Assembly: GCF_004364315.1 (NCBI RefSeq)
Contig: NZ_SOBR01000007.1
Coordinates: forward strand, 62,001 to 126,000
Direction of reading: 5' to 3'
DNA from: Chromohalobacter marismortui
Lineage (GTDB): Bacteria > Pseudomonadota > Gammaproteobacteria > Pseudomonadales > Halomonadaceae
Length of the DNA stretch: 64,000 nucleotides
The notes beneath the pieces were generated by a model. That model did not search any database and was not told where the DNA came from. It saw nothing but the letters and a program-made list of their open reading frames with translations. Positions 1-64,000 of the stretch are shown piece by piece. The first letter of the stretch is position 1, and the number at the start of each line of letters is the position of its first letter. A program made the position numbers and the translations under genes.

Positions 1-965
1 TCTTCCTGATGGGGCGAGTGTTTCGTCAGGTGGGCCTGGCACGGATAATCCCCAGACGCGGGGCGCTACGCGACGCCGCAGACGTCACTCGACGCCTCGC
101 ACGGCGCGGCTTCGCCGACGCCGAGGTACGCATCCGCCTGGGCGACAACAGCGCCATCGTCACCACCGACCACGACGGCTATTTCGATGTGCGCCTGCCG
201 CTCGACGCACCACTCGACGAGCATGTTTCCTGGCATCGCGCCGAGCTCGAGGTCATCACCGCCGATCGCGACAACGTCCTGTCGCGGGCCGATGTCTATA
301 TTCCGCCGCCGCATACCGATCTCATGGTGATCAGCGACATCGACGACACGGTGATGTATACCGGCGTCGCCGACAAGCTGCGCATGCTGTATCGCTTGTT
401 CGTCGAGAAGGCGCATCGGCGCACCGCCTTCCCCGGCGTCGCCGAGCTTTACCAGGCGTTGCATGCGGGCACAGCGGGCGACGCACGCCGGCCGGTTCTC
501 TACGTCTCGCGCGGCCCATGGAGCATCTACGAGGTCCTCGAGGCGTTTTTCCAGCTCAATCACATCCCCGTCGGACCGATTCTGTTCCTGCGCGAATGGG
601 GAATTTCCTGGCGCCATCCCTGGCCGCGGCGCGCCGAGGATCACAAGTATGCCTTGATCACGCAGATGCTCACGCTGTTCGACACGCTGCCCTGCGTACT
701 GATCGGCGACAGCGGCCAACATGATCCGGAAATCTACACACGCATCGTCAAGGAGAACCCGGATCGGGTGAAGACGATCTACATTCGCCGCGTCGACCGC
801 AAGCCGAGCCGTGAAGCGGCCATCGACCGACTGCGCGAGGAGATCGAACACACCGACTGCGAGCTGCTGCTCAGCGATGACAGTGCCGCCATGGCCGCGC
901 ATGCGCGCGACCAGGGCTATATCTCCGAGACGGGGCTGGAAGCGGTGCGTCAAGCGTCGCGCTGA
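1..965 (+). CDS. App1-family phosphatase (DUF2183), 5' end outside the window
   Basis: Partial gene. The first in-frame ATG is at 9, but the frame stays open to the window edge and reads F-L just before MGRVFRQ, a stretch that is internal in this family, so the true start lies upstream. The visible 318 residues carry the HAD-like motif DIDDTV (D110 onward, counted from that Met), the hallmark of App1-type phosphatidate phosphatases, preceded by a beta-rich region and followed by further conserved HAD motifs (IGDSGQHDPEIY). The yeast relative dephosphorylates phosphatidic acid. Bacterial members are mostly uncharacterised, so lipid-phosphate substrate is an inference. It ends one base before the convergent pepD stop codon. 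Confidence 0.85.
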   Translation, partial: FLMGRVFRQVGLARIIPRRGALRDAADVTRRLARRGFADAEVRIRLGDNSAIVTTDHDGYFDVRLPLDAPLDEHVSWHRAELEVITADRDNVLSRADVYIPPPHTDLMVISDIDDTVMYTGVADKLRMLYRLFVEKAHRRTAFPGVAELYQALHAGTAGDARRPVLYVSRGPWSIYEVLEAFFQLNHIPVGPILFLREWGISWRHPWPRRAEDHKYALITQMLTLFDTLPCVLIGDSGQHDPEIYTRIVKENPDRVKTIYIRRVDRKPSREAAIDRLREEIEHTDCELLLSDDSAAMAAHARDQGYISETGLEAVRQASR

Positions 966-966
966 G

Positions 967-2430
967 TCACGCCGCTCGCGCCGTGGCCAAGTCTTCGATC
1001 ACGGCGCGCAGCACCTGCCAGAACTCGTCCACGGACTCGAGTTCGACGCGTTCCGCCGGCGAGTGGGCGCCGCGGATCAAGGGGCCGAAGGAAATCATCT
1101 CCAGGTGGGGATACTTGCCTCCCAGGATGCCGCATTCCAGGCCGGCGTGAATGACCTTGACGTCCGGGTCGACCCCGGTCTGTTCGAGATGCAAACGGCG
1201 GAAACGCGCCAGCAGCGTGCTTTCGGGATCCGGTGTCCAGCCGGGATAGGCATTCTCGACCCGCGTCTCGGCACCGATCAGCGAGAACAACGCCCGGAAG
1301 CGGTCGGCGAGATCCCACGTGGCGCTATCGCGCAACGAGCGTACCAGGGCGCATAAATGAAAGCGCCCGGCCTCGAGCTTGACCACACCCAGGTTGTTGG
1401 AGGTTTCCACCACGCCCGGTACTTCAACGCTCATACGCTCGACACCGCATGGCGCTACATGCAGGGCCGCGATCAGCAGGCGACTGGCCGCCTCGGTGAG
1501 TGGCGCATCGGACTCGGCGGGCTCGAGGGTGAGTTGCACGTCGTCGTCGATCCCCGCCAGTTCGCTGGCAAGCTCGGCTTGGAGTTCGGCCAGCCGTTGC
1601 ATGACCGCTTCTTCTTCGTCAGCGGGCAACGCAATGCTGGCGAAGGCCTCGCGCGGCAGCGCATTGCGCAGCGTCCCGCCTTGGTAGGCGACGAGGCAGG
1701 CGCCGAACGGTTCCAGGGCGCGCAGCACCCGCACCAGCAAGCGATTGGCGTTGCCTCGCCCCTTGTGAATATCGATGCCCGAGTGGCCGCCCACCAGGCC
1801 GGTCAGGGCGACACGACGCAGGATTTCGTGGTCGCCGAGTTCCCGCGTGGGCAGCCGCGCGCCGACGACCACATCGGCCCCGCCGGCACAGCCGATATAC
1901 ACCTGGCCGCGGTCCTCGGAGTCCAGGTTGAGCAGGTAACGCCCCTGCAGCCAATCCTCGTCGAGTTCCAGCGCGCCACGCATAGAGGCTTCTTCCTCCA
2001 GCGTGAACAATGCCTCGAGCGGGCCATGGCGCAAGGTATCGTCCTCCAGGATTGCCAAGGCGGCGGCCACGCCCATGCCGTTATCGGCCCCCAAGGTCGT
2101 CTCATGCGCATGCAGCCAGCCGTCTTCGACATAGGTGTCGAGCGCATCACGAGTGAAATCATGTGGGTGATCGGCGTTGGCCTGGGCAACCATGTCCAGA
2201 TGCCCCTGCAGGATGACGCCCGGAAGATCGCCGCCCCCCGGCGAGGCCGGCTTGGAAAGCTTGAGATTACCGGCGGCATCGCGTTCGTGCGCCAGCCCAC
2301 GCTCGTCGGCCCAGGCGATGAGCGTGTCGACCAGGCGTTGTTCATGACCGGAAGGACGCGGCGTATTGCACAGCGTGCGGAAATGACGCCACAACGGTTC
2401 GGGAGAGAGTTTCAGAAGATGATCGTTCAT
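967..2430 (-). CDS. pepD: Aminoacyl-histidine dipeptidase (Xaa-His dipeptidase, M20 family)
   Basis: Cytosolic zinc dipeptidase that releases C-terminal histidine from Xaa-His dipeptides such as carnosine. The 487-residue product (E. coli PepD is about 485) shows the M20 metal-binding motifs in order: HLDMV (77-81), LGADNGMG (around 113-120) and the LEEEA glutamate cluster (about 144-148), with a dimerisation lid domain in the middle. I chose the ATG at 2430 (MNDHLLKLSPEPLW) because it matches the family N-terminus and has AGGAA upstream. An in-frame upstream ATG at 2490 would add 20 unlikely residues. It is transcribed convergently with the App1-type gene. Confidence 0.92.
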   Translation of the reverse strand: MNDHLLKLSPEPLWRHFRTLCNTPRPSGHEQRLVDTLIAWADERGLAHERDAAGNLKLSKPASPGGGDLPGVILQGHLDMVAQANADHPHDFTRDALDTYVEDGWLHAHETTLGADNGMGVAAALAILEDDTLRHGPLEALFTLEEEASMRGALELDEDWLQGRYLLNLDSEDRGQVYIGCAGGADVVVGARLPTRELGDHEILRRVALTGLVGGHSGIDIHKGRGNANRLLVRVLRALEPFGACLVAYQGGTLRNALPREAFASIALPADEEEAVMQRLAELQAELASELAGIDDDVQLTLEPAESDAPLTEAASRLLIAALHVAPCGVERMSVEVPGVVETSNNLGVVKLEAGRFHLCALVRSLRDSATWDLADRFRALFSLIGAETRVENAYPGWTPDPESTLLARFRRLHLEQTGVDPDVKVIHAGLECGILGGKYPHLEMISFGPLIRGAHSPAERVELESVDEFWQVLRAVIEDLATARAA

Positions 2431-2579
2431 GGGAAATCGTTCCTGTTGAGAGCCGCCGACATCACGCGCCACGTCTCCTGGTAACGACAAACGATCAAGG
2501 GATGACGACGCGACACGTATCGAGCGTCATGACACCTTACGCGCTGCATCGCGCAACGCAAGTCCGCCAACCGCGACAC

Positions 2580-4802
2580 TCACCGCGTCGGTGTCAGGCG
2601 ACAACGCAAGAGGCTCGCCATGCGGCGCCAGTGAGCGAGTCGGGCCTGGCGCCCCATCACGCACGTTGCCCCGACCTCACGCCCCTGAAACAACGTTGCG
2701 GCCCAAGCGTGCAGTGCTCGCGTGTCTTCGTCCTGCGTCTCGTCGGCAGTTTCCTGAGGCTGGCGGCGCCACCACGCCAGCCAGGCCCGACATAGCCAGG
2801 GTCGCGCGAGCGCCAGCTCTCCGCCTCCCTGCGCGAAGCGTTCCAGGCGCGCGCCGAGGTCGGCATACACCTCGGGCGCCGCACCTTCATACAGCAGCGC
2901 CGTGGCAACGTCGCTATCCAGATCCCTCAGCTCGAAGGCCAGCAGGCTGGGCAGCACGTACTGGAAGTCACCCGACCAGGTCGCCTGCAACGCTGCCGCC
3001 GAGCTCGTCAGTGCCCGCCCCATCATCAGGGCGTGCTCGCCGCTTGCCGCTTCGCGGGTCAAACCCAAACGCAGCGAGATAAAGCCCAAACGCCGCCAGA
3101 AGGCGATCAGCATCGCCTCGGCGCCGAAACTCACGCCCAGATGCGCGACGTCGTGCGTGCGCGCCTCAGTGGCCACGGCTTCGACCAATGCCCGCCCCAC
3201 ACCGCATCGCCGTGCAGCGGGATGCACGGCAATGCGCATGATGCGCCACCAGCGCGCGGCCAGCGCCGTCTGCCACCCCCCGTGGGCGGCCAACGACTGC
3301 GCCAGCAGATGACCACGCGGTCGACGCTCACCGAGCACGACGCGCTCGGCCAGATGATCGGGAAAACCGCCCTCCGCCTGCACCTGACAGACCCCGAGAC
3401 AGGTATCGCCGGCATAGGCCACCGCGAGTCGCACGCCGGGGCCGTCGAGCAGTTGGCGCAAATCGCTGGGCGTGGTGCGGTAATGGGCCTGCACCAGCAG
3501 CCCGAACAACGCCACCAGAGCGTGCTCATCATGGGCCAGCGCCTCGCGGTCGAGCCAGCGAATGTGCAGCGGGGCGGCGGCCAGCGCCGCGCCGGCCGCG
3601 TCACCGTCGGCCGGCACAGCATCGAGCAGCAGCATGTCACGGGTCAGACGCTCGAGGGGATCACCGTCGGCCCAGCGTACCGGCTCGCGCAGGTGGATCT
3701 CGCGCCAATCCGGCGTCCGGCGGGACAAGCGGGCGTAGAAACGCACCTGGAAGCCACGTCCGGTGCCTTCGTACCCGTGCACGGTGGTGGCGAACGCCAG
3801 ACGCGGGAAGGCATCCAGCCAGCGTGCCAACAGCGGCGTGGGAATGGCCGCTGCTTCGTCGACGAACAGCGTCGGCGGCGCGTGGCGATCCACACCCGGC
3901 TCGCCCAGAGCTGCCATGACGGCGTCCGGGGCGAGAAAGCGTACCTCGCACTCGCCCGCCTCCAGGGTGACGTTGAAACGCCCCTCGGCGCGATATCCCT
4001 GGGGATACAACGCAGCCAAGCGCTCGAACAGCGGCTCGACCGCTGCCCGACGCGGTGCGGTGACCCACAGCGTCGTCTCGCCCGCCGCCAGTCGTCGTGC
4101 GGCAGCGATACCTAGCGCGGCCGACTTGCCGCGTCCTCGATCGGCACTCAGGACCACGGGGCGCCGACGACGCAGCCGCGTCAGCCGATGCACGGCCTCT
4201 TGCTGATCATGGGTCATACAGGCGTCATCGGGACAAGCCGCTGCCGGCATGCTCGACTCGCACAGGCGCCCGGGACACGGCATCGCCTGCTCGTCAGGCC
4301 AGCGCCAGATACCGGGCTCGCGGAGCAAGCCTCTTGCCAGGCGTGTCAGGTAATGGGCACTCAGCGTCGCCGGCGCATGGGGCCAATGCGCCAGACGCGC
4401 ATAGTCGGCATCCGGATGCGCCTGACCGTCGGCCCATTCCGCGGGCGTCAGCACGACCAGCAGCCCACCGGCGCACAGCGTACCGCTCAACGCGCCGAAA
4501 GCGTCTGGATCGAAGCCCGACGAGCTACCCGCGTCCATGATGATCAGGTCATGCTCGCGTCCCAGCCGGGTACGTGCCTGGCGCGGCGCAAGTGAGTCGA
4601 TACCTTCTTGGGGAGCGGCTGAACCAACCCACAAGGGCGCTTGCCATGCCCGCGCCCGCCATAGGGACAGCGCACGCGTGCATGCCGCCTCGGGGGAGGC
4701 GGGTATCCAGATCACGCCACGATGTCGACGTTCACGACAGGCATCGACAAGAGCATCCAACCATGCCATGGACGACGCCCTGGCATTCGCAGCGGCATTC
4801 AT
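2580..4802 (-). CDS. tmcA: tRNA(Met) cytidine acetyltransferase TmcA
   Basis: Forms N4-acetylcytidine at the wobble position of elongator tRNA-Met using acetyl-CoA and ATP or GTP, which keeps AUG/AUA decoding accurate. The 740 residues show the family architecture: an N-terminal DUF1726-like region, a RecD-like helicase module with Walker A (DRGRGKS, 221-227) and Walker B (DEAA, 315-318), then a GNAT acetyltransferase fold (IAVHPAARRCGVGRALVEAV, about 520-545) and a C-terminal tRNA-binding tail. The start has AGGGAG seven bases upstream. An internal Met at residue 12 is an alternative start. It stands alone on the minus strand upstream of pepD. Confidence 0.93.
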   Translation of the reverse strand: MNAAANARASSMAWLDALVDACRERRHRGVIWIPASPEAACTRALSLWRARAWQAPLWVGSAAPQEGIDSLAPRQARTRLGREHDLIIMDAGSSSGFDPDAFGALSGTLCAGGLLVVLTPAEWADGQAHPDADYARLAHWPHAPATLSAHYLTRLARGLLREPGIWRWPDEQAMPCPGRLCESSMPAAACPDDACMTHDQQEAVHRLTRLRRRRPVVLSADRGRGKSAALGIAAARRLAAGETTLWVTAPRRAAVEPLFERLAALYPQGYRAEGRFNVTLEAGECEVRFLAPDAVMAALGEPGVDRHAPPTLFVDEAAAIPTPLLARWLDAFPRLAFATTVHGYEGTGRGFQVRFYARLSRRTPDWREIHLREPVRWADGDPLERLTRDMLLLDAVPADGDAAGAALAAAPLHIRWLDREALAHDEHALVALFGLLVQAHYRTTPSDLRQLLDGPGVRLAVAYAGDTCLGVCQVQAEGGFPDHLAERVVLGERRPRGHLLAQSLAAHGGWQTALAARWWRIMRIAVHPAARRCGVGRALVEAVATEARTHDVAHLGVSFGAEAMLIAFWRRLGFISLRLGLTREAASGEHALMMGRALTSSAAALQATWSGDFQYVLPSLLAFELRDLDSDVATALLYEGAAPEVYADLGARLERFAQGGGELALARPWLCRAWLAWWRRQPQETADETQDEDTRALHAWAATLFQGREVGATCVMGRQARLAHWRRMASLLRCRLTPTR

Positions 4803-4862
4803 GCGTCATCTCCCTGGCGGCGTCGCCCTCGGCCGCCTCTCACAGACGCTCCCCCTACTGAA

Positions 4863-4890
4863 CACGCCCGCGAATCGCTTCGCGGGCGTG
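4863..4890 (-). terminator. Hairpin terminator after trxB
   Basis: A perfect 12-bp stem (CACGCCCGCGAA with its complement) and a TCGC tetraloop lie 41 bases past the trxB stop on the minus strand. There is no long U tract, so termination strength is uncertain. Confidence 0.6.
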
Positions 4891-4931
4891 GTCGGCGCAA
4901 GGCTGTCACCGCGCGATGCGGCGCAACGGCC

Positions 4932-5897
<966 letters not shown>

Positions 5898-6022
5898 TTA
5901 CAGGATACGCTGACCGGGAGTGGAACAACAAAAAGTACGATGAGACATAAAATACTATGTGGCATACACGCATTACGCGCATACCACATACCATGACGCT
6001 GCAAACGTTCGTCGACACGGCA

Positions 6023-6047
6023 AAGGGCGGCCGTCTCGGCCGCCCTT
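6023..6047 (-). terminator. Rho-independent-type terminator after the peroxiredoxin gene
   Basis: Perfect 10-bp stem (AAGGGCGGCC with its complement, loop GTCTC on the plus strand), 22 bases past the peroxiredoxin stop on the minus strand. The minus-strand arm ends in three T residues. Confidence 0.75.
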
Positions 6048-6069
6048 CGTGGCAAACGCGTTGTAACGC

Positions 6070-6672
6070 TTACAGTTCGTCGGAGTGCGTGCCCAGGTAC
6101 TTGGCGACGCCTTCGGCGGTATCCTTCATGCCTTCCTGGCCTTCGTCCCAGCCAGCCGGGCAGACTTCACCATTCTTCTGGTGGAACTTGAGCGCCTTGA
6201 CCATGCGCAGCATCTCGTCGACGTTGCGGCCCAGCGGCAGGTTGTTGACAACCTGATGCTGAACGACACCGTCTTCGTCGATCAAGAAGGAGGCACGCAG
6301 GGCGACACCCGCTTCCGGATGCTCGATGCCAAAGGCTTGCGTGATCTCGTGCTTGACGTCAGCCACCATCGGAAAGCCGACTTCACCAATGCCGCCCTTC
6401 TCGGGAGAGGTCTTGCGCCATGCGTGGTGAGTGAACTGAGAGTCGATGGACACTCCGATCACTTCGACGCCAAGATCACGGAACTGCGCCAGACGGTTAT
6501 CGTGCGCGATGATCTCGGACGGGCAAACGAAGGTGAAGTCTAGCGGCCAGAAAAAGATGACACGCAGCTTGCCATTGGTTTCAGACAGCTTGAAGTCGTC
6601 GACGATGGTGCCATCGCCCAGAACCGCTGCCGCTTCGAAATCGGGTACCTGACGTCCAACCAATACGCTCAT
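6070..6672 (-). CDS. Typical 2-Cys peroxiredoxin (AhpC/TSA family)
   Basis: Reduces hydrogen peroxide and organic hydroperoxides with electrons from thioredoxin or AhpF. The peroxidatic cysteine C50 lies in DFTFVCPSE and the resolving cysteine C171 in GEVCPAGW, so this is a typical 2-Cys (Prx1/AhpC) enzyme; length 200 is normal. No ahpF lies beside it, but trxB is next downstream, so thioredoxin is the likelier reductant (inference). About 40 bases upstream of the start is an 8-bp inverted repeat (6710-6717 and 6727-6734) that could be an operator. It is followed by a strong hairpin. Confidence 0.93.
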   Translation of the reverse strand: MSVLVGRQVPDFEAAAVLGDGTIVDDFKLSETNGKLRVIFFWPLDFTFVCPSEIIAHDNRLAQFRDLGVEVIGVSIDSQFTHHAWRKTSPEKGGIGEVGFPMVADVKHEITQAFGIEHPEAGVALRASFLIDEDGVVQHQVVNNLPLGRNVDEMLRMVKALKFHQKNGEVCPAGWDEGQEGMKDTAEGVAKYLGTHSDEL

Positions 6673-6835
6673 TCATTTCTCCTGAAAGTGGGTGGATGGC
6701 TATGATAATAACCAGCCAAGGCTACCGGCTGGTTTCACTTATGCCCATTTGATTGCCCCAATGAGCAATATAGGCGCTCCCTATCGGGTCGATATGCCAC
6801 ACTCAACATCGCGGCATGTTCAGCCCAGGAAGCGT

Positions 6836-7045
6836 TCAGAATACGTCGTCGTCTTGCCCTAGCATGACGTCTTCGAGCTCACCGCTGAACGGCGATACCG
6901 CCACACGTACTTGAATCGGCGCACAACACTGAGGGCAATCTTCCCAGGTGGAATGACTGCCCACACTATTGTCGATCAACATCTCGAAAGACGCATCGCA
7001 ATAAGGGCATGTCGCCGGCCATGACAGCAGCATCTCTTCGTTCAT
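6836..7045 (-). CDS. Small CPXCG-type zinc-ribbon protein
   Basis: A 69-residue acidic protein with two zinc-knuckle motifs, C13-PY-C16 and C37-PQ-C40 (followed by C41). It matches the cysteine-rich CPXCG family, whose function is unknown to me; a structural zinc site is inferred. The start is set at MNEEMLLSWP (7045), which has AGGAG upstream. A longer reading from 7099 adds 18 residues with no family resemblance. It is divergent from acnA and upstream of the peroxiredoxin gene. Confidence 0.82.
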   Translation of the reverse strand: MNEEMLLSWPATCPYCDASFEMLIDNSVGSHSTWEDCPQCCAPIQVRVAVSPFSGELEDVMLGQDDDVF

Positions 7046-7385
7046 ACCGACTCCTGGCGTCCTCGAGGACGACGCGTTCTGCAATGAATGTCGGGTCACC
7101 CTTGCCCTCTTTCAAGCCAAGGCGTCAAGATTCTTGCCCCAGTCTGACGTATCACGCTTGCGGCCTTCCCTTACGTGCCACCTTGGTGACATGGGCGCGC
7201 TTGAAATAAAGGCTTATCATGACAATGTCTCCGGTATCGATGATATTGTAGACATTGTCGCAAGAACCTGACTCGCGGCGAACCGTGCCATCGGATGGTC
7301 GTCAGACTTTTCCAATATACCAAGGGCAACGTGGTTCGGCGTTCGCCATGAAAAATCGTCCAGCATTGATGAGGAGGAGGGCCCC
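7046..7385. other. 340-bp intergenic region upstream of acnA, with an inverted repeat
   Basis: Gene-free spacer between the divergent zinc-ribbon gene and acnA; it should hold both promoters. It contains a perfect 9-bp inverted repeat, GACAATGTC at 7221-7229 and GACATTGTC at 7251-7259, 21 bases apart, set in locally AT-richer sequence. This could be a two-turn or three-turn operator for an acnA regulator. The acnA ribosome-binding site AGGAGGAGGG sits just before 7386. I see no ORF or RNA gene. Confidence 0.5.
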
Positions 7386-10118
7386 ATGGCCGAAGCTCCA
7401 AAGAATACGTTATCGACACTCGACGTAGGCGGTCATACCTACCACTACTACAGCTTGGACAAGGCCGCCCAAGCATTCGGCGACGCTTCACGCCTGCCCA
7501 TGACACTCAAGGTGTTGCTCGAGAACCAGCTGCGCTACGGCGACGATGAAAGCGTTTCGCCCGACGACATGCAGGCCCTCGTCGACTGGCAGAAGGAAGG
7601 ACGCTCCACCCGCGAGATCGGCTACCGTCCGGCACGCGTACTGATGCAGGATTTCACCGGCGTCCCCGGGGTCGTGGACCTGGCCGCCATGCGCGACGCC
7701 GTCAAGCGCCTAGGCGAACCCGCCGAGCGCATCAACCCGCTCTCCCCCGTGGATCTGGTCATCGACCACTCGGTGATGGTCGATCACTACGGCGACCCGT
7801 CGTCGTTCAAGGACAACGTCGCCATCGAGATGGAGCGCAACCGCGAACGTTACGAATTCCTGCGCTGGGGCCAGCAGGCGTTCGATAACTTCCGCGTCGT
7901 GCCGCCGGGCACCGGCATCTGCCACCAGGTCAACCTGGAGTATCTAGGCAAGGCCGTGTGGACCAAGGAAGAAAACGGCAAGACGTTCGCCTATCCCGAT
8001 ACCCTCGTCGGTACCGACTCCCACACCACCATGATCAACGGCCTGGGCGTGCTTGGCTGGGGCGTAGGGGGCATCGAGGCCGAGGCCGCCATGCTCGGTC
8101 AACCGGTATCGATGCTGATTCCCGAAGTCATCGGCTTCAAGCTCACCGGCAAGCTCCGCGAAGGGATCACCGCCACCGACCTGGTGCTGACCGTCACGCA
8201 GATGCTGCGCCAGAAAGGCGTCGTCGGCAAGTTCGTCGAATTCTACGGCGACGGCCTCAAGGACCTGCCGCTGGCGGACCGCGCCACCATCGGCAACATG
8301 GCCCCCGAATACGGCGCCACCTGCGGGTTCTTCCCGGTCGACGAGGAAACCCTCAACTACATGCGCCTCACCGGCCGTGACGAGCACCAGATCGAGCTCG
8401 TCGAAGCCTATACCAAGGCGCAGGGATTGTGGCGCGAACCCGGTGCCGAGCCGATCTTCACTGATGTCCTGCACCTCGACATGAATGAAGTCGAGTCCAG
8501 CCTGGCCGGACCCAAACGCCCGCAGGACCGTGTCGCCCTGACCGACATGAAGTCCACCTTCGAAAAGATCCTCAGCGATCGCAAGCCGGATGCCGCCCCC
8601 ACCGAGCAAGGCAAGTGGCTCTCCGAGGGCGGCCAGACCGCCGTGGGCACCGATACCAGCATGGAGAATGAAGATAGCCAAGACTGCGAGGTCGACGGCG
8701 AAAACTTCAAGCTCAACCACGGCGCCGTGGTCATCGCCGCCATCACCTCGTGCACCAACACCTCCAACCCCAGCGTCATGCTGGCCGCCGGGTTGTTGGC
8801 GCGCAAGGCCGTCGAAAAAGGCTTGACGACCAAGCCCTGGGTCAAGACGTCACTGGCGCCGGGTTCCAAGGTGGTCACCGACTACTTGAGTGCCAGCGGC
8901 ACCCAGGACGATCTCAACGAACTCGGCTTCAACCTGGTCGGCTACGGTTGCACCACCTGTATCGGTAACTCCGGCCCCTTGCACGAGCCGATCGAGAAAG
9001 CCATCGATGAGGGCGATCTGACGGTGGCCTCGGTCCTTTCCGGCAACCGCAACTTCGAAGGCCGTATCCATCCGCTGGTGCCCACCAACTGGCTGGCGTC
9101 ACCGCCCCTGGTCGTGGCCTATGCGCTGGCCGGCAACATGCGCATCGACCTTTCCAAGGAGCCGTTGGGCGAGGACAAGGATGGCAACCCGGTCTATCTC
9201 AAGGATGTCTGGCCCAGCCAGGCGGAGATCGCCGAAGCCGTCGAGCAGGTCAGGACCGAGATGTATCGCAAGGAGTACAGCGAAGTCTTCGAGGGTGACG
9301 AAACCTGGAAGTCGCTCGATGTACCGGAAAGCGATGTCTATGCGTGGAACGATAACTCTACCTACATCCAGCATCCGCCGTTCTTCGAAGGCATGGGCAA
9401 GGAGCCTGGACCGCTGGAAGACGTCAAGGGTGCCAACGTATTGGCCATGTTCGGCGACTCGGTGACGACCGACCACATCTCGCCCGCCGGCGCGATCAAA
9501 CCGGACAGCCCCGCCGGCCGTTACCTGCAGGAAAATGGCGTCCAGCCCAAGGATTTCAACTCCTACGGCTCGCGGCGCGGCAATCACGAAGTGATGATGC
9601 GCGGTACTTTCGCCAACGTCCGCATCAAGAATGAGATGCTCGATGACGTCGTCGGCGGCTATACCCGCCACGTGCCCAGCGGCGAACAGATGGCGATCTA
9701 CGACGCGGCGATGAAATACGTCGAGGAATCCACGCCTCTGGTGGTGGTCGCCGGCAAGGAATACGGCACCGGTTCCAGCCGCGACTGGGCAGCCAAGGGT
9801 ACGCGCCTGCTGGGCGTGCGCGCCGTACTCGCCGAATCCTACGAGCGCATCCACCGCTCCAACCTGATCGGCATGGGCGTGCTGCCGCTGCAGTTCCCCG
9901 AAGGCGAAGATCGCAAGTCGCTGGGCATGACCGGCGATGAAACGGTCTCCATCGAAGGCATCGCCGATATCGAGCCCGGCGCCAAGGTCAAGGTGACCAT
10001 CGCGTCAAGCAAGGGCGAGAAGAAGATCGAGGCGCTGTGCCGTATCGATACCGCCAACGAGATGGCCTACTACCGCCACGGCGGCATCCTGCACTACGTG
10101 CTGCGCAGCATGCTGTAA
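7386..10118 (+). CDS. acnA: Aconitate hydratase A
   Basis: TCA-cycle and glyoxylate-cycle enzyme that interconverts citrate and isocitrate through cis-aconitate with a [4Fe-4S] cluster. The 910-residue length fits the AcnA/IRP1 type. The three cluster cysteines are visible: C456 in SCTNTSNPS, and C522 and C525 in [10 protein letters not shown]. The C-terminal swivel domain carries [15 protein letters not shown] and a conserved [11 protein letters not shown] segment. A very strong AGGAGGAGGG ribosome-binding site precedes the start. It is monocistronic, with a good terminator 28 bases after the stop. AcnA proteins often double as RNA-binding regulators when the cluster is lost (family knowledge). 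Confidence 0.97.
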
Positions 10119-10145
10119 ACGTTCCGCGCGGAACGAGCACTATGC

Positions 10146-10180
10146 AAAACACCCCGTCGGCATGGCCGGCGGGGTGTTTT
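10146..10180. terminator. Bidirectional terminator between acnA and maeA
   Basis: Inverted repeat AAAACACCCCG (10146-10156) and CGGGGTGTTTT (10170-10180), followed by TT. The arms are A-rich on one side and T-rich on the other, so it should end the convergent acnA and malic enzyme transcripts in both directions. Confidence 0.88.
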
Positions 10181-10206
10181 TTGTCGATGGGTCGAGAGGC
10201 GAGCCT

Positions 10207-11892
10207 TTAGAAGGCACGGCGCCGATAGGTGCGATAGCGCGGATACCAAAAATGGCGTTCGATAGCGTCCCACAGCGCTTCATCACTGGAAGACAGCGCG
10301 ACGTTCTCCTCCTGCGCCTGCTTGGCGACGGCGAAGGCGATATCCTTGCTGATCTCGCGGATGTCTCCCAATGACGGCAACAGTGCGCCTTTGCCGGTCT
10401 TGACGATGGGCGCGTTCTGAGCCAACGCGTTGGAAGCCGCCATCAGCATCTTGTCGGTGACGCGGGACGCGTTGGTCGCTACCACGCCCAAGCCAATGCC
10501 AGGGAAGATATAGGCGTTGTTGCACTGAGCGATCGCCACCTCGCGTTCGCCCACGCGCACCGGCGGGAAGGGACTGCCCGTGGCCACCAGCGCTTCGCCC
10601 TGCGTCCAGTCGAGCACGTCCTGCGGAACGGCCTCGACCTTGGAGGTCGGGTTGGAAAGCGGCATCACCAGCGGTTGGGCACAACCGGCGTGCAAGGTCT
10701 TGATCACTTCCTCCGAGAACAGGCCACGTTGCCCGGAAACCCCGATCAATACACTGGGTTTGGCATTGCGTATCACGTCGAGCAGATCACGGGCCTGGGA
10801 ATCCCAGTCGCTCAGGGTGGTAGTCTCATGCGCCAAGCGCTGCTGGAAGTCGTAGAGACCGTCCATGTCGCTGGTCAGCAACCCGAAACGGTCGACCATA
10901 TAAATGCGACGACGCGCTTCGGCCTCGCTCAACCCTTCCATGGTCATCGCCACCACGACCTGCTCGGCGATGCCGCAGCCCGCCGAACCGGCGCCGAGAA
11001 ACGCGATGGTCTGATCCTTGAGTGCCTCGCCCTTGGTCTTGCAAGCCGCCAGCAGCGTTCCCACGCACACGGCCGCCGTGCCCTGGATATCGTCGTTGAA
11101 GCAGCACAGCTGATCGCGATAACGCTCGAGCAACGGCATGGCGTTGGTCTGGGCGAAGTCCTCGAACTGCAACAGCACGTTGGGCCAGCGCCGTTGCAAC
11201 GCCTCCATGAACATGCCGATGAACTCGTCATACTCTTCCTGACTGACCCGCGGATGGCGCCAGCCCATATACATGGGGTCATCGAGCAGCTTCTGATTGT
11301 TGGTCCCCACGTCGAGCACGATAGGCAGCGTGTAGGCTGGGCTGATGCCGCCACAAGCGGTATACAGCGACAGCTTGCCGATGGGGATGCCCATGCCACC
11401 GATGCCCTGATCGCCCAGTCCCAGGATGCGCTCACCGTCGGTGGCCACGATCACGCGCACCTTGTCCTTGGTGGCACTCCGCAGGATATCGTCCATGCGG
11501 TGACGATCGGGATACGAAATGAAGAGCCCGCGGTGGTTACGGTAAATATTGGAGAACTCTTCGCATGCCTCCCCCACCGTGGGGGTATAGATGATCGGCA
11601 GCATTTCCTCGAGATGCTCTTCCAGCAGACGGAAGAATAGCGTCTCGTTGTCGTCCTGAATCGCCCGCAGATAAATATGCTTGTCGAGGTTGGTCTGACA
11701 CAGAGTGTACTGGTGATAAGCGCGCTCGAGTTGCTCTTCGATACTCTCGACATTCTGCGGCAGCAAGCCCACCAGATTGAACTCGACACGCTCTTCGCTG
11801 GTAAAGGCGCTGCCCTTGTTGAGTAGCGGCATCTCCAGCAGTGAGGGGCCAGCATAAGGAATATAAAGGGGACGCTTGGATGTTTCGCTCAT
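10207..11892 (-). CDS. maeA: NAD-dependent malic enzyme
   Basis: Oxidatively decarboxylates malate to pyruvate, linking the TCA cycle to pyruvate. The 561 residues (E. coli MaeA is 565) carry the N-terminal malic domain ([20 protein letters not shown]) and a nucleotide-binding domain with [14 protein letters not shown]. Start chosen at 11892 ([13 protein letters not shown]), as in the family; the ORF extends 43 codons further upstream without family resemblance. It is convergent with acnA and shares its terminator. NAD preference is inferred from similarity to the long MaeA/SfcA type rather than the MaeB type. Confidence 0.93.
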
Positions 11893-12044
11893 CGTTTGCC
11901 TCACGCAGGTGACGGAACTCGGAGCCCAGAGACTCCACACGGCTCGCGCTTCACTATACACGCCACCTTGCCACCCGCGCACGCCACAACGATGCACGGC
12001 GCCCCTCGGGACGCCGTGCACCGTTCAAACGTGTCGGTCGCGAC

Positions 12045-13268
12045 TCAGCCACTGCGCGCCACGGGGCGTGACGGCCCCGAGAAGAACCACGGGCGCAGCC
12101 GCACACCCAGCATGTTGCCGGCGAAGGCCGCGACCAGCCATAGCCAGCCATGCAGGCTGCCCGACGCGATGCCGCCAAAATAGGCACCAATGTTGCAGCC
12201 GAACGCCAAGCGCGCACCATACCCCAGCAGGAACCCGCCGATGGCTGCCGCTACCACGGAACGTAGCGGAATGCTGAATTTCGGCGCGAAGCGGCCCGCC
12301 AGCGCCGCGGCGGCCATCGCCCCCAGGATGATGCCGATATTCATCACGGTGGTGATGTCACTCCAGACGCTTGCCTTCAAGGCTGCCGCATTGCCGGCCG
12401 CCTGCCAATAGCCCCAACCGCTGACATTGCCGCCCAGCGCTTCGAAGATCTTGGCCCCCCACAGCGCAAACGCCGAGGTAATGCCCCATGGGCGTCCGGC
12501 GAGTGCCAGCGTGATGAAGTTGAGCACTGCCAGCCCCACCGCACCGGCCAATAACGGCCAGGGGCCTTGCAGCCAACGCGAGCGACCGGCCTCGACCTGC
12601 GGCGCGCGTTCCAGCTGAGCGTGCCGACGCTTCTCCATGGCCACCGTCAACGCCGCGATCGCGGCGAACAAGACCAGGCTCACGACGATACCGCCGCCCA
12701 CGCCGAACAGGCCATGCAACGATGTCGGCTGAAACGCCGGCCATGTCTGCCACCAGGCAAAATGCGCCGTGCCGACCAGGGAGCCGACGATGAAGAACAC
12801 CAGGGTGATCACCATGCGCGCATTACCACCGCCCACCGTGAATAGGGTCCCCGAGGCGCAGCCGCCGCCGAGTTGCATGCCCAACCCGAACAGGAACGCA
12901 CCGACCAGGACCGATACCCCAATGGGTGCGATATAGCCGGACACCGGCGTGCCAAACAGAGTGCCCGCCCCTAGCGCGGGGAAGAACAGCACCACCGCCA
13001 AGGCCAACATGACCATCTGTGCGCGCAGGCCGCGTCCGCGACGCTCGGTAATGAACACACGCCATGCCGAGGTGAAACCGAAGGCCGCATGATAGAGCAC
13101 CATGCCCAAGGCGCCCCCGACGATCATCAGCAGGCCCGTGGCGACCCCGAAGGCCGTGCCCACGGCCAGGGCGCTCAGGAGCAAGACGATCGCCGCTGCC
13201 AATGCCAAGGGCGGTACGCCGCGACGCGGCATCGGCGAAGCGGATGAAACGCTGGATGCATCAGGCAT
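12045..13268 (-). CDS. YeeE/YedE-family membrane transporter (sulfur compound uptake)
   Basis: Multi-pass inner-membrane protein of 407 residues with about ten hydrophobic segments, in two homologous halves. Conserved glycine/cysteine motifs are GGGCASGT in the first half and FGCNIGAYFGG in the second. These cysteines line the path in the thiosulfate transporter YeeE/TsuA, so thiosulfate or a related sulfur species is a reasonable substrate, not proven here. The ATG at 13268 is preferred because AGGAGG lies five bases upstream; a GTG three bases earlier is too close to it. No partner TsuB/TusA-like gene is adjacent. Confidence 0.83.
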   Translation of the reverse strand: MPDASSVSSASPMPRRGVPPLALAAAIVLLLSALAVGTAFGVATGLLMIVGGALGMVLYHAAFGFTSAWRVFITERRGRGLRAQMVMLALAVVLFFPALGAGTLFGTPVSGYIAPIGVSVLVGAFLFGLGMQLGGGCASGTLFTVGGGNARMVITLVFFIVGSLVGTAHFAWWQTWPAFQPTSLHGLFGVGGGIVVSLVLFAAIAALTVAMEKRRHAQLERAPQVEAGRSRWLQGPWPLLAGAVGLAVLNFITLALAGRPWGITSAFALWGAKIFEALGGNVSGWGYWQAAGNAAALKASVWSDITTVMNIGIILGAMAAAALAGRFAPKFSIPLRSVVAAAIGGFLLGYGARLAFGCNIGAYFGGIASGSLHGWLWLVAAFAGNMLGVRLRPWFFSGPSRPVARSG

Positions 13269-13374
13269 CACAACCTCCTGTCATCATTTGAATGGAAATT
13301 GTTGCCTATCTTAGCGGCTGACCAGACCTTTTAAAAATTCATAAAAAGAATTCACGCTATAGCGTTTGGCAATA

Positions 13375-13410
13375 TAAAAACAAGGCCCGTATCGTCAGAC
13401 ACGGGCCTTG
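13375..13410 (-). terminator. Rho-independent terminator after trpS
   Basis: Perfect 10-bp stem (CAAGGCCCGT with ACGGGCCTTG, 10-base loop) followed on the minus strand by TTTTTATATT, 41 bases past the trpS stop. It is a canonical intrinsic terminator. Confidence 0.92.
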
Positions 13411-13451
13411 GCAGCGCGACAGGCGCGCCGAGAAAAAGAGCGGCGGAGGCG

Positions 13452-14465
13452 CTACACGAAACGCCCCAGGCCAGCGACCTCGCGCACGCGCTCCATGAGC
13501 GGTTGTGCCTCGGCGCGCGCCTTCTCGGCCCCCTGCTTGAGCACGTTCTCGATATGGCCGGGATCCTCGAGCAAAGCGTTATACCGCTCGCGAGGCTCGC
13601 GCAGATGCGCGTTGAGGTATTCGAAGACCCGATCCTTGGCCGCTCCCCAACCGATACCATTCGCGTACTCGGTGCGCATGGCAGCGGTCTCTTCTGCGGA
13701 AGCGAATGCCGAGAAGATCTGGAACAGTGTGCAGCTGTCGGGATCCTTGGGTTCGCCGGGCTCAAGGGAGTTGGTCTTGATCTTGCGCACCAGCTTCTGG
13801 AGCTTCTTCTCTGAGACGAACAGCGGAATGGTGTTGTTGTAACTCTTGGACATCTTGCGGCCATCGAGCCCATTCAACACTTCGACCTTATCGTCGACCA
13901 CTGCCTCGGGCAGCGTGAAATACTGCCCCTTGTAGAGATGATTGAAGCGCCCGCCCATGTCGCGCGCCATCTCGATATGCTGGATCTGGTCGCGCCCCAC
14001 CGGGACTTTATTGGCATTGAACATCAAGATGTCCGCCGCCATCAGCACCGGATAACCGAACAGCCCCATGCTCACGCCTTTATCCATGTCCTGATGGCCA
14101 AGCTCTTCATTCTCGGCCACCGCCGCCTTGTAGGCATGAGCACGGTTCATCAGCCCCTTGGCACAAACACAGGACAGCATCCAGGTCAGCTCGGGAATCT
14201 CGGGGATGTCCGACTGGCGATAGAAAACGGCGTTATCGGTATCCAACCCCAGCGCCAGCCAGGTAGCGGCGATTTCCAGACGCGATTGCTGTACGCGCCG
14301 GGGGTCCTGGCACTTGATCAGCGCATGCAGATCAGCGAGGAAGTAGAAGGAATCCACATCGGGGCGCTGGCTGGCCTCGATGGCCGGCTTGATGGCCCCG
14401 ACATAGTTGCCGAGATGCGGGGTGCCGGTGGTGGTAATGCCGGTCAGAACGCGTGTCTTGGTCAT
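13452..14465 (-). CDS. trpS: Tryptophanyl-tRNA synthetase
   Basis: Class I synthetase that charges tRNA-Trp. The 337-residue protein has the HIGH-like signature as TPHLGN (about 15-20) and KMSKS (204-208). The start is ATG 14465 ([14 protein letters not shown]), which fits the family N-terminus; 33 additional in-frame upstream codons look non-coding. It lies downstream of ald on the same strand (stop of ald to start of trpS 98 bases) and ends at a strong terminator. Confidence 0.96.
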
Positions 14466-14563
14466 GGAATTGGGCTGATCGCAACGAAATGTGAGAATCC
14501 GCCCAGTGTACAACGACGTCCCGGCCAAGGCGACCGGCCCCACCGGGACATCGCCACGCCGCA

Positions 14564-15679
14564 CTACCCCAGCAGGCTCGCCGGATCGGTGACCTCCAGG
14601 CCGAATGCCTGCGCCACCGCCGGATGCGTTATGCGTCCAGCATGCACGTTGAGCCCCTTGAGGAAGTGGGAATCCTCCGCCAAGGCGCCTTGCCAGCCTT
14701 TATCGGCCAAGGCCAGCACGAAAGGCAAAGTCGCATTGGTCAGTGCCTGGGTAGAGGTACGTGCCACGGCGCCCGGCATGTTGGCGACGCAGTAATGCAC
14801 CACGCCGTCCACGACATAGGTGGGATCGGCGTGGGTCGTCGCGCGACTCGTCTCGAAACAACCGCCTTGGTCGATGGCCACGTCCACCAACACACTGCCC
14901 GGACGCATGTCACCGAGCATCTCGCGCGTGATCAACTTGGGGGCCTGCGCGCCGGGCACCAGCACCGCGCCGACGACAATATCCGACTCGCGGACCGCGG
15001 TTTCCAAGGCATCCGCCGTCGAATACACAGTATTCAAGCGGCCTTGATAGCGATGGTCGAGCACTTCCAGCCGCTCCAACGACTTGTCGAGCACGGTGAC
15101 ATCCGCCCCCAGTCCCAGCGCCATGCGTGCGGCATTCTCGCCGACCACGCCACCGCCGATCACGGTGACCTTGGCCGGCGCCACGCCGGGCACCCCAGGG
15201 ATCAGAATACCGGCACCGCCCTGCGCCTTTTCCAGGCTATGCGCGCCGGCCTGCACGGCCATGCGGCCGGCGACACGACTCATCGGCGCCAGAAGCGGCA
15301 AACCGCCCTCTTCGTCGGTGATCGTCTCGTAGGCGATGCAGGTCGCTTCGCTGTCCATCAGCCCTCGTGTCAGCGACTCCTCGGCGGCCAGATGCAGGTA
15401 GGTGAACAGCGTATGGCTCGGCTTGAGGCGCTTGACCTCTTCCGGCTGAGGTTCCTTCACCTTGACGATCAATTCGGCGTTATCCCATAGCGCGTCGAGG
15501 TCTTGCTCGATACGCGCCCCCGCCGTCTCGTATTCGGCGTCGGGGAATCCGGCTCCCTCGCCTGCCGAGGCCTGCACGGCCACGCGATGACCGCGTGCCA
15601 CCAGCTCGCGCACCACGCTTGGCGTCAAGGCGACACGATATTCATGATTCTTGATTTCCTTGGGTACGGCGATTTTCAT
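14564..15679 (-). CDS. ald: Alanine dehydrogenase
   Basis: NAD-dependent interconversion of L-alanine and pyruvate plus ammonia. The 371 residues start [20 protein letters not shown], the typical Ald opening containing the substrate-binding arginine of the RVALTP motif, and include the Rossmann motif [12 protein letters not shown] and [14 protein letters not shown]. Length and all family landmarks are intact. The 195 bases upstream (to 15874) hold its promoter region and no other gene. Co-transcription with trpS is possible. Confidence 0.95.
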
Positions 15680-15874
15680 GGCGCCTCCGCTTAATGACGT
15701 GATCGAAATAGGCTCAACGTCTACCTATTACAGCACACGCACAGGAATCTGAGGGAGGTCAAAGGCAAAACGGGATGACGTGCTATAAAGCCACACTTCT
15801 ATAGAAAACTTTGCGCTGACAGCGTCCATGACCGAACGATTTGCGACGGCTATACCCTGCATAGCCTGCGCATC

Positions 15875-16198
15875 TCAGACGGGACGCGTCTGACCACACT
15901 GCCAGCAGGTATCGAAGACACCCTCCAGCCTTTCTCCACAGGCAGGGCAACGCCAGTTCGGGCGATCCTCAGCGGGGCCATTGAGGGCTTCATCAACCAA
16001 CGCCTCGGCGCGCTGACGATGCCCTACCGGCACCCAGACCTCAGGTTCGCACTCGCCAGGCGGCAGTTCGCCGGCGCCACCGCCAAGGGTCATGTTGTGC
16101 AGCACGGGCACCAAACCGGCGCTGGCCAGCACGTTGTGCACGTGATTGACCAGCAACGCGTTGGGATGACGAAAGACGCGCACGCTCTCGAGTGTCAT
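15875..16198 (-). CDS. DUF2007-type protein with C-terminal zinc ribbon
   Basis: A 107-residue protein. Residues 1-75 (MTLESVRVFRHPNALLVNH onward) resemble the DUF2007 'putative signal transducing' domain, a small fold related to PII-like proteins. The C-terminus carries CPACG and CWQCG, a four-cysteine zinc ribbon. Its start lies two bases after the stop of the rlmI-like gene, so the two are very likely co-transcribed and translationally coupled. Function unknown; a role tied to RNA methylation or translation is only a guess from context. Confidence 0.8.
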   Translation of the reverse strand: MTLESVRVFRHPNALLVNHVHNVLASAGLVPVLHNMTLGGGAGELPPGECEPEVWVPVGHRQRAEALVDEALNGPAEDRPNWRCPACGERLEGVFDTCWQCGQTRPV

Positions 16199-16200
16199 GA

Positions 16201-17391
16201 TCAGTTCCTGAAAATCCGCACGCCGAGCGCTTTCAGGTAAGCGGTTTCGGGAATCGCGGGATGCACGGGATGATCCGCTCCCTGGTGGCCCTGGTAGATG
16301 ACCTGGCCGTGACGGTCCTGATGGCGTACCGCGCCGCGTACGCACTCCATCAAACGTTCCGGTGCCAGATGCATCGAGCACGATGCCGAGAGCAGCATGC
16401 CATCGCGCCCCAATAGCCGGATCGCCTCACGGTTGAGCCGTGAGTAGGCACGCTCGCCGTTGGGAATATCCTTGCGACGCTTGATGAAAGCCGGTGGGTC
16501 GAGCACGATCACGTCGAATTGCTCGCCTTCCGCCTTGAGCGCCGCCAGGGCCTCGAAAGCCTCGCCCTCACCGACGGCCACTTGCTCGGCCAGGCCGTTG
16601 AGTGCGGCGTTCTCGGCGACACGTTCCAGGGCTTGTGCGGAGCTGTCCACGCACAGCACCTCGCTGGCGCCATGTGCAGCCGCCTGAACGCCCCAGCCGC
16701 CCACGTAGCTGAAGACGTCAAGCACGCGCTTGCCGGCGACCAAGCCATTGAGCCATGACCGGTTGGCGCGATGATCGAAGAACCAGCCGGTCTTCTGGCC
16801 ATCGAGCACCGGCACCACGAAGCGCACACCGTTTTCCTCGAGCAGCACTTGGTCGGGCAACTCGCCATAGGCGACCTCGACCTCATCGCCGAGCTGTTCC
16901 CGGCGACGCCCGGAAGAATCGTTCTTGAACACGATGGCGCGTGGCGCCAGCACCTTCTCGAGCGCGGCGATGATCTCGTCGCGCATCCGGTCCATGCCCA
17001 CGGTATTGAGCTGCACGACCAGCACGTCATCGAAGCGATCGACGATGAGCCCCGGCAACAGGTCGCCCTCGCCATGCACCAGGCGATAAAAGGGCTTGGC
17101 AAACAGCCGCGCGCGCAGGCTCAACGCTTGCTTGAAACGGTGGACCAGCAGCGAACGGTCGAGACGCACATCGACGTCCCGCGAGACGATACGCGCGCAG
17201 ATAAGTGAATGCGGATTGACGTAGGCAATGCCCATCGGCTTGCCATTGGCGGCCTCGATGACCGCCTGGGCGCCCGGTTCGAAATCCTTCAACGGCGTGG
17301 CCGCGATATCGATCTCGTTGGAATAGAGCCATAAATGGCCCGCCTTGAGACGCCGATCGGCGTTTTTCTTGAGGCGTAGACGTTCGGTCAC
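16201..17391 (-). CDS. rlmI: 23S rRNA (cytosine-5)-methyltransferase, RlmI-like
   Basis: SAM-dependent class I methyltransferase; E. coli RlmI makes m5C1962 in 23S rRNA. With a GTG start at 17391 (reading TERLRLKKNADRRL) the product is 396 residues, exactly the E. coli RlmI length, and AGAGG is correctly spaced upstream. The open frame continues 118 codons farther, but that part overlaps mutM in another frame and looks non-coding. It has an N-terminal PUA-like domain, SAM motif VLDVFSYVGGWG and catalytic-loop motif VLDPPAF. It lies between mutM and a DUF2007 gene in one minus-strand unit. Confidence 0.9.
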   Translation of the reverse strand: MTERLRLKKNADRRLKAGHLWLYSNEIDIAATPLKDFEPGAQAVIEAANGKPMGIAYVNPHSLICARIVSRDVDVRLDRSLLVHRFKQALSLRARLFAKPFYRLVHGEGDLLPGLIVDRFDDVLVVQLNTVGMDRMRDEIIAALEKVLAPRAIVFKNDSSGRRREQLGDEVEVAYGELPDQVLLEENGVRFVVPVLDGQKTGWFFDHRANRSWLNGLVAGKRVLDVFSYVGGWGVQAAAHGASEVLCVDSSAQALERVAENAALNGLAEQVAVGEGEAFEALAALKAEGEQFDVIVLDPPAFIKRRKDIPNGERAYSRLNREAIRLLGRDGMLLSASCSMHLAPERLMECVRGAVRHQDRHGQVIYQGHQGADHPVHPAIPETAYLKALGVRIFRN

Positions 17392-17431
17392 AGAAAACCT
17401 CTTGGCGAAGACATCGCGCCGCGCGGAACGC

Positions 17432-18247
17432 TCAGCGCTGACAATGGGGACAAAAAACACTGGCACGCTGACCCAGCGTAGCCAAGCGTAAAGACTCGCC
17501 GCAACGCCGGCAGGGGGCTTCTTGACGCCCATAGACGTTGAGGCGCTGAGCGAAATAACCCGGCTCGCCGGTGCCGCTGACGAAATCACGCAGTGTGGTA
17601 CCACCCTGCGTGATCGCTGCCGCCAGCACCTCGCGCACCGCCTCGGCCAGACGCTCATAGCGTTCGCGGGAGATGCGTCCCGCCGCGCGACGGGGATCGA
17701 TCCCCGCCAGGAACAACGCTTCGCTGGCGTAGATGTTGCCGACACCCACGACCACGGCGTTATCCATCAGGAACGGTTTGACGGCGATGCGCCGCTTGCG
17801 TGACAACCGATAGAGACGCTCGCCATCGAAATCCGGCGATAACGGCTCGGGGCCCAGGCGCGCCAAGCGTGGGTCCTCGAACGGCGAGCCCTGCAGCCAA
17901 TCGACGAAGCCGAAACGCCGTGGGTCGTGATAACGCAGGATCGCGCCATCTTCCACGACCAGATCGACATGGTCGTGCTTTCTGGGCATATCGCCGAGAC
18001 GCGCCACACGCAGGCTCCCGGACATGCCCAGATGCCACAGCAAGGTACGCTCGCCGACGGGCATGAGCAGGTACTTGGCTCGCCGACCGAGGTCGCCGAT
18101 GCAATGGCCCACGAGCGTATCCGCCAGATCGTCCGGGACCGGCGTGCGCAGGCGCGACTGACGCACGATGACCTCGCGAATCTCGCGCCCTTCTATGTAG
18201 GGCGCAATACCGCGACGCGTCGTTTCGACTTCGGGGAGTTCGGGCAT
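17432..18247 (-). CDS. mutM: Formamidopyrimidine-DNA glycosylase
   Basis: Base-excision repair enzyme that removes 8-oxoguanine and formamidopyrimidines and nicks the abasic site. The 271 residues begin [13 protein letters not shown] with the catalytic Pro2 and Glu3, and end in the four-cysteine zinc finger CRRCG...CPHC (about 245-270) that binds DNA. The internal motif [11 protein letters not shown] is typical. It lies just upstream of rlmI on the same strand, 40 bases apart. Confidence 0.96.
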
Positions 18248-18280
18248 GCTGGTCTCCCGCCACCTTTCTTGCTGGCATAA

Positions 18281-18306
18281 AAAAACCCGGAGCGACCCGG
18301 GTTTTT
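18281..18306 (-). terminator. Intrinsic terminator after rpmG
   Basis: AAAAACCCGG and CCGGGTTTTT arms (loop about six bases) with a run of T residues on the minus strand, about 40 bases past the rpmG stop. Two more small hairpins lie between it and the rpmG coding region. Confidence 0.88.
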
Positions 18307-18346
18307 CTGACAGGTGAACGTCACCTGTGGCGAAGGAGGACCAAGA

Positions 18347-18502
18347 TCACTTGATCTTGGCTTCCTTGTACATCACGTGCTTGCGGACGACCGGGTCGAA
18401 TTTTTTCATTTCGAGCTTGTCCGGTGTATTCCGCTTGTTCTTGTCGGTGGTGTAGAAATGGCCGGTTCCGGCGCTGGACACCATCTTGATCTTGTCACGC
18501 AT
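18347..18502 (-). CDS. rpmG: 50S ribosomal protein L33
   Basis: A 51-residue basic protein whose translation begins [19 protein letters not shown] and ends YKEAKIK, the L33 signature. It belongs to the cysteine-free type, so no zinc is needed. It follows rpmB by 30 bases, the standard rpmB-rpmG ribosomal operon, and is ended by an intrinsic terminator. The last codons form half of a near-perfect palindrome (18341-18349 and 18352-18360). Confidence 0.95.
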
Positions 18503-18532
18503 GACTCATTACTCCCTGTTTGGACGCGCTGT

Positions 18533-18769
18533 TTAGACGCGGTCACCACGCTTGCGAATATCGCTGAGCACTTCTTCAATGCCCTTCTTGTCGATGACAC
18601 GCATGCCCTTGGAGGAAACGCGCAGCTTGACGAAGCGCTTCTCGCTTTCCACCCAGAAACGGTGGGTGTGCAAGTTCGGCACGAAACGACGGCGAGTTTT
18701 CCGCTGGGAGTGAGAAACGTTGTTACCAGTCACCGGGCGCTTACCGGTAACCTGACATACTTGGGACAT
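18533..18769 (-). CDS. rpmB: 50S ribosomal protein L28
   Basis: A 78-residue basic ribosomal protein, starting [20 protein letters not shown], with the usual [10 protein letters not shown] and C-terminal [15 protein letters not shown] segments. I chose ATG 18769; an in-frame ATG four codons upstream is not the family start, and AGG of the Shine-Dalgarno sequence would fall inside it. First gene of the rpmB-rpmG operon, with radC lying upstream on the same strand as in many proteobacteria. Confidence 0.95.
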
Positions 18770-18937
18770 GGAAGCCTCCAACCACTGGCGAGTTGTTCAA
18801 AACCTGTCGGGCAAACCGGGAATGGCAGGCTACCGCCTTCTGCCCTGATTCAAAGGGCGTACTTTATACCAGACGTCAAGCCTTGCCGCAAGCTTGCGGG
18901 GCTCGACGACATCCAACCTGGCATCGCGGCACGGCAC

Positions 18938-19612
18938 TCAAAGCCACCCACGTTCGGCGAACGATACTACCTCACCATCACCGACGACGAAATGATCCAG
19001 TACGCGGATCTCGAAGAGACCCAGCGCTTCCTTGAGACGCTGGGTGATCCGACGGTCGGCGTCGCTTGGCTCGGCCACTCCCGAAGGATGGTTGTGCGCA
19101 AATATCAACGCGCCGGCGTTGAGCGCCAACGCTCGGCGCGATACCTCACGTGGGTAGACGGACGCGCTGTCGAGCGTGCCTTGCGACAGCGTCTCGAAGC
19201 GAATGACCCGGTGCTGCGTATCCAGAAACAATGCCGCAAACGCCTCGTGGGGCAAGTGACGAAGCTGCGAGGTCAAGAACTGCCGCACCAAGGCCGGCGA
19301 TGTCAGCGCACCGCCGCGCTCCAACAAGCTCCCCAGGTGGCGCCGTGATAATTCCAGCGACGCCTGAAGCTGTACATACTTGGCTTCGCCCAGCCCATGC
19401 TCCGCACAAAAGCGCGCCTGATCGGCCTCCAGCAAGGGCCGCAGACCTCCGAAAGCCACCAGCAGGTCACGTGCGAGGTCCACCGCCGAACGCCCTTTGA
19501 CCCCTACACGCAGGAAGATCGCCAGCAACTCGGCATCCGACAGCACCGGCGCCCCCAGGGTAAGCAACTTTTCACGCGGACGCTCGCCTTCCGGCCAATC
19601 GCGAATTCCCAT
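18938..19612 (-). CDS. radC: RadC-family JAB-domain protein
   Basis: A 224-residue RadC homologue with an N-terminal helix-hairpin-helix-like region (about 20-75) and a C-terminal JAB/MPN metalloprotease-like fold: E123, H173 and H175 of HNHPSG, and the downstream aspartates in EPSDAD form the zinc site. Despite the name, a direct role in DNA repair is doubtful in the literature and its substrate is unknown. It starts at ATG 19612 and sits upstream of rpmB-rpmG, the conserved gammaproteobacterial position. It is divergent from the gntR-type regulator across a 170-bp AT-rich spacer. Confidence 0.94.
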
Positions 19613-19782
19613 TGGCGGCTCCCTTCAAAGATGGAGGTCACGCTATACCAGATACTATATCAAATATAGCTAATAAAAAATCAATCGCCTATACCTACCC
19701 CCCCCCAACCAAAGTTGCATCGCATGACTGGCTAACCTGACTACCATACTAGTCATACAACACATTGATTCAGGATCTTCAC
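19613..19782. promoter_or_regulatory. Divergent promoter region radC / GntR operon
   Basis: AT-rich spacer unlike its surroundings. It contains a small palindrome CTATAT-CAA-ATATAG (19655-19669), a run of nine C residues (19698-19706), an inverted repeat GACTA (19739-19743) / TAGTC (19750-19754) and an ATGACT / AGTCAT pair (19724-19729 and 19751-19756). FCD-type GntR regulators usually bind short inverted repeats near their own promoter, so the pair just upstream of 19783 is the best operator candidate. This is inferred by eye. Confidence 0.4.
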
Positions 19783-20529
19783 ATGACGCCATCGCTGCTC
19801 GCGCTCTGGGAGGAACAGCCCGACGGCAATGTCCGTCAACGCCTCTATGCGGTCCTGCGCCAGTCGATCATTCGCATGACCTTGGCGCCCGGCCAGGCGC
19901 TGTCGGAGAAGGAGATCGCCGAGACCTTCGCGGTCAGCCGCCAGCCGGTCCGCGAGGCCTTCATCCGGCTCTCGGAAGCCGGCCTGATCGAGGTACGCCC
20001 GCAACGCGGCACCTACGTCGTGCACATTTCTCGAGCCGATGTCATGGAGGCACGTTTCGTTCGCGAAGCCATCGAGATCGCCGTCGCCCGGGATGCCGCC
20101 GAGCAGGGGCTCGATGCAGCGATTCGCGACGAGCTCCACGAGCTCGTCGCTCGCCAGCGGCGCTGCATCGAGGCACAGGACCATGACCGCTTCTATCGTC
20201 TCGACGAGGATTTCCACCGCATCCTGGCACTGGGCACCGGTCACGATGCCGCCTGGCGCGTGACCCAGGAGGTCAAGGCCCAGCTCGACCGGGTGCGTTA
20301 CCTGAGCGTGCCGGACGCCACCCCCATCACCAAGCTGGTCGACCAGCACACCCGCATCCTCGACGGTATCGTCGCGCGCGACGCCGACGCCGCCGAACAG
20401 GCCGTGAAGGAGCACCTGCGCGAGATACTCAGCTCACTGCCGGCGCTGATCGAACGCTTCCCCGAGCTCTTCGAAGCCGCTGCGTCCGGTAGCCGTCGAA
20501 CCCCGCTGCTTTCTGGAGCCAGTGCATGA
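19783..20529 (+). CDS. GntR-family transcriptional regulator (FCD subfamily)
   Basis: 248-residue regulator with an N-terminal winged helix-turn-helix (about residues 20-85, including [20 protein letters not shown]) and a C-terminal all-helical FCD ligand-binding domain that normally carries a metal-binding histidine/aspartate set and senses small carboxylates. Start ATG 19783 has AGGA upstream. It overlaps the next gene (manD) by four bases (ATGA), so it is the first gene of the sugar-acid operon and most likely its local repressor. The effector is probably a pathway aldonate or keto-sugar acid (inference). Confidence 0.88.
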
Positions 20530-21737
20530 AGATTCAAGACGCCTATACCATCGTCACCTGCCCCGGGCGCAACTTCGTGACGCTCAAGATCGTCACCGAG
20601 TCCGGCACCTACGGTATCGGCGATGCCACCCTGAACGGCCGCGAGATGGCGGTGGCCGCCTATCTCGACGAACACGTCGTGCCGGCGCTGATAGGCCGCG
20701 ATGCCAGCCGCATCGAAGACACTTGGCAATATCTCTATCGCGGTGCCTACTGGCGACGCGGCCCGGTGACCATGACCGCCATCGCCGCCGTCGACATGGC
20801 GCTGTGGGACATCAAGGCCAAGGCCGCCGGGATGCCGCTCTATCAACTGCTCGGCGGCAAGAGCCGCGAACGGGTGATGACCTACGCCCACTGCACCGGC
20901 CAGACGATCGAGGACTGCCTCGAGGAAGTCGCCCGTCATGTCGAGCGGGGCTACCGAGCGGTACGCGTCCAGGCCGGGGTACCGGGCATCGAAACCACCT
21001 ACGGCGTCGCCAAGACGCCCGGCGAGCGCTACGAGCCGGCCGACTCCTCACTGCCCGCCGAGCACGTCTGGAGCACCGAGAAATACCTCAACCACGTGCC
21101 CAACCTGTTCGCCGCGGTGCGCGAACGTTTCGGCGACGACCTGCACGTGCTGCACGACGTCCACCATCGCCTGACGCCGATCGAGGCGGCGCGACTGGGC
21201 AAGGCCGTCGAACCCTATCACCTGTTCTGGCTGGAGGACTGCGTGCCGGCCGAGAATCAGGAGAGCCTGCGGCTGATTCGCGAGCACACCACCACGCCGC
21301 TGGCGATCGGCGAGGTGTTCAACTCGATCCACGATTGCCGCGAGATGATCCAGAACCAGTGGATCGACTATATTCGCATGCCCCTGACCCACGGCGGCGG
21401 TATCACCGCGATGCGCCGCGTCGCCGATCTGGCGTCGCTTTATCATGTGCGCACCGGTTTCCATGGCCCTACCGACCTATCACCGGTATGTCTGGGCGCA
21501 GCGATCCACTTCGACACCTGGGTACCCAATTTCGGCATCCAGGAACACATGCCGCACACCGACGAAACCGACGCGGTGTTCCCCCACGACTACCGCTTCG
21601 AGGACGGCCACTTCCTGGTCGGCGAGACGCCGGGGCACGGCGTCGACATCGACGAGGCCCTCGCCGCCAAGTACCCCTACGAACGCGCCAGCCTGCCGAT
21701 CAACCGTCTGGAAGACGGCACACTCTGGCACTGGTAA
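20526..21737 (+). CDS. manD: D-mannonate dehydratase family protein (enolase superfamily, ManD/RspA)
   Basis: Mg-dependent enolase-superfamily dehydratase of 403 residues that converts D-mannonate (and in some members D-gluconate) to 2-keto-3-deoxygluconate. The C-terminal barrel shows metal-ligand and catalytic regions typical of Man[32 protein letters not shown] and [13 protein letters not shown]. It overlaps gntR by four bases. I recall that a C. salexigens protein of this kind was crystallised and found to have low catalytic efficiency, leaving its physiological role unclear. A second, unrelated mannonate dehydratase (uxuA) closes the same operon, which supports an auxiliary or different role here. 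Confidence 0.9.
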
Positions 21738-21769
21738 GCCCCTTTCCATTTCATAAAACGGAGTCCGTC

Positions 21770-22792
21770 ATGAAAGCCTTCGAGGTCCGCGCTCCCCACG
21801 ATTTCGGCATCGTCGACATTGACGCTCCGCAGGCCGACGCCGGCGAGGTGCTGGTCAGCGTCGCCTTCGTCGGCATCTGCGGCTCGGACATGCACATCAT
21901 TCACGGTGATAACGCCTTCGTACGCTTCCCACGCATCACCGGTCATGAGTTCGCCGGTGTCGTCGCAGCGGTCGGTGAAGGCGTCGCGGGCGTCACGGCC
22001 GGCGACCGGGTATGCATCGACCCGGTCATCAACTGCGGCGAGTGCTATCCGTGCCGCATCGGCCGGCCCAACGTCTGTACTCGGCTCGAAGTGATCGGTG
22101 TGCATCGCAACGGCGGCTTCGAGCAGCACGTCAGCGTGCCGGCGGGCAACGTCCACCACCTGCCGGAGAGCGTCGGCCTCGATCAGGCCGCGCTGGTCGA
22201 GCCCTACACCATTGCCTGCAACGTTCTCGACCGCATGCAGCCTCACGACGGCGACGCCCTGCTGATCCTCGGTGCCGGGGTGATCGGCCTGACCATCCTG
22301 CAGGTCGCCCGTGCCAAGGGGCTCACCGACATCACTGTCTGCGACGTCATCGACGAGCGTCTCGAGGTAGCCCGATCGCTGGGCGCCCACCATGCCGTCA
22401 ATGGTCAACGGGAAGACCTGGAAGCCGTGATGAGTGAACGCAGCGGCGGCGAGGGGATACCACTGATCGCCGACGCCGCCTGCGTGCCGGCGCTGTTTCC
22501 GCAGCTGGCGCGAATTGCCTCGCCTGCCGGACGCATCGGCCTGCTGGGTTTCGACACCACGCCCAGCGACCTGGTGCAACTCGAAGTCATCAAGAAGGAA
22601 TTGACCATCGTCGGCTCGCGTCTCAACAACCGCAAGTTCCCCGAAGTCATCGAGATGCTCGCCAGCGGGCGGCTCGATGCCACGGCGCTGGTCAGCCACC
22701 GACTGCCCTTCGCCGAGATGAGCGATGCGATCCATTTGATCGATCATCATCCAGAACGTGCCCGCAAGGTCCTGATCGCGTTCGATTCCTGA
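21770..22792 (+). CDS. Zinc-dependent alcohol dehydrogenase family, probable L-gulonate 5-dehydrogenase
   Basis: 340-residue medium-chain dehydrogenase/reductase. It has the catalytic-zinc start GICGSDMHIIHG, the GHEFAG motif, a structural-zinc cysteine cluster (CGECYPCRIGRPNVC, about residues 87-101) and a Rossmann motif ILGAGVIGLT. The open frame begins far upstream inside manD, but the true start is ATG 21770 with GGAG before it. From recall of work on C. salexigens, the dehydrogenase next to ManD oxidises L-gulonate at C5 to D-fructuronate, which fits the uxuB and uxuA genes downstream. RspB-type function is the alternative label. Confidence 0.82.
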   Translation: MKAFEVRAPHDFGIVDIDAPQADAGEVLVSVAFVGICGSDMHIIHGDNAFVRFPRITGHEFAGVVAAVGEGVAGVTAGDRVCIDPVINCGECYPCRIGRPNVCTRLEVIGVHRNGGFEQHVSVPAGNVHHLPESVGLDQAALVEPYTIACNVLDRMQPHDGDALLILGAGVIGLTILQVARAKGLTDITVCDVIDERLEVARSLGAHHAVNGQREDLEAVMSERSGGEGIPLIADAACVPALFPQLARIASPAGRIGLLGFDTTPSDLVQLEVIKKELTIVGSRLNNRKFPEVIEMLASGRLDATALVSHRLPFAEMSDAIHLIDHHPERARKVLIAFDS

Positions 22793-22880
22793 AACGCGTC
22801 GATCAGATGCCTGGGCACCGTCATTCACTGAAGTACCACTCGCACAACAACGCCGACAAATCAGAGTCAGGAGTTTCATC

Positions 22881-23849
22881 ATGTTCAAACGCTTGCTCGC
22901 CAGCGCGATCCTCGGCTCCACCGTGATCGCCGCCCCCTTCGCCAGCGCCGCCGACTACACCCTCAAGTTCGGCCACCTGGCCAACGAGGACCACATCTGG
23001 AACAAGGCCGCCGAACGCTTCCAGCAGATCGTCGAGAAGAAGTCCGATGGTCGCATCGATGTGCAGATCTTTCCCAACGAGCAGTTGGGTAGCGAGATGA
23101 ATGTCATCAACAGCATTCAGCTCGGGACCGCCGACATGACCATCACCGGCGAGAGCCTGCAGAACTGGGCGCCCAAGGCGGCGATGATGGCCGTACCCTA
23201 TGCGTTTCGCGATTCCGAGCACATGCGCAAGGCGGTCGAGGGCGAAATCGGAGATGAGATCGAAGCCCAGATCAAGGCCCAGACCGGCCTGGTGCCCATC
23301 GCCTGGTTCGAACGCGGCCCGCGCGAGCTGACCTCCAACCGACCGATCAAGGAGCCTTCCGACCTCAACGGCCTGCGCCTGCGCGTGCCCAATGTGCCGC
23401 TGTTCGTCGACACCTGGCAGGCCCTCGGCGCCAAGCCGACGCCGATGGCCTTCAGCGAGGTCTTCACGGCGCTGCAGCAGGGCACCATCGACGCCCAGGA
23501 GAACCCGCTGTCGCTGATCGAAAGCGCCAGCTTCGATGAGGTCCAGGACTACGTGAACATGACCGATCATGTGCGTAGCTGGATCTACGTGGTAATCGGC
23601 AAGAACAAGCTCGAGTCGATGCCTGAGGACCTGCAGAAGATCGTTCTCGACGCCGCCGACAAGATGCAGGCATACGAAGAGAAGCTCTTCGCCGAAGACC
23701 AGAAGCGGCTACGCGAAGCACTCGAGGAAGCCGGCATGGAATTCGTCGAGGTGGACCAGGAAGCCTTCGCCAAACAGGCCAAGCCGGCTATCGAGGCCTC
23801 GCTGAACGAAGAGCAGCAGAAGCTCTACGAAGCGATCCAAAACCTCTGA
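22881..23849 (+). CDS. dctP: TRAP transporter substrate-binding protein, DctP family
   Basis: Periplasmic solute-binding protein of 322 residues. It has an N-terminal Sec signal peptide (hydrophobic 5-20, cleavage likely after ASA at about 23) and the DctP fold with the conserved arginine motif GLRLRVPNVP, whose Arg binds the ligand carboxylate, and the segment QALGAKPTPMAFSEVFTALQQGTIDAQENP. It captures a sugar acid for the DctQM permease encoded next. AGGAG precedes the start. A strong GC hairpin separates it from dctQ, which should raise binding-protein output above that of the permease. Confidence 0.92.
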   Translation: MFKRLLASAILGSTVIAAPFASAADYTLKFGHLANEDHIWNKAAERFQQIVEKKSDGRIDVQIFPNEQLGSEMNVINSIQLGTADMTITGESLQNWAPKAAMMAVPYAFRDSEHMRKAVEGEIGDEIEAQIKAQTGLVPIAWFERGPRELTSNRPIKEPSDLNGLRLRVPNVPLFVDTWQALGAKPTPMAFSEVFTALQQGTIDAQENPLSLIESASFDEVQDYVNMTDHVRSWIYVVIGKNKLESMPEDLQKIVLDAADKMQAYEEKLFAEDQKRLREALEEAGMEFVEVDQEAFAKQAKPAIEASLNEEQQKLYEAIQNL

Positions 23850-23866
23850 CGGGACCCTAGTCCCCA

Positions 23867-23890
23867 CCGGGCCCGGCCAGACGGGCCCGG
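23867..23890 (+). terminator. Attenuating hairpin between dctP and dctQ
   Basis: Perfect 9-bp GC stem CCGGGCCCG (23867-23875) and CGGGCCCGG (23882-23890) with a GCCAGA loop, followed only by CCTTTC. Its position after the binding-protein gene suggests partial termination or mRNA 3'-end protection for differential expression. Confidence 0.6.
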
Positions 23891-23921
23891 CCTTTCATTG
23901 ATTCGCCGAGGGAAAGTCCTG

Positions 23922-24494
23922 ATGAGCGATTCCGATTCCGCACCAAGCGATCCGCTGCATGACATCGCCGAGATCCCCCCGCTGGGCGGTGTTTTCGGGC
24001 GGCTGGTGAAGGGCCTCGATCGTCTGTTCGCCCTGCTCGCCTCGCTGGCGCTGCTGGGTATCGCCGCGGTGGTGATCCTGCAGATCGTCGCCCGGGTGGC
24101 GCTGCCCTTCGCGCCAGCCTGGACCGAGGAGCTGTCGCGCTACCTGTTCATCTACCTTGTGGCGCTGTCGTCCGGCCTGGTGCTGCGCCGCAACCGCCAC
24201 GTCAATGTCGAGCTTTTCCAGCATCTCTTGAGCCGTCGCGGCCAGTTGATGTATCGGGCGCTATGTTGCCTGGCCGTGGGCCTTTTTGCCGCGGGAATGG
24301 TGCCTTACGCCATGCAGTATGCCCAGATCGGTGCCTTTCAGACGTCACCCACGCTCAAGATCCCCATGAATTACATCTTCTTCTCGACCGTCACGCTGTT
24401 CGGGCTCTCCGCTCTGTATGCGGCGATAGGACTGACCGAAGCCTGCGTGGCGCTCACCCGCGATGCCACGCACCACTCCCGGGAGACATCGTGA
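23922..24494 (+). CDS. dctQ: TRAP transporter small permease, DctQ
   Basis: 190-residue inner-membrane protein with about four hydrophobic segments (roughly residues 33-55, 68-85, 107-128 and 145-165), the usual DctQ topology. It contains WTEELSRYLFIYLVALSSG, a typical DctQ motif. The small subunit pairs with DctM for sodium- or proton-driven uptake of the ligand held by DctP. The start at 23922 is preferred over an upstream Met. Its TGA overlaps the start of dctM by one base. Confidence 0.9.
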   Translation: MSDSDSAPSDPLHDIAEIPPLGGVFGRLVKGLDRLFALLASLALLGIAAVVILQIVARVALPFAPAWTEELSRYLFIYLVALSSGLVLRRNRHVNVELFQHLLSRRGQLMYRALCCLAVGLFAAGMVPYAMQYAQIGAFQTSPTLKIPMNYIFFSTVTLFGLSALYAAIGLTEACVALTRDATHHSRETS

Positions 24495-25774
24495 TGGAAG
24501 TCGCCGCCCTGTTCTGTGTGTTCATCGTCCTATTACTGGTGGGTGTGCCCATTGCCTTTTCGCTGGGCATCGCCTCGTTGTCATATCTGCTGCTCGCGGA
24601 CATCTCGCTGACCATCGTCCCCCAGCGCATGTACGCCGGCCTCGACTCCTTCGTACTGCTGTGCATTCCGGGCTTCGTGCTGGCCGGCAACCTGATGAAC
24701 GTCGGCAACATCACCGATCACATCGTGCGCTTCTCGAATGCATTGATGGGGCATATCCGTGGCGGCCTGGGACTGGCCAACGTCGGCGGCTCGATGATCT
24801 TCGGCGGTATTTCCGGCACCGCCGTGGCCGATGCGGCAAGCATCGGCTCGGTCATGATCCCCGGCATGGCGCGTGCCGGCTACGACAAGCCCTTTGCCGC
24901 CGCGGTGACGGCCGCCTCGTCGACGGTAGGGCCGATCATCCCACCCAGCGTGCCGATGATCATCGCCGGCTCGCTGTCCGGCGTCTCGGTGGGCAAGATG
25001 TTCCTGGCCGGCGCCATTCCCGGCTTGCTGATGGGTCTGGCGATGATGATTACCGTCTACATCCTGGCGGTGAAGCGCGGCTACCCGCGCGAGAAGCGCT
25101 CCACTTTCCGGGAGCTGGTGCGGGAAGGCCGCAGCGCCTTCTGGGCACTGCTGATGACCTTCATCATTCTCTACGGCATCATCGGCGGTTTCTTCACGCC
25201 CACCGAGGCGTCGATCGTCGCCAGCCTGTATGCCTTGGTGATCGGCATGTTCGTCTACAAAGGCATCACCTGGCGCAATCTGCCGCAGATCGCCGTCGAC
25301 ACCGTGCTGACCTCAAGCTCGCTGATGCTGCTGGTAGGCTTGGCCAACCTGTTCGGCTGGATCCTCACCAGCCAGCAGATTCCGCAGATGATCGCCGATC
25401 AGATCCTGGGTTTCAGTACGAATCCCATAGTCGTGATCCTGATCCTTAACCTGATTCTGCTGGTGGTGGGCACCTTCATGGAAACCATCGCCGCGCTGAT
25501 CATTCTCTTTCCTGCGTTGCTGGGCGTGGCTACCGGTGTCGGTATGGAGCCGATCCACTTTGCCTTGATGGCGGTGCTCAACCTGATGATCGGCCTGACC
25601 ACGCCACCTCTCGGCGTGTGCCTGTTCATCGTCTCAGGAATCGGCAAGCTGCCAGTACTACGCGTGGCACGCGCCATCGTGCCCTTCCTTGTTTGCAATC
25701 TGGCCGTGCTGTTGCTGGTAGCGTACATTCCAGCCCTGTCGCTGTGGCTGCCCAACCTGCTGATGGGAGACTGA
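24494..25774 (+). CDS. dctM: TRAP transporter large permease, DctM
   Basis: 426-residue, about twelve-segment inner-membrane transport subunit of the TRAP system. Typical motifs include GVPIAFSLGIAS, NVGGSMIFGGISGTAVAD, SSTVGPIIPPSVPMI and TPPLGVCLF. The reading frame extends upstream inside dctQ, but translation should begin at ATG 24494, which shares one base with the dctQ stop. Together dctPQM bring the sugar acid into the cell for the surrounding enzymes. Confidence 0.93.
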   Translation: MEVAALFCVFIVLLLVGVPIAFSLGIASLSYLLLADISLTIVPQRMYAGLDSFVLLCIPGFVLAGNLMNVGNITDHIVRFSNALMGHIRGGLGLANVGGSMIFGGISGTAVADAASIGSVMIPGMARAGYDKPFAAAVTAASSTVGPIIPPSVPMIIAGSLSGVSVGKMFLAGAIPGLLMGLAMMITVYILAVKRGYPREKRSTFRELVREGRSAFWALLMTFIILYGIIGGFFTPTEASIVASLYALVIGMFVYKGITWRNLPQIAVDTVLTSSSLMLLVGLANLFGWILTSQQIPQMIADQILGFSTNPIVVILILNLILLVVGTFMETIAALIILFPALLGVATGVGMEPIHFALMAVLNLMIGLTTPPLGVCLFIVSGIGKLPVLRVARAIVPFLVCNLAVLLLVAYIPALSLWLPNLLMGD

Positions 25775-25780
25775 CCGACC

Positions 25781-27238
25781 ATGACCCCGACGCGAATCCC
25801 CAGCGAACACGCCGAGCCCAGCATCGGCATGGTCCACCTCGGCCTTGGCGCCTTTCATCGCGCTCACCAAGCGGTCTACCTGGAACGCAACCAGGCTCGC
25901 CACGATGGCGGTGCATGGGGCCTGTGCAGTGCTAATCTGCGTTCCAACCGCCGGCTCGTCGAACTGATGCGCGAGCGCGGTCAGCGCTACCACGTCGCCG
26001 AGTACGCCAATCATGAGCAGGTCATGCTGCGTGAGATAGCGGCGATCCGCGAGGCGCTCTACGCCGGCCCCGACGGCGAAGACCTCGAGACACTGCTGAC
26101 GCGCATGAGCGAACCGGGCGTGCGCATCGTCACCCTGACCGTCACCGAGAAGGGCTATCATCTAAGCCCCGCCGACGGCCACCTGATCACCGACGCCCCG
26201 GCGATCGCCCACGACATCGCCGAGCCCACTGCCCCGCATAGCGCCCCTGGGATGCTCGTCGAGGCCCTGGCACGGCGCCATGCGGCGGGCATACCGGCGT
26301 TCACGGTGCTGTGCTGCGACAATATGCCGGACAACGGCACGCGCACTCGCCGCGCGGTCATCGACCTGGCGCGTCATCGCGACGAGCGGCTGGCCGAATG
26401 GATCGCCGACTCGGTCGCCTTTCCCTGCAGCATGGTCGACCGCATCGTCCCGGCGATGAGTGAAGCCGATTTCGAGCGCCTCGCGGCGCTCGGCATCGAT
26501 GACCCGACAGCAGTGGTCTGCGAAGCCTTCAGCCAATGGGTAGTCGAGGACGATTTCCCCCAAGGCCGCCCCGATTGGGAAGATGACGGCGTGCAAATGG
26601 TCGCCGATGTCGCGCCCTTCGAAACCATGAAGCTGCGCATGCTCAACGGTTGTCATTCACTGCTCGCCTATCTGGGCACCCTGGCCGGCATCGAAACCGT
26701 CAGCGATGCCGTGACCCGGCACGCGTTCGTCGGACTGCTGCGTCGCTACATGCGTGATGAGGCCGCGCCGACGCTGGCCACGCCGGCAGACACCGATCTC
26801 GAGGCCTACGCCGATCGCCTGATCGAGCGCTTCGCCAACGACAGCCTGCATCATCGCTTGCAGCAGATCGCCATGGACGGTTCGCAGAAACTCCCCCAGC
26901 GCTGGCTCTCCGGCGCCCAGACACGGCTCGACGCCGACGGTGAGATCGGCTGCACGGCGCTCGGCGTGGCCGCGTGGATTCGCTATACCGCCGGCAACGA
27001 TCTGGCAAACGAGAACCATCCGGTCGACGATCCGATGGCCGAGACCTTCGCCGCGCTGCACGCCGAACACCACGAGCCGGCGACCCTGGTCACGGCCTTC
27101 CTGGCCCTCGACGCCATCTTTCCGCGTGAACTGGCGGACGACGCACGCTTCTCCAGCGCGGTGCTCCACGCCTACCGCACGCTGACCGAGCGCGGCATCA
27201 CAGCGGCCCTGACCGACCTCGACGCCCCGACACGATAG
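25781..27238 (+). CDS. uxuB: Mannitol dehydrogenase family protein, fructuronate reductase (UxuB-like)
   Basis: 485-residue long-chain polyol dehydrogenase with an N-terminal nucleotide-binding region (VHLGLGAFHRAHQAVYLE) and the C-terminal mannitol-dehydrogenase domain, including the conserved KLRMLNGCHS segment. UxuB reduces D-fructuronate to D-mannonate. It follows dctM by six bases and precedes uxuA by nine, so the two pathway enzymes are tightly co-expressed. Members of this family also oxidise mannitol, altronate or arabinitol; the uxuA neighbour favours fructuronate. Confidence 0.88.
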   Translation: MTPTRIPSEHAEPSIGMVHLGLGAFHRAHQAVYLERNQARHDGGAWGLCSANLRSNRRLVELMRERGQRYHVAEYANHEQVMLREIAAIREALYAGPDGEDLETLLTRMSEPGVRIVTLTVTEKGYHLSPADGHLITDAPAIAHDIAEPTAPHSAPGMLVEALARRHAAGIPAFTVLCCDNMPDNGTRTRRAVIDLARHRDERLAEWIADSVAFPCSMVDRIVPAMSEADFERLAALGIDDPTAVVCEAFSQWVVEDDFPQGRPDWEDDGVQMVADVAPFETMKLRMLNGCHSLLAYLGTLAGIETVSDAVTRHAFVGLLRRYMRDEAAPTLATPADTDLEAYADRLIERFANDSLHHRLQQIAMDGSQKLPQRWLSGAQTRLDADGEIGCTALGVAAWIRYTAGNDLANENHPVDDPMAETFAALHAEHHEPATLVTAFLALDAIFPRELADDARFSSAVLHAYRTLTERGITAALTDLDAPTR

Positions 27239-27247
27239 GAGACGATC

Positions 27248-28423
27248 ATGGAACACACCTGGCGCTGGTTCGGGCCCGACGACCCGATCACCCTCGGCGA
27301 CATCCGCCAGACCGGAGCCACCGGTATCGTCACCGCCCTGCACGAGATCCCCAACGGCGAGACCTGGCCTCGCAAAGCAATCGCCGAGCGCAAGGCGCTG
27401 ATCGAAGCCTCGGGCCTCACCTGGTCGGTGGTCGAGAGCGTGCCTGTTCATGAGGACATCAAGAAAGCCCAAGGCGACTGCGATGCCTACATCGCCAACT
27501 ACCAGCAGACGCTGCGCAACCTGGCGGCCTGCGGCATCGACGTGGTCTGCTACAACTTCATGCCGGTGCTCGACTGGACACGCACCGACCTGGCCTGGCC
27601 GCTGCCCGGCGGCGGCACCGCACTGCGCTTCGAGCAGACCGCCTTCGCGGCTTTCGATCTGTACCTGCTCGAACGTCCCGGCGCCGAGCACGCCTACAGC
27701 GACGCCGAACGCGACGCTGCTCGCCGTTATCTCGAAACGCTCGACGCAACGGCGCGTCAACGGCTGATCGATACCATCATCGCCGGGTTGCCCGGCGCCG
27801 AGGAGCACTACACTCTGGCGCGCTTTCGCCAGGTGATCGCCGAGTATGCCGAGATCGACGCCACCCAGTTGCGCGACAACCTCGGCCACTTCCTGCGCGC
27901 CATCGTGCCGGTGGCCGAGGAGGTTGGCATCCGCCTGGCCATTCATCCCGACGACCCGCCCCGCTCGCTGTTCGGCCTGCCGCGGGTGGTCTCGACCCCC
28001 GACGACGTTCAGTGGCTGCTCGACGCCGCGCCCAGCCCGGCCAACGGCCTGACCTTCTGCACCGGTTCCTATGGTGTCAGCGAAGCCATCGATCTGGTGG
28101 CGATGGGCGAGCGTTTCGCTTCGCGCATCCATTTCGCCCACCTGCGCGCCACGCAGCGCGAAGCCGACCCGCGGACCTTCCACGAGGCCGCGCATCTCGA
28201 CGGCGATGTCGACATGGTCGGCGTGATCAAGGCACTCGTCGACGAGGAGCGCCGCCGCGAGCGCGACGGCGGGCCGCGCCTGCCGCTGCGCCCCGACCAC
28301 GGCCATCACCTGCTCGACGACCTGAGTCGCGACACGCGCCCCGGTTATCCGCTGATCGGTCGGCTCAAGGGGCTGGCAGAATTGCGCGGGGTCGAGACCG
28401 CGATCAAACAACTCTCGATCTAG
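27248..28423 (+). CDS. uxuA: D-mannonate dehydratase (UxuA)
   Basis: 391-residue TIM-barrel enzyme that dehydrates D-mannonate to 2-keto-3-deoxy-D-gluconate. It begins [16 protein letters not shown], matching UxuA (E. coli is 394), and retains [29 protein letters not shown] (metal-binding His/Asp), FCTGSYGV and [11 protein letters not shown]. It is unrelated in fold-family to the enolase-type ManD at the start of the operon. A short GC hairpin (GCCCCT/AGGGGC, 28425-28440) follows the stop and probably marks the operon end. Confidence 0.95.
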
Positions 28424-28507
28424 CGCCCCTTGAAAGGGGCGGGGTCATACGCAGCTAGCTGACAGAATGGTAGTATCATCGCGAGAGCCTCCCAGCGATG
28501 AGCCGCC

Positions 28508-29800
28508 ATGTCACAGTTGAATCCCATGCCAACACTCTTCGGCAAGCGCGTCTTGCTCGGTGTAAGCGCCGGTATCGCCGCTTACAAAAGCGCCCATCTC
28601 GCTCGTCTATTGAAAAAGGCGAGCTGCGAGGTGCGTGTGGTCATGACCGAGGGTGCGCAGGCCTTCATCACCCCACTGACACTTCAGGCCCTGACGGGGG
28701 AAGCAGTACGCACCTCGCTGCTCGATCCCGAAGCAGAAGCCGGCATGGGGCATATCGAGCTGGCGCGCTGGGCCGAACTGATCCTCGTCGCGCCGGCCAC
28801 CGCCGACGTGATGGCGCGTCTGGCCCACGGTCATGCCGACGACCTGTTGACCACGCTGTGTCTGGCCAGCGACGCCGACTGCATCATGGCACCGGCGATG
28901 AACCAGGCGATGTGGGCCCATCCGGCGACCCAGGCCAACGTGGCGACACTCCACCGTCTGGGCTGGCGCCTGCTGGGTCCCGATGGCGGTGAGCAGGCCT
29001 GCGGCGATGTCGGCCCCGGCCGCATGCGCGAGCCGGAAGCGCTGGTCGCCGAGCTTTCGATGGCGCCCCAGGATGCCCCTAGCTCCACGGCGCCCGACGT
29101 CGCGCCGACTGTGCGCGATGCCGAAGCGTTGCGGGTGACGATCACCGCCGGGCCGACCCATGAGGCACTCGATCCGGTGCGTTATCTCTCCAATCACAGC
29201 TCCGGCAAGATGGGCTACGCCCTGGCCGAGGCCTGGGCCCGGCGTGGTGCCCAGGTGCACTTGATCAGCGGCCCGGTCTCTCTGGCGACACCCTCGGGGG
29301 TCGAACGCGTCGATGTCACCTCGGCCAGCGAAATGCTTGCCGCCGCCGAGCACGCCGCCGCCGAGAGCGATATTTTCATCGGCTGCGCGGCGGTCGCCGA
29401 CTACCGCGCCGAACACATCGCCGAGCACAAGCTCAAGAAGACCGACGCCCACGAGACGCTGACGCTCACCCTGGTCAAGAACCCCGATATCGTGGCCGAA
29501 ATCGCCGCGCGTTCACCGCGCCCGCTCGTGATAGGCTTTGCCGCCGAGACCCAAAACGTGGAACGTTACGCCCGCGACAAGCTGACCCGCAAGGGCATGG
29601 ACATGATCGTCGCCAACGATGTCTCCCAGGCCGGGCTCGGCTTCGGCGCCGACGACAATGCCGCCCTGTTGCTGTGGCGTGACGGTGATGACACCGACAG
29701 CCAAGCGCTGCCGCCACAACCCAAGACGACCCTGGCCGACGCCATCGTCGACCGGGTATTGACGCTTTATGCCCACCGCGCCCCGATGGCGCACGACTGA
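28508..29800 (+). CDS. coaBC: Bifunctional phosphopantothenoylcysteine decarboxylase / phosphopantothenate-cysteine ligase
   Basis: Two successive steps of coenzyme A synthesis in one 430-residue protein. The N-terminal FMN-dependent CoaC half (about 10-190) has the [10 protein letters not shown] opening, the active-site histidine region [21 protein letters not shown] and PAMNQAMW. The C-terminal CoaB half (about 210-430) has [21 protein letters not shown] and the KLKK motif. Start ATG 28508; an alternative Met lies six codons in. It is first in the coaBC-dut-algC-argB-slmA gene order typical of Pseudomonas and Halomonas. Confidence 0.96.
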
Positions 29801-29813
29801 CGGACCCATTCCC

Positions 29814-30290
29814 ATGTCAGATGCCTCGTTGCCTTCCGACACGACCTTGTCGGTGAAGATTCTGGACGAACGCGTGCACGACTTCCCGCTTCCCGGTTAC
29901 GCCACCACCGGCAGTGCCGGCATGGACCTGCGTGCCTTGCTCGATGGCCCGCTGACGCTGGCGCCGGGCGATTGCGAGCTGGTGCGCACGGGCCTCGCCG
30001 TGCATATCGGCGACCCGGGCCTTGCCGGCATGATCCTGCCGCGCTCCGGCCTGGGGCATAAGCATGGCATCGTACTGGGCAATCTCGTCGGCCTGATCGA
30101 CTCCGACTATCAAGGCGAGCTGATGATCTCGGTCTGGAACCGCGGCAACCAGACGTTCGTTCTGGCACCGGGCGAGCGCCTGGCACAATATGTGCTTGTC
30201 CCCGTGGTACAGGCCAAGCTCGACATCGTCGAGGACTTCGCCGCCAGCGAGCGCGCCGAAGGTGGCTTCGGTCACTCCGGCCGTCATTGA
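29814..30290 (+). CDS. dut: dUTP diphosphatase (dUTPase)
   Basis: Hydrolyses dUTP to dUMP and pyrophosphate, keeping uracil out of DNA and feeding dTMP synthesis; acts as a homotrimer. The 158 residues contain the trimeric dUTPase motifs: [37 protein letters not shown] and the C-terminal GGFGHSG. Start ATG 29814 chosen; an upstream in-frame Met at 29769 overlaps the end of coaBC. It lies 13 bases from coaBC. Confidence 0.96.
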
Positions 30291-30362
30291 ATTCAGGCGG
30301 GCGATGCTGACCGTCGCCCCGACGTTCACGGCCACATGGCCATCGACTCGAAGGGATTCACC

Positions 30363-31772
30363 ATGAGCCAACAAGTTCCCAATACCCCCATCGGCGCTTC
30401 CATTTTCCGCGCCTATGACATTCGTGGCATTGTCGACGACAGCCTGACCGAGGAGGGCGTCGAGCTGATCGGTCGTGCCATCGGTGCCGAAGCCGCCAGT
30501 CGCAACGAAGCCACCGTAGTCGTCGCCCGTGACGGCCGGCACTCGGGCAAGCGCCTGCAGGCGGCCCTGATTCGCGGTCTACGCGGCGCAGGACGCGATG
30601 TGATCGACATCGGCATGGTACCCACGCCGGTGCTCTACTTCGCCACCCACACGCTGGAGGGCACCAGCTCCGGCGTCATGGTCACCGGCAGCCACAACCC
30701 GCCCGACTACAATGGCTTCAAGATCGTGCTGGGCGGCGAGACGCTCTCCGGCGACGCCATCACCGCGCTTTATCAGCGCATCCAGGACGGCGCGCTCGGC
30801 GAAGGCGACGGCAGCCTGCGGGAAATGGATGTACGCGATGCTTATCTGGAGCGCATTCTCGGCGACATCAGCCTGAGCGGGAAGATCAAGGCGGTGGTCG
30901 ACTGCGGCAACGGCGTGGCCGGCGAACTCGGCCCCAAGCTGATCGAACGCCTGGGAGCGGACACGATACCGCTGTTCGCCGATATCGACGGCGACTTCCC
31001 CAACCATCACCCCGATCCCGGCAAGCTGGAAAATCTCGAGGACGTCATTCGTACCGTCAAGGAAACCGGCGCGGATATCGGCCTGGCCTTCGACGGCGAC
31101 GGCGACCGTCTCGGCGTGGTCACACCCGCCGGTGAGGTGATCTATCCCGACCGTCTGATGATGGCCTTCGCCGAGGACATGCTCGAGCGCAATCCCGGCG
31201 CCCGCGTGATCTTCGACGTCAAGTGCACCGGCAACCTGGCCCAGGTGATCGAGAAGGCCGGCGGCACACCGGAGATGTGGCGCACCGGGCACTCCTTGAT
31301 CAAGGCACGCATGAAGGAAACCGGCGCGGCGCTGGCGGGCGAGATGAGCGGGCATATCTTCTTCAAGGAGCGCTGGTATGGCTTCGACGACGGCCTTTAC
31401 GGGGCCGCCCGTCTGCTCGAGATCCTCTCTCGGCAGCGTTCACAAGGGCTGGACGCCGATGCCTTCTTCGCGCGCTTCCCGCAGGACCTCAGCACACCGG
31501 AGCTCAACGCCAAGGTCAGCGACGAGAACAAATTCGCCATCGTCGACAAGCTCGCTCGAGAAGGCGACTTCGGCGAGAACGGCGTCAAGACCACGCTCGA
31601 CGGCATCCGCGTCGATTATCCCGATGGCTGGGGGCTGTGCCGCGCGTCCAACACCACACCGATGTTGGTCCTGCGTTTCGAGGGCAAGAGCGAGGACGCC
31701 CTGACTCGCATTCAGGGCCAATTCCGCGACGCCCTCAAGCAGGTCGCCCCCGAGGCCGATCTCCCCTTCTGA
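30363..31772 (+). CDS. algC: Phosphomannomutase/phosphoglucomutase (AlgC type)
   Basis: Interconverts mannose- or glucose-1-phosphate and the 6-phosphates for exopolysaccharide and LPS sugar nucleotides. The 469 residues have the AlgC four-domain layout: IFRAYDIRG near the N-terminus, phosphoserine loop VTGSHNPPDYNGFK, magnesium loop AFDGDGDRLG, sugar-binding GEMSGHIFF and C-terminal phosphate-binding RASNTTPMLVLRFE. Start ATG 30363 is preferred over the in-frame Met nine codons upstream. It lies between dut and argB on the plus strand. Confidence 0.93.
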   Translation: MSQQVPNTPIGASIFRAYDIRGIVDDSLTEEGVELIGRAIGAEAASRNEATVVVARDGRHSGKRLQAALIRGLRGAGRDVIDIGMVPTPVLYFATHTLEGTSSGVMVTGSHNPPDYNGFKIVLGGETLSGDAITALYQRIQDGALGEGDGSLREMDVRDAYLERILGDISLSGKIKAVVDCGNGVAGELGPKLIERLGADTIPLFADIDGDFPNHHPDPGKLENLEDVIRTVKETGADIGLAFDGDGDRLGVVTPAGEVIYPDRLMMAFAEDMLERNPGARVIFDVKCTGNLAQVIEKAGGTPEMWRTGHSLIKARMKETGAALAGEMSGHIFFKERWYGFDDGLYGAARLLEILSRQRSQGLDADAFFARFPQDLSTPELNAKVSDENKFAIVDKLAREGDFGENGVKTTLDGIRVDYPDGWGLCRASNTTPMLVLRFEGKSEDALTRIQGQFRDALKQVAPEADLPF

Positions 31773-32744
<972 letters not shown>

Positions 32745-32849
32745 CATTTCCACCGGCACCCGGGACGGTGCGCCGCGATGCGCGACGATTTGTCGGCATC
32801 CCGGCAGCCCATTAGGATGGGCTGACACGATTCCAATAGAAGAAAATCG

Positions 32850-33467
32850 ATGACGCAGGAAACACCCAAGCAAACTCGCCGGGAGCAGATCCTCCAGGCG
32901 CTGGCGCTGATGTTGCAGGAGGACAGCGGCAAGCGGATCACCACCGCCGCGTTGGCCCGCCAAGTCGGCGTCAGCGAAGCCGCTCTCTACCGGCACTTCC
33001 CGAGCAAGGCACGCATGTTCGAAGGGCTGATCGAGTTCATCGAGGAGACCCTGTTCGAGCGCATCCGCCGTATTCTCGACGAGGAGCCGCAGGCACAGGC
33101 ACGCTGTCATCATATCCTGACGCTGCTGCTGGGCTTCGCCGAGAAGAACCCCGGGCTATGCCGGCTACTCGGCGGCGATGCCTTGACCGGCGAGACCGCG
33201 CGCTTGCGCGTGCGCATGACGCAGCTCTTCGACCGCCTGGAAACCCAGCTCAAGCAGATACTCCGCGAAGCCGAGATTCACGAAGGCTTGCGCACCACAC
33301 TACAAGTGTCGGCCGCCGCCAATCTGTTGCTGGCCGCCGCCGATGGACGCATCACGCAATATGTACGCAGTGACTTCCGGCGCCTGCCTACCGAGCATTG
33401 GGAAGATCAGTGGCAGATGCTCTCTGCCCGCTTGCTAATCACCACGCCACACCCTGCTCACGTGTAG
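32850..33467 (+). CDS. slmA: Nucleoid occlusion factor SlmA (TetR family)
   Basis: TetR-like DNA-binding protein that blocks Z-ring assembly over the nucleoid by binding specific chromosomal sites and FtsZ. The 205 residues start MTQETPKQTRREQILQAL and have a helix-turn-helix at about 28-65 (ITTAALARQVGVSEAALYRHF). The length and the position after dut/algC/argB match SlmA of related gammaproteobacteria. A 13-bp-stem hairpin lies just after the gene. Confidence 0.9.
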   Translation: MTQETPKQTRREQILQALALMLQEDSGKRITTAALARQVGVSEAALYRHFPSKARMFEGLIEFIEETLFERIRRILDEEPQAQARCHHILTLLLGFAEKNPGLCRLLGGDALTGETARLRVRMTQLFDRLETQLKQILREAEIHEGLRTTLQVSAAANLLLAAADGRITQYVRSDFRRLPTEHWEDQWQMLSARLLITTPHPAHV

Positions 33468-33478
33468 ACGCTGCATAC

Positions 33479-33509
33479 GACAATGCCCGGCACATGGCCG
33501 GGCATTGTC
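33479..33509. terminator. Strong hairpin between convergent slmA and rpoH
   Basis: Perfect 13-bp stem, GACAATGCCCGGC (33479-33491) and its complement (33497-33509), with an ACATG loop. It has no T run but is well placed to stop both convergent transcripts. Confidence 0.7.
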
Positions 33510-33558
33510 GGTGTCGCGTGTGGATGAACAGGCTGACTTTGCGAGTTGACGCCAGGGA

Positions 33559-34425
33559 TCACGCGACGAAGGCGCTGCCGAGCTGCTGCCGGATCTTCTT
33601 CATGGCATTTTTCTCGAGCTGACGAATACGCTCGGCGGAGACGCCATACACATCGGCCAACTCATGCAGCGTGGCCTTGGGTTCGGCAAGCCAACGACGC
33701 TGCAGGATATCCTGCGAGCGCTCGTCGAGTTCACGCAGCGCCGACTTGAGGCGATGCGTGGAATCTTCTTCCCAGTCCTCGGCCTCGAGTTGTGCAGCGG
33801 GATCGTAACGCTCATCATCGAGGTAATGGACAGGCGCCTGGAAGCCTTGATCCTCTTCCTCTGAGGGCGACGCATCGTAGCCGGCATCGAACGCCGAAAG
33901 ACGGCCTTCCATCTCACGCACGACCTGCGGCTTGACGTCGAGATCCTTGGCGATGGCATCGACCTCGTCGTTGTTGAGCCAGGCCAGACGCTTCTTGGCG
34001 CCGCGCAGATTGAAGAACAACTTACGCTGCGCCTTGGTGGTGGCGATCTTCACGATACGCCAGTTGCGCAGCACGTATTCATGAATCTCGGCCTTGATCC
34101 AATGCACGGCGAACGACACCAGGCGTACACCCTGGTTCGGGTCGAAACGCTTGACGGCTTTCATCAAGCCGACGTTGCCTTCCTGGATCAGGTCGGCCTG
34201 GGGCAACCCATAGCCGGAATAGCTGCGCGCAATGTGCACCACGAAACGCAGGTGCGACATGACCAGACGCCGCGCCGCTTCGAGGTCTCCCTGCTCGTAG
34301 AGGCGGAAGCCCAAGTCGCGTTCCTCTTCAGAGGTCAGCACGGCGATGCGATTGACGGCCTGAATGTAACCATTCAGGTCATGACCGGGAGAAAGATGAC
34401 CCACGGGCTGAAGACTGGTGCTCAT
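33559..34425 (-). CDS. rpoH: RNA polymerase heat-shock sigma factor RpoH (sigma-32)
   Basis: 288-residue sigma-70-family factor that directs transcription of heat-shock genes. Region 2 ([24 protein letters not shown], split across about 60-90) and region 4.2 ([21 protein letters not shown]) are intact. The RpoH box, QRKLFFNLR at about 133-141, identifies sigma-32 specifically. It lies next to the ftsX-ftsE-ftsY operon, the conserved gammaproteobacterial arrangement. The 153 bases upstream hold a candidate promoter and a TTGAAC-GAAA-GTTCAA hairpin. Confidence 0.96.
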
Positions 34426-34524
34426 GCAGATGTCTCCATCGGTTGTTCACCCTGCGTGCGTGGCGGACTCAACCTCCACGGCGGCACGGCGAAGGAATCA
34501 TGTGCCTGATAGCACGGATGACCC

Positions 34525-34554
34525 ATTAGAAGGCTAACTTGAACGAAAGTTCAA
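34525..34554 (-). promoter_or_regulatory. Candidate rpoH promoter
   Basis: On the minus strand TTGAAC (34554-34549), an 18-bp spacer and TCTAAT (34530-34525), 100 bases upstream of the rpoH start. The -35 element is also half of a 6-bp inverted repeat with a four-base loop (34539-34554). Assigned by eye only. Confidence 0.4.
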
Positions 34555-34578
34555 TACATGCCATCAGGCTTGTCAAGC

Positions 34579-35571
34579 CTAGCGGGGTTTGATGTCGGCA
34601 AGATGACGGCCGACGGCTAACCAAGCACCCAGCCAGCCAAGCAGTGTACTACAAAAACATAGCAAAGCCGATCCCCCAACGCCTAATCGCGGCAGCGTGA
34701 AGTGCGCGCCATAGCTTTCAGCCAGGGCGGTGACCGGCGCCGAGAGCCAATGGCCGCCGAGGGTCAACAGCACGATCGCCAGCACGCCGCCGCCCAGACC
34801 ATACCAAGCTCCGCTATAAAGGAAAGGACGACGCACGAACGCATGCGTGGCCCCGATCAGCGTCACTACCTCGATCTCTTGACGGCGGCTTTCCACCGCC
34901 AGGCGAATGGTATTGCCGACCACCAGCAGCACGCCCAGCCCGAACAGTCCCGCCAAGGCCAAGGTGAGACGCTGCCCCAATTCGGCCAGACGCCGCAGAC
35001 GCTCCAGCCAAGCGAGATCGACGCGTGCCTCATCGACGCCGTTCATCGCCTCGAGATTGCTGGCCAGCACACGGACCGCATCGGGATCGGTGTCGGCCGG
35101 CGTCACTACTACCGCCGCGGGCAGCGGATTATCTTTCAACGAGGCCAGCGCGTCTTCGAGCCCCATGCCCTGCTGGAATTCAGCCAAACCTTCGGCGGCG
35201 GTCACCAACCGCGCTTCCGCCACGGGCGCCTGATCGCGCAACCGCGCGGCGACATCCATGGCCGCACTCTCATCGAGACGCGTGTCGAGATAGACGGTCA
35301 CGGTCGCGCTTTCGTCGAGTTCGGCATCCAGCAGGCGGGCGCTATCCAACGCCAGCCACAACCCGCTGGGCAGCACCAGGGCGATGGCGATCGCCAGCAT
35401 GGTCAGCAGGCTGCTCAGCGGGCGCTTGGCGAGCCGCCGAGCGCTATCCAGCCACATCGCGCGGTGATGACGCAGCCAGGCACGGGTGCGACTTTCCAGT
35501 CCCACCTGGGAGGCCCTGGCGCCACGGCGCTCGCCACGCTGGCTGTCCGAAGACGTCGTGCGTCGTGTCAT
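34579..35571 (-). CDS. ftsX: Cell division protein FtsX
   Basis: 330-residue inner-membrane partner of the FtsE ATPase; the FtsEX complex joins the divisome and activates amidase activators such as EnvC. Four membrane segments are visible, one at about 55-80 and three in the last 130 residues, with a large periplasmic loop between the first two. The start at 35571 overlaps the ftsE stop by four bases. The N-terminal 35 residues are rich in Arg and Ser, a cytoplasmic tail longer than in E. coli family members is possible. Confidence 0.93.
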   Translation of the reverse strand: MTRRTTSSDSQRGERRGARASQVGLESRTRAWLRHHRAMWLDSARRLAKRPLSSLLTMLAIAIALVLPSGLWLALDSARLLDAELDESATVTVYLDTRLDESAAMDVAARLRDQAPVAEARLVTAAEGLAEFQQGMGLEDALASLKDNPLPAAVVVTPADTDPDAVRVLASNLEAMNGVDEARVDLAWLERLRRLAELGQRLTLALAGLFGLGVLLVVGNTIRLAVESRRQEIEVVTLIGATHAFVRRPFLYSGAWYGLGGGVLAIVLLTLGGHWLSAPVTALAESYGAHFTLPRLGVGGSALLCFCSTLLGWLGAWLAVGRHLADIKPR

Positions 35572-36236
35572 GCCGCCTCCTCGTCGCCGACCAGCCGCCC
35601 CTCGCGCAGGCGCAGGACCCGGTGCCGCAGGCGCGTGATCAGAGCCAGGTCGTGGCTAGCCACCATCACCGTGGTACCGATACGGTTGAAGTCCTCGAAC
35701 AAGCGCATGATATCGGCCGAGAGCTGCGGGTCGAGGTTGCCGGTGGGCTCGTCGGCGAGCAGCAACGATGGTTTGTTGACCACCGCCCGCGCGATGCCGA
35801 TGCGTTGACGCTCACCGCTCGAGAGCTCGATGGGCAGCGCCGTTTCCCGGTACAGCAGCCCCACCTTATCCAACGCGGCACGTACCCGCCGTGCCGACTC
35901 CCGGGGTTCCACGCCCTGAATCTCCAGCGGCAATGCCACGTTGGCGAAAACGCTGCGATCGAACAACAGCTGGTGGTCCTGGAAGACCACCCCGATCTGG
36001 CGGCGATAGTAGGGGATCTGGCTGAGATGAAAGCGGTCCAGATCATGACCGGCCACCAGTACGCGACCGCGCGAGGGCTTTTCCAGACGCATGATCAAGC
36101 GCAGCAACGAGCTCTTTCCGGCCCCCGAGTGTCCGGTGAGGAACAACATTTCGCCCCGCCCCACCCGGAAATTGATATCGGCGAGGGCCTCGGAGCGCCC
36201 GCCGTAACGTTTGCCGACATGCTCGAAGACGATCAT
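35568..36236 (-). CDS. ftsE: Cell division ATP-binding protein FtsE
   Basis: 222-residue ABC ATPase of the FtsEX divisome complex. It has Walker A (GHSGAGKSSLL, about 35-45), signature LSSGERQRIGIARA, Walker B LLLADEPTGNLD and the switch histidine in VMVASHDLAL. Start ATG 36236 (MIVFEHVGKRYGG) leaves four bases after the ftsY stop; longer in-frame readings run into ftsY. It is the middle gene of ftsY-ftsE-ftsX. Confidence 0.96.
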   Translation of the reverse strand: MIVFEHVGKRYGGRSEALADINFRVGRGEMLFLTGHSGAGKSSLLRLIMRLEKPSRGRVLVAGHDLDRFHLSQIPYYRRQIGVVFQDHQLLFDRSVFANVALPLEIQGVEPRESARRVRAALDKVGLLYRETALPIELSSGERQRIGIARAVVNKPSLLLADEPTGNLDPQLSADIMRLFEDFNRIGTTVMVASHDLALITRLRHRVLRLREGRLVGDEEAA

Positions 36237-36240
36237 ACCG

Positions 36241-37695
<1,455 letters not shown>

Positions 37696-37831
37696 GGGCG
37701 TGATCTACGTCTACGCGGACGACGCGCGCCACGCTCCCCGCGACACGGCGGGAATGACGCCCGGCGTCCTGAAGTGTCTGAATCGCCACATCCTATCACT
37801 GTGCAGCGGGTGGCGGTACAATCCACCCATC

Positions 37832-38455
37832 ATGAATCGACGTCGTTCCTCCTCCGCCAAGCATTCCGCCCGTGGCACGCGCCGTAGCGCGTCATCGCGC
37901 GCGCGCGGGCGCTTGCGTCTCATCGGCGGCGACTACCGTCGCCGCCAGTTGCCGGTTCTCGAGCGGCCCGGCCTGCGCCCCACCCCGGACCGCATTCGCG
38001 AGACGCTGTTCAACTGGCTGGCCTTCGGGCTCGCCGGCGCGCGGGTGCTGGACTTGTACGCCGGCACCGGCGCGCTAGGGCTGGAAGCCCTTTCGCGCGG
38101 TGCCGCCCAGGCCCTTTTCGTGGAAACCGACAGCGACATCGCCGCCAGCCTGAGCACCAATATCGCCACGCTGGACGCCAATGGCCATGTACAGCGCCAA
38201 ACCGCCATGGCCTTTCTCGCAGGCCCTGTCACGCCCTTCGATATCGTCTTTCTCGACCCGCCCTTCCGTCAGGGCCACGCCGCCGACGCCTGCCAGGCAC
38301 TGGAGGAGCGCGGCTGGCTAAGTGAGGAGGCGTTGATCTATCTGGAAATCGAACACGAATGCGAGCCCAGGGTGCCCGCCAACTGGCATTTGCATCGCGA
38401 TGTGCAGGCTGGCGATGGCATCGGACGCCTGTACCGTCGCCGCCACGCCACATGA
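37832..38455 (+). CDS. rsmD: 16S rRNA (guanine(966)-N(2))-methyltransferase RsmD
   Basis: 207-residue SAM-dependent methyltransferase acting on G966 of 16S rRNA. Motif I is VLDLYAGTGALGLEALSRGA and the catalytic motif is IVFLDPPFRQG (a DPPF type). The N-terminal 25 residues are rich in Arg and Ser and then LIGGDYRRRQLPV begins the conserved part. Start ATG 37832 was chosen because the in-frame region upstream overlaps ftsY on the other strand and its promoter zone. A TACAAT -10-like element lies at 37817-37822. The rsmD-ftsY divergent pair is conserved. Confidence 0.92.
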   Translation: MNRRRSSSAKHSARGTRRSASSRARGRLRLIGGDYRRRQLPVLERPGLRPTPDRIRETLFNWLAFGLAGARVLDLYAGTGALGLEALSRGAAQALFVETDSDIAASLSTNIATLDANGHVQRQTAMAFLAGPVTPFDIVFLDPPFRQGHAADACQALEERGWLSEEALIYLEIEHECEPRVPANWHLHRDVQAGDGIGRLYRRRHAT

Positions 38456-38575
38456 GCTTCCTGTCGGCGCCTGGCGACGCTTGTCGCGCGCGCGCGGCGC
38501 GGTTAGGCTGGCCGCCAACGGCGCCGTTAGCGTGCGCCCAACCCTATCGCCCCATTCACCGTGTAGGAGAAGCCA

Positions 38576-38785
38576 ATGAGCCTCGAACTCTTCAACCAGC
38601 TCGAACAGAAAGTGCAGAACGCTGTCGAGACCATCGAGATGCTGAAAATGGAGGCGGAAGAGCTGCGCGAAGAGAACACCCGCCTCAAGCAGGAGCGTGA
38701 TGAGTGGGAGCGCCGCCTCAATGGGCTGCTGGGCAAGTTCCAGGACATCGAAGACGACACCAGCGATACCTCACAAAGCCAGTAA
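38576..38785 (+). CDS. zapB: Cell division protein ZapB-like coiled coil
   Basis: 69-residue, highly charged protein predicted as one continuous coiled coil (heptad leucines through [20 protein letters not shown] and on to residue 55), matching the ZapB family that bridges ZapA-FtsZ and the nucleoid linker MatP. The start has GTAGGAG upstream. It lies 120 bases after rsmD and is convergent with rimI. Many short coiled coils look alike, so assignment rests on length, the [13 protein letters not shown] opening and family position. Confidence 0.82.
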
Positions 38786-38818
38786 CTCGTACCCGCCATG
38801 TCCTGGCGGGGAGCGCCG

Positions 38819-39289
38819 TCAGCCGTCCCCGCGCGCTGCGAGCGGCCTCGACATCAACACCGCCGCTTCGCGTTTGCCTCCCCTCGTCCCGACGGGGGGA
38901 TAGTAACCGTGCCGGCGGCCATCCTCGTCGAAACCATATTGACGGTATAGCGCCAGCGCGGGCGCATTGCTTGCGCGCACTTCCAGCAACAGACGTTCGG
39001 CACCGCCTTGATGTGCGCGCGTCACGAGATGCGTGAGCAACATGCCTGCCATGCCCTGGCGACGCGCGCTCGGTGCCACGGTGATCGCTTGCAGCTCGGC
39101 CTCGAAGGGCAACCAGGCGAGCACCGCATACCCCAGCAGCAGCGCGTCACGCCACGCCCCCCAGGCTTCCAGGGTGTCGTCGTTGAGTGCCTGCGCCAGG
39201 GTCGCCCGCCCCCAGGCATGCGCCTGTCCCGCTTCCGCGAGCGCCATCACGGCATCCAGATGCGACACGTCAAGACGCTCAAGACGCAT
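38819..39289 (-). CDS. rimI: Ribosomal protein S18-alanine N-acetyltransferase RimI
   Basis: 156-residue GNAT acetyltransferase that acetylates the N-terminus of S18. The acetyl-CoA motif appears as ITVAPSARRQGMAGMLLTHL (Q/R-x-x-G-x-G/A) and the substrate motif as LEVRASNAPALALYRQYGF. Start ATG 39289 (MRLERLDVSHLDAV). Its start overlaps the end of the holD-like gene by 11 bases, giving a bolA-holD-rimI unit on the minus strand. Confidence 0.9.
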   Translation of the reverse strand: MRLERLDVSHLDAVMALAEAGQAHAWGRATLAQALNDDTLEAWGAWRDALLLGYAVLAWLPFEAELQAITVAPSARRQGMAGMLLTHLVTRAHQGGAERLLLEVRASNAPALALYRQYGFDEDGRRHGYYPPVGTRGGKREAAVLMSRPLAARGDG

Positions 39290-40112
39290 CGTCGTGTCCC
39301 GCCCAGGCCTCACGCCATGCCGCGAGCTGCGGCCATAGCGCGCGCTTGGCGTCGGCGGATGAAGCAAGCGTCTCCAGCGACGGAAGCATCCAGCATGGCA
39401 GGCTTAACGTCTCGCTGCGCGCGTCCTCGAGGGCCAGCACCGCGTTAAGGGTCGCATCCTGGCCGAATACCAACAGCCGCTCGGGACGCCAGCCGCGCCG
39501 CGCCTGGCCAGCCATATAGGCGCGCAGACCGTCGCGGGCCTCGTCCAGGGGCGCAGTGACCGGCGCCGTGTCGACGAGCGGCCATTGAAAGCTGCGGAAT
39601 TCGAGCGCCGCATCCACGCGGATACCGGCCACACGCAACAGATTTCCAAGCAGTTCGAGCGCCGTACGGTCAGGTGCATTACCCCCCGGCACCAGCACCA
39701 GCCAGCGGCCCTCCAACGCTGCGATTTGCAGGTCATAGCGCAGCGCCTCATACGCTTCTGGCTTGCCATCGTCAGCGGCCGACGCCGCCGCCTGGTTAGC
39801 GTCTTCCAACGCCGACGGGGGGGGTTCGGGTGACGCTTCACCCAGCAGCAATGCCCGCGCCGACGCTTTCGAGACCGACTTGCCGGTGTTGCGCGGCGTC
39901 GACGCAGCGCCTCCTGCGGGAGCCGTGGACGGTGCGGCCGCATCGTCGAGCAGCGCCTGCAAGCGTTGACCATGGCTCGCCGGCGCCTGCGAAGGCGGCG
40001 TTTCCCATTCGCACATCGGCGTAGGCAGCGCATTGGGCAGCCGATAGCGGCTCACCCAGGCGCCGAGCCCCATGGCCTCGAGATACTGCAGCCGCTGGAC
40101 ATCGCCGACCAT
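39279..40112 (-). CDS. HolD-like protein (possible DNA polymerase III psi subunit), extended
   Basis: 277 residues. The N-terminus (LQYLEAMGLGAWVSRYRLP, after MVGDVQR) resembles the start of E. coli HolD (QLQQLGITQWSLRRPG), and the C-terminus (MLPSLETLASSADAKRALWPQL) resembles the HolD tail (SPALTDLRANPTARAALWQQI); HolD also precedes rimI in E. coli. Between them lies a long Ala/Pro-rich, poorly conserved linker (about 40-115), so the protein is twice the E. coli length. I infer a psi-type clamp-loader accessory. The start at 40112, one base after the bolA stop, is preferred; ATG 40163 would overlap bolA. An unrelated protein with similar ends remains possible. Confidence 0.6.
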   Translation of the reverse strand: MVGDVQRLQYLEAMGLGAWVSRYRLPNALPTPMCEWETPPSQAPASHGQRLQALLDDAAAPSTAPAGGAASTPRNTGKSVSKASARALLLGEASPEPPPSALEDANQAAASAADDGKPEAYEALRYDLQIAALEGRWLVLVPGGNAPDRTALELLGNLLRVAGIRVDAALEFRSFQWPLVDTAPVTAPLDEARDGLRAYMAGQARRGWRPERLLVFGQDATLNAVLALEDARSETLSLPCWMLPSLETLASSADAKRALWPQLAAWREAWAGHDDAS

Positions 40113-40113
40113 G

Positions 40114-40425
40114 TCAGTACGCGCCACCGCCTCGACAATTGGGAGAGGCGGGACGCGCCGCATCACGTTGACGCCACTCCTCTGGCGTATAGAGATGCAA
40201 GGCCAGGGCGTGCACCGGACCGGACAACTCGTCGGCGAGCAACGCATAGACCTGCTGATGACGCTTGACCGGCATCAGGCCCGCGAAGCGCTCGGCGACC
40301 AGGGTCACCTTGAAGTGCGTTTCGGAGTCCGGCGGCACATTGTGCATGTGGCTTTCGTTCTCGACCGCCGCATGCTCGGGGTCGAGTGACTGCAGCTTCT
40401 CTTCGATACGTGCCTGAACACTCAT
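40114..40425 (-). CDS. bolA: BolA-family protein
   Basis: 103-residue protein with the BolA fold: ARIEEKLQSLDP, the diagnostic ESHMHNVPPDSETHFKVTLV stretch, and helix-turn RHQQVYALLADEL. BolA proteins bind monothiol glutaredoxins and iron-sulfur clusters and can act as transcription regulators affecting cell shape. Start ATG 40425 has AGGAAGG upstream. It is followed one base later by the holD-like gene, so the three genes bolA-holD-rimI are co-transcribed. Confidence 0.92.
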   Translation of the reverse strand: MSVQARIEEKLQSLDPEHAAVENESHMHNVPPDSETHFKVTLVAERFAGLMPVKRHQQVYALLADELSGPVHALALHLYTPEEWRQRDAARPASPNCRGGGAY

Positions 40426-40491
40426 GACACCTTCCTCCTCTGTCGGATACGCGGCATTGTAACGTTTCCCGCCGCGGGGAATAAGCATCGC

Positions 40492-41871
40492 TCACGCCTT
40501 GACGCGCGCCAGCGGAATCCGCCACACGCTGAGCGCCAACGCCACCACCACACTGGCGCAGCCCAGCCATAACGCATACGACAGCGACCCCCAGGAAAGG
40601 GCCAGCATCAGCCCCACGCAAGCGGTTCCCAAGGCCTGGCCGAACGTACGCACCGAGGCCAGCACGCCCGACGCGTTGGCGCTATAGGTCAACGCCACGC
40701 TGCCGATCATCTCGCGATTGTTGGGCGCCTGGAACAACCCATAGCCGACCCCGCATAATACCGCGCGCCAGGCGATCGACATGGCGCTGGACTCGGCTGT
40801 CAACGTCACCAGGCTCAGCATGCCGAGCAGGAAGATCGACAGGCCCAACGACGAGATCAGCGTCGGATTGAAGCGGTCGGCGAGCCGTCCCGAGAGCGGT
40901 CCCGCCAACATCAATGCCAGTGGCCAGGGCGTGAACAACAGCGCGGCTTCGAGCGGCGTCGCCCCCATCACCGTCTGAAACATGAACGGCAACCCCACGA
41001 AGGTGATCCCCTGAGCGACGAAGGCCATCAGCGAGATCGTGGCGGCGATGCTGAAACGCGTGGCACGAAACATCGGCAGCGGTACCAGCGGCGCGGATGC
41101 CCGACGCTGACGCCACACGAACAGCACCAGGCACAGCACGCTGAGCAACAACGGCAACCAGGCACTCATGCCGCGCGCGCCATGGCCGATATGATCGAGG
41201 GAAAACACGAAGCCGCTGAGCATGGAGGCCGACAACAGGGCGCCCAGCCAATCGAATCCACGCGCCTCGATCGTCTCACGTGGTAGCGCACGAACCCCCA
41301 GGATCAAGGCCAGCAATCCCAGCGGCACATTGATGGCGAACAGCCACGGCCAGCTCGCGAAATACAGGATGATGCCACCCAGCGATGGACCGAAGGCGAT
41401 ACCAAAGGCCACCACCAGGGCACCCATGCCGATCGCCGACCCCAATAGACGCGACGGAAAGATCAGACGGTACATGGAAGGCCCGATGCTCAACATCGCC
41501 GCAGCGCCGACGCCTTGCAGCACGCGCGCTGCCACCAACCATTCGAAACTGCGCGACAACGCGCAACACAGCGAGGCCAGCACGAACAGCGCCAGCCCGC
41601 CCAAGTAAAGACGTCGCCGGCCAATGAGCCGACTCAGGGCAGCGAATCCCAACAACAGCGCCGCGCATACCAGCTGGTAGACATTGGTGACCCATACCAC
41701 GCGCGATTCATTCACCGAGAGTTCATCGGCAAGCGTCGGTAGCGCAATATTGACAATGCCGTTGTCGAGCACCGACATCAGCGTCCCCAACACCATCACC
41801 AGCATCGCCAGGCGGCGCTGCGGACCGGGCAAGCCTTCGTCACCGGGACGTGTCACGAACAAACGCTTCAT
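40492..41871 (-). CDS. MFS transporter, DHA2-like drug/efflux family
   Basis: 459-residue inner-membrane protein with 12-14 hydrophobic segments. It has the DHA2-style opening LGTLMSVLDNGIVNIALPTLA (motif D1 region) and the loop 2-3 motif LIGRRRLYLGG, pointing to a proton-driven exporter of the EmrB/QacA type. Substrate cannot be told. Start ATG 41871 (MKRLFVTRPGDEG) follows the best ribosome-binding context; 31 in-frame upstream codons look non-coding. It lies upstream of bolA on the same strand. Confidence 0.85.
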   Translation of the reverse strand: MKRLFVTRPGDEGLPGPQRRLAMLVMVLGTLMSVLDNGIVNIALPTLADELSVNESRVVWVTNVYQLVCAALLLGFAALSRLIGRRRLYLGGLALFVLASLCCALSRSFEWLVAARVLQGVGAAAMLSIGPSMYRLIFPSRLLGSAIGMGALVVAFGIAFGPSLGGIILYFASWPWLFAINVPLGLLALILGVRALPRETIEARGFDWLGALLSASMLSGFVFSLDHIGHGARGMSAWLPLLLSVLCLVLFVWRQRRASAPLVPLPMFRATRFSIAATISLMAFVAQGITFVGLPFMFQTVMGATPLEAALLFTPWPLALMLAGPLSGRLADRFNPTLISSLGLSIFLLGMLSLVTLTAESSAMSIAWRAVLCGVGYGLFQAPNNREMIGSVALTYSANASGVLASVRTFGQALGTACVGLMLALSWGSLSYALWLGCASVVVALALSVWRIPLARVKA

Positions 41872-41979
41872 CAGCACGTTACCACACTCCCCTCGCGTGG
41901 CGACGTGCTTTTCGCGCAGCGACGCACCGGCCTCTCGAGCGCGCTGAGCACCGCCCCTCGACACCGCTCACCGAAGGCT

Positions 41980-42366
41980 TCAATCCTCGTCGGTTTCGAG
42001 GAGCAATTCGTCGTCTATCTCGGAAATCTCGAGCGGCACTTCGTCATCGAGATCCAGCGCCAGATAGCTGTGCTCGACGATGAGAAATTGCTCAAACAGC
42101 GCCCACCCGAGCGGCTCCGGCCACTGACGTGCATCTTCTTCCCAAGCACTCAGCTCATTTTCGAGCAGATCGAGATGACGCTCGCGAACGTAGGCCGCCA
42201 GCGCCTCGGGCGTATCCATTTCGGGAATGAGATAGACGGTGCTTTCCCGCGCGACATCCTCGAGCGTCAGATCGTCCTCACCGACGGTGGGCTCCAGCGA
42301 GTTGATCCAGTCAACGAACGCCTGGGTCGGCTTGACGCTCAGCGCGGAACGATTGAGCAGCTTCAT
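41980..42366 (-). CDS. Acidic conserved hypothetical protein
   Basis: 128 residues, strongly acidic (long runs of Asp and Glu, ending ELLLETDED), no signal peptide or membrane segment. The opening MKLLNRSALSVKPTQAFVDWINSLEP is reminiscent of a small uncharacterised family in Pseudomonas and Halomonas, from recall. I do not recognise a function. Start ATG 42366 has AGAGGT upstream. High acidity fits a soluble cytosolic protein of a halophile. It lies between the MFS gene and lysS on the minus strand, with a repeat element upstream. Confidence 0.75.
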   Translation of the reverse strand: MKLLNRSALSVKPTQAFVDWINSLEPTVGEDDLTLEDVARESTVYLIPEMDTPEALAAYVRERHLDLLENELSAWEEDARQWPEPLGWALFEQFLIVEHSYLALDLDDEVPLEISEIDDELLLETDED

Positions 42367-42481
42367 CGGTGTTACCTCTTTTTGGGAACCGCCCGGAGTC
42401 GGCGGAATTCGAACCGCAGCCATTATGGGCGCTCGACGCGCCCCTGACCAATAACTCTTGTCCGGCTTCGCCGGGAGTTAT

Positions 42482-42627
42482 AAGCCGCAAGCTTTAAGCT
42501 GTAAGCCCCCCAAGGTCAACACCGATGGCTTTGAGCGGCGAGACGATAGCATTTTGCTTTTCGTGGCCCGTGGCTCGTCGCTATAGATTTTGACCTTTCT
42601 TCCAACTTACGGCTTCTGACTTACAGC
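42482..42627. repeat. Heptamer-arm inverted-repeat element A
   Basis: Left arm: AAGCCGC, AAGCTTT, AAGCTGT, AAGCCCC in perfect 7-bp register (42482-42509), then CAAGGTCAA. Right arm (about 42592-42627) reads, on the minus strand, GCTGTAA GTCAGAA GCCGTAA GTTGGAA and ends in AAAGGTCAA. The core between them contains more 7-bp periodicity (minus strand AGCCACG GGCCACG). It lies just past the lysS stop. Confidence 0.7.
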
Positions 42628-42645
42628 ACTGGGCGAAGCCCGGCA

Positions 42646-44148
42646 TTATTCCGGGCGCATCGCCGGGAACAACAGCACATCACGAATCGAGGGACTGTCG
42701 GTGAGCAGCATCACCAGACGGTCGATACCGATCCCCTCGCCCGCCGTCGGCGGCAGGCCGTACTCCAATGCGCGGACATAATCGGCATCGTAGTACATGG
42801 CTTCCAGATCGCCGGCGTCTTTCTCCGCCGCCTGCTCGGCGAAGCGCTCGGCCTGATCCTCGGCATCATTGAGCTCGGAGAAACCGTTGGCGATCTCGCG
42901 GCCACCGACGAAGAACTCGAAACGGTCGGTGACGTGAGGGTTGGTGTCGTTGCGCCGCGCCAGCGGGCTGACCTCGGCCGGATATTCGGTAATGAATGTC
43001 GGCTGTTCGAGCTTTTCCTCGGCGACGTGTTCGAATATCTCGGTCTGCAGCTTGCCCAGGCCCCAGCTCGCCTTGAGCGGAATTCTCAAACGCTCGCAGG
43101 TTGCCTGGGCGCCCTCGAAGGTATCGATGTCGCTTTCGCTGATACCGTCACCGTATTCCAGAATGGATTGACGCAGGGTGAGGCGCTGGAAGGACTCGCC
43201 CAGGTCGTAGCGTGTTCCCTGGTAGTCGATGGTGGTCGTGCCCAGCACGTCGCGCGCGACCTCGCGAATCATCGCCTCGGTGAGGTCGAGCAGGTCACGG
43301 TAATCGGCATAGGCCCAGTAGAATTCGAGCATGGTGAACTCGGGATTGTGACGCGTCGACAACCCCTCGTTACGGAAGTTGCGATTGATTTCGAAGACGC
43401 GCTCGAAACCGCCGACGACCAGACGCTTGAGATACAACTCCGGCGCCACGCGCAGGTACATGTCGATATCCAGCGCGTTGTGGTGCGTGACGAAGGGCCT
43501 AGCCGTGGCGCCGCCGGGGATCTGCTGCAGCATCGGCGTTTCGACTTCCATGAAGCCGCGCTCGACCAGGAAACGCCGAATGCCGCTGATCACCCGCGAA
43601 CGCACCTCGAAGACGCGCCGCGACTCGGGGTTCATGATCAAGTCCACATAGCGCTGGCGATAGCGCGCTTCGGTGTCGGTCAAACCATGGAATTTGTCCG
43701 GCAGGGGGCGCAGGCTCTTGGTCAGCAGCCGCGCCTCCCCCATCATCACGTAAAGATCGCCCTTGCCGGACTTGTGGACCGGGCCACGCGCCGCGACGAT
43801 ATCGCCGATGTCCCAGCTCTTGACGTCCTCCAGCACCTCGGCAGGCAGGCCTTTCTTGTCGACATACAGCTGTATCTGGTCGGAAACGTCCTGAATGACG
43901 ATGAACGGCCCACGCTTGCGCATGATGCGTCCGGCGACCGCGGCCTGACGATCGAGCGTTTCCAGCTCGGCCTTGTCCTTGTCGCCCAACTCGGCCTGTA
44001 ATTCGGCGGCGAGACTATCGCGACGAAAGTCGTTGGGGAAAGCGCTACTGCCCGCTTCCGCCGCTTGGTCGCGGCGTGCCGCCAACTTGGCACGGCGCTC
44101 CGCGATCAGATGATTCTCGTCGTGCTGAGAGGAGTCTTGGTTGGCCAT
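42646..44148 (-). CDS. lysS: Lysyl-tRNA synthetase (class II)
   Basis: 500-residue class II synthetase. It has an N-terminal OB-fold anticodon-binding domain (about 60-160), motif 2 [20 protein letters not shown] and motif 3 [19 protein letters not shown] near the C-terminus. Start ATG 44148 ([19 protein letters not shown]). In related bacteria it directly follows prfB; here the two are still neighbours on the minus strand, but 173 bases with a repeat element intervene. Confidence 0.97.
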
Positions 44149-44173
44149 GTCGTTACCTGTAAAGAATAAAAGA

Positions 44174-44292
44174 AAGCTGGAAGCCGGAAGCTAGAAGCTA
44201 GAAGCTAGAAGCCAAGATCAAACCACCACGCCACAATCACTCAACGGCTTTTGAAGCTTGACGTTTGATCTTGCTTCCCTCTTACAGCTTCC
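44174..44292. repeat. Heptamer-arm inverted-repeat element B
   Basis: Left arm AAGCTGG, AAGCCGG, then AAGCTAG three times and AAGCC (44174-44213), ending in AAGATCAAA (44214-44222). After a 41-base core the exact complement TTTGATCTT (44264-44272) opens a facing right arm GCTTCCCTCTTACAGCTTCC. It sits between prfB and lysS. Confidence 0.8.
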
Positions 44293-44321
44293 AGGCACGA
44301 AGTGCCGCTCTTCAGGCTTTC

Positions 44322-45420
44322 TTAAAGCCCCTGCTTCAAGCTGGCTTCGATGAACTGATCCAGATCGCCATCAAGCACTTTCTCGCAGTTACTGGACTGC
44401 ACACCGGTGCGCAGATCCTTGATGCGCTGATCATCGAGGACGTAGGAGCGGATCTGACTGCCCCAGCCGATATCCGACTTGCTGTCCTCGGCTTCCTGCT
44501 TGGCAGCATTGCGCTTGTCCATTTCCAGTTCCCACAATTTCGCGCGCAGTTGCTTCATGGCGAAATCGCGGTTGGCGTGCTGACTGCGCTGGCCCTGGCA
44601 GGCAACCACGATACCGGTGGGCTCGTGGGTGATGCGCACCGCCGAATCGGTGGTGTTGACGTGCTGACCGCCCGCCCCGCTGGAACGATAGGTATCGACG
44701 CGTAGATCGGACGGATTGATCTCGATCTCGAAGTTGTCGTCGATTTCCGGCGACAGGAACACCGAGGCAAACGACGTATGCCGGCGGCCACCGGAATCGA
44801 ACGGGCTCTTGCGCACCAGGCGGTGCACGCCGGTTTCGGTGCGCAGCCAGCCGAAGGCGTAATCGCCTTGAATGTGCAAGGTCGCCGACTTGATGCCCGC
44901 CACATCGCCGCTGGACAATTCGATGATGTCGGTCTTGAAGCCGTGATGTTCGCACCAGCGCAAGTACATGCGCAGCAGCATGTTGGCCCAATCCTGGGCT
45001 TCGGTACCACCGGAACCGGCCTGGATGTCAAGATAGGTGTTATTGGCATCCATCTCGCCGGCGAACATGCGCCGGAACTCGAGCTTGGCAAGCTGGGACT
45101 CGAGCTTGTCGAGTTCGCTCCTCACTTCGTCGACGGTGGCGTCGTCCTCTTCCATCACCGCCAGCTCGAGCAGTTCCTGATGATCCGTCAGGCCCCGCTC
45201 CAGCGTGTCGAAGGTCTCGACGATCGCCTCCAGAGTGGCGCGCTCCTTGCCCAGCGTCTGCGCGTAGTCCGGGTCGCTCCAGACGTCCGGGTTTTCCAGT
45301 TCGCGGGTGACTTCCTCTAGCCGTTCTTTTTTGGCGGCATAGTCAAAGATACCCCCTCAGGACGTCTGTCCGTTCGGACAGGTCCTTGATGAGGTGATTG
45401 ATCGGGTTGATCTCTTGCAT
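44322..45420 (-). CDS. prfB: Peptide chain release factor 2, made by +1 programmed frameshift
   Basis: Terminates translation at UGA and UAA. The start is ATG 45420; 25 codons are read to CTT (45348-45346), an in-frame TGA follows, and the ribosome skips one base (45345) to continue with GAC. The joined product is 365 residues, the same as E. coli RF2. The slippery site CTT-TGA-C is preceded by the internal Shine-Dalgarno AGGGGG. Downstream the specificity tripeptide SPF (RKSPFDSGG) and the catalytic GGQ (GAGGQHVN) are intact. The frameshift autoregulates RF2: low RF2 favours slipping. Neighbour lysS is on the same strand. Confidence 0.97.
45342..45357 (-). promoter_or_regulatory. RF2 programmed +1 frameshift site
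   Basis: Minus-strand AGGGGGTATCTTTGAC: an internal Shine-Dalgarno-like AGGGGG, three-base spacing, then CTT and the in-frame UGA followed by C, a poor termination context. It is the canonical arrangement in bacterial prfB. Confidence 0.95.
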
Positions 45421-45610
45421 GGGAATCCTTTGCAGGCGCGCTGATTCGCACCGCAGCGGCATGCTTGCCGGCAACGCGGTGAAGAAAAGAGACACATTGT
45501 AGCCAATGCACCCGCGAGCGGCTATCCCATGCGCCATCTCGGTGTCGTTCATGAGTGTCCTATCGAATATCTGAAAAAGCATATACGAAATTTGCAATGG
45601 ACAGGTTTCG

Positions 45611-46057
<447 letters not shown>

Positions 46058-46270
46058 GCCCGTCCCGTAAGCGCCCTTGCAAGCGACATGCCTGCGCGGC
46101 TGAATGCGCCTGTCTTAACACAGGCTAAATACATGGTGTCGGCAGCGGCGTAGCCTCGCCAAGGTCGACAGCCAGTCAACGACGGTGTTGTCGATGCCGA
46201 CCTATCCGGCTATTTTTATGCATGGACAGTAGCGATTTTATTTCAAAGCAGACTAATGGAGGAGTTTGCA
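46058..46270 (+). promoter_or_regulatory. ectD upstream region with possible structured leader
   Basis: 213 bases without a gene. A hairpin GCCTGT-CTTAAC-ACAGGC (46108-46125) comes first. From 46138 to 46201 the sequence can fold as a three-way junction: GTCGGCA (46138-46144) pairs with TGCCGAC (46195-46201), GGCG with CGCC (46147-46150, 46157-46160), and TCGACA with TGTCGA (46165-46170, 46189-46194). The right strands of the first and third helices abut. AGGAG precedes the ectD ATG at 46271. Promoter position is not certain, so whether this is transcribed is unknown. Confidence 0.4.
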
Positions 46271-47176
46271 ATGAAAGAGACTCAAGATCTGTTCCCGACG
46301 CGCCTGGAGCGCAAACTGGGCATGTTCGAGCGCATCGACCCGGTCGTGCATAGCGAAGGCGAGCAACGCAAGGGGCCGCTCAGCGAGGCCGAACTCGACG
46401 AGTTCGACCGCAAGGGCTTCCTCTCCTTCGAGGGCTTCTTCGACGAAGACGAGATGGCCTCGTTCCTCGAGGAACTCCGCGATTACGAGAAAGATGACGA
46501 TCTCAAGCTCTCCGAAGGCACCATCCTCGAGCCCGGCAAGCAGGAGATCCGTTCGATCTTCGGGATCCACGAGGTGTCCGAGCGCTTCAGCCGGCTGACG
46601 CGCGATCCGCGCCTGCTGGCGATGGTCCAGCAGATCCTCGGGGGTGATGTCTATATTCATCAGTCGCGGATCAACTACAAGCCCGGCTTCAAGGGCAAGG
46701 GCTTCGACTGGCACTCCGATTTCGAGACCTGGCACAGCGAGGACGGCATGCCGCGCATGCGCTCGGTGAGCTGCTCGATCATTCTCACCGAAAACGGCGA
46801 GTTCAACGGCCCCTTGATGCTGGTGCCCGGCTCGCACCATTATTTCGTGCCTTGCGTGGGCCGTACGCCGGAGGACAACTACAAGGAATCCTTGAAGAGC
46901 CAGGATATCGGCGTACCGGACGATGCCAGCCTGCGCGACTTGATGATCAAGGGCGATATCGAAGCGCCCAAGGGGCCCGTCGGTTCGCTGGTGATGTTCG
47001 AGTGCAACACCCTGCATGGCTCGAACATCAACATGTCGTGCTGGCCACGCAGCAACCTGTTCTTCGTCTACAACAGCGTCGAGAACACGCTGCACAACCC
47101 GTATTGCGGCAATCGCCCCCGGCCCGAGTTCCTGGCCAACCGCAAGGACTGGCGCCCCCTCAAGCCTGTCGAATGA
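46271..47176 (+). CDS. ectD: Ectoine hydroxylase EctD
   Basis: Fe(II)/2-oxoglutarate dioxygenase that converts ectoine to 5-hydroxyectoine, a compatible solute for salt and heat stress. The 301 residues contain the EctD signature FDWHSDFETWHSEDGMP with iron ligands H148 and D150, the distal iron ligand H249 in NTLHGSN, and R260 as the likely 2-oxoglutarate ligand. The start at ATG 46271 is favoured because ATGGAGGAG serves as its Shine-Dalgarno; an in-frame ATG five codons upstream lies within it. It stands alone, away from any ectABC genes, and is convergent with the fadL-like gene across a strong hairpin. Confidence 0.96.
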   Translation: MKETQDLFPTRLERKLGMFERIDPVVHSEGEQRKGPLSEAELDEFDRKGFLSFEGFFDEDEMASFLEELRDYEKDDDLKLSEGTILEPGKQEIRSIFGIHEVSERFSRLTRDPRLLAMVQQILGGDVYIHQSRINYKPGFKGKGFDWHSDFETWHSEDGMPRMRSVSCSIILTENGEFNGPLMLVPGSHHYFVPCVGRTPEDNYKESLKSQDIGVPDDASLRDLMIKGDIEAPKGPVGSLVMFECNTLHGSNINMSCWPRSNLFFVYNSVENTLHNPYCGNRPRPEFLANRKDWRPLKPVE

Positions 47177-47241
47177 GGGCTTGAACAACATCGAGGGCCA
47201 CCCTCGACAGTGACATCGCCCTAGGCTAGGCCCCGGCCTGC

Positions 47242-47276
47242 AACGACGAATCCCGGCATTGCCGGGATTCGTCGTT
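47242..47276. terminator. Bidirectional hairpin between ectD and fadL-like gene
   Basis: Perfect 16-bp stem, AACGACGAATCCCGGC (47242-47257) with its complement (47261-47276), loop ATT. It lies midway between convergent genes and ends in GTT. Confidence 0.8.
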
Positions 47277-47308
47277 ATAGAGCGCACTTGGGCGCTGTCA
47301 TTGTCGAC

Positions 47309-48646
47309 TCAGAAGCTATAATCCATCGACAGCGCGAACACATCGGCCTCGACTTCATAGGTCCCGGAGAGGTTGCCACGGCTGGCATTCTCGTTGGTCG
47401 GCGTGGCGTTCTGATCGATATCGCCATCGTCACCGAAGACGTGCATGTAACCCACTGTCACGCCCAGGTTCGAGGTCGGCATCCAGGTCGCCCCGAGCGT
47501 CGCCCAGCGGCGATCGGCATCGGGTACACGCGGCGTGCGGTGCTCGCTGTCCGGCACCGGCGATTCGTCGACCCCCAGGCCGGCGCGCAGCAACCACTGC
47601 GGATTGAGCCGATAGTTGGCGCCCACCGAGAAGGCCCAGGTATCGTCCCAGTTTTCGGTCGTGGTGCTCAATTCGCGACCACCGGACTCGACGGTGAGCT
47701 CCTTGAAGCTGCTCCACTCCGTCCACTCGGCATTGGCCATCAAGGCGAGCCGGTCGGTCAACTGATGATAGATCCCCAGGTTGAGGTTGGCCGGCGTGGT
47801 CAGCTCCGCCTTGCCGCCGCCGTCTTGCAGACCCGAGACTGCCAGCACCTGCTGACCGACGGGATCGTCGGAGCTGTAGTCGACATTACCGTCCAGCGTC
47901 AGCTCGACCTCCGAGCGATAGCTGATCCCCAGGCGAGTGCGCTCGGTGGCCTGGAACAGCGCCCCCAGGGTGTAGCCGTAGCCCCAGTCATCGCCGGTCA
48001 CCTCGGCCATTCCGTCATTAGCACCCGGCGCGGCACCAGGGACGCCTGCCAAAGCTCCCTGCCCACCCAGATCGATGGCGTTGGAGAGCGTGGCATCGGC
48101 ATACTGGGCACGCAGTCCCACGGCCAAGTTGAGACGGTCGGTGGCGCGATAGTTCAGCGTCGGCTGGATATCGATGGTCTCGAGCTCGGTTTCAACGGCG
48201 TGATAGCGCCCGATCCAATCCTCGTCGTACTTGGTGGACAGGCCATACGGCGCAGAGATCGCCAGCCCCACATCGAAGCGTTCACTCAGGCGCGTCTTGA
48301 AGGCGAAACTGGGCACCCAGGCCTCCTCGCCCCCTTCGTTATTGCCACTTCCCGTGTAAGTGGCCCCGGTGACGGAGCTCGCCGAGGCGTCGGTCAACTC
48401 GAAGCCGGCATCGATGTAGGAAATGCCACCGGCGACTTGCGTCCCCTCGACATTACCGATGGCCGCCGGGTTGTAGGTCATGTAGCTGACATCCTCGGCA
48501 CCGGCCGCCGCCCCGGCCATGGCGTTCCCCAGTGCCTTGGCGCTCTGTTCTCTGACCTGAAAACCCGACGCAGCGGCCTGACCGGACGCCATCACGGCGG
48601 ATGCCAAGGTCACGGCGACGGTGAGCTTATTGATGTTGTTATGCAT
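47309..48646 (-). CDS. Outer-membrane transport protein, OmpP1/FadL family
   Basis: 445-residue beta-barrel protein for uptake of long-chain fatty acids or other hydrophobic molecules. A signal peptide (hydrophobic about 9-20, cleavage near AAA-SGFQ at 27) is followed by the FadL N-terminal hatch (GFQVREQSAKALGNAMAGAAAGAED has NPA-type YNPAAIG next), alternating strand patterns, and a C-terminal aromatic residue (DYSF) needed for barrel assembly. GAGGA precedes the start. It is a lone gene upstream of a 314-base spacer. The substrate may be a hydrocarbon or aromatic rather than a fatty acid. Confidence 0.9.
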   Translation of the reverse strand: MHNNINKLTVAVTLASAVMASGQAAASGFQVREQSAKALGNAMAGAAAGAEDVSYMTYNPAAIGNVEGTQVAGGISYIDAGFELTDASASSVTGATYTGSGNNEGGEEAWVPSFAFKTRLSERFDVGLAISAPYGLSTKYDEDWIGRYHAVETELETIDIQPTLNYRATDRLNLAVGLRAQYADATLSNAIDLGGQGALAGVPGAAPGANDGMAEVTGDDWGYGYTLGALFQATERTRLGISYRSEVELTLDGNVDYSSDDPVGQQVLAVSGLQDGGGKAELTTPANLNLGIYHQLTDRLALMANAEWTEWSSFKELTVESGGRELSTTTENWDDTWAFSVGANYRLNPQWLLRAGLGVDESPVPDSEHRTPRVPDADRRWATLGATWMPTSNLGVTVGYMHVFGDDGDIDQNATPTNENASRGNLSGTYEVEADVFALSMDYSF

Positions 48647-48960
48647 GAAAACGTCCTCTTATACGGCGACGTGGAGGCGAAAATTGTCTTAGGTTTTTTA
48701 CCCTTGCCCGAATGATGGCGTGCCTCTTCGTTTTGGCCGATGGGCGTTTTCAAGTCAAGGGCAAACGTTTGTTTTAATCTCGGAAACGCTCATTCTTTAG
48801 TCTTATAAGAAGCCCCTCATCTGACCTTTTTCAGGACATGAGGAGTACTTCTTCAATGATTTCAGTTTTTTATCGCAAGGAAGTGAAAACAGGCCAGGAT
48901 CGCCTTGACCTTTGTGTTACACAAAGGTTCTAGACTTCTCTCGTCATTCAGGAGGATGCC
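48647..48960. other. 314-bp divergent spacer between the fadL-like gene and the merR-copA operon
   Basis: AT-richer than its surroundings and holding both promoters. Besides the MerR-type promoter at 48905-48936, it contains a 10-bp palindrome TCTTATAAGA (48801-48810) and an interrupted hairpin with arms CCTCAT (48815-48820) and ATGAGG (48838-48843). I see no ORF or RNA gene. Confidence 0.6.
48905..48936 (+). promoter_or_regulatory. MerR-type operator-promoter of merR-copA
   Basis: -35 TTGACC (48905-48910) and -10 TAGACT (48931-48936) are 20 bp apart, longer than the normal 17. A perfect 9-bp dyad ACCTTTGTG / CACAAAGGT (48908-48916, 48920-48928; centre TTA) fills the spacer. That is the layout of promoters that MerR-family activators unwind in response to metal. 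Confidence 0.88.
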
Positions 48961-49398
48961 ATGAAAGTCAGCGATCTGGCCCGCGCCGCCGACGTCACCG
49001 GCGAAACGGTTCGCCATTACACACGCGAGGGATTACTGCATCCGCAACGCGATCCCGACAACGGCTATCAACTCTATGGCGCCGACGACCTCAATCGCCT
49101 GCGTTTCATACAACGCGCTCGCACGCTGGGGTTCAGTCTTCGTGAGGTGCGCGAGATTCTCGAGCATGCCGACCATGGCGACTCGCCATGCCCCATGGTG
49201 CGCGACCTGCTGGCCGAACGCTTGCCGGAAATTCGGTCGCGCATCCGTGAGTTGCAGGCCCTGGCGACACGCATGGAGCGCGCCCTGGAGACCTGGCGCG
49301 ATATGCCGGATGGCACGCCCGACGGCCATAGCTTGTGCCGGCTGATCGAGAGCCTGCCGATGGAAAGTGACGACGGTTTTGCACGCCAGGCGCCATGA
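48961..49398 (+). CDS. MerR-family metal-responsive regulator (CueR-like)
   Basis: 145-residue activator with a winged helix-turn-helix ([23 protein letters not shown], residues 4-26), dimerisation coiled coil and a metal-loop region containing C79 (DSPCPM) and C122 (HSLCRL). The spacing of the cysteines is not the classic CueR C-x7-C, so metal specificity is inferred from the neighbour: its stop overlaps the copA reading frame and it shares the operon with this copper ATPase. It likely senses Cu(I) or Ag(I) and switches on its own promoter. Confidence 0.85.
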
Positions 49399-49421
49399 GC
49401 TCTGCCGAAGGAGAACGCAAG

Positions 49422-51997
<2,576 letters not shown>

Positions 51998-52001
<4 letters not shown>

Positions 52002-52075
52002 GCATCATCGTCAATCTGATCGGGCTGGCATTGATCGCCGGCATCGTCTGGTGGTTCTGGCTATCGCCACGTTGA
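51998..52075 (+). CDS. 25-residue membrane micropeptide coupled to copA
   Basis: The ATGA overlap with the copA stop and the GGGAGG Shine-Dalgarno before it strongly suggest translation. The peptide, [20 protein letters not shown] followed by WLSPR, is a single membrane helix with a tryptophan-rich end and a basic tail. It resembles, from recall, the N-terminal anchor of membrane-tethered cupredoxin-like proteins seen after copA in other bacteria, but the cupredoxin part is missing: the stop comes right after the helix. It may be a regulatory or assembly peptide for CopA, or a truncated remnant. Confidence 0.6.
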
Positions 52076-52135
52076 GGTCATTGCCCCGAGATGGCTATGC
52101 TGGAAGGCATCGCGTCGCGGCAAACGAGGAGTGAT

Positions 52136-52555
52136 ATGCCACGCATTCAAGGCGTTCTCGAAACCGCCCTCTACGTCACCGACATGGCCCGCGCCCGGGC
52201 CTTCTTCGAGAACGTGATGACGCTGACGGCCTTTACCGCCGATCACCGCTTCACCGCTTACGAGGCCGGGCCAGGCAGCGTATTGCTACTGTTTCAACAA
52301 GGCAGCACCCAGGAAACCGTGCACCTGCCGCAGGGTATGGGCACCATACCGCCCCACGACGGTGCCGGACGCGTGCATCTGGCGCTGGCCATCGCCCGCG
52401 ACGCGCTGGACGACTGGGAAGCCCAGCTCACTGCCCACGACATTCCCATCGAAGGCCGTACCCACTGGCCAAAAGGCGGTGAGAGCCTCTATTTCCGCGA
52501 CCCCGACGGCCACCTTCTGGAACTGGCCACGCCCGGCGTCTGGCCGAATTACTAA
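52136..52555 (+). CDS. VOC (glyoxalase/dioxygenase-like) family protein
   Basis: 139-residue protein with one VOC fold: ALYVTDMARARAFFENVM at the start, HLALAIARDALDDWEAQL in the middle and SLYFRDPDGHLLELATPG at the end with a conserved metal-binding glutamate. Such proteins include glyoxalase, fosfomycin-resistance enzymes and dioxygenases; none can be chosen here. Start ATG 52136 has GAGGAG upstream; an ATG 15 codons earlier lacks one. It is convergent with recJ, across a heptamer repeat region. Confidence 0.85.
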   Translation: MPRIQGVLETALYVTDMARARAFFENVMTLTAFTADHRFTAYEAGPGSVLLLFQQGSTQETVHLPQGMGTIPPHDGAGRVHLALAIARDALDDWEAQLTAHDIPIEGRTHWPKGGESLYFRDPDGHLLELATPGVWPNY

Positions 52556-52556
52556 T

Positions 52557-52721
52557 CAAGCTGGAAGAGCGCCGCTGCGCGGCTGGAAGAAGGAAGAACG
52601 GCGCTTTGCGCCTGGCAGAAACCCCAGGAAGAAGAATCGTTCTAGCTTCTAGCTTCTAGCTTCTAGCTTCTTCCCTCTTCCCTCTTCCCTCTTCCCTCTT
52701 CCCTCTTCCCTCTTCCCTCTT
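52557..52721. repeat. Heptamer repeat element C with (CTCTTCC)n microsatellite
   Basis: Four exact TTCTAGC units (52640-52667), one TTCTTCC, then six exact CTCTTCC units (52675-52716) and a partial CTCTTA that contains the recJ stop codon. A shorter facing arm on the left reads AAGCTGGAAG (52558-52567), with further purine-rich stretches. On the minus strand the right arm reads (GGAAGAG)n then (GCTAGAA)n, immediately after recJ. Confidence 0.9.
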
Positions 52722-54516
52722 AAACAGGCTCGGCGTGCTCGATCATCAACTGCAACGACTCACGCCCCCGCCATCGGTTGCGTGACAGCTTGTAGGCACA
52801 ACGCAGGCGATCGCCGAGGCCGAACGGCGGCAACTCGCCAGGCGTCAGGGCACGAAACCAGATCGCCTTGAGGCTCGCTGCGCCACACGAGAGCTCGAGC
52901 ATCAGATGGTTACCCTCGGCACCCACCGGACGTAGTTGCTCGATGCGAAACTCGCCGTCGAACAGCGGGGCGTCGAACTCGCGACCGTAAGGCGCCAAGC
53001 GTGCCAACTCATCCACCGCCGCCAGTGACAACTGCTCGGGCAGCAAGGTGCCGTCGGTGAGCACATAAGGAAACAGGTCGCGGCCACCGAGTTGTTCTTC
53101 GACCGCCGTAAGAAAGGCCTCGCGAAATGACGCCAGCCGCTCGCGCGGTACGCCGATCCCCGCCGCCCCCCGGTGGCCCCCGAAACGGGGCAATGCCTCG
53201 GGCGCCAGCTCATGCGCGCGCTGCAATGCGTCTCGCAAGTGCAGCCCTTCGATGGAACGTCCCGAGCCGGTCAGCATGCCCGGCGCGGCGGCCGGCGTCA
53301 GCACCAGCGTGGGGCGCCCGAAGGCCTGGACCAGACGCGAGGCGACGATACCCTGCACGCCGGCATGTCCTTCCTCCAGGAAGACCACGACCGCCGAGGC
53401 ACCCTCGGACAAGGCGTCGAGCGCCAATGTCCGGGCGCTCTCGACCATGTCCGCCTCGATCGCCTTGCGTGACTGGTTGTCGGTATCCAGCACCTCGAGG
53501 TGACGCCGTGCCGTGGCATCGTCGGCGGCGAGCATGAAATGCAGCGCCGCGTAAGGGTCGTCGAGACGCGAGCGCGCGTTGATGCGCGGCCCCATCTGAA
53601 AGGCCAGGGTTTCGGCATCGAAGGGCACGCTGTCGTCCCCCAGTCGCTCGGCCATGACCCGCCAGCAGGCGGCGTCCATGCGGTTGATCAACGTCAGCCC
53701 GTGGCTGACCACGGCACGGTTGGCGGGACTCGCCCCCAGCGAGACGCAATCCGCCACGGTGCCGAGTGCCACGTACGACAGCCATGGCGACAGTTTGGGA
53801 GTCGAGGGCGCGGCCACGCCCTGCTCGATGAGCACCGAGCGTGTCAACGACATGGTCAGCCATGCCACCATGCAACCCGCAATGGTGGGATCCGGGTAGT
53901 CGCAATCGCTGCGCGTGGGATTGACGGTGGCGTACGCCGATGCCGGTGGCCCCGCCGTCGGCAAGGCATGGTGGTCGGTGACCACGACATCGAGCCCCGC
54001 CTCGCGCAGGCGCGCGATACGCGGCTCGTCGGAGCTGCCACAGTCGGCGGTGATCACCAGACGGGGGCGTGGTGACAACGCCAGGGTGCGCTCCACCAGC
54101 GGCAGGCTGATACCGTAGCCATCGAAGATACGATGCCCGATCAAGCTGTGCAGCTTGTGCATCGGCACGCCGAACAGCTCGTTCAGGGTCCGCAGGATGA
54201 CCACGTGCGAGGTGATACCGTCGACGTCGTAGTCGGTGAGAATGCCGATGTGCTCGCCTTCGGCCACCGCCAGGGCGATCCGTTCGGCGGCACGGCGCGC
54301 ATCCTGCAGCCGTTCGGGGTGCGCCAGATAGCGCAGGCTGGGGTCGATCAGCGACGCGATATCGTCCGTGTAGTCGTGCAGACGCCCGGCCAGTATCCGC
54401 GCCTGTAGTTCGCTGAGCCCGGCCGACTGTGCGCGGCGGTAGACATCCTCATCACGCGGACGTGACAGGATGCGACGGTTCAGCAGGGGGGGCGGATCGT
54501 GCTCGGCGACTGACAC
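52720..54516 (-). CDS. recJ: Single-stranded-DNA-specific exonuclease RecJ
   Basis: 5'-to-3' exonuclease in recombination and mismatch repair. The 598-residue DHH-family protein has ILTDYDVDGITSH (motif I), ITADCG, VVTDHHALPT (DHH motif) and the C-terminal DHHA1 motif GGHRGAAGIGV. GTG at 54516 is the best start: GAGGAG sits six bases upstream, whereas ATG 54549 and further upstream readings lack a good site. The stop codon lies inside the flanking repeat tract. It follows thrC on the minus strand. Confidence 0.94.
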   Translation of the reverse strand: MSVAEHDPPPLLNRRILSRPRDEDVYRRAQSAGLSELQARILAGRLHDYTDDIASLIDPSLRYLAHPERLQDARRAAERIALAVAEGEHIGILTDYDVDGITSHVVILRTLNELFGVPMHKLHSLIGHRIFDGYGISLPLVERTLALSPRPRLVITADCGSSDEPRIARLREAGLDVVVTDHHALPTAGPPASAYATVNPTRSDCDYPDPTIAGCMVAWLTMSLTRSVLIEQGVAAPSTPKLSPWLSYVALGTVADCVSLGASPANRAVVSHGLTLINRMDAACWRVMAERLGDDSVPFDAETLAFQMGPRINARSRLDDPYAALHFMLAADDATARRHLEVLDTDNQSRKAIEADMVESARTLALDALSEGASAVVVFLEEGHAGVQGIVASRLVQAFGRPTLVLTPAAAPGMLTGSGRSIEGLHLRDALQRAHELAPEALPRFGGHRGAAGIGVPRERLASFREAFLTAVEEQLGGRDLFPYVLTDGTLLPEQLSLAAVDELARLAPYGREFDAPLFDGEFRIEQLRPVGAEGNHLMLELSCGAASLKAIWFRALTPGELPPFGLGDRLRCAYKLSRNRWRGRESLQLMIEHAEPV

Positions 54517-54584
54517 GAATGACTCCTCGGGGGACGGCGGATGGTACATCGGGGCGTCGCGGATCACTACGACGCCCCGCAACG

Positions 54585-55973
54585 TCAGCGGCGCTGTTCA
54601 GCGACGAAAGCCTGCACGGCTTCAAGCTCGGCCGGCAGCACGGTGTAGCGCTCTTCACGCTCGAGCAAATCGGTCATGTGCGCGGGCAACGGCACGCTCT
54701 CGAAGCCTGCCTTGATCACGGCATCGGCGAACTTGGCCGGATGCGCGGTCGCCAGGGTGATCATCGGAGTGGAGATATCCGCGCGAACACGCTCGGCGGC
54801 GCGATAGCCGGTCGCGGTGTGCGGATCGAGCACCTCCTTGGTACGCCCATGTGCGTCGCGAATCACCTCGAGGATGGTGTCGTCATCCACGCTGTGGCTG
54901 ACGAATTTCTCGCGCAGCCTTGCCAGCGGCGCCTCGGCGAGTACCGCCGGTTCGTGCTGGAAACGTTCGAGCAAATCGCGCACAGCGTCACCGTCGCGGT
55001 CATAGGCCTCGAACAGCAAGCGTTCGAAGTTCGACGACACCACGATATCCATCGACGGTGCCAGGGTCGCCTTGAGCGCCTGCTTGGAGAAGTCGTTGTC
55101 GGCCAGGGTGCGATGCAGGATGTCATTGGCATTGGTCGCCACGACGAACTGCTTGACCGGCAGTCCCATGCGATGCGCCACGTAGCCGGCGAAGACATTG
55201 CCGAAGTTGGCCGACGGCACGCAGAAGCTCACCTCGCGGCGCGGCGCGCCCAGGGCCACCGCAGAGGCCACGTAATAGACCACCTGCGCCATGATGCGCG
55301 CCCAGTTGATGGAATTGACCGCCACCAGGCGCGTGCCGTTCAGGAACCCTTGATCGGCGAAGCTTGCCTTGACCATCGCCTGGGCATCATCGAAATCGCC
55401 TTCGATGGCGATATTGAAGACGTTGTCGGCCAGCACCGACGTCATCTGGCGGCGCTGCACTTCCGAAACGCGGTTATGCGGGTGCAGGATGAAGATATCG
55501 AGATTGTCGCAATGCCGACAGCCTTCGATCGCCGCCGATCCGGTATCCCCGGACGTCGCGCCCATGATCACCGCCCGCTCACCACGCTTGGCCAGGAAAT
55601 GATCGAGGATGCGCCCCAGCAACTGCAGGGCGACGTCCTTGAACGCCAGGGTCGGGCCATGGAACAACTCGAGCAGGAAATGATTGCTCGACAGCTGGTT
55701 GAGCGGCACCACCGCTTCATGACTGAAGGTCGCGTAGGCGTCTTCCACCAGGTGCTGGAAGGTCGCGTCATCGATCTCCCCGCCCACGAACGGCTTCATC
55801 ACCCGGAATGCGATCTCGGCATAGGACAGCCCCGCCATCGCCTCGAGTTCCGCCTGCGAGAGGGTGGGGATCGTTTCCGGCACGTACAGGCCGCCATCGG
55901 ATGCCATGCCGGTCAGCACGACCTCCTCGAAACTCAGTGCCGGCGCTTCGCCGCGCGTACTGATATAACGCAT
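54585..55973 (-). CDS. thrC: Threonine synthase
   Basis: PLP enzyme that converts O-phosphohomoserine to threonine. The 462 residues start MRYISTRGEAPALSFEEVVLTG, with the PLP lysine in GPTLAFKDVALQ (about residue 117) and phosphate-binding ATSGDTGSAAIEG. It lies after hom on the minus strand, 111 bases away, with repeat element D in the gap. The hom-thrC pair makes threonine from aspartate semialdehyde together with a homoserine kinase encoded elsewhere. Confidence 0.96.
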   Translation of the reverse strand: MRYISTRGEAPALSFEEVVLTGMASDGGLYVPETIPTLSQAELEAMAGLSYAEIAFRVMKPFVGGEIDDATFQHLVEDAYATFSHEAVVPLNQLSSNHFLLELFHGPTLAFKDVALQLLGRILDHFLAKRGERAVIMGATSGDTGSAAIEGCRHCDNLDIFILHPHNRVSEVQRRQMTSVLADNVFNIAIEGDFDDAQAMVKASFADQGFLNGTRLVAVNSINWARIMAQVVYYVASAVALGAPRREVSFCVPSANFGNVFAGYVAHRMGLPVKQFVVATNANDILHRTLADNDFSKQALKATLAPSMDIVVSSNFERLLFEAYDRDGDAVRDLLERFQHEPAVLAEAPLARLREKFVSHSVDDDTILEVIRDAHGRTKEVLDPHTATGYRAAERVRADISTPMITLATAHPAKFADAVIKAGFESVPLPAHMTDLLEREERYTVLPAELEAVQAFVAEQRR

Positions 55974-55990
55974 GCTTCACTCCGTGAGTG

Positions 55991-56053
55991 GCGAGCTTCG
56001 AGCCGCGGGCTCCGAGCTGTCGTTGCTCGAAGCTCGCGGCTCGTCACTCGAAG
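55991..56053. repeat. Heptamer-arm inverted-repeat element D
   Basis: Left arm CGAGCTT, CGAGCCG, CGGGCTC, CGAGCTG in 7-bp register (55992-56019). The facing right arm (56025-56053) reads on the minus strand CGAGTGA CGAGCCG CGAGCTT CGAGCAA. A perfect 13-bp pairing joins GCGAGCTTCGAGC (55991-56003) and its complement (56025-56037). It lies between thrC and hom. Confidence 0.75.
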
Positions 56054-56084
56054 CCACTTGTTATAGCACCCCGAAACCGGCGCT

Positions 56085-57407
56085 TTATTCCTGCTCGTCG
56101 AGGTCTTCGACACGAATCCGCGTCACCGGACCGGCGATATCGGCCAGCGATTCGAGCTGACGAATCACTTCATTCATGTGCTGCTCGCGGGTGCGATGCG
56201 TCATCAGGATGATGGGCACCAACTCACCTTCGGTGGCTTCCTTCTGGATGATCGCCTCGATGGAAATGCCTTGCTCGGAGAGGATCGTCGCTACCCGCGC
56301 CAGCACGCCCGGACGATCCACCGCCAGCAGCCGCAGGTAATAAGCGGTGACGATGTCTTCCATGGGCAGGACCGGCAGCGAGCCGTCGGCCTCGTCGATG
56401 CCGCTGAAGGCGAGATACGGCACGCGGTAATGGTGCTCGGTGGTGATGTCGCGGGCCACGTCGAGCAAATCGGCGACCACCGCCGAGGCCGTGGGCTCGG
56501 CCCCCGCGCCGGCGCCATAATAAAGCGTCGGCCCCACCGCATCGCCCATCACGGCAATGGCGTTCTTCACGCCATGCACGCTGGCCAGCAGGCGTTCCTT
56601 GGGGATCAACGTCGGATGCACGCGAAGCTCGAGGCCTTTTTCGGTGCGCTTGGAAATCCCCAGATGCTTGATGATATAGCCCAGTTGATCGGCTTGCTCG
56701 ACATCATCCGCCGTGACCCGCGAGATGCCTTCCGTGTAGGCCTTGTCGAACTGCAGCGGCACACCGAAGGCGATCGACGCCAGGATGGTCAGCTTATGAG
56801 CGGCGTCGATGCCTTCGACATCGAAGGTCGGGTCGGCTTCGGCATAGCCCAGCGCCTGCGCCTCGGCGAGCACGTCGTCGAAGGCACGGCCTTCATCGCG
56901 CATATGGGTCAGAATGTAGTTGCCGGTGCCGTTGATGATACCGGCAAGCCATTGAATGCGATTGGCGCCCAGTCCTTCTCGCAGCGATTTGATCACCGGG
57001 ATGCCGCCGGCCACGGCCGCCTCGAAGGCCACGATCACGCCTTTTTCGTGTGCGGCCTGGAAGATCTCGTTGCCGTGTACGGCGATCAGTGCCTTGTTGG
57101 CAGTGACGACGTGCTTACCGTTCTCGATGGCGGTCATCACCAGCTCACGAGCCACATCGTAGCCACCGATCAACTCGACCAGCACATCGACATCGGGATT
57201 GCGTGCCACCTCGAAGACGTCACGGGTGACCTTGACCCCGGCGGTCTCGCATTGCGGGTTATCGCGACGCGTACCGACTTGCTCGACGATAATCGGTCGA
57301 CTGGCGCGACGGGCGATATCGTCCGCATTGCGCGTCAACACATTGAAGGTACCGCCACCCACGGTCCCTAGCCCACAGATACCTACTCTCACCGGTTTCA
57401 ACGTCAC
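56085..57407 (-). CDS. hom: Homoserine dehydrogenase
   Basis: NAD(P)-dependent reduction of aspartate semialdehyde to homoserine, the branch point to threonine and methionine. The 440-residue enzyme is the monofunctional type: Rossmann motif VGICGLGTVGGGTFNVL, catalytic GIINGTGNYILTHM and a C-terminal ACT domain (about 355-430, LLAVDRPGVLARVATIL) through which threonine usually inhibits it. It lies between dsbC and thrC on the minus strand. Confidence 0.96.
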   Translation of the reverse strand: MTLKPVRVGICGLGTVGGGTFNVLTRNADDIARRASRPIIVEQVGTRRDNPQCETAGVKVTRDVFEVARNPDVDVLVELIGGYDVARELVMTAIENGKHVVTANKALIAVHGNEIFQAAHEKGVIVAFEAAVAGGIPVIKSLREGLGANRIQWLAGIINGTGNYILTHMRDEGRAFDDVLAEAQALGYAEADPTFDVEGIDAAHKLTILASIAFGVPLQFDKAYTEGISRVTADDVEQADQLGYIIKHLGISKRTEKGLELRVHPTLIPKERLLASVHGVKNAIAVMGDAVGPTLYYGAGAGAEPTASAVVADLLDVARDITTEHHYRVPYLAFSGIDEADGSLPVLPMEDIVTAYYLRLLAVDRPGVLARVATILSEQGISIEAIIQKEATEGELVPIILMTHRTREQHMNEVIRQLESLADIAGPVTRIRVEDLDEQE

Positions 57408-57441
57408 GCTCCCCTTGCTCAGTGTATGTGTCCAGCGAGCC

Positions 57442-57460
57442 TCCGGCGCCTGACGCCGGA
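57442..57460 (-). terminator. Short hairpin between dsbC and hom
   Basis: Perfect 7-bp stem TCCGGCG / CGCCGGA with a CCTGA loop in the 77-base gap after dsbC. No T run follows, so partial termination or mRNA protection is more likely than a full stop. Confidence 0.4.
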
Positions 57461-57484
57461 AGCGATCGTATTATCGTCGGTCGC

Positions 57485-58219
57485 TCACGGTTGGATGCCC
57501 AGCATCGACGCCAAGCGCTCGGCCGGCACGTATCCCGGCACCATGCGGCCATCCGGCAGCATGATCGCGGGCGTGCCTCGAATGCCCAGCTCCATCCCCA
57601 ACGCGTGCTGTTCGGCCACCGCTGCCTCGCACTGCGCCGTGCTCTTTGGCGCATCGCCTCGCATCGCAGCGGTGAGGGCCTCGGAGGCATTGTCCGCGCA
57701 CCACACCTGGCTCATCACGCGTGCCGCCTTGGAGTCGACACCCGCACGCGGAAAGGCCAGATAGTCTACCTCGATTCCCATCCGATTGAGACGGGGAACG
57801 TCCTCATGCAATTTTTGGCAATAAGGACATGAAGTATCGGTAAAGACAGTGATGCGCGCCTTAACCTCGCCGGCAGGCTTGTAGATGACGCGCTCCTCCT
57901 CGGGAATCGCAGCGAGACGCGCCTGGCGACGTTCGTTGGCGGCACGCTGGGTCAAGTTGACCATCCGTCCATCGTGGTTACGATACAGGTCACCGACCAC
58001 CATGTACTCCCCGTCGGCGTCCGTATAGAACGTATCGCCGCCTTTGAGGCGGACTTCATAGAGCCCCGGAAGCGGCGACTCCTCGATCGACGCCACCGGC
58101 ATCGGCTGCCCATTGTGGGTTAGCTTGTCGGCCAATCCCTCGGGCGGCGCGGCGACGCTGAGTGGCGCGACCAGGAGGGCCAGAGCGCCTCCCATGACGG
58201 ACAATACGACTCTAGACAT
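57485..58219 (-). CDS. dsbC: Periplasmic thiol:disulfide isomerase DsbC
   Basis: 244-residue precursor with a signal peptide (hydrophobic 5-20, cleavage near VAA at about 24), an N-terminal dimerisation domain and a thioredoxin fold with active-site CPYC (C131, C134) and cis-proline loop GIRGTPAIMLP. It repairs wrong disulfides in the periplasm, kept reduced by DsbD. A second cysteine pair (C173 and C192 region, WCADN and QCEAA) is structural. It follows xerD by three bases, an arrangement conserved in gammaproteobacteria. Confidence 0.94.
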   Translation of the reverse strand: MSRVVLSVMGGALALLVAPLSVAAPPEGLADKLTHNGQPMPVASIEESPLPGLYEVRLKGGDTFYTDADGEYMVVGDLYRNHDGRMVNLTQRAANERRQARLAAIPEEERVIYKPAGEVKARITVFTDTSCPYCQKLHEDVPRLNRMGIEVDYLAFPRAGVDSKAARVMSQVWCADNASEALTAAMRGDAPKSTAQCEAAVAEQHALGMELGIRGTPAIMLPDGRMVPGYVPAERLASMLGIQP

Positions 58220-58222
58220 TGA

Positions 58223-59110
58223 TCAACCTCTAGGATGATGTTGGGCATGCAGCGCTTCCAGACGCGCTTGTGCCACCTGGGTATAGATTTGCGTGGTCGA
58301 CAAGTCACTATGCCCCAGCAGCATCTGTACGACACGCAGGTTGGCCCCATGATTCAACAAGTGCGTCGCGAATGCATGGCGCAGCGTATGTGGCGAGAGG
58401 GGCTTGTCGATGCCGGCCACCACGGCATGCCTCTTGATACGATGCCAGAACGTCTGGCGCGTCATGAACCCATCATGGCGTCCGGGAAACAAGGGCGCGC
58501 GCGTCGGGTCGTTCATCAGCGCTCCCCGCCCCTGGCGTAGATAGCGCTCGAGCCATGCAGAGGCCTCTTCACCCAGCGGCACCAGGCGCTCCTTGTCACC
58601 CTTGCCAAGTATGCGCAGCACGCCTTGGCGCAAGTTGACGGCATCCACCGTCAGCCCCACCAGCTCGGAAACGCGCAGGCCGCAACCATACAACACCTCG
58701 AGCATGGTGCGATCGCGCAGACCCAGCGGCGTCTCCAGGTCCGGCGCCTCGAGCAGACGCTCGACCTCGGCTTCCTCCAGGGTATTGGGCAACTTGGCGA
58801 CGGCCCGGGGAGCTCGTGCATCGGCCAGAGGGTCATGGGCGATATGCCCTTCGGCCAGTGCCCAGCGATAAAAGCGCCGCAAACAGGACAGCAAACGTGC
58901 CAGCGAGCGGGAATGATAGTGTTCGCGACGCGACGCCATGAATGTCTCCAGCGCGTCTTCTCCAGGACTTAGCAAGTACTCGCGACGCGACACAAGATGC
59001 GCGAGCCAAGCGTCCAGATCACGACGATAAGCATCCAGCGTATGTTGGCTCAAGCCACGTTCCAGCCAGAGCCCATCGAGAAAAGCATCGCGCCACTCGA
59101 GATCGTTCAC
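58223..59110 (-). CDS. xerD: Site-specific tyrosine recombinase XerD
   Basis: Resolves chromosome dimers at dif with XerC under FtsK control. With the GTG start at 59110 (reading NDLEWRDAFLDGL, GGAGGG upstream) it has 295 residues, close to E. coli XerD (298). The catalytic set is visible: Arg in CGLRVSEL, Lys in GKGDKERLVP, HTLRH with His and Arg, the second His in LLGHSDL and the nucleophile Tyr in STTQIYTQV. Tight coupling to dsbC matches the xerD-dsbC-recJ order of relatives. Confidence 0.94.
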   Translation of the reverse strand: MNDLEWRDAFLDGLWLERGLSQHTLDAYRRDLDAWLAHLVSRREYLLSPGEDALETFMASRREHYHSRSLARLLSCLRRFYRWALAEGHIAHDPLADARAPRAVAKLPNTLEEAEVERLLEAPDLETPLGLRDRTMLEVLYGCGLRVSELVGLTVDAVNLRQGVLRILGKGDKERLVPLGEEASAWLERYLRQGRGALMNDPTRAPLFPGRHDGFMTRQTFWHRIKRHAVVAGIDKPLSPHTLRHAFATHLLNHGANLRVVQMLLGHSDLSTTQIYTQVAQARLEALHAQHHPRG

Positions 59111-59153
59111 CGATTCTGCCCTCCCCGCGTCGCCTTCGCCCGCCCCATATGCA

Positions 59154-59211
59154 AGAACCCCACGAGCCAAGGGCCCGCGGGGTTCTCATCGAACGCCCCT
59201 CGAAAGGGGCG
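59154..59211 (-). terminator. Tandem hairpins after the rplS operon
   Basis: Two stems follow the rplS stop on the minus strand: CGCCCCT/AGGGGCG (59194-59211, loop CGAA) and AGAACCCC/GGGGTTCT (59154-59161, 59179-59186). No T run is present. They separate rplS from xerD. Confidence 0.55.
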
Positions 59212-59242
59212 CTCATGACGTCTCGACGACGCCGCAAGCCGC

Positions 59243-59602
59243 TTAGCGAGTCAGCTTTTCCTTGATACGAGCGGACTTGCCGCTGCGCTCGCGGAGGTAG
59301 TACAACTTGGCCTGACGCACGTCACCGCGACGCTTGACCTCGATGGAATCGACCAGCGGGCTGTACGTCTGGAAGGTACGCTCGACGCCGACACCGTGGG
59401 AAATCTTGCGCACGGTGAAAGCGGAGTTGAGCCCGCGGTTACGCTTGCCGATCACAACGCCTTCGAAGGCCTGCAGACGCTCACGGTTACCTTCCACGAC
59501 CTTGACCTGAACGGTCACGGTGTCACCCGGTGAGAATTCCGGAACGTTCTTGCTCATCTGCTCGGTTTCGAGCGCCTGGATCACCTTGTTCTTGCTACTC
59601 AT
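59243..59602 (-). CDS. rplS: 50S ribosomal protein L19
   Basis: 119-residue ribosomal protein at the 30S-50S interface. It opens [20 protein letters not shown], has [11 protein letters not shown] and the typical [21 protein letters not shown] stretch (broken into shorter segments by family variation). It is last in the rpsP-rimM-trmD-rplS operon. The 111 bases between trmD and rplS are unusually long for the operon and contain GC-rich inverted repeats. Confidence 0.96.
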
Positions 59603-59713
59603 GACTAAACTCCTTGATATTTGAATGACCGCCTCTGCTTCATGGCGCGAGAGCCGGTCGTGATCCCGGCGTCGCGAAACGCGGGAATCGACGTTGTGGG
59701 TGACGCGCGGCGC

Positions 59714-60517
59714 TCATTCGTCGAGCGTCCGTCGCTCCTCCGTCCTACCGACGTGCTGACTGGCGGCATCTTCCGCGATGAACTCGTCAAGCAATTGCTG
59801 CTGCTCGCGGTCCAGAGCGCGACCTTCGAGAAGGTCCGGCCGCCTGAGCCAGGTGCGTCCGAGGGACTGTTTCAGCCGCCAGCGACGAATCGCCGCGTGG
59901 TTGCCACTGAGCAGGATCTCCGGCACACGGCGTCCGTCGACCGTCTCGGGACGCGTGTAATGCGGGCAATCCAGCAGCCCCTCGCTAAAGGAATCCTCGA
60001 GTGCCGAATCGCCATGGCCAAGCACCCCCGGTACCAATCGGGACACGGCATCGACCATGACCATGGCCGGTAGTTCACCGCCGCTGAGCACATAATCGCC
60101 GATCGACCATTCTTCATCGATATCGGCCTCGGCGACTCGCTCGTCGATGCCCTCGTAACGACCGGCGACGACGATCAGCGCTTCCAGGCCGGCCAACTCA
60201 CGCACGCCACGTTGATCGAGCCGTCGCCCCTGGGGCGACAGATAAACCACTCGCGTGCGTGCCGGCGCATAGCCACGGTGTTCGGCGTCACGCCGCGCCT
60301 CGGCAATGGCAGGTCGCAGCGTCGCGACCTTCATCAGCATGCCGGGGCCACCGCCGTATGGCCGGTCATCCACCGTACGGTGCTTATCCGTGGCGTAATC
60401 CCGGGGATTCCAGAAATCCACCGTTAGCAATCCCTGGTCGACGGCACGCCCCGTTACACCGTAACGAGTGATTGCCTCGAACATCTCCGGGAACAGGGAG
60501 ACAACACCAATCCACAC
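59714..60517 (-). CDS. trmD: tRNA (guanine(37)-N(1))-methyltransferase TrmD
   Basis: Makes m1G37 next to the anticodon, preventing +1 frameshifts. The 267-residue SPOUT protein begins [16 protein letters not shown] and shows the trefoil-knot SAM site: [16 protein letters not shown]-type [11 protein letters not shown] and [13 protein letters not shown]. It lies 39 bases after rimM. The C-terminal about 30 residues ([15 protein letters not shown] onward) extend a little past the E. coli end. Confidence 0.96.
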
Positions 60518-60556
60518 GGCTTCATCACTCGGCCAACGACACCGCCCGAAGCGGCG

Positions 60557-61111
60557 TCAGAATTCGGGATCCCAATCCACTATCATTCGCCCGGCGTCGA
60601 GATCTACCTCGCGGATCACGTCGTCGGGCAGAAACGGCAACAGCCGCTCCCGCTCATCGAGACTCGCCTCGCTGGGCCGGATAACCAACACGTCGTTGGC
60701 CCCCGTCTCGAAGAGATAATTCACTTGCCCCAGGCATTCACCGGACAGCGTCTCGACCCGCAGGCCTTCGAGCTGATACCAGTAATAGTCGCCCGGCGCG
60801 AGCGCCGGCAACATCTGCTTGGGCAGAAGAATGTCCGCGCCGGCCCACTGCTCGGCCAGTTCGCGGCTCGAGATGCCTTCCAGGCTGGCGACCAGCCCTT
60901 TGCCTTGGGGGCGTCCCTGGCTCAGCGTGCACGCTCGGCGCTCGCCTCGCTTCGACAGCACCCACTCGACATGCTCGAAGATGCCCTCGATGGGGCTGGT
61001 GTACGAATACACCTTGAGCCACCCTTTCACGCCGTAAGGACTGGTCAAGCGGCCGAGCACCACGTACTCGTCATCTTGCGCCGCGTCGGCGCCGCCGGTC
61101 TCGTGCGACAT
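60557..61111 (-). CDS. rimM: Ribosome maturation factor RimM
   Basis: 184-residue 30S assembly factor that binds S19 and helps mature the head of 16S rRNA. The N-terminal RimM domain (VVLGRLTSPYGVKGWLKV, about 16-33) and C-terminal PRC-barrel (LEGLRVETLSGECLGQV and VIREVDLDAGRMIVDW) are both present. Start ATG 61111 (MSHETGGADAAQDDE) lies 14 bases after rpsP stop; the frame is open upstream through rpsP but that is spurious. Confidence 0.94.
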   Translation of the reverse strand: MSHETGGADAAQDDEYVVLGRLTSPYGVKGWLKVYSYTSPIEGIFEHVEWVLSKRGERRACTLSQGRPQGKGLVASLEGISSRELAEQWAGADILLPKQMLPALAPGDYYWYQLEGLRVETLSGECLGQVNYLFETGANDVLVIRPSEASLDERERLLPFLPDDVIREVDLDAGRMIVDWDPEF

Positions 61112-61125
61112 GTCGGGCAGCGCAC

Positions 61126-61377
61126 TCACGCTTGCTGCTTGCGTGCTTCTTTCAGCAACTCGGCGACGCGATCGGACACCTGGGCGCCCAATTCCTGCCA
61201 ATGCGCGGCACGCTCGAGATCGACACGCAGGCGCTCTTCCTGACCACGGGCCACCGGGTTGAAGAAGCCGATACGCTCGATGAAACGGCCGTCGCGAGAC
61301 TTCCGCGAGTCGCTGACGGTCAAGTGATAAAAGGGACGCTTCTTGGCGCCACCACGGGCCAAACGGATGGTAACCAT
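61126..61377 (-). CDS. rpsP: 30S ribosomal protein S16
   Basis: 83-residue ribosomal protein, opening [19 protein letters not shown], with [11 protein letters not shown]. First gene of the rpsP-rimM-trmD-rplS operon, as in E. coli. The ffh gene lies upstream on the same strand, also conserved, but a hairpin between them suggests a separate rpsP transcript. Confidence 0.97.
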
Positions 61378-61464
61378 GCGTTATAATCCTACGGTTGAAG
61401 TTTTACGTTACGCCACGGACTGTCGCGGCGGGCAAGACCCACCTGCGAAGACGCAGCATTCTAC

Positions 61465-61495
61465 GGAAAAAGGCCCGTATTGGAAACCTTTTTCC
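61465..61495 (-). terminator. Terminator after ffh
   Basis: Stem GGAAAAAGG (61465-61473) and CCTTTTTCC (61487-61495), 13-base loop, 20 bases past the ffh stop on the minus strand. The T5 lies inside the stem, so efficiency is uncertain. Confidence 0.6.
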
Positions 61496-61514
61496 TTGAC
61501 AACGAAAGGCGTTC

Positions 61515-62933
61515 TCAACGACGCGGGAAGCCACCGCCGGGGCCGCCCCCCATGCCACCGCCCATACCAGGGCCGCCGGGACCACCGCCCATACCGGGCA
61601 TCCCGGACATGCCCCGCATCATCTTCTGCATGCCGCCTTTCTTGCCGACTTTTTTCATCATCTTCTGCATCTGCTTGTGCTGCTTGAGCAGACGATTGAG
61701 ATCAGGCACCTGCAACCCGGCACCCGCCGCGATACGGCGCTTACGTGAGCCATTGATGATGTCCGGCTTGCGACGCTCCTTCGGGGTCATCGAATCGATC
61801 AACGACTCGAGTTTGCCCAATTCCTTCTCGGCTCCCGGCCCCTGCGCGGCTTCGGCCATCTGCCCCATGCCAGGCAACTTGCCCATCAAGCCGCCCATGC
61901 CGCCCATCTTCTTGAGTTGCTGAAGCTGCTCGCGGAAGTCCTCGAGATCGAAACCGTCGCCCTTCTTGACCTTCTTGGCCAGTTTCTCCGCCTTGCCCTG
62001 ATCGACGCTGCGCTCGGCTTCCTCGATGAGCGAGAGCATGTCGCCCATGCCGAGAATGCGCGAGGCAACGCGATCCGGGTGAAACGGCTCGAGGGCATCG
62101 ACTTTTTCGCCCATGCCCATGAACTTGATGGGTTTGCCGGTGACGTGGCGCACCGAAAGCGCCGCCCCGCCACGGGCGTCACCGTCCGCCTTGGTGAGGA
62201 TCACCCCGGTCAGCGGCAACGCCTCGTGGAAGGCCTGCGCGGTATTGGCGGCATCCTGGCCGGTCATGGCATCGACCACGAACAGCGTCTCGTCCGGCGA
62301 TGCCGCCCCGTGCAGGGCCTGGATTTCTTCCATCATCGCCTGGTCGACGGACAGCCGGCCGGCGGTATCCACGATCACTACGTCATGGAATTGTATCTTG
62401 GCATGCTTGATCGCTGCCTGGGCGATATCGACTGGCTGCTGGGCACTGCTCGAGGGGAAGAAGTCGACCTCCACTTCTTTAGCCAGCGTCTCGAGCTGGT
62501 CAATGGCGGCCGGACGATAGACGTCGGCGGAGACCACCAGCACTTTTTTCTTCTCGCGGTCCCTCAAATAGCGCGCCAGCTTGGCGACTGAGGTCGTTTT
62601 ACCCGCCCCCTGCAGGCCGGCCATCAAGACCACCGAGGGGGCGCTCTTGAGCGACAGCGCCTCGTTGGCCTCGCCCATGATCGCTTCCAACTCCTGCTGG
62701 ACGATCTTGACGAACTGCTGGCCCGGCGACAGGCTGCGCGAGACCTCTTGACCCACGGCGCGCTCGCGCACCCGCTCGACGAACGCCTTGACCACCGGCA
62801 GGGCCACGTCGGCCTCCAGCAGCGCACGACGTACCTCGCGCAGCGTGTCCTTGATGTTGTCCTCGGTCAGCTTGGCCTGACCGGTGATCGACTTCAGCGT
62901 GCCCGACAGACGATCGGTCAAACTTTCAAACAT
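61515..62933 (-). CDS. ffh: Signal recognition particle protein Ffh
   Basis: SRP54 homologue that binds signal sequences and 4.5S RNA. The 472 residues have an N domain (1-90), a GTPase G domain with GLQGAGKTTSVAKL, DTAGRLSVD and TKADGDARGG, and a methionine-rich M domain (about 320-440) with the RNA-binding SGSR-type NGSRKRRIAAGAG. The tail is almost pure Gly/Met/Pro (GMGGGPGGPGMGGGMGGGP), longer than in E. coli. Start ATG 62933 (MFESLTDRLSGTLK); the frame is open 96 codons farther upstream but without homology. Confidence 0.97.
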   Translation of the reverse strand: MFESLTDRLSGTLKSITGQAKLTEDNIKDTLREVRRALLEADVALPVVKAFVERVRERAVGQEVSRSLSPGQQFVKIVQQELEAIMGEANEALSLKSAPSVVLMAGLQGAGKTTSVAKLARYLRDREKKKVLVVSADVYRPAAIDQLETLAKEVEVDFFPSSSAQQPVDIAQAAIKHAKIQFHDVVIVDTAGRLSVDQAMMEEIQALHGAASPDETLFVVDAMTGQDAANTAQAFHEALPLTGVILTKADGDARGGAALSVRHVTGKPIKFMGMGEKVDALEPFHPDRVASRILGMGDMLSLIEEAERSVDQGKAEKLAKKVKKGDGFDLEDFREQLQQLKKMGGMGGLMGKLPGMGQMAEAAQGPGAEKELGKLESLIDSMTPKERRKPDIINGSRKRRIAAGAGLQVPDLNRLLKQHKQMQKMMKKVGKKGGMQKMMRGMSGMPGMGGGPGGPGMGGGMGGGPGGGFPRR

Positions 62934-62972
62934 GGCGCTCTCCGGCAGGAATTGCCTAGGCATGAAAAGGCG

Positions 62973-63001
62973 ATTATACGCGTTCGCGGCGACTCTCTCC
63001 A
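62973..63001 (-). promoter_or_regulatory. Candidate sigma-70 promoter of ffh
   Basis: On the minus strand TGGAGA (63001-62996), 17-bp spacer and a consensus TATAAT (62978-62973), 40 bases upstream of the ffh start. Confidence 0.7.
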
Positions 63002-63002
63002 T

Positions 63003-63024
63003 GCACGCGTTGCGCAACGCGTGC
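63003..63024. repeat. 22-bp perfect palindrome between ffh and ypjD
   Basis: GCACGCGTTGC directly followed by its reverse complement GCAACGCGTGC, no spacer. It is placed just upstream of the ffh -35 element and upstream of a 10-bp direct repeat GGATTCGCTA (63031-63040 and 63049-63058). Confidence 0.9.
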
Positions 63025-63148
63025 GAGGGGGGATTCGCTACGGCGCGCGGATTCGCTATAGTAACGCTCCCGAGTCCGCGTGACAGGCTCACGTGATATT
63101 GACGCTTCATTTTTCTTCGACGCCGACCGGCGCAGGGATTGGCCACCG

Positions 63149-63949
63149 ATGCAGGCGCTGCCTTTTGCGATTCTCGCCATTGTCTGTTACTTCGCCGCAG
63201 GTGCCTGGCAGGCGCTGGCACTTGCCAGGCGTGTCGCCCCCAGGCCGCCCCTGGTGCGCTCGCTGGGGCTACTCGCGGTCAGTGCCCACGCCGTGGTCGT
63301 GGCGCATAGCGTATTTCTCGGCCGCGGCCTGCATCTGGGGCTTTTCGAAAGCGCCTCTCTCTTCAGCTGGTTGATCGCCGCCCTGTTGATCGCGGTCAGT
63401 CTGGTCAAGCCATTGTTGAATGCCGGTGTCGGCCTCTTCCCGCTGGCCGCGCTGACGCTGATAGCACTGATGCTTTATCCCAGCCACATGGTCGAATCCA
63501 ATGTGTCGCCCGGCATCGTCTTTCACATCGTGACCTCGAGCGTGGCCTCTGCACTGCTCAGTATCGCGGCGGTACAAGCCGTGTTGGTGGCGTTTCAGAA
63601 CCACGCCCTCAAGCGCCGACACACACGCGGGATCATCCAGGTGCTGCCCGCGCTGACGAGCATGGAGCGCTTGCTGTTCGAGCTCATCGGTGCCGGCTTG
63701 GTGCTGCTCACCGCGGCGATCGTCAGCGGTTTCATCTTCATCGACAACTTGTTTGCGCAGCATCTCGTGCACAAGACCGTGTTCTCGCTGGCCGCCTGGC
63801 TGGTTTTCACGGGATTGCTCATCGGCCGCTACTGGCTGGGCTGGCGTGGCGCGCGGGCAATGCGCTGGACCCTGGGCGGCTGCCTGTTGCTGGTGCTCGG
63901 CTACTTCGGCACCAAGGTCGCGCTACAGCTGATCTTTCACGACATCTAG
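63149..63949 (+). CDS. ypjD: CcsA-like inner membrane protein (YpjD family)
   Basis: 266-residue membrane protein with about eight hydrophobic segments, related to the cytochrome c assembly protein CcsA/CcmC. Conserved histidines appear in HAVVVAHSV, FHIVTSS and HKTVFSLAAW. It lacks an obvious tryptophan-rich WWD haem-handling loop, so a role in haem handling is not proven. Divergent from ffh, the same neighbourhood as in E. coli and Pseudomonas. Start ATG 63149 chosen at the onset of the first membrane segment; the frame is open to 63080. A TATAGT -10-like box lies at 63057-63062. Confidence 0.88.
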   Translation: MQALPFAILAIVCYFAAGAWQALALARRVAPRPPLVRSLGLLAVSAHAVVVAHSVFLGRGLHLGLFESASLFSWLIAALLIAVSLVKPLLNAGVGLFPLAALTLIALMLYPSHMVESNVSPGIVFHIVTSSVASALLSIAAVQAVLVAFQNHALKRRHTRGIIQVLPALTSMERLLFELIGAGLVLLTAAIVSGFIFIDNLFAQHLVHKTVFSLAAWLVFTGLLIGRYWLGWRGARAMRWTLGGCLLLVLGYFGTKVALQLIFHDI

Positions 63950-63965
63950 GCCCATAAGCGACAAC

Positions 63966-63994
63966 TTGACACTTCCAAGGGGAAACCCTACAAA
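63966..63994 (+). promoter_or_regulatory. Sigma-70 promoter reading out of the window
   Basis: Consensus TTGACA (63966-63971), exactly 17 bp, then TACAAA (63989-63994). It follows ypjD and should drive the next gene beyond 64000, which in relatives is often a CorB/HlyC-type membrane protein. Confidence 0.7.
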
Positions 63995-64000
63995 CGATGT

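What the first reader, a model, noticed from the sequence alone, without database searches (positions are those of the whole stretch)
42482..56053. A family of heptamer-armed inverted-repeat elements, four copies confined to the xerD-lysS block
Seen directly: at about 42.48, 44.17, 52.56 and 55.99 kb, intergenic sequence has a strict 7-bp period with an AGC(T/C) core (AAGCTAG, AAGCCGC, CGAGCTT, and GCTAGAA read from the minus strand). In at least three of the four, a second arm with the complementary repeat faces the first across a 5-80 base core, so each could fold into a long hairpin. Elements A and B share a boundary AAG(A/G)TCAA at the inner end of both arms. Unit sequences differ between loci but the period and core do not, as if the elements evolve by slippage within a conserved architecture. 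None carries a gene. I know no named family of this kind in gammaproteobacteria. Heptameric intergenic repeats are known in cyanobacteria, but those are unrelated as far as I can tell.
Basis: partly seen in the sequence, partly recalled or inferred. Interest (0 to 1): 0.75.

Follow-up and report, generated by a model that had tools for sequence, protein, structure and literature searches.

The report
Seven-base-repeat hairpins linked to S23
Four gene-free hairpins built from seven-base repeats look like stripped-down copies of a widespread element that elsewhere carries a small gene known from the 'intervening sequences' of ribosomal RNA, which may explain why seven-base repeats are so common in bacterial genomes.

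Summary
In detail: A, B, C and D are intergenic, period-7 and foldable. They are not confined to this block: one unit type alone has 12 further places in this genome, and 143 of 275 family genomes have it. Where an array has a partner, the purine arm is always first: 27 of 27 partnered, 42 arrays examined. Copy number and unit change between congeners at the same site. None of 24 classified sites lies between divergent genes, against 23 of 62 background gaps.

The key lead lay outside the window: one such element here encloses an S23 / 23S-rRNA-intervening-sequence-protein gene (PF05635). Of 69 S23 loci (Halomonadaceae, plasmids, viral contigs) 52 have inverted flanks and 50 have period-7 arms; of 78 control genes, 1 and 0. 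An rRNA intervening sequence (IVS) with S23 also has inverted ends, heptameric repeats and RNase III excision (PMC4990558).

Best reading: A-D are gene-less members of a dispersed IVS-like, S23-associated hairpin element evolving by slippage. RNase III processing and mobility are inferred. Ten literature searches listed no report of the link.

The parts
42482..42630 (.). Element A, between the lysS stop and the next gene on the minus strand; nested: outer AAGC arms, AAGGTCAA inner boundaries, inner GAGC-type heptamers
   Evidence: sequence; TRF score 31; fold z -2.96; orthologous nested elements in G004 and G006
42482..42519 (+). A, purine arm with AAGGTCAA boundary at 42512-42519
42590..42628 (+). 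A, pyrimidine arm with boundary TTGACCTT at 42590-42597
44168..44313 (.). Element B, between prfB and lysS (same direction)
   Evidence: orthologs in six congeners with copy-number change
44174..44221 (+). B, purine arm (AAGCTAG units) with AAGATCAA boundary at 44214-44221
44265..44293 (+). B, pyrimidine arm with boundary TTGATCTT at 44265-44272
44288..44313 (-). B, REP-like hairpin module H (GAAGAGC, 5-bp stem, TNY loop, TGGAAG)
   Evidence: G000:C7:106288-106313
52556..52721 (.). Element C, between two convergent genes; abuts both stop codons
52564..52618 (+). C, purine side: two H modules in tandem (the second with two mismatches)
52640..52721 (+). C, pyrimidine arm: TTCTAGC x4.6 then TCTTCCC x7.6
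   Evidence: copy number varies among congeners
55985..56062 (.). Element D, between hom and thrC (same direction); GAGCNNC-type heptamer palindrome
   Evidence: fold z -6.0; an element in the same joint in all 10 genomes of the genus, of another type in two

Best explanation
A-D are gene-less members of a dispersed class of S23-associated, IVS-like hairpin elements. Full versions consist of a purine-rich arm of tandem heptamers, a gene for the S23 / 23S rRNA-intervening-sequence protein (a four-helix-bundle protein), and a complementary pyrimidine-rich heptamer arm. The elements sit between genes, often in the joint of two neighbours that read the same way. Shown: the anatomy, the arm polarity, the link of S23 genes to such arms in several phyla, copy-number and unit turnover, absence from divergent spacers in the sites examined, and empty, gene-less and gene-bearing states at one kind of gene joint. 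Inferred: in the transcript the two arms pair into a long double-stranded stem that RNase III cuts, as in rRNA IVSs, so that the element drops out of the mRNA without harming its neighbours; S23 recognises the arms and serves spread or processing; arm units change by slippage of 7-nt units.
For: (1) S23 ORF (PF05635, E 5e-32) inside a heptamer-armed element of this genome. (2) 69 non-duplicate S23 loci (30 Halomonadaceae, 21 plasmid, 18 IMG/VR): inverted flanks above the 99th percentile of shuffles in 52 of 69; period-7 score >=12 in 50 of 69, with 7 the best of periods 4-13 in all 50. Controls: genes under 1 kb in stretches of this genome, 1 of 78 and 0 of 78; flanks taken 700-1000 bp away, 6 of 30 at the 95th percentile and 4 of 42 at the 99th. 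(3) On the S23 strand the upstream arm is purine-rich in 44 of 52, pyrimidine-rich in 3, neither in 5. The same order holds for gene-less arrays, 27 of 27 partnered of 42. (4) cysD-cysN joint in the genus: empty with overlapping stop/start in 6 genomes, gene-less element in 2, S23 in a cys operon of 6, five of which also have one of the former joints. (5) Sites: 16 co-directional, 8 convergent, 0 divergent of 24, against 32/7/23 of 62 background gaps. (6) Outside genus g10, S23-positive genomes more often carry AAGC arrays: 64 of 69 against 67 of 124. (7) IVS of PMC4990558: 28-bp inverted ends, RNase III excision, two or three direct heptameric repeats before S23p. Gene-less rRNA IVSs are known: five of seven species in PMC2672173 (passages).
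Against: (1) A-D carry no S23 gene; 4 of the 10 genomes of the genus have arrays but no PF05635 match, as have 67 genomes outside g10. (2) 17 of 69 S23 loci lack a significant inverted flank, and some arms are of period 8 or 9 (L395, L396, L398, L421). (3) PMC4990558 holds that its S23p is probably not made and that the IVS RNA matters more, which speaks against an active role of the protein there. (4) The elements are in mRNA spacers, not in rRNA. (5) No RNA data: RNase III cleavage is untested. No target-site duplication or movement was shown. (6) D-stem covariation did not exceed shuffles (3 pairs with two-sided change; 112 of 500 shuffles as high). (7) The genome-level S23/array association is not corrected for kinship, and the control genes come from this genome only. 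(8) Most S23 calls outside Halomonadaceae rest on tblastn and record annotation; NCBIfam was run on three S23 proteins.
Confidence: 0.6

Rival explanations
1. Plain heptanucleotide microsatellites that grow by polymerase slippage in non-coding DNA, with no element behind them.
For: Copy number changes freely between congeners; heptanucleotides are reported as the most abundant class of 5-11 nt repeats in most genomes and slippage was proposed for them (PMC4679880 passages; PMC4692102 discussion).
Against: Slippage alone gives no facing partner, no fixed order (27 of 27 partnered), no shared AAGC core at unrelated loci, and no attachment to S23 genes (50 of 69 against 0 of 78).
Confidence: 0.1
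2. A REP/BIME-like or MITE-like palindromic repeat mobilised by a Y1 (RAYT) or other transposase, with S23 merely a frequent passenger.
For: A 26-bp hairpin module recurs (16 copies with a paired stem among 25 pattern hits; 33 of 44 distinct genus copies fully paired against a shuffled mean of 13.9). The siting between co-directional and convergent genes is the one reported for REPs (PMC3733652 abstract). One of five Y1 loci of the genus has a GTAG-tagged palindrome nearby (L308).
Against: No PF01797 match in this genome, and in only 3 of 10 of the genus; the module shows no GTAG tag and is absent from the five Y1 loci; S23 loci in unrelated hosts have arms of different units.
Confidence: 0.15
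3. Bidirectional transcription terminators or mRNA 3'-end stabilisers kept by selection, with interchangeable sequence.
For: Convergent sites are enriched (8 of 24 against 7 of 62, p 0.03). The hom-thrC and prfB-lysS joints carry an element in all 10 genomes of the genus although its type changes. Arms bracket a terminator at L065 and L316.
Against: Strict terminators in only 3 of 27 element gaps against 8 of 39 background gaps; B and D lie between genes of one direction that look like operons; other genera have short joints without an element (L092, L093, L096, L099, L101).
Confidence: 0.15

Closest known systems
rRNA intervening sequence (IVS) with S23p ORF, as in PMC4990558
   Same: Terminal inverted repeats that fold into a stem; S23-family ORF in the full version; direct heptameric repeats of variable number next to the ORF; gene-less forms exist (PMC2672173 passages).
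   Different: Here in spacers between protein genes, many copies per genome, heptamer arms on both sides; RNase III excision not tested.
GGGAATC heptameric repeats of Xanthomonas and GGGGAYT repeats of Nostoc (PMC4692102)
   Same: Period 7, mostly intergenic, rare between divergent genes, convergent pairs (70 and 75 cases in two Xanthomonas genomes), strong length variation.
   Different: Units here are AAGCYNS / GAGCNNC rather than G-run units; only a few pairs were seen in Nostoc; that paper's text has 0 occurrences of S23 or four helix.
REP elements (PMC3733652: abstract, one section, passages)
   Same: Short extragenic palindromes in co-directional and convergent spacers; the 26-bp H module looks like one.
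   Different: No GTAG or CGTC tag on the module; no Y1 transposase match in this genome; heptamer arms.
DGR accessory protein Avd
   Same: Weak sequence kinship to S23 (NF033474 E 9.5e-06 and 5.3e-05 for two of three S23 proteins, both below its cut-off); PMC10053308 notes the resemblance (passages).
   Different: Reverse transcriptase and template/variable repeats were not looked for around these elements.

Membership tests
rRNA intervening sequence (IVS) | inserted within a 16S or 23S rRNA gene | tested here: not met
   A-D lie between protein genes; no Rfam match at 40000-58500
rRNA intervening sequence (IVS) | terminal complementary repeats forming a stem | tested here: met
   folds; arms of partnered arrays face each other, 27 of 27
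rRNA intervening sequence (IVS) | S23p ORF (present in part of known IVSs) | tested here: inconclusive
   absent from A-D; present in one element of the same genome; S23 loci elsewhere mostly have such arms
rRNA intervening sequence (IVS) | excised by RNase III | not testable with these tools
   needs RNA from wild type and an rnc mutant
S23-associated heptamer-armed element (as defined here) | period-7 arms, inverted, purine arm first | tested here: met
   B and C by strict scan, A by TRF, D by sequence and fold; order
REP (GTAG/CGTC) elements | GTAG or CGTC tag at the foot of the stem | tested here: not met
   H module reads GAAGAGC...TGGAAG
REP (GTAG/CGTC) elements | RAYT (Y1 transposase) in the genome, flanked by the repeat | tested here: not met
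   0 PF01797 matches in this genome, 3 of 10 in the genus; no H module at those five loci
Intrinsic terminator | GC stem followed by T run | tested here: not met
   none of A-D; 3 of 27 element gaps against 8 of 39 background gaps
Xanthomonas/Nostoc G-rich heptameric repeats | GGG-containing heptamer able to form quadruplexes | tested here: not met
   main units AAGCTAG, AAGCCGC, GAGCTTC; the GAGGGAA part of C alone has a G run
MITE | target-site duplication and a transposase acting in trans | not tested
   an empty joint is available at cysD-cysN but no duplication analysis was made

The most novel reading that the evidence does not exclude
The unexplained excess of seven-base repeats in bacterial genomes is largely the footprint of one very widespread selfish RNA-hairpin element. 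Its arms are tandem heptamers of almost any sequence, arranged purine arm first; its only gene is S23; it lives in mRNA spacers and occasionally in rRNA, where it was named IVS; and S23 (kin to the retroelement protein Avd) measures or binds the 7-nt arms and drives their growth or spread.
Probability: 0.4. Interest if true: 0.92.

Novelty: new variant of a known kind. Interest (0 to 1): 0.8.

Why it matters
Heptameric repeats are over-represented in many bacterial genomes, and in the best-studied cases their role 'remains to be elucidated' (PMC4692102 discussion). S23 proteins have no known function (PMC4990558 introduction). Linking the two gives both a concrete, testable setting: a gene, its two flanking arms, empty sites in close relatives, and a predicted nuclease. 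It would also mean that IVSs are the rRNA-resident minority of a much larger class.

Tried and rejected
- RAYT link: not supported for this genome, although one of five Y1 loci of the genus has a GTAG-tagged palindrome (L308).
- Terminator reading: not enriched, although single sites bracket a terminator (L065, L316).
- Covariation of the D stem: not above shuffles; rows G007 and G001 are out of register by one unit in the alignment.
- Intrastrand triplex motif (PMC4666352, outline and passages): the published motif differs; not pursued.
One is Chromohalobacter beijerinckii, which suggests but does not prove the genus. Not used for counts.
- Sequence-string literature search: the 20 listed of 72 papers are primers and unrelated work.
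- Phage records: no S23 match.
- Rows dropped: viral near-duplicates L403, L404, L407, L408, L417 and L423 were left out (L380 and L381 are L400 and L401). Before that, on all 45 plasmid and viral loci gave 33 of 45 inverted and 31 of 45 period-7. Of 39 plasmid records matched I fetched 18 loci, besides the 3. Of the PF05635 places the 30 loci that the tool kept (best-scoring, one per genome) were used. In one search the S23 loci of G002 and G007 were cut short by my fetch and G003 was not found by my motif, so 3 of 6 genus loci were assessable. One search missed G004 at the C site; one search read it.
- The stretches used were partly chosen because they hold arrays, and background partners were counted for one arm type only.
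- Gene names (lysS, prfB, hom, thrC, recJ, cysD, cysN) are recalled from the proteins, not from a call.
Full report
1. What is in the window. Four intergenic tracts, A (42482-42630), B (44168-44313), C (52556-52721) and D (55985-56062), have period-7 repeats and facing complementary arms. A strict period-7 scan of the window finds only B and C, and 10 order-3 Markov simulations have none; A and D are degenerate. As RNA, D folds far better than shuffles (z -6.0), A and B clearly (-2.96, -2.90), C (to 52705) moderately (-2.2). A and B carry AAGGTCAA or AAGATCAA at the inner end of both arms; genome-wide seven of 29 matches to that boundary pattern are in heptamer elements, namely A, B and one at C11:29.5 kb, with 10 matches for the reversed control. 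It marks a subfamily.

2. Not local. AAGCYNSAAGCYNSAAGC occurs at 14 places in this 3.55-Mb genome, 12 outside the window (those 12 were read). The reversed control pattern gives 43 matches against 68, since units such as GAAGCTC read alike backwards. Nine unselected 20-kb stretches contain no period-7 array. Four AAGC units in phase occur in all 10 genomes of the genus and in 143 of 275 genomes (17 of 24 genera) of the family (control matches are common in some of these genomes and nil in others), but in 25 of 369 sampled genomes of the class.

3. Architecture. I took each array in stretches of five genomes and looked for the opposite arm within 200 bp. Of 42 arrays, 27 had a partner, each time purine arm first; 12 had none and 3 could not be typed. 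Unselected 200-bp windows contain a pyrimidine partner in 22 of 891. A 26-bp hairpin module (GAAGAGC, 5-bp stem, 3-nt loop, TGGAAG) often sits at the outer end: 16 copies with a paired stem among 25 pattern hits in this genome. Of 94 copies in the genus, 44 are distinct, and 33 of these have a fully paired stem against a shuffled mean of 13.9 and a maximum of 25 in 2000 shuffles (the copies are related, so this is no probability).

4. Evolution at fixed sites. In the ten genomes of the genus the prfB-lysS joint holds the B-type element in 7 and a GAGC-type palindrome in 3. The hom-thrC joint holds the D type in 8 and a B-type element in 2. At C, perfect runs of GAGGGAA and GAAGCTA are: this genome 7 and 4, G001 5 and 1, G002 4 and 15, G003 1 and 0, G004 5 and 0, G006 5 and 1, G008 15 and at least 9 (the contig ends there), G005, G007 and G009 none (runs were counted in the whole recJ locus). 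So type and copy number turn over. Several other genera have short prfB-lysS joints with no element (L092, L093, L096, L099, L101). Compensatory change in the D stem did not exceed shuffles.

5. Where they sit. Of 24 sites in this genome with both neighbours called, 16 are co-directional, 8 convergent and 0 divergent; background gaps of 80 bp or more are 32, 7 and 23 (p 2e-4 for divergent, 0.03 for convergent). Genes were called with a simple codon-usage finder of my own and gap lengths were not matched. Strict terminators are not enriched: 3 of 27 against 8 of 39.

6. The gene. One element of this genome, in the cysD-cysN joint, encloses a 114-aa ORF that matches PF05635, 23S rRNA-intervening sequence protein, E 5e-32, TIGR02436 four helix bundle protein and the solved protein XCC0516 (2gsc, E 4e-13). 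In the genus a cysD-cysN joint is empty, with overlapping stop and start, in six genomes and holds a gene-less GAGC-type element in two, while six genomes have S23 in a cys operon, five of them besides one of the former joints. The flanks of three of those six S23 genes were assessable, and all three have a significant inverted repeat. PF05635 occurs in 87 of 275 family genomes. Outside the one genus (g10) whose S23 arms use other units, 64 of 69 S23-positive genomes have AAGC arrays against 67 of 124 S23-negative ones (hand-counted, not corrected for kinship).

7. The link is general. The two flanks of each S23 gene were compared with each other. First pass: 27 of 30 Halomonadaceae loci above the 95th percentile of shuffles, flanks 700-1000 bp away 6 of 30. 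On 45 plasmid and viral loci, duplicates included: 33 of 45 above the 99th percentile, distant flanks 4 of 42. On 69 non-duplicate loci: inverted flanks in 23 of 30 Halomonadaceae, 15 of 21 plasmid and 14 of 18 viral-contig loci (52 of 69); period-7 arms in 25, 12 and 13 (50 of 69), with 7 the best of periods 4-13 in all 50; upstream arm purine-rich in 44 of the 52, pyrimidine-rich in 3. Genes under 1 kb in this genome: 1 of 78 and 0 of 78. Of the 21 plasmid loci 19 are cyanobacterial, one alphaproteobacterial and one gemmatimonadotal. Arm units differ (AGTAGGG, AAAGCYA, GGGAAAA, AACGTTC and others), and a few arms have period 8 or 9. S23 stands between nrdB and nrdA, between cas6 and cas4 and between cas10 and cmr3.

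8. Known relatives. rRNA intervening sequences are inserts with complementary ends, cut out by RNase III, some with an S23p ORF; in one species two or three direct heptameric repeats precede that ORF, and the authors think the protein is probably not made (PMC4990558: abstract, introduction, discussion and passages). Heptameric repeats in two Xanthomonas genomes form 70 and 75 convergent pairs, are rare between divergent genes, vary in length, and have no known role (PMC4692102: introduction, discussion and passages). S23 and four helix occur 0 times in PMC4692102 and in PMC4679880. Ten literature searches listed no paper that makes the link; only the top of each listing was seen and only open-licence papers are held.

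9. Reading. A-D work, I think, like IVSs moved into mRNA spacers: the arms pair, RNase III would remove the insert, and the neighbours stay translatable. They fail the location criterion of IVS proper and carry no S23, so they are filed as gene-less relatives, not as IVSs. Shown: anatomy, polarity, turnover, siting, S23 linkage. Inferred: excision, binding by S23, mobility.

Noticed in passing
window 37279-37325: Perfect hexamer array CTCGGG x7.8, the only other strong short-period array in the window.
   Followed up: no
L378, L385, L390, L377: S23 genes are lodged inside CRISPR-cas operons (cas6-cas4 twice, cas10-cmr3 once) and between nrdB and nrdA of cyanobacterial plasmids.
   Followed up: partly
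L284-L286 (G417): In a genome of another gammaproteobacterial family, heptamer arms of changing unit (GAATCCA, GAGTCAG, GAGCCAG, GAAGCTA) flank a longer palindrome (GGAGCGGCCTCCAGGCCGCGAT) that resembles a REP by recall.
   Followed up: no
L395, L396, L398, L421: Some S23 arms have period 8 or 9 instead of 7.
   Followed up: no
L288-L291 (G581): Another gammaproteobacterial family has many gene-less AAGCYNC-armed elements; whether that genome has S23 was not tested beyond the fetched stretches, which have no match.
   Followed up: partly
G255:C12:17745-30252: Three S23 genes within 13 kb of one contig; the one that was read (L351) has very long heptamer arms.
   Followed up: no
L310: A gene-less element with H module lies directly upstream of a tRNA-Ala / tRNA-Glu pair.
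   Followed up: partly
L308: A Y1 transposase locus of a congener has a GTAG-tagged palindrome nearby, a REP-like trace unrelated to the H module.
   Followed up: no
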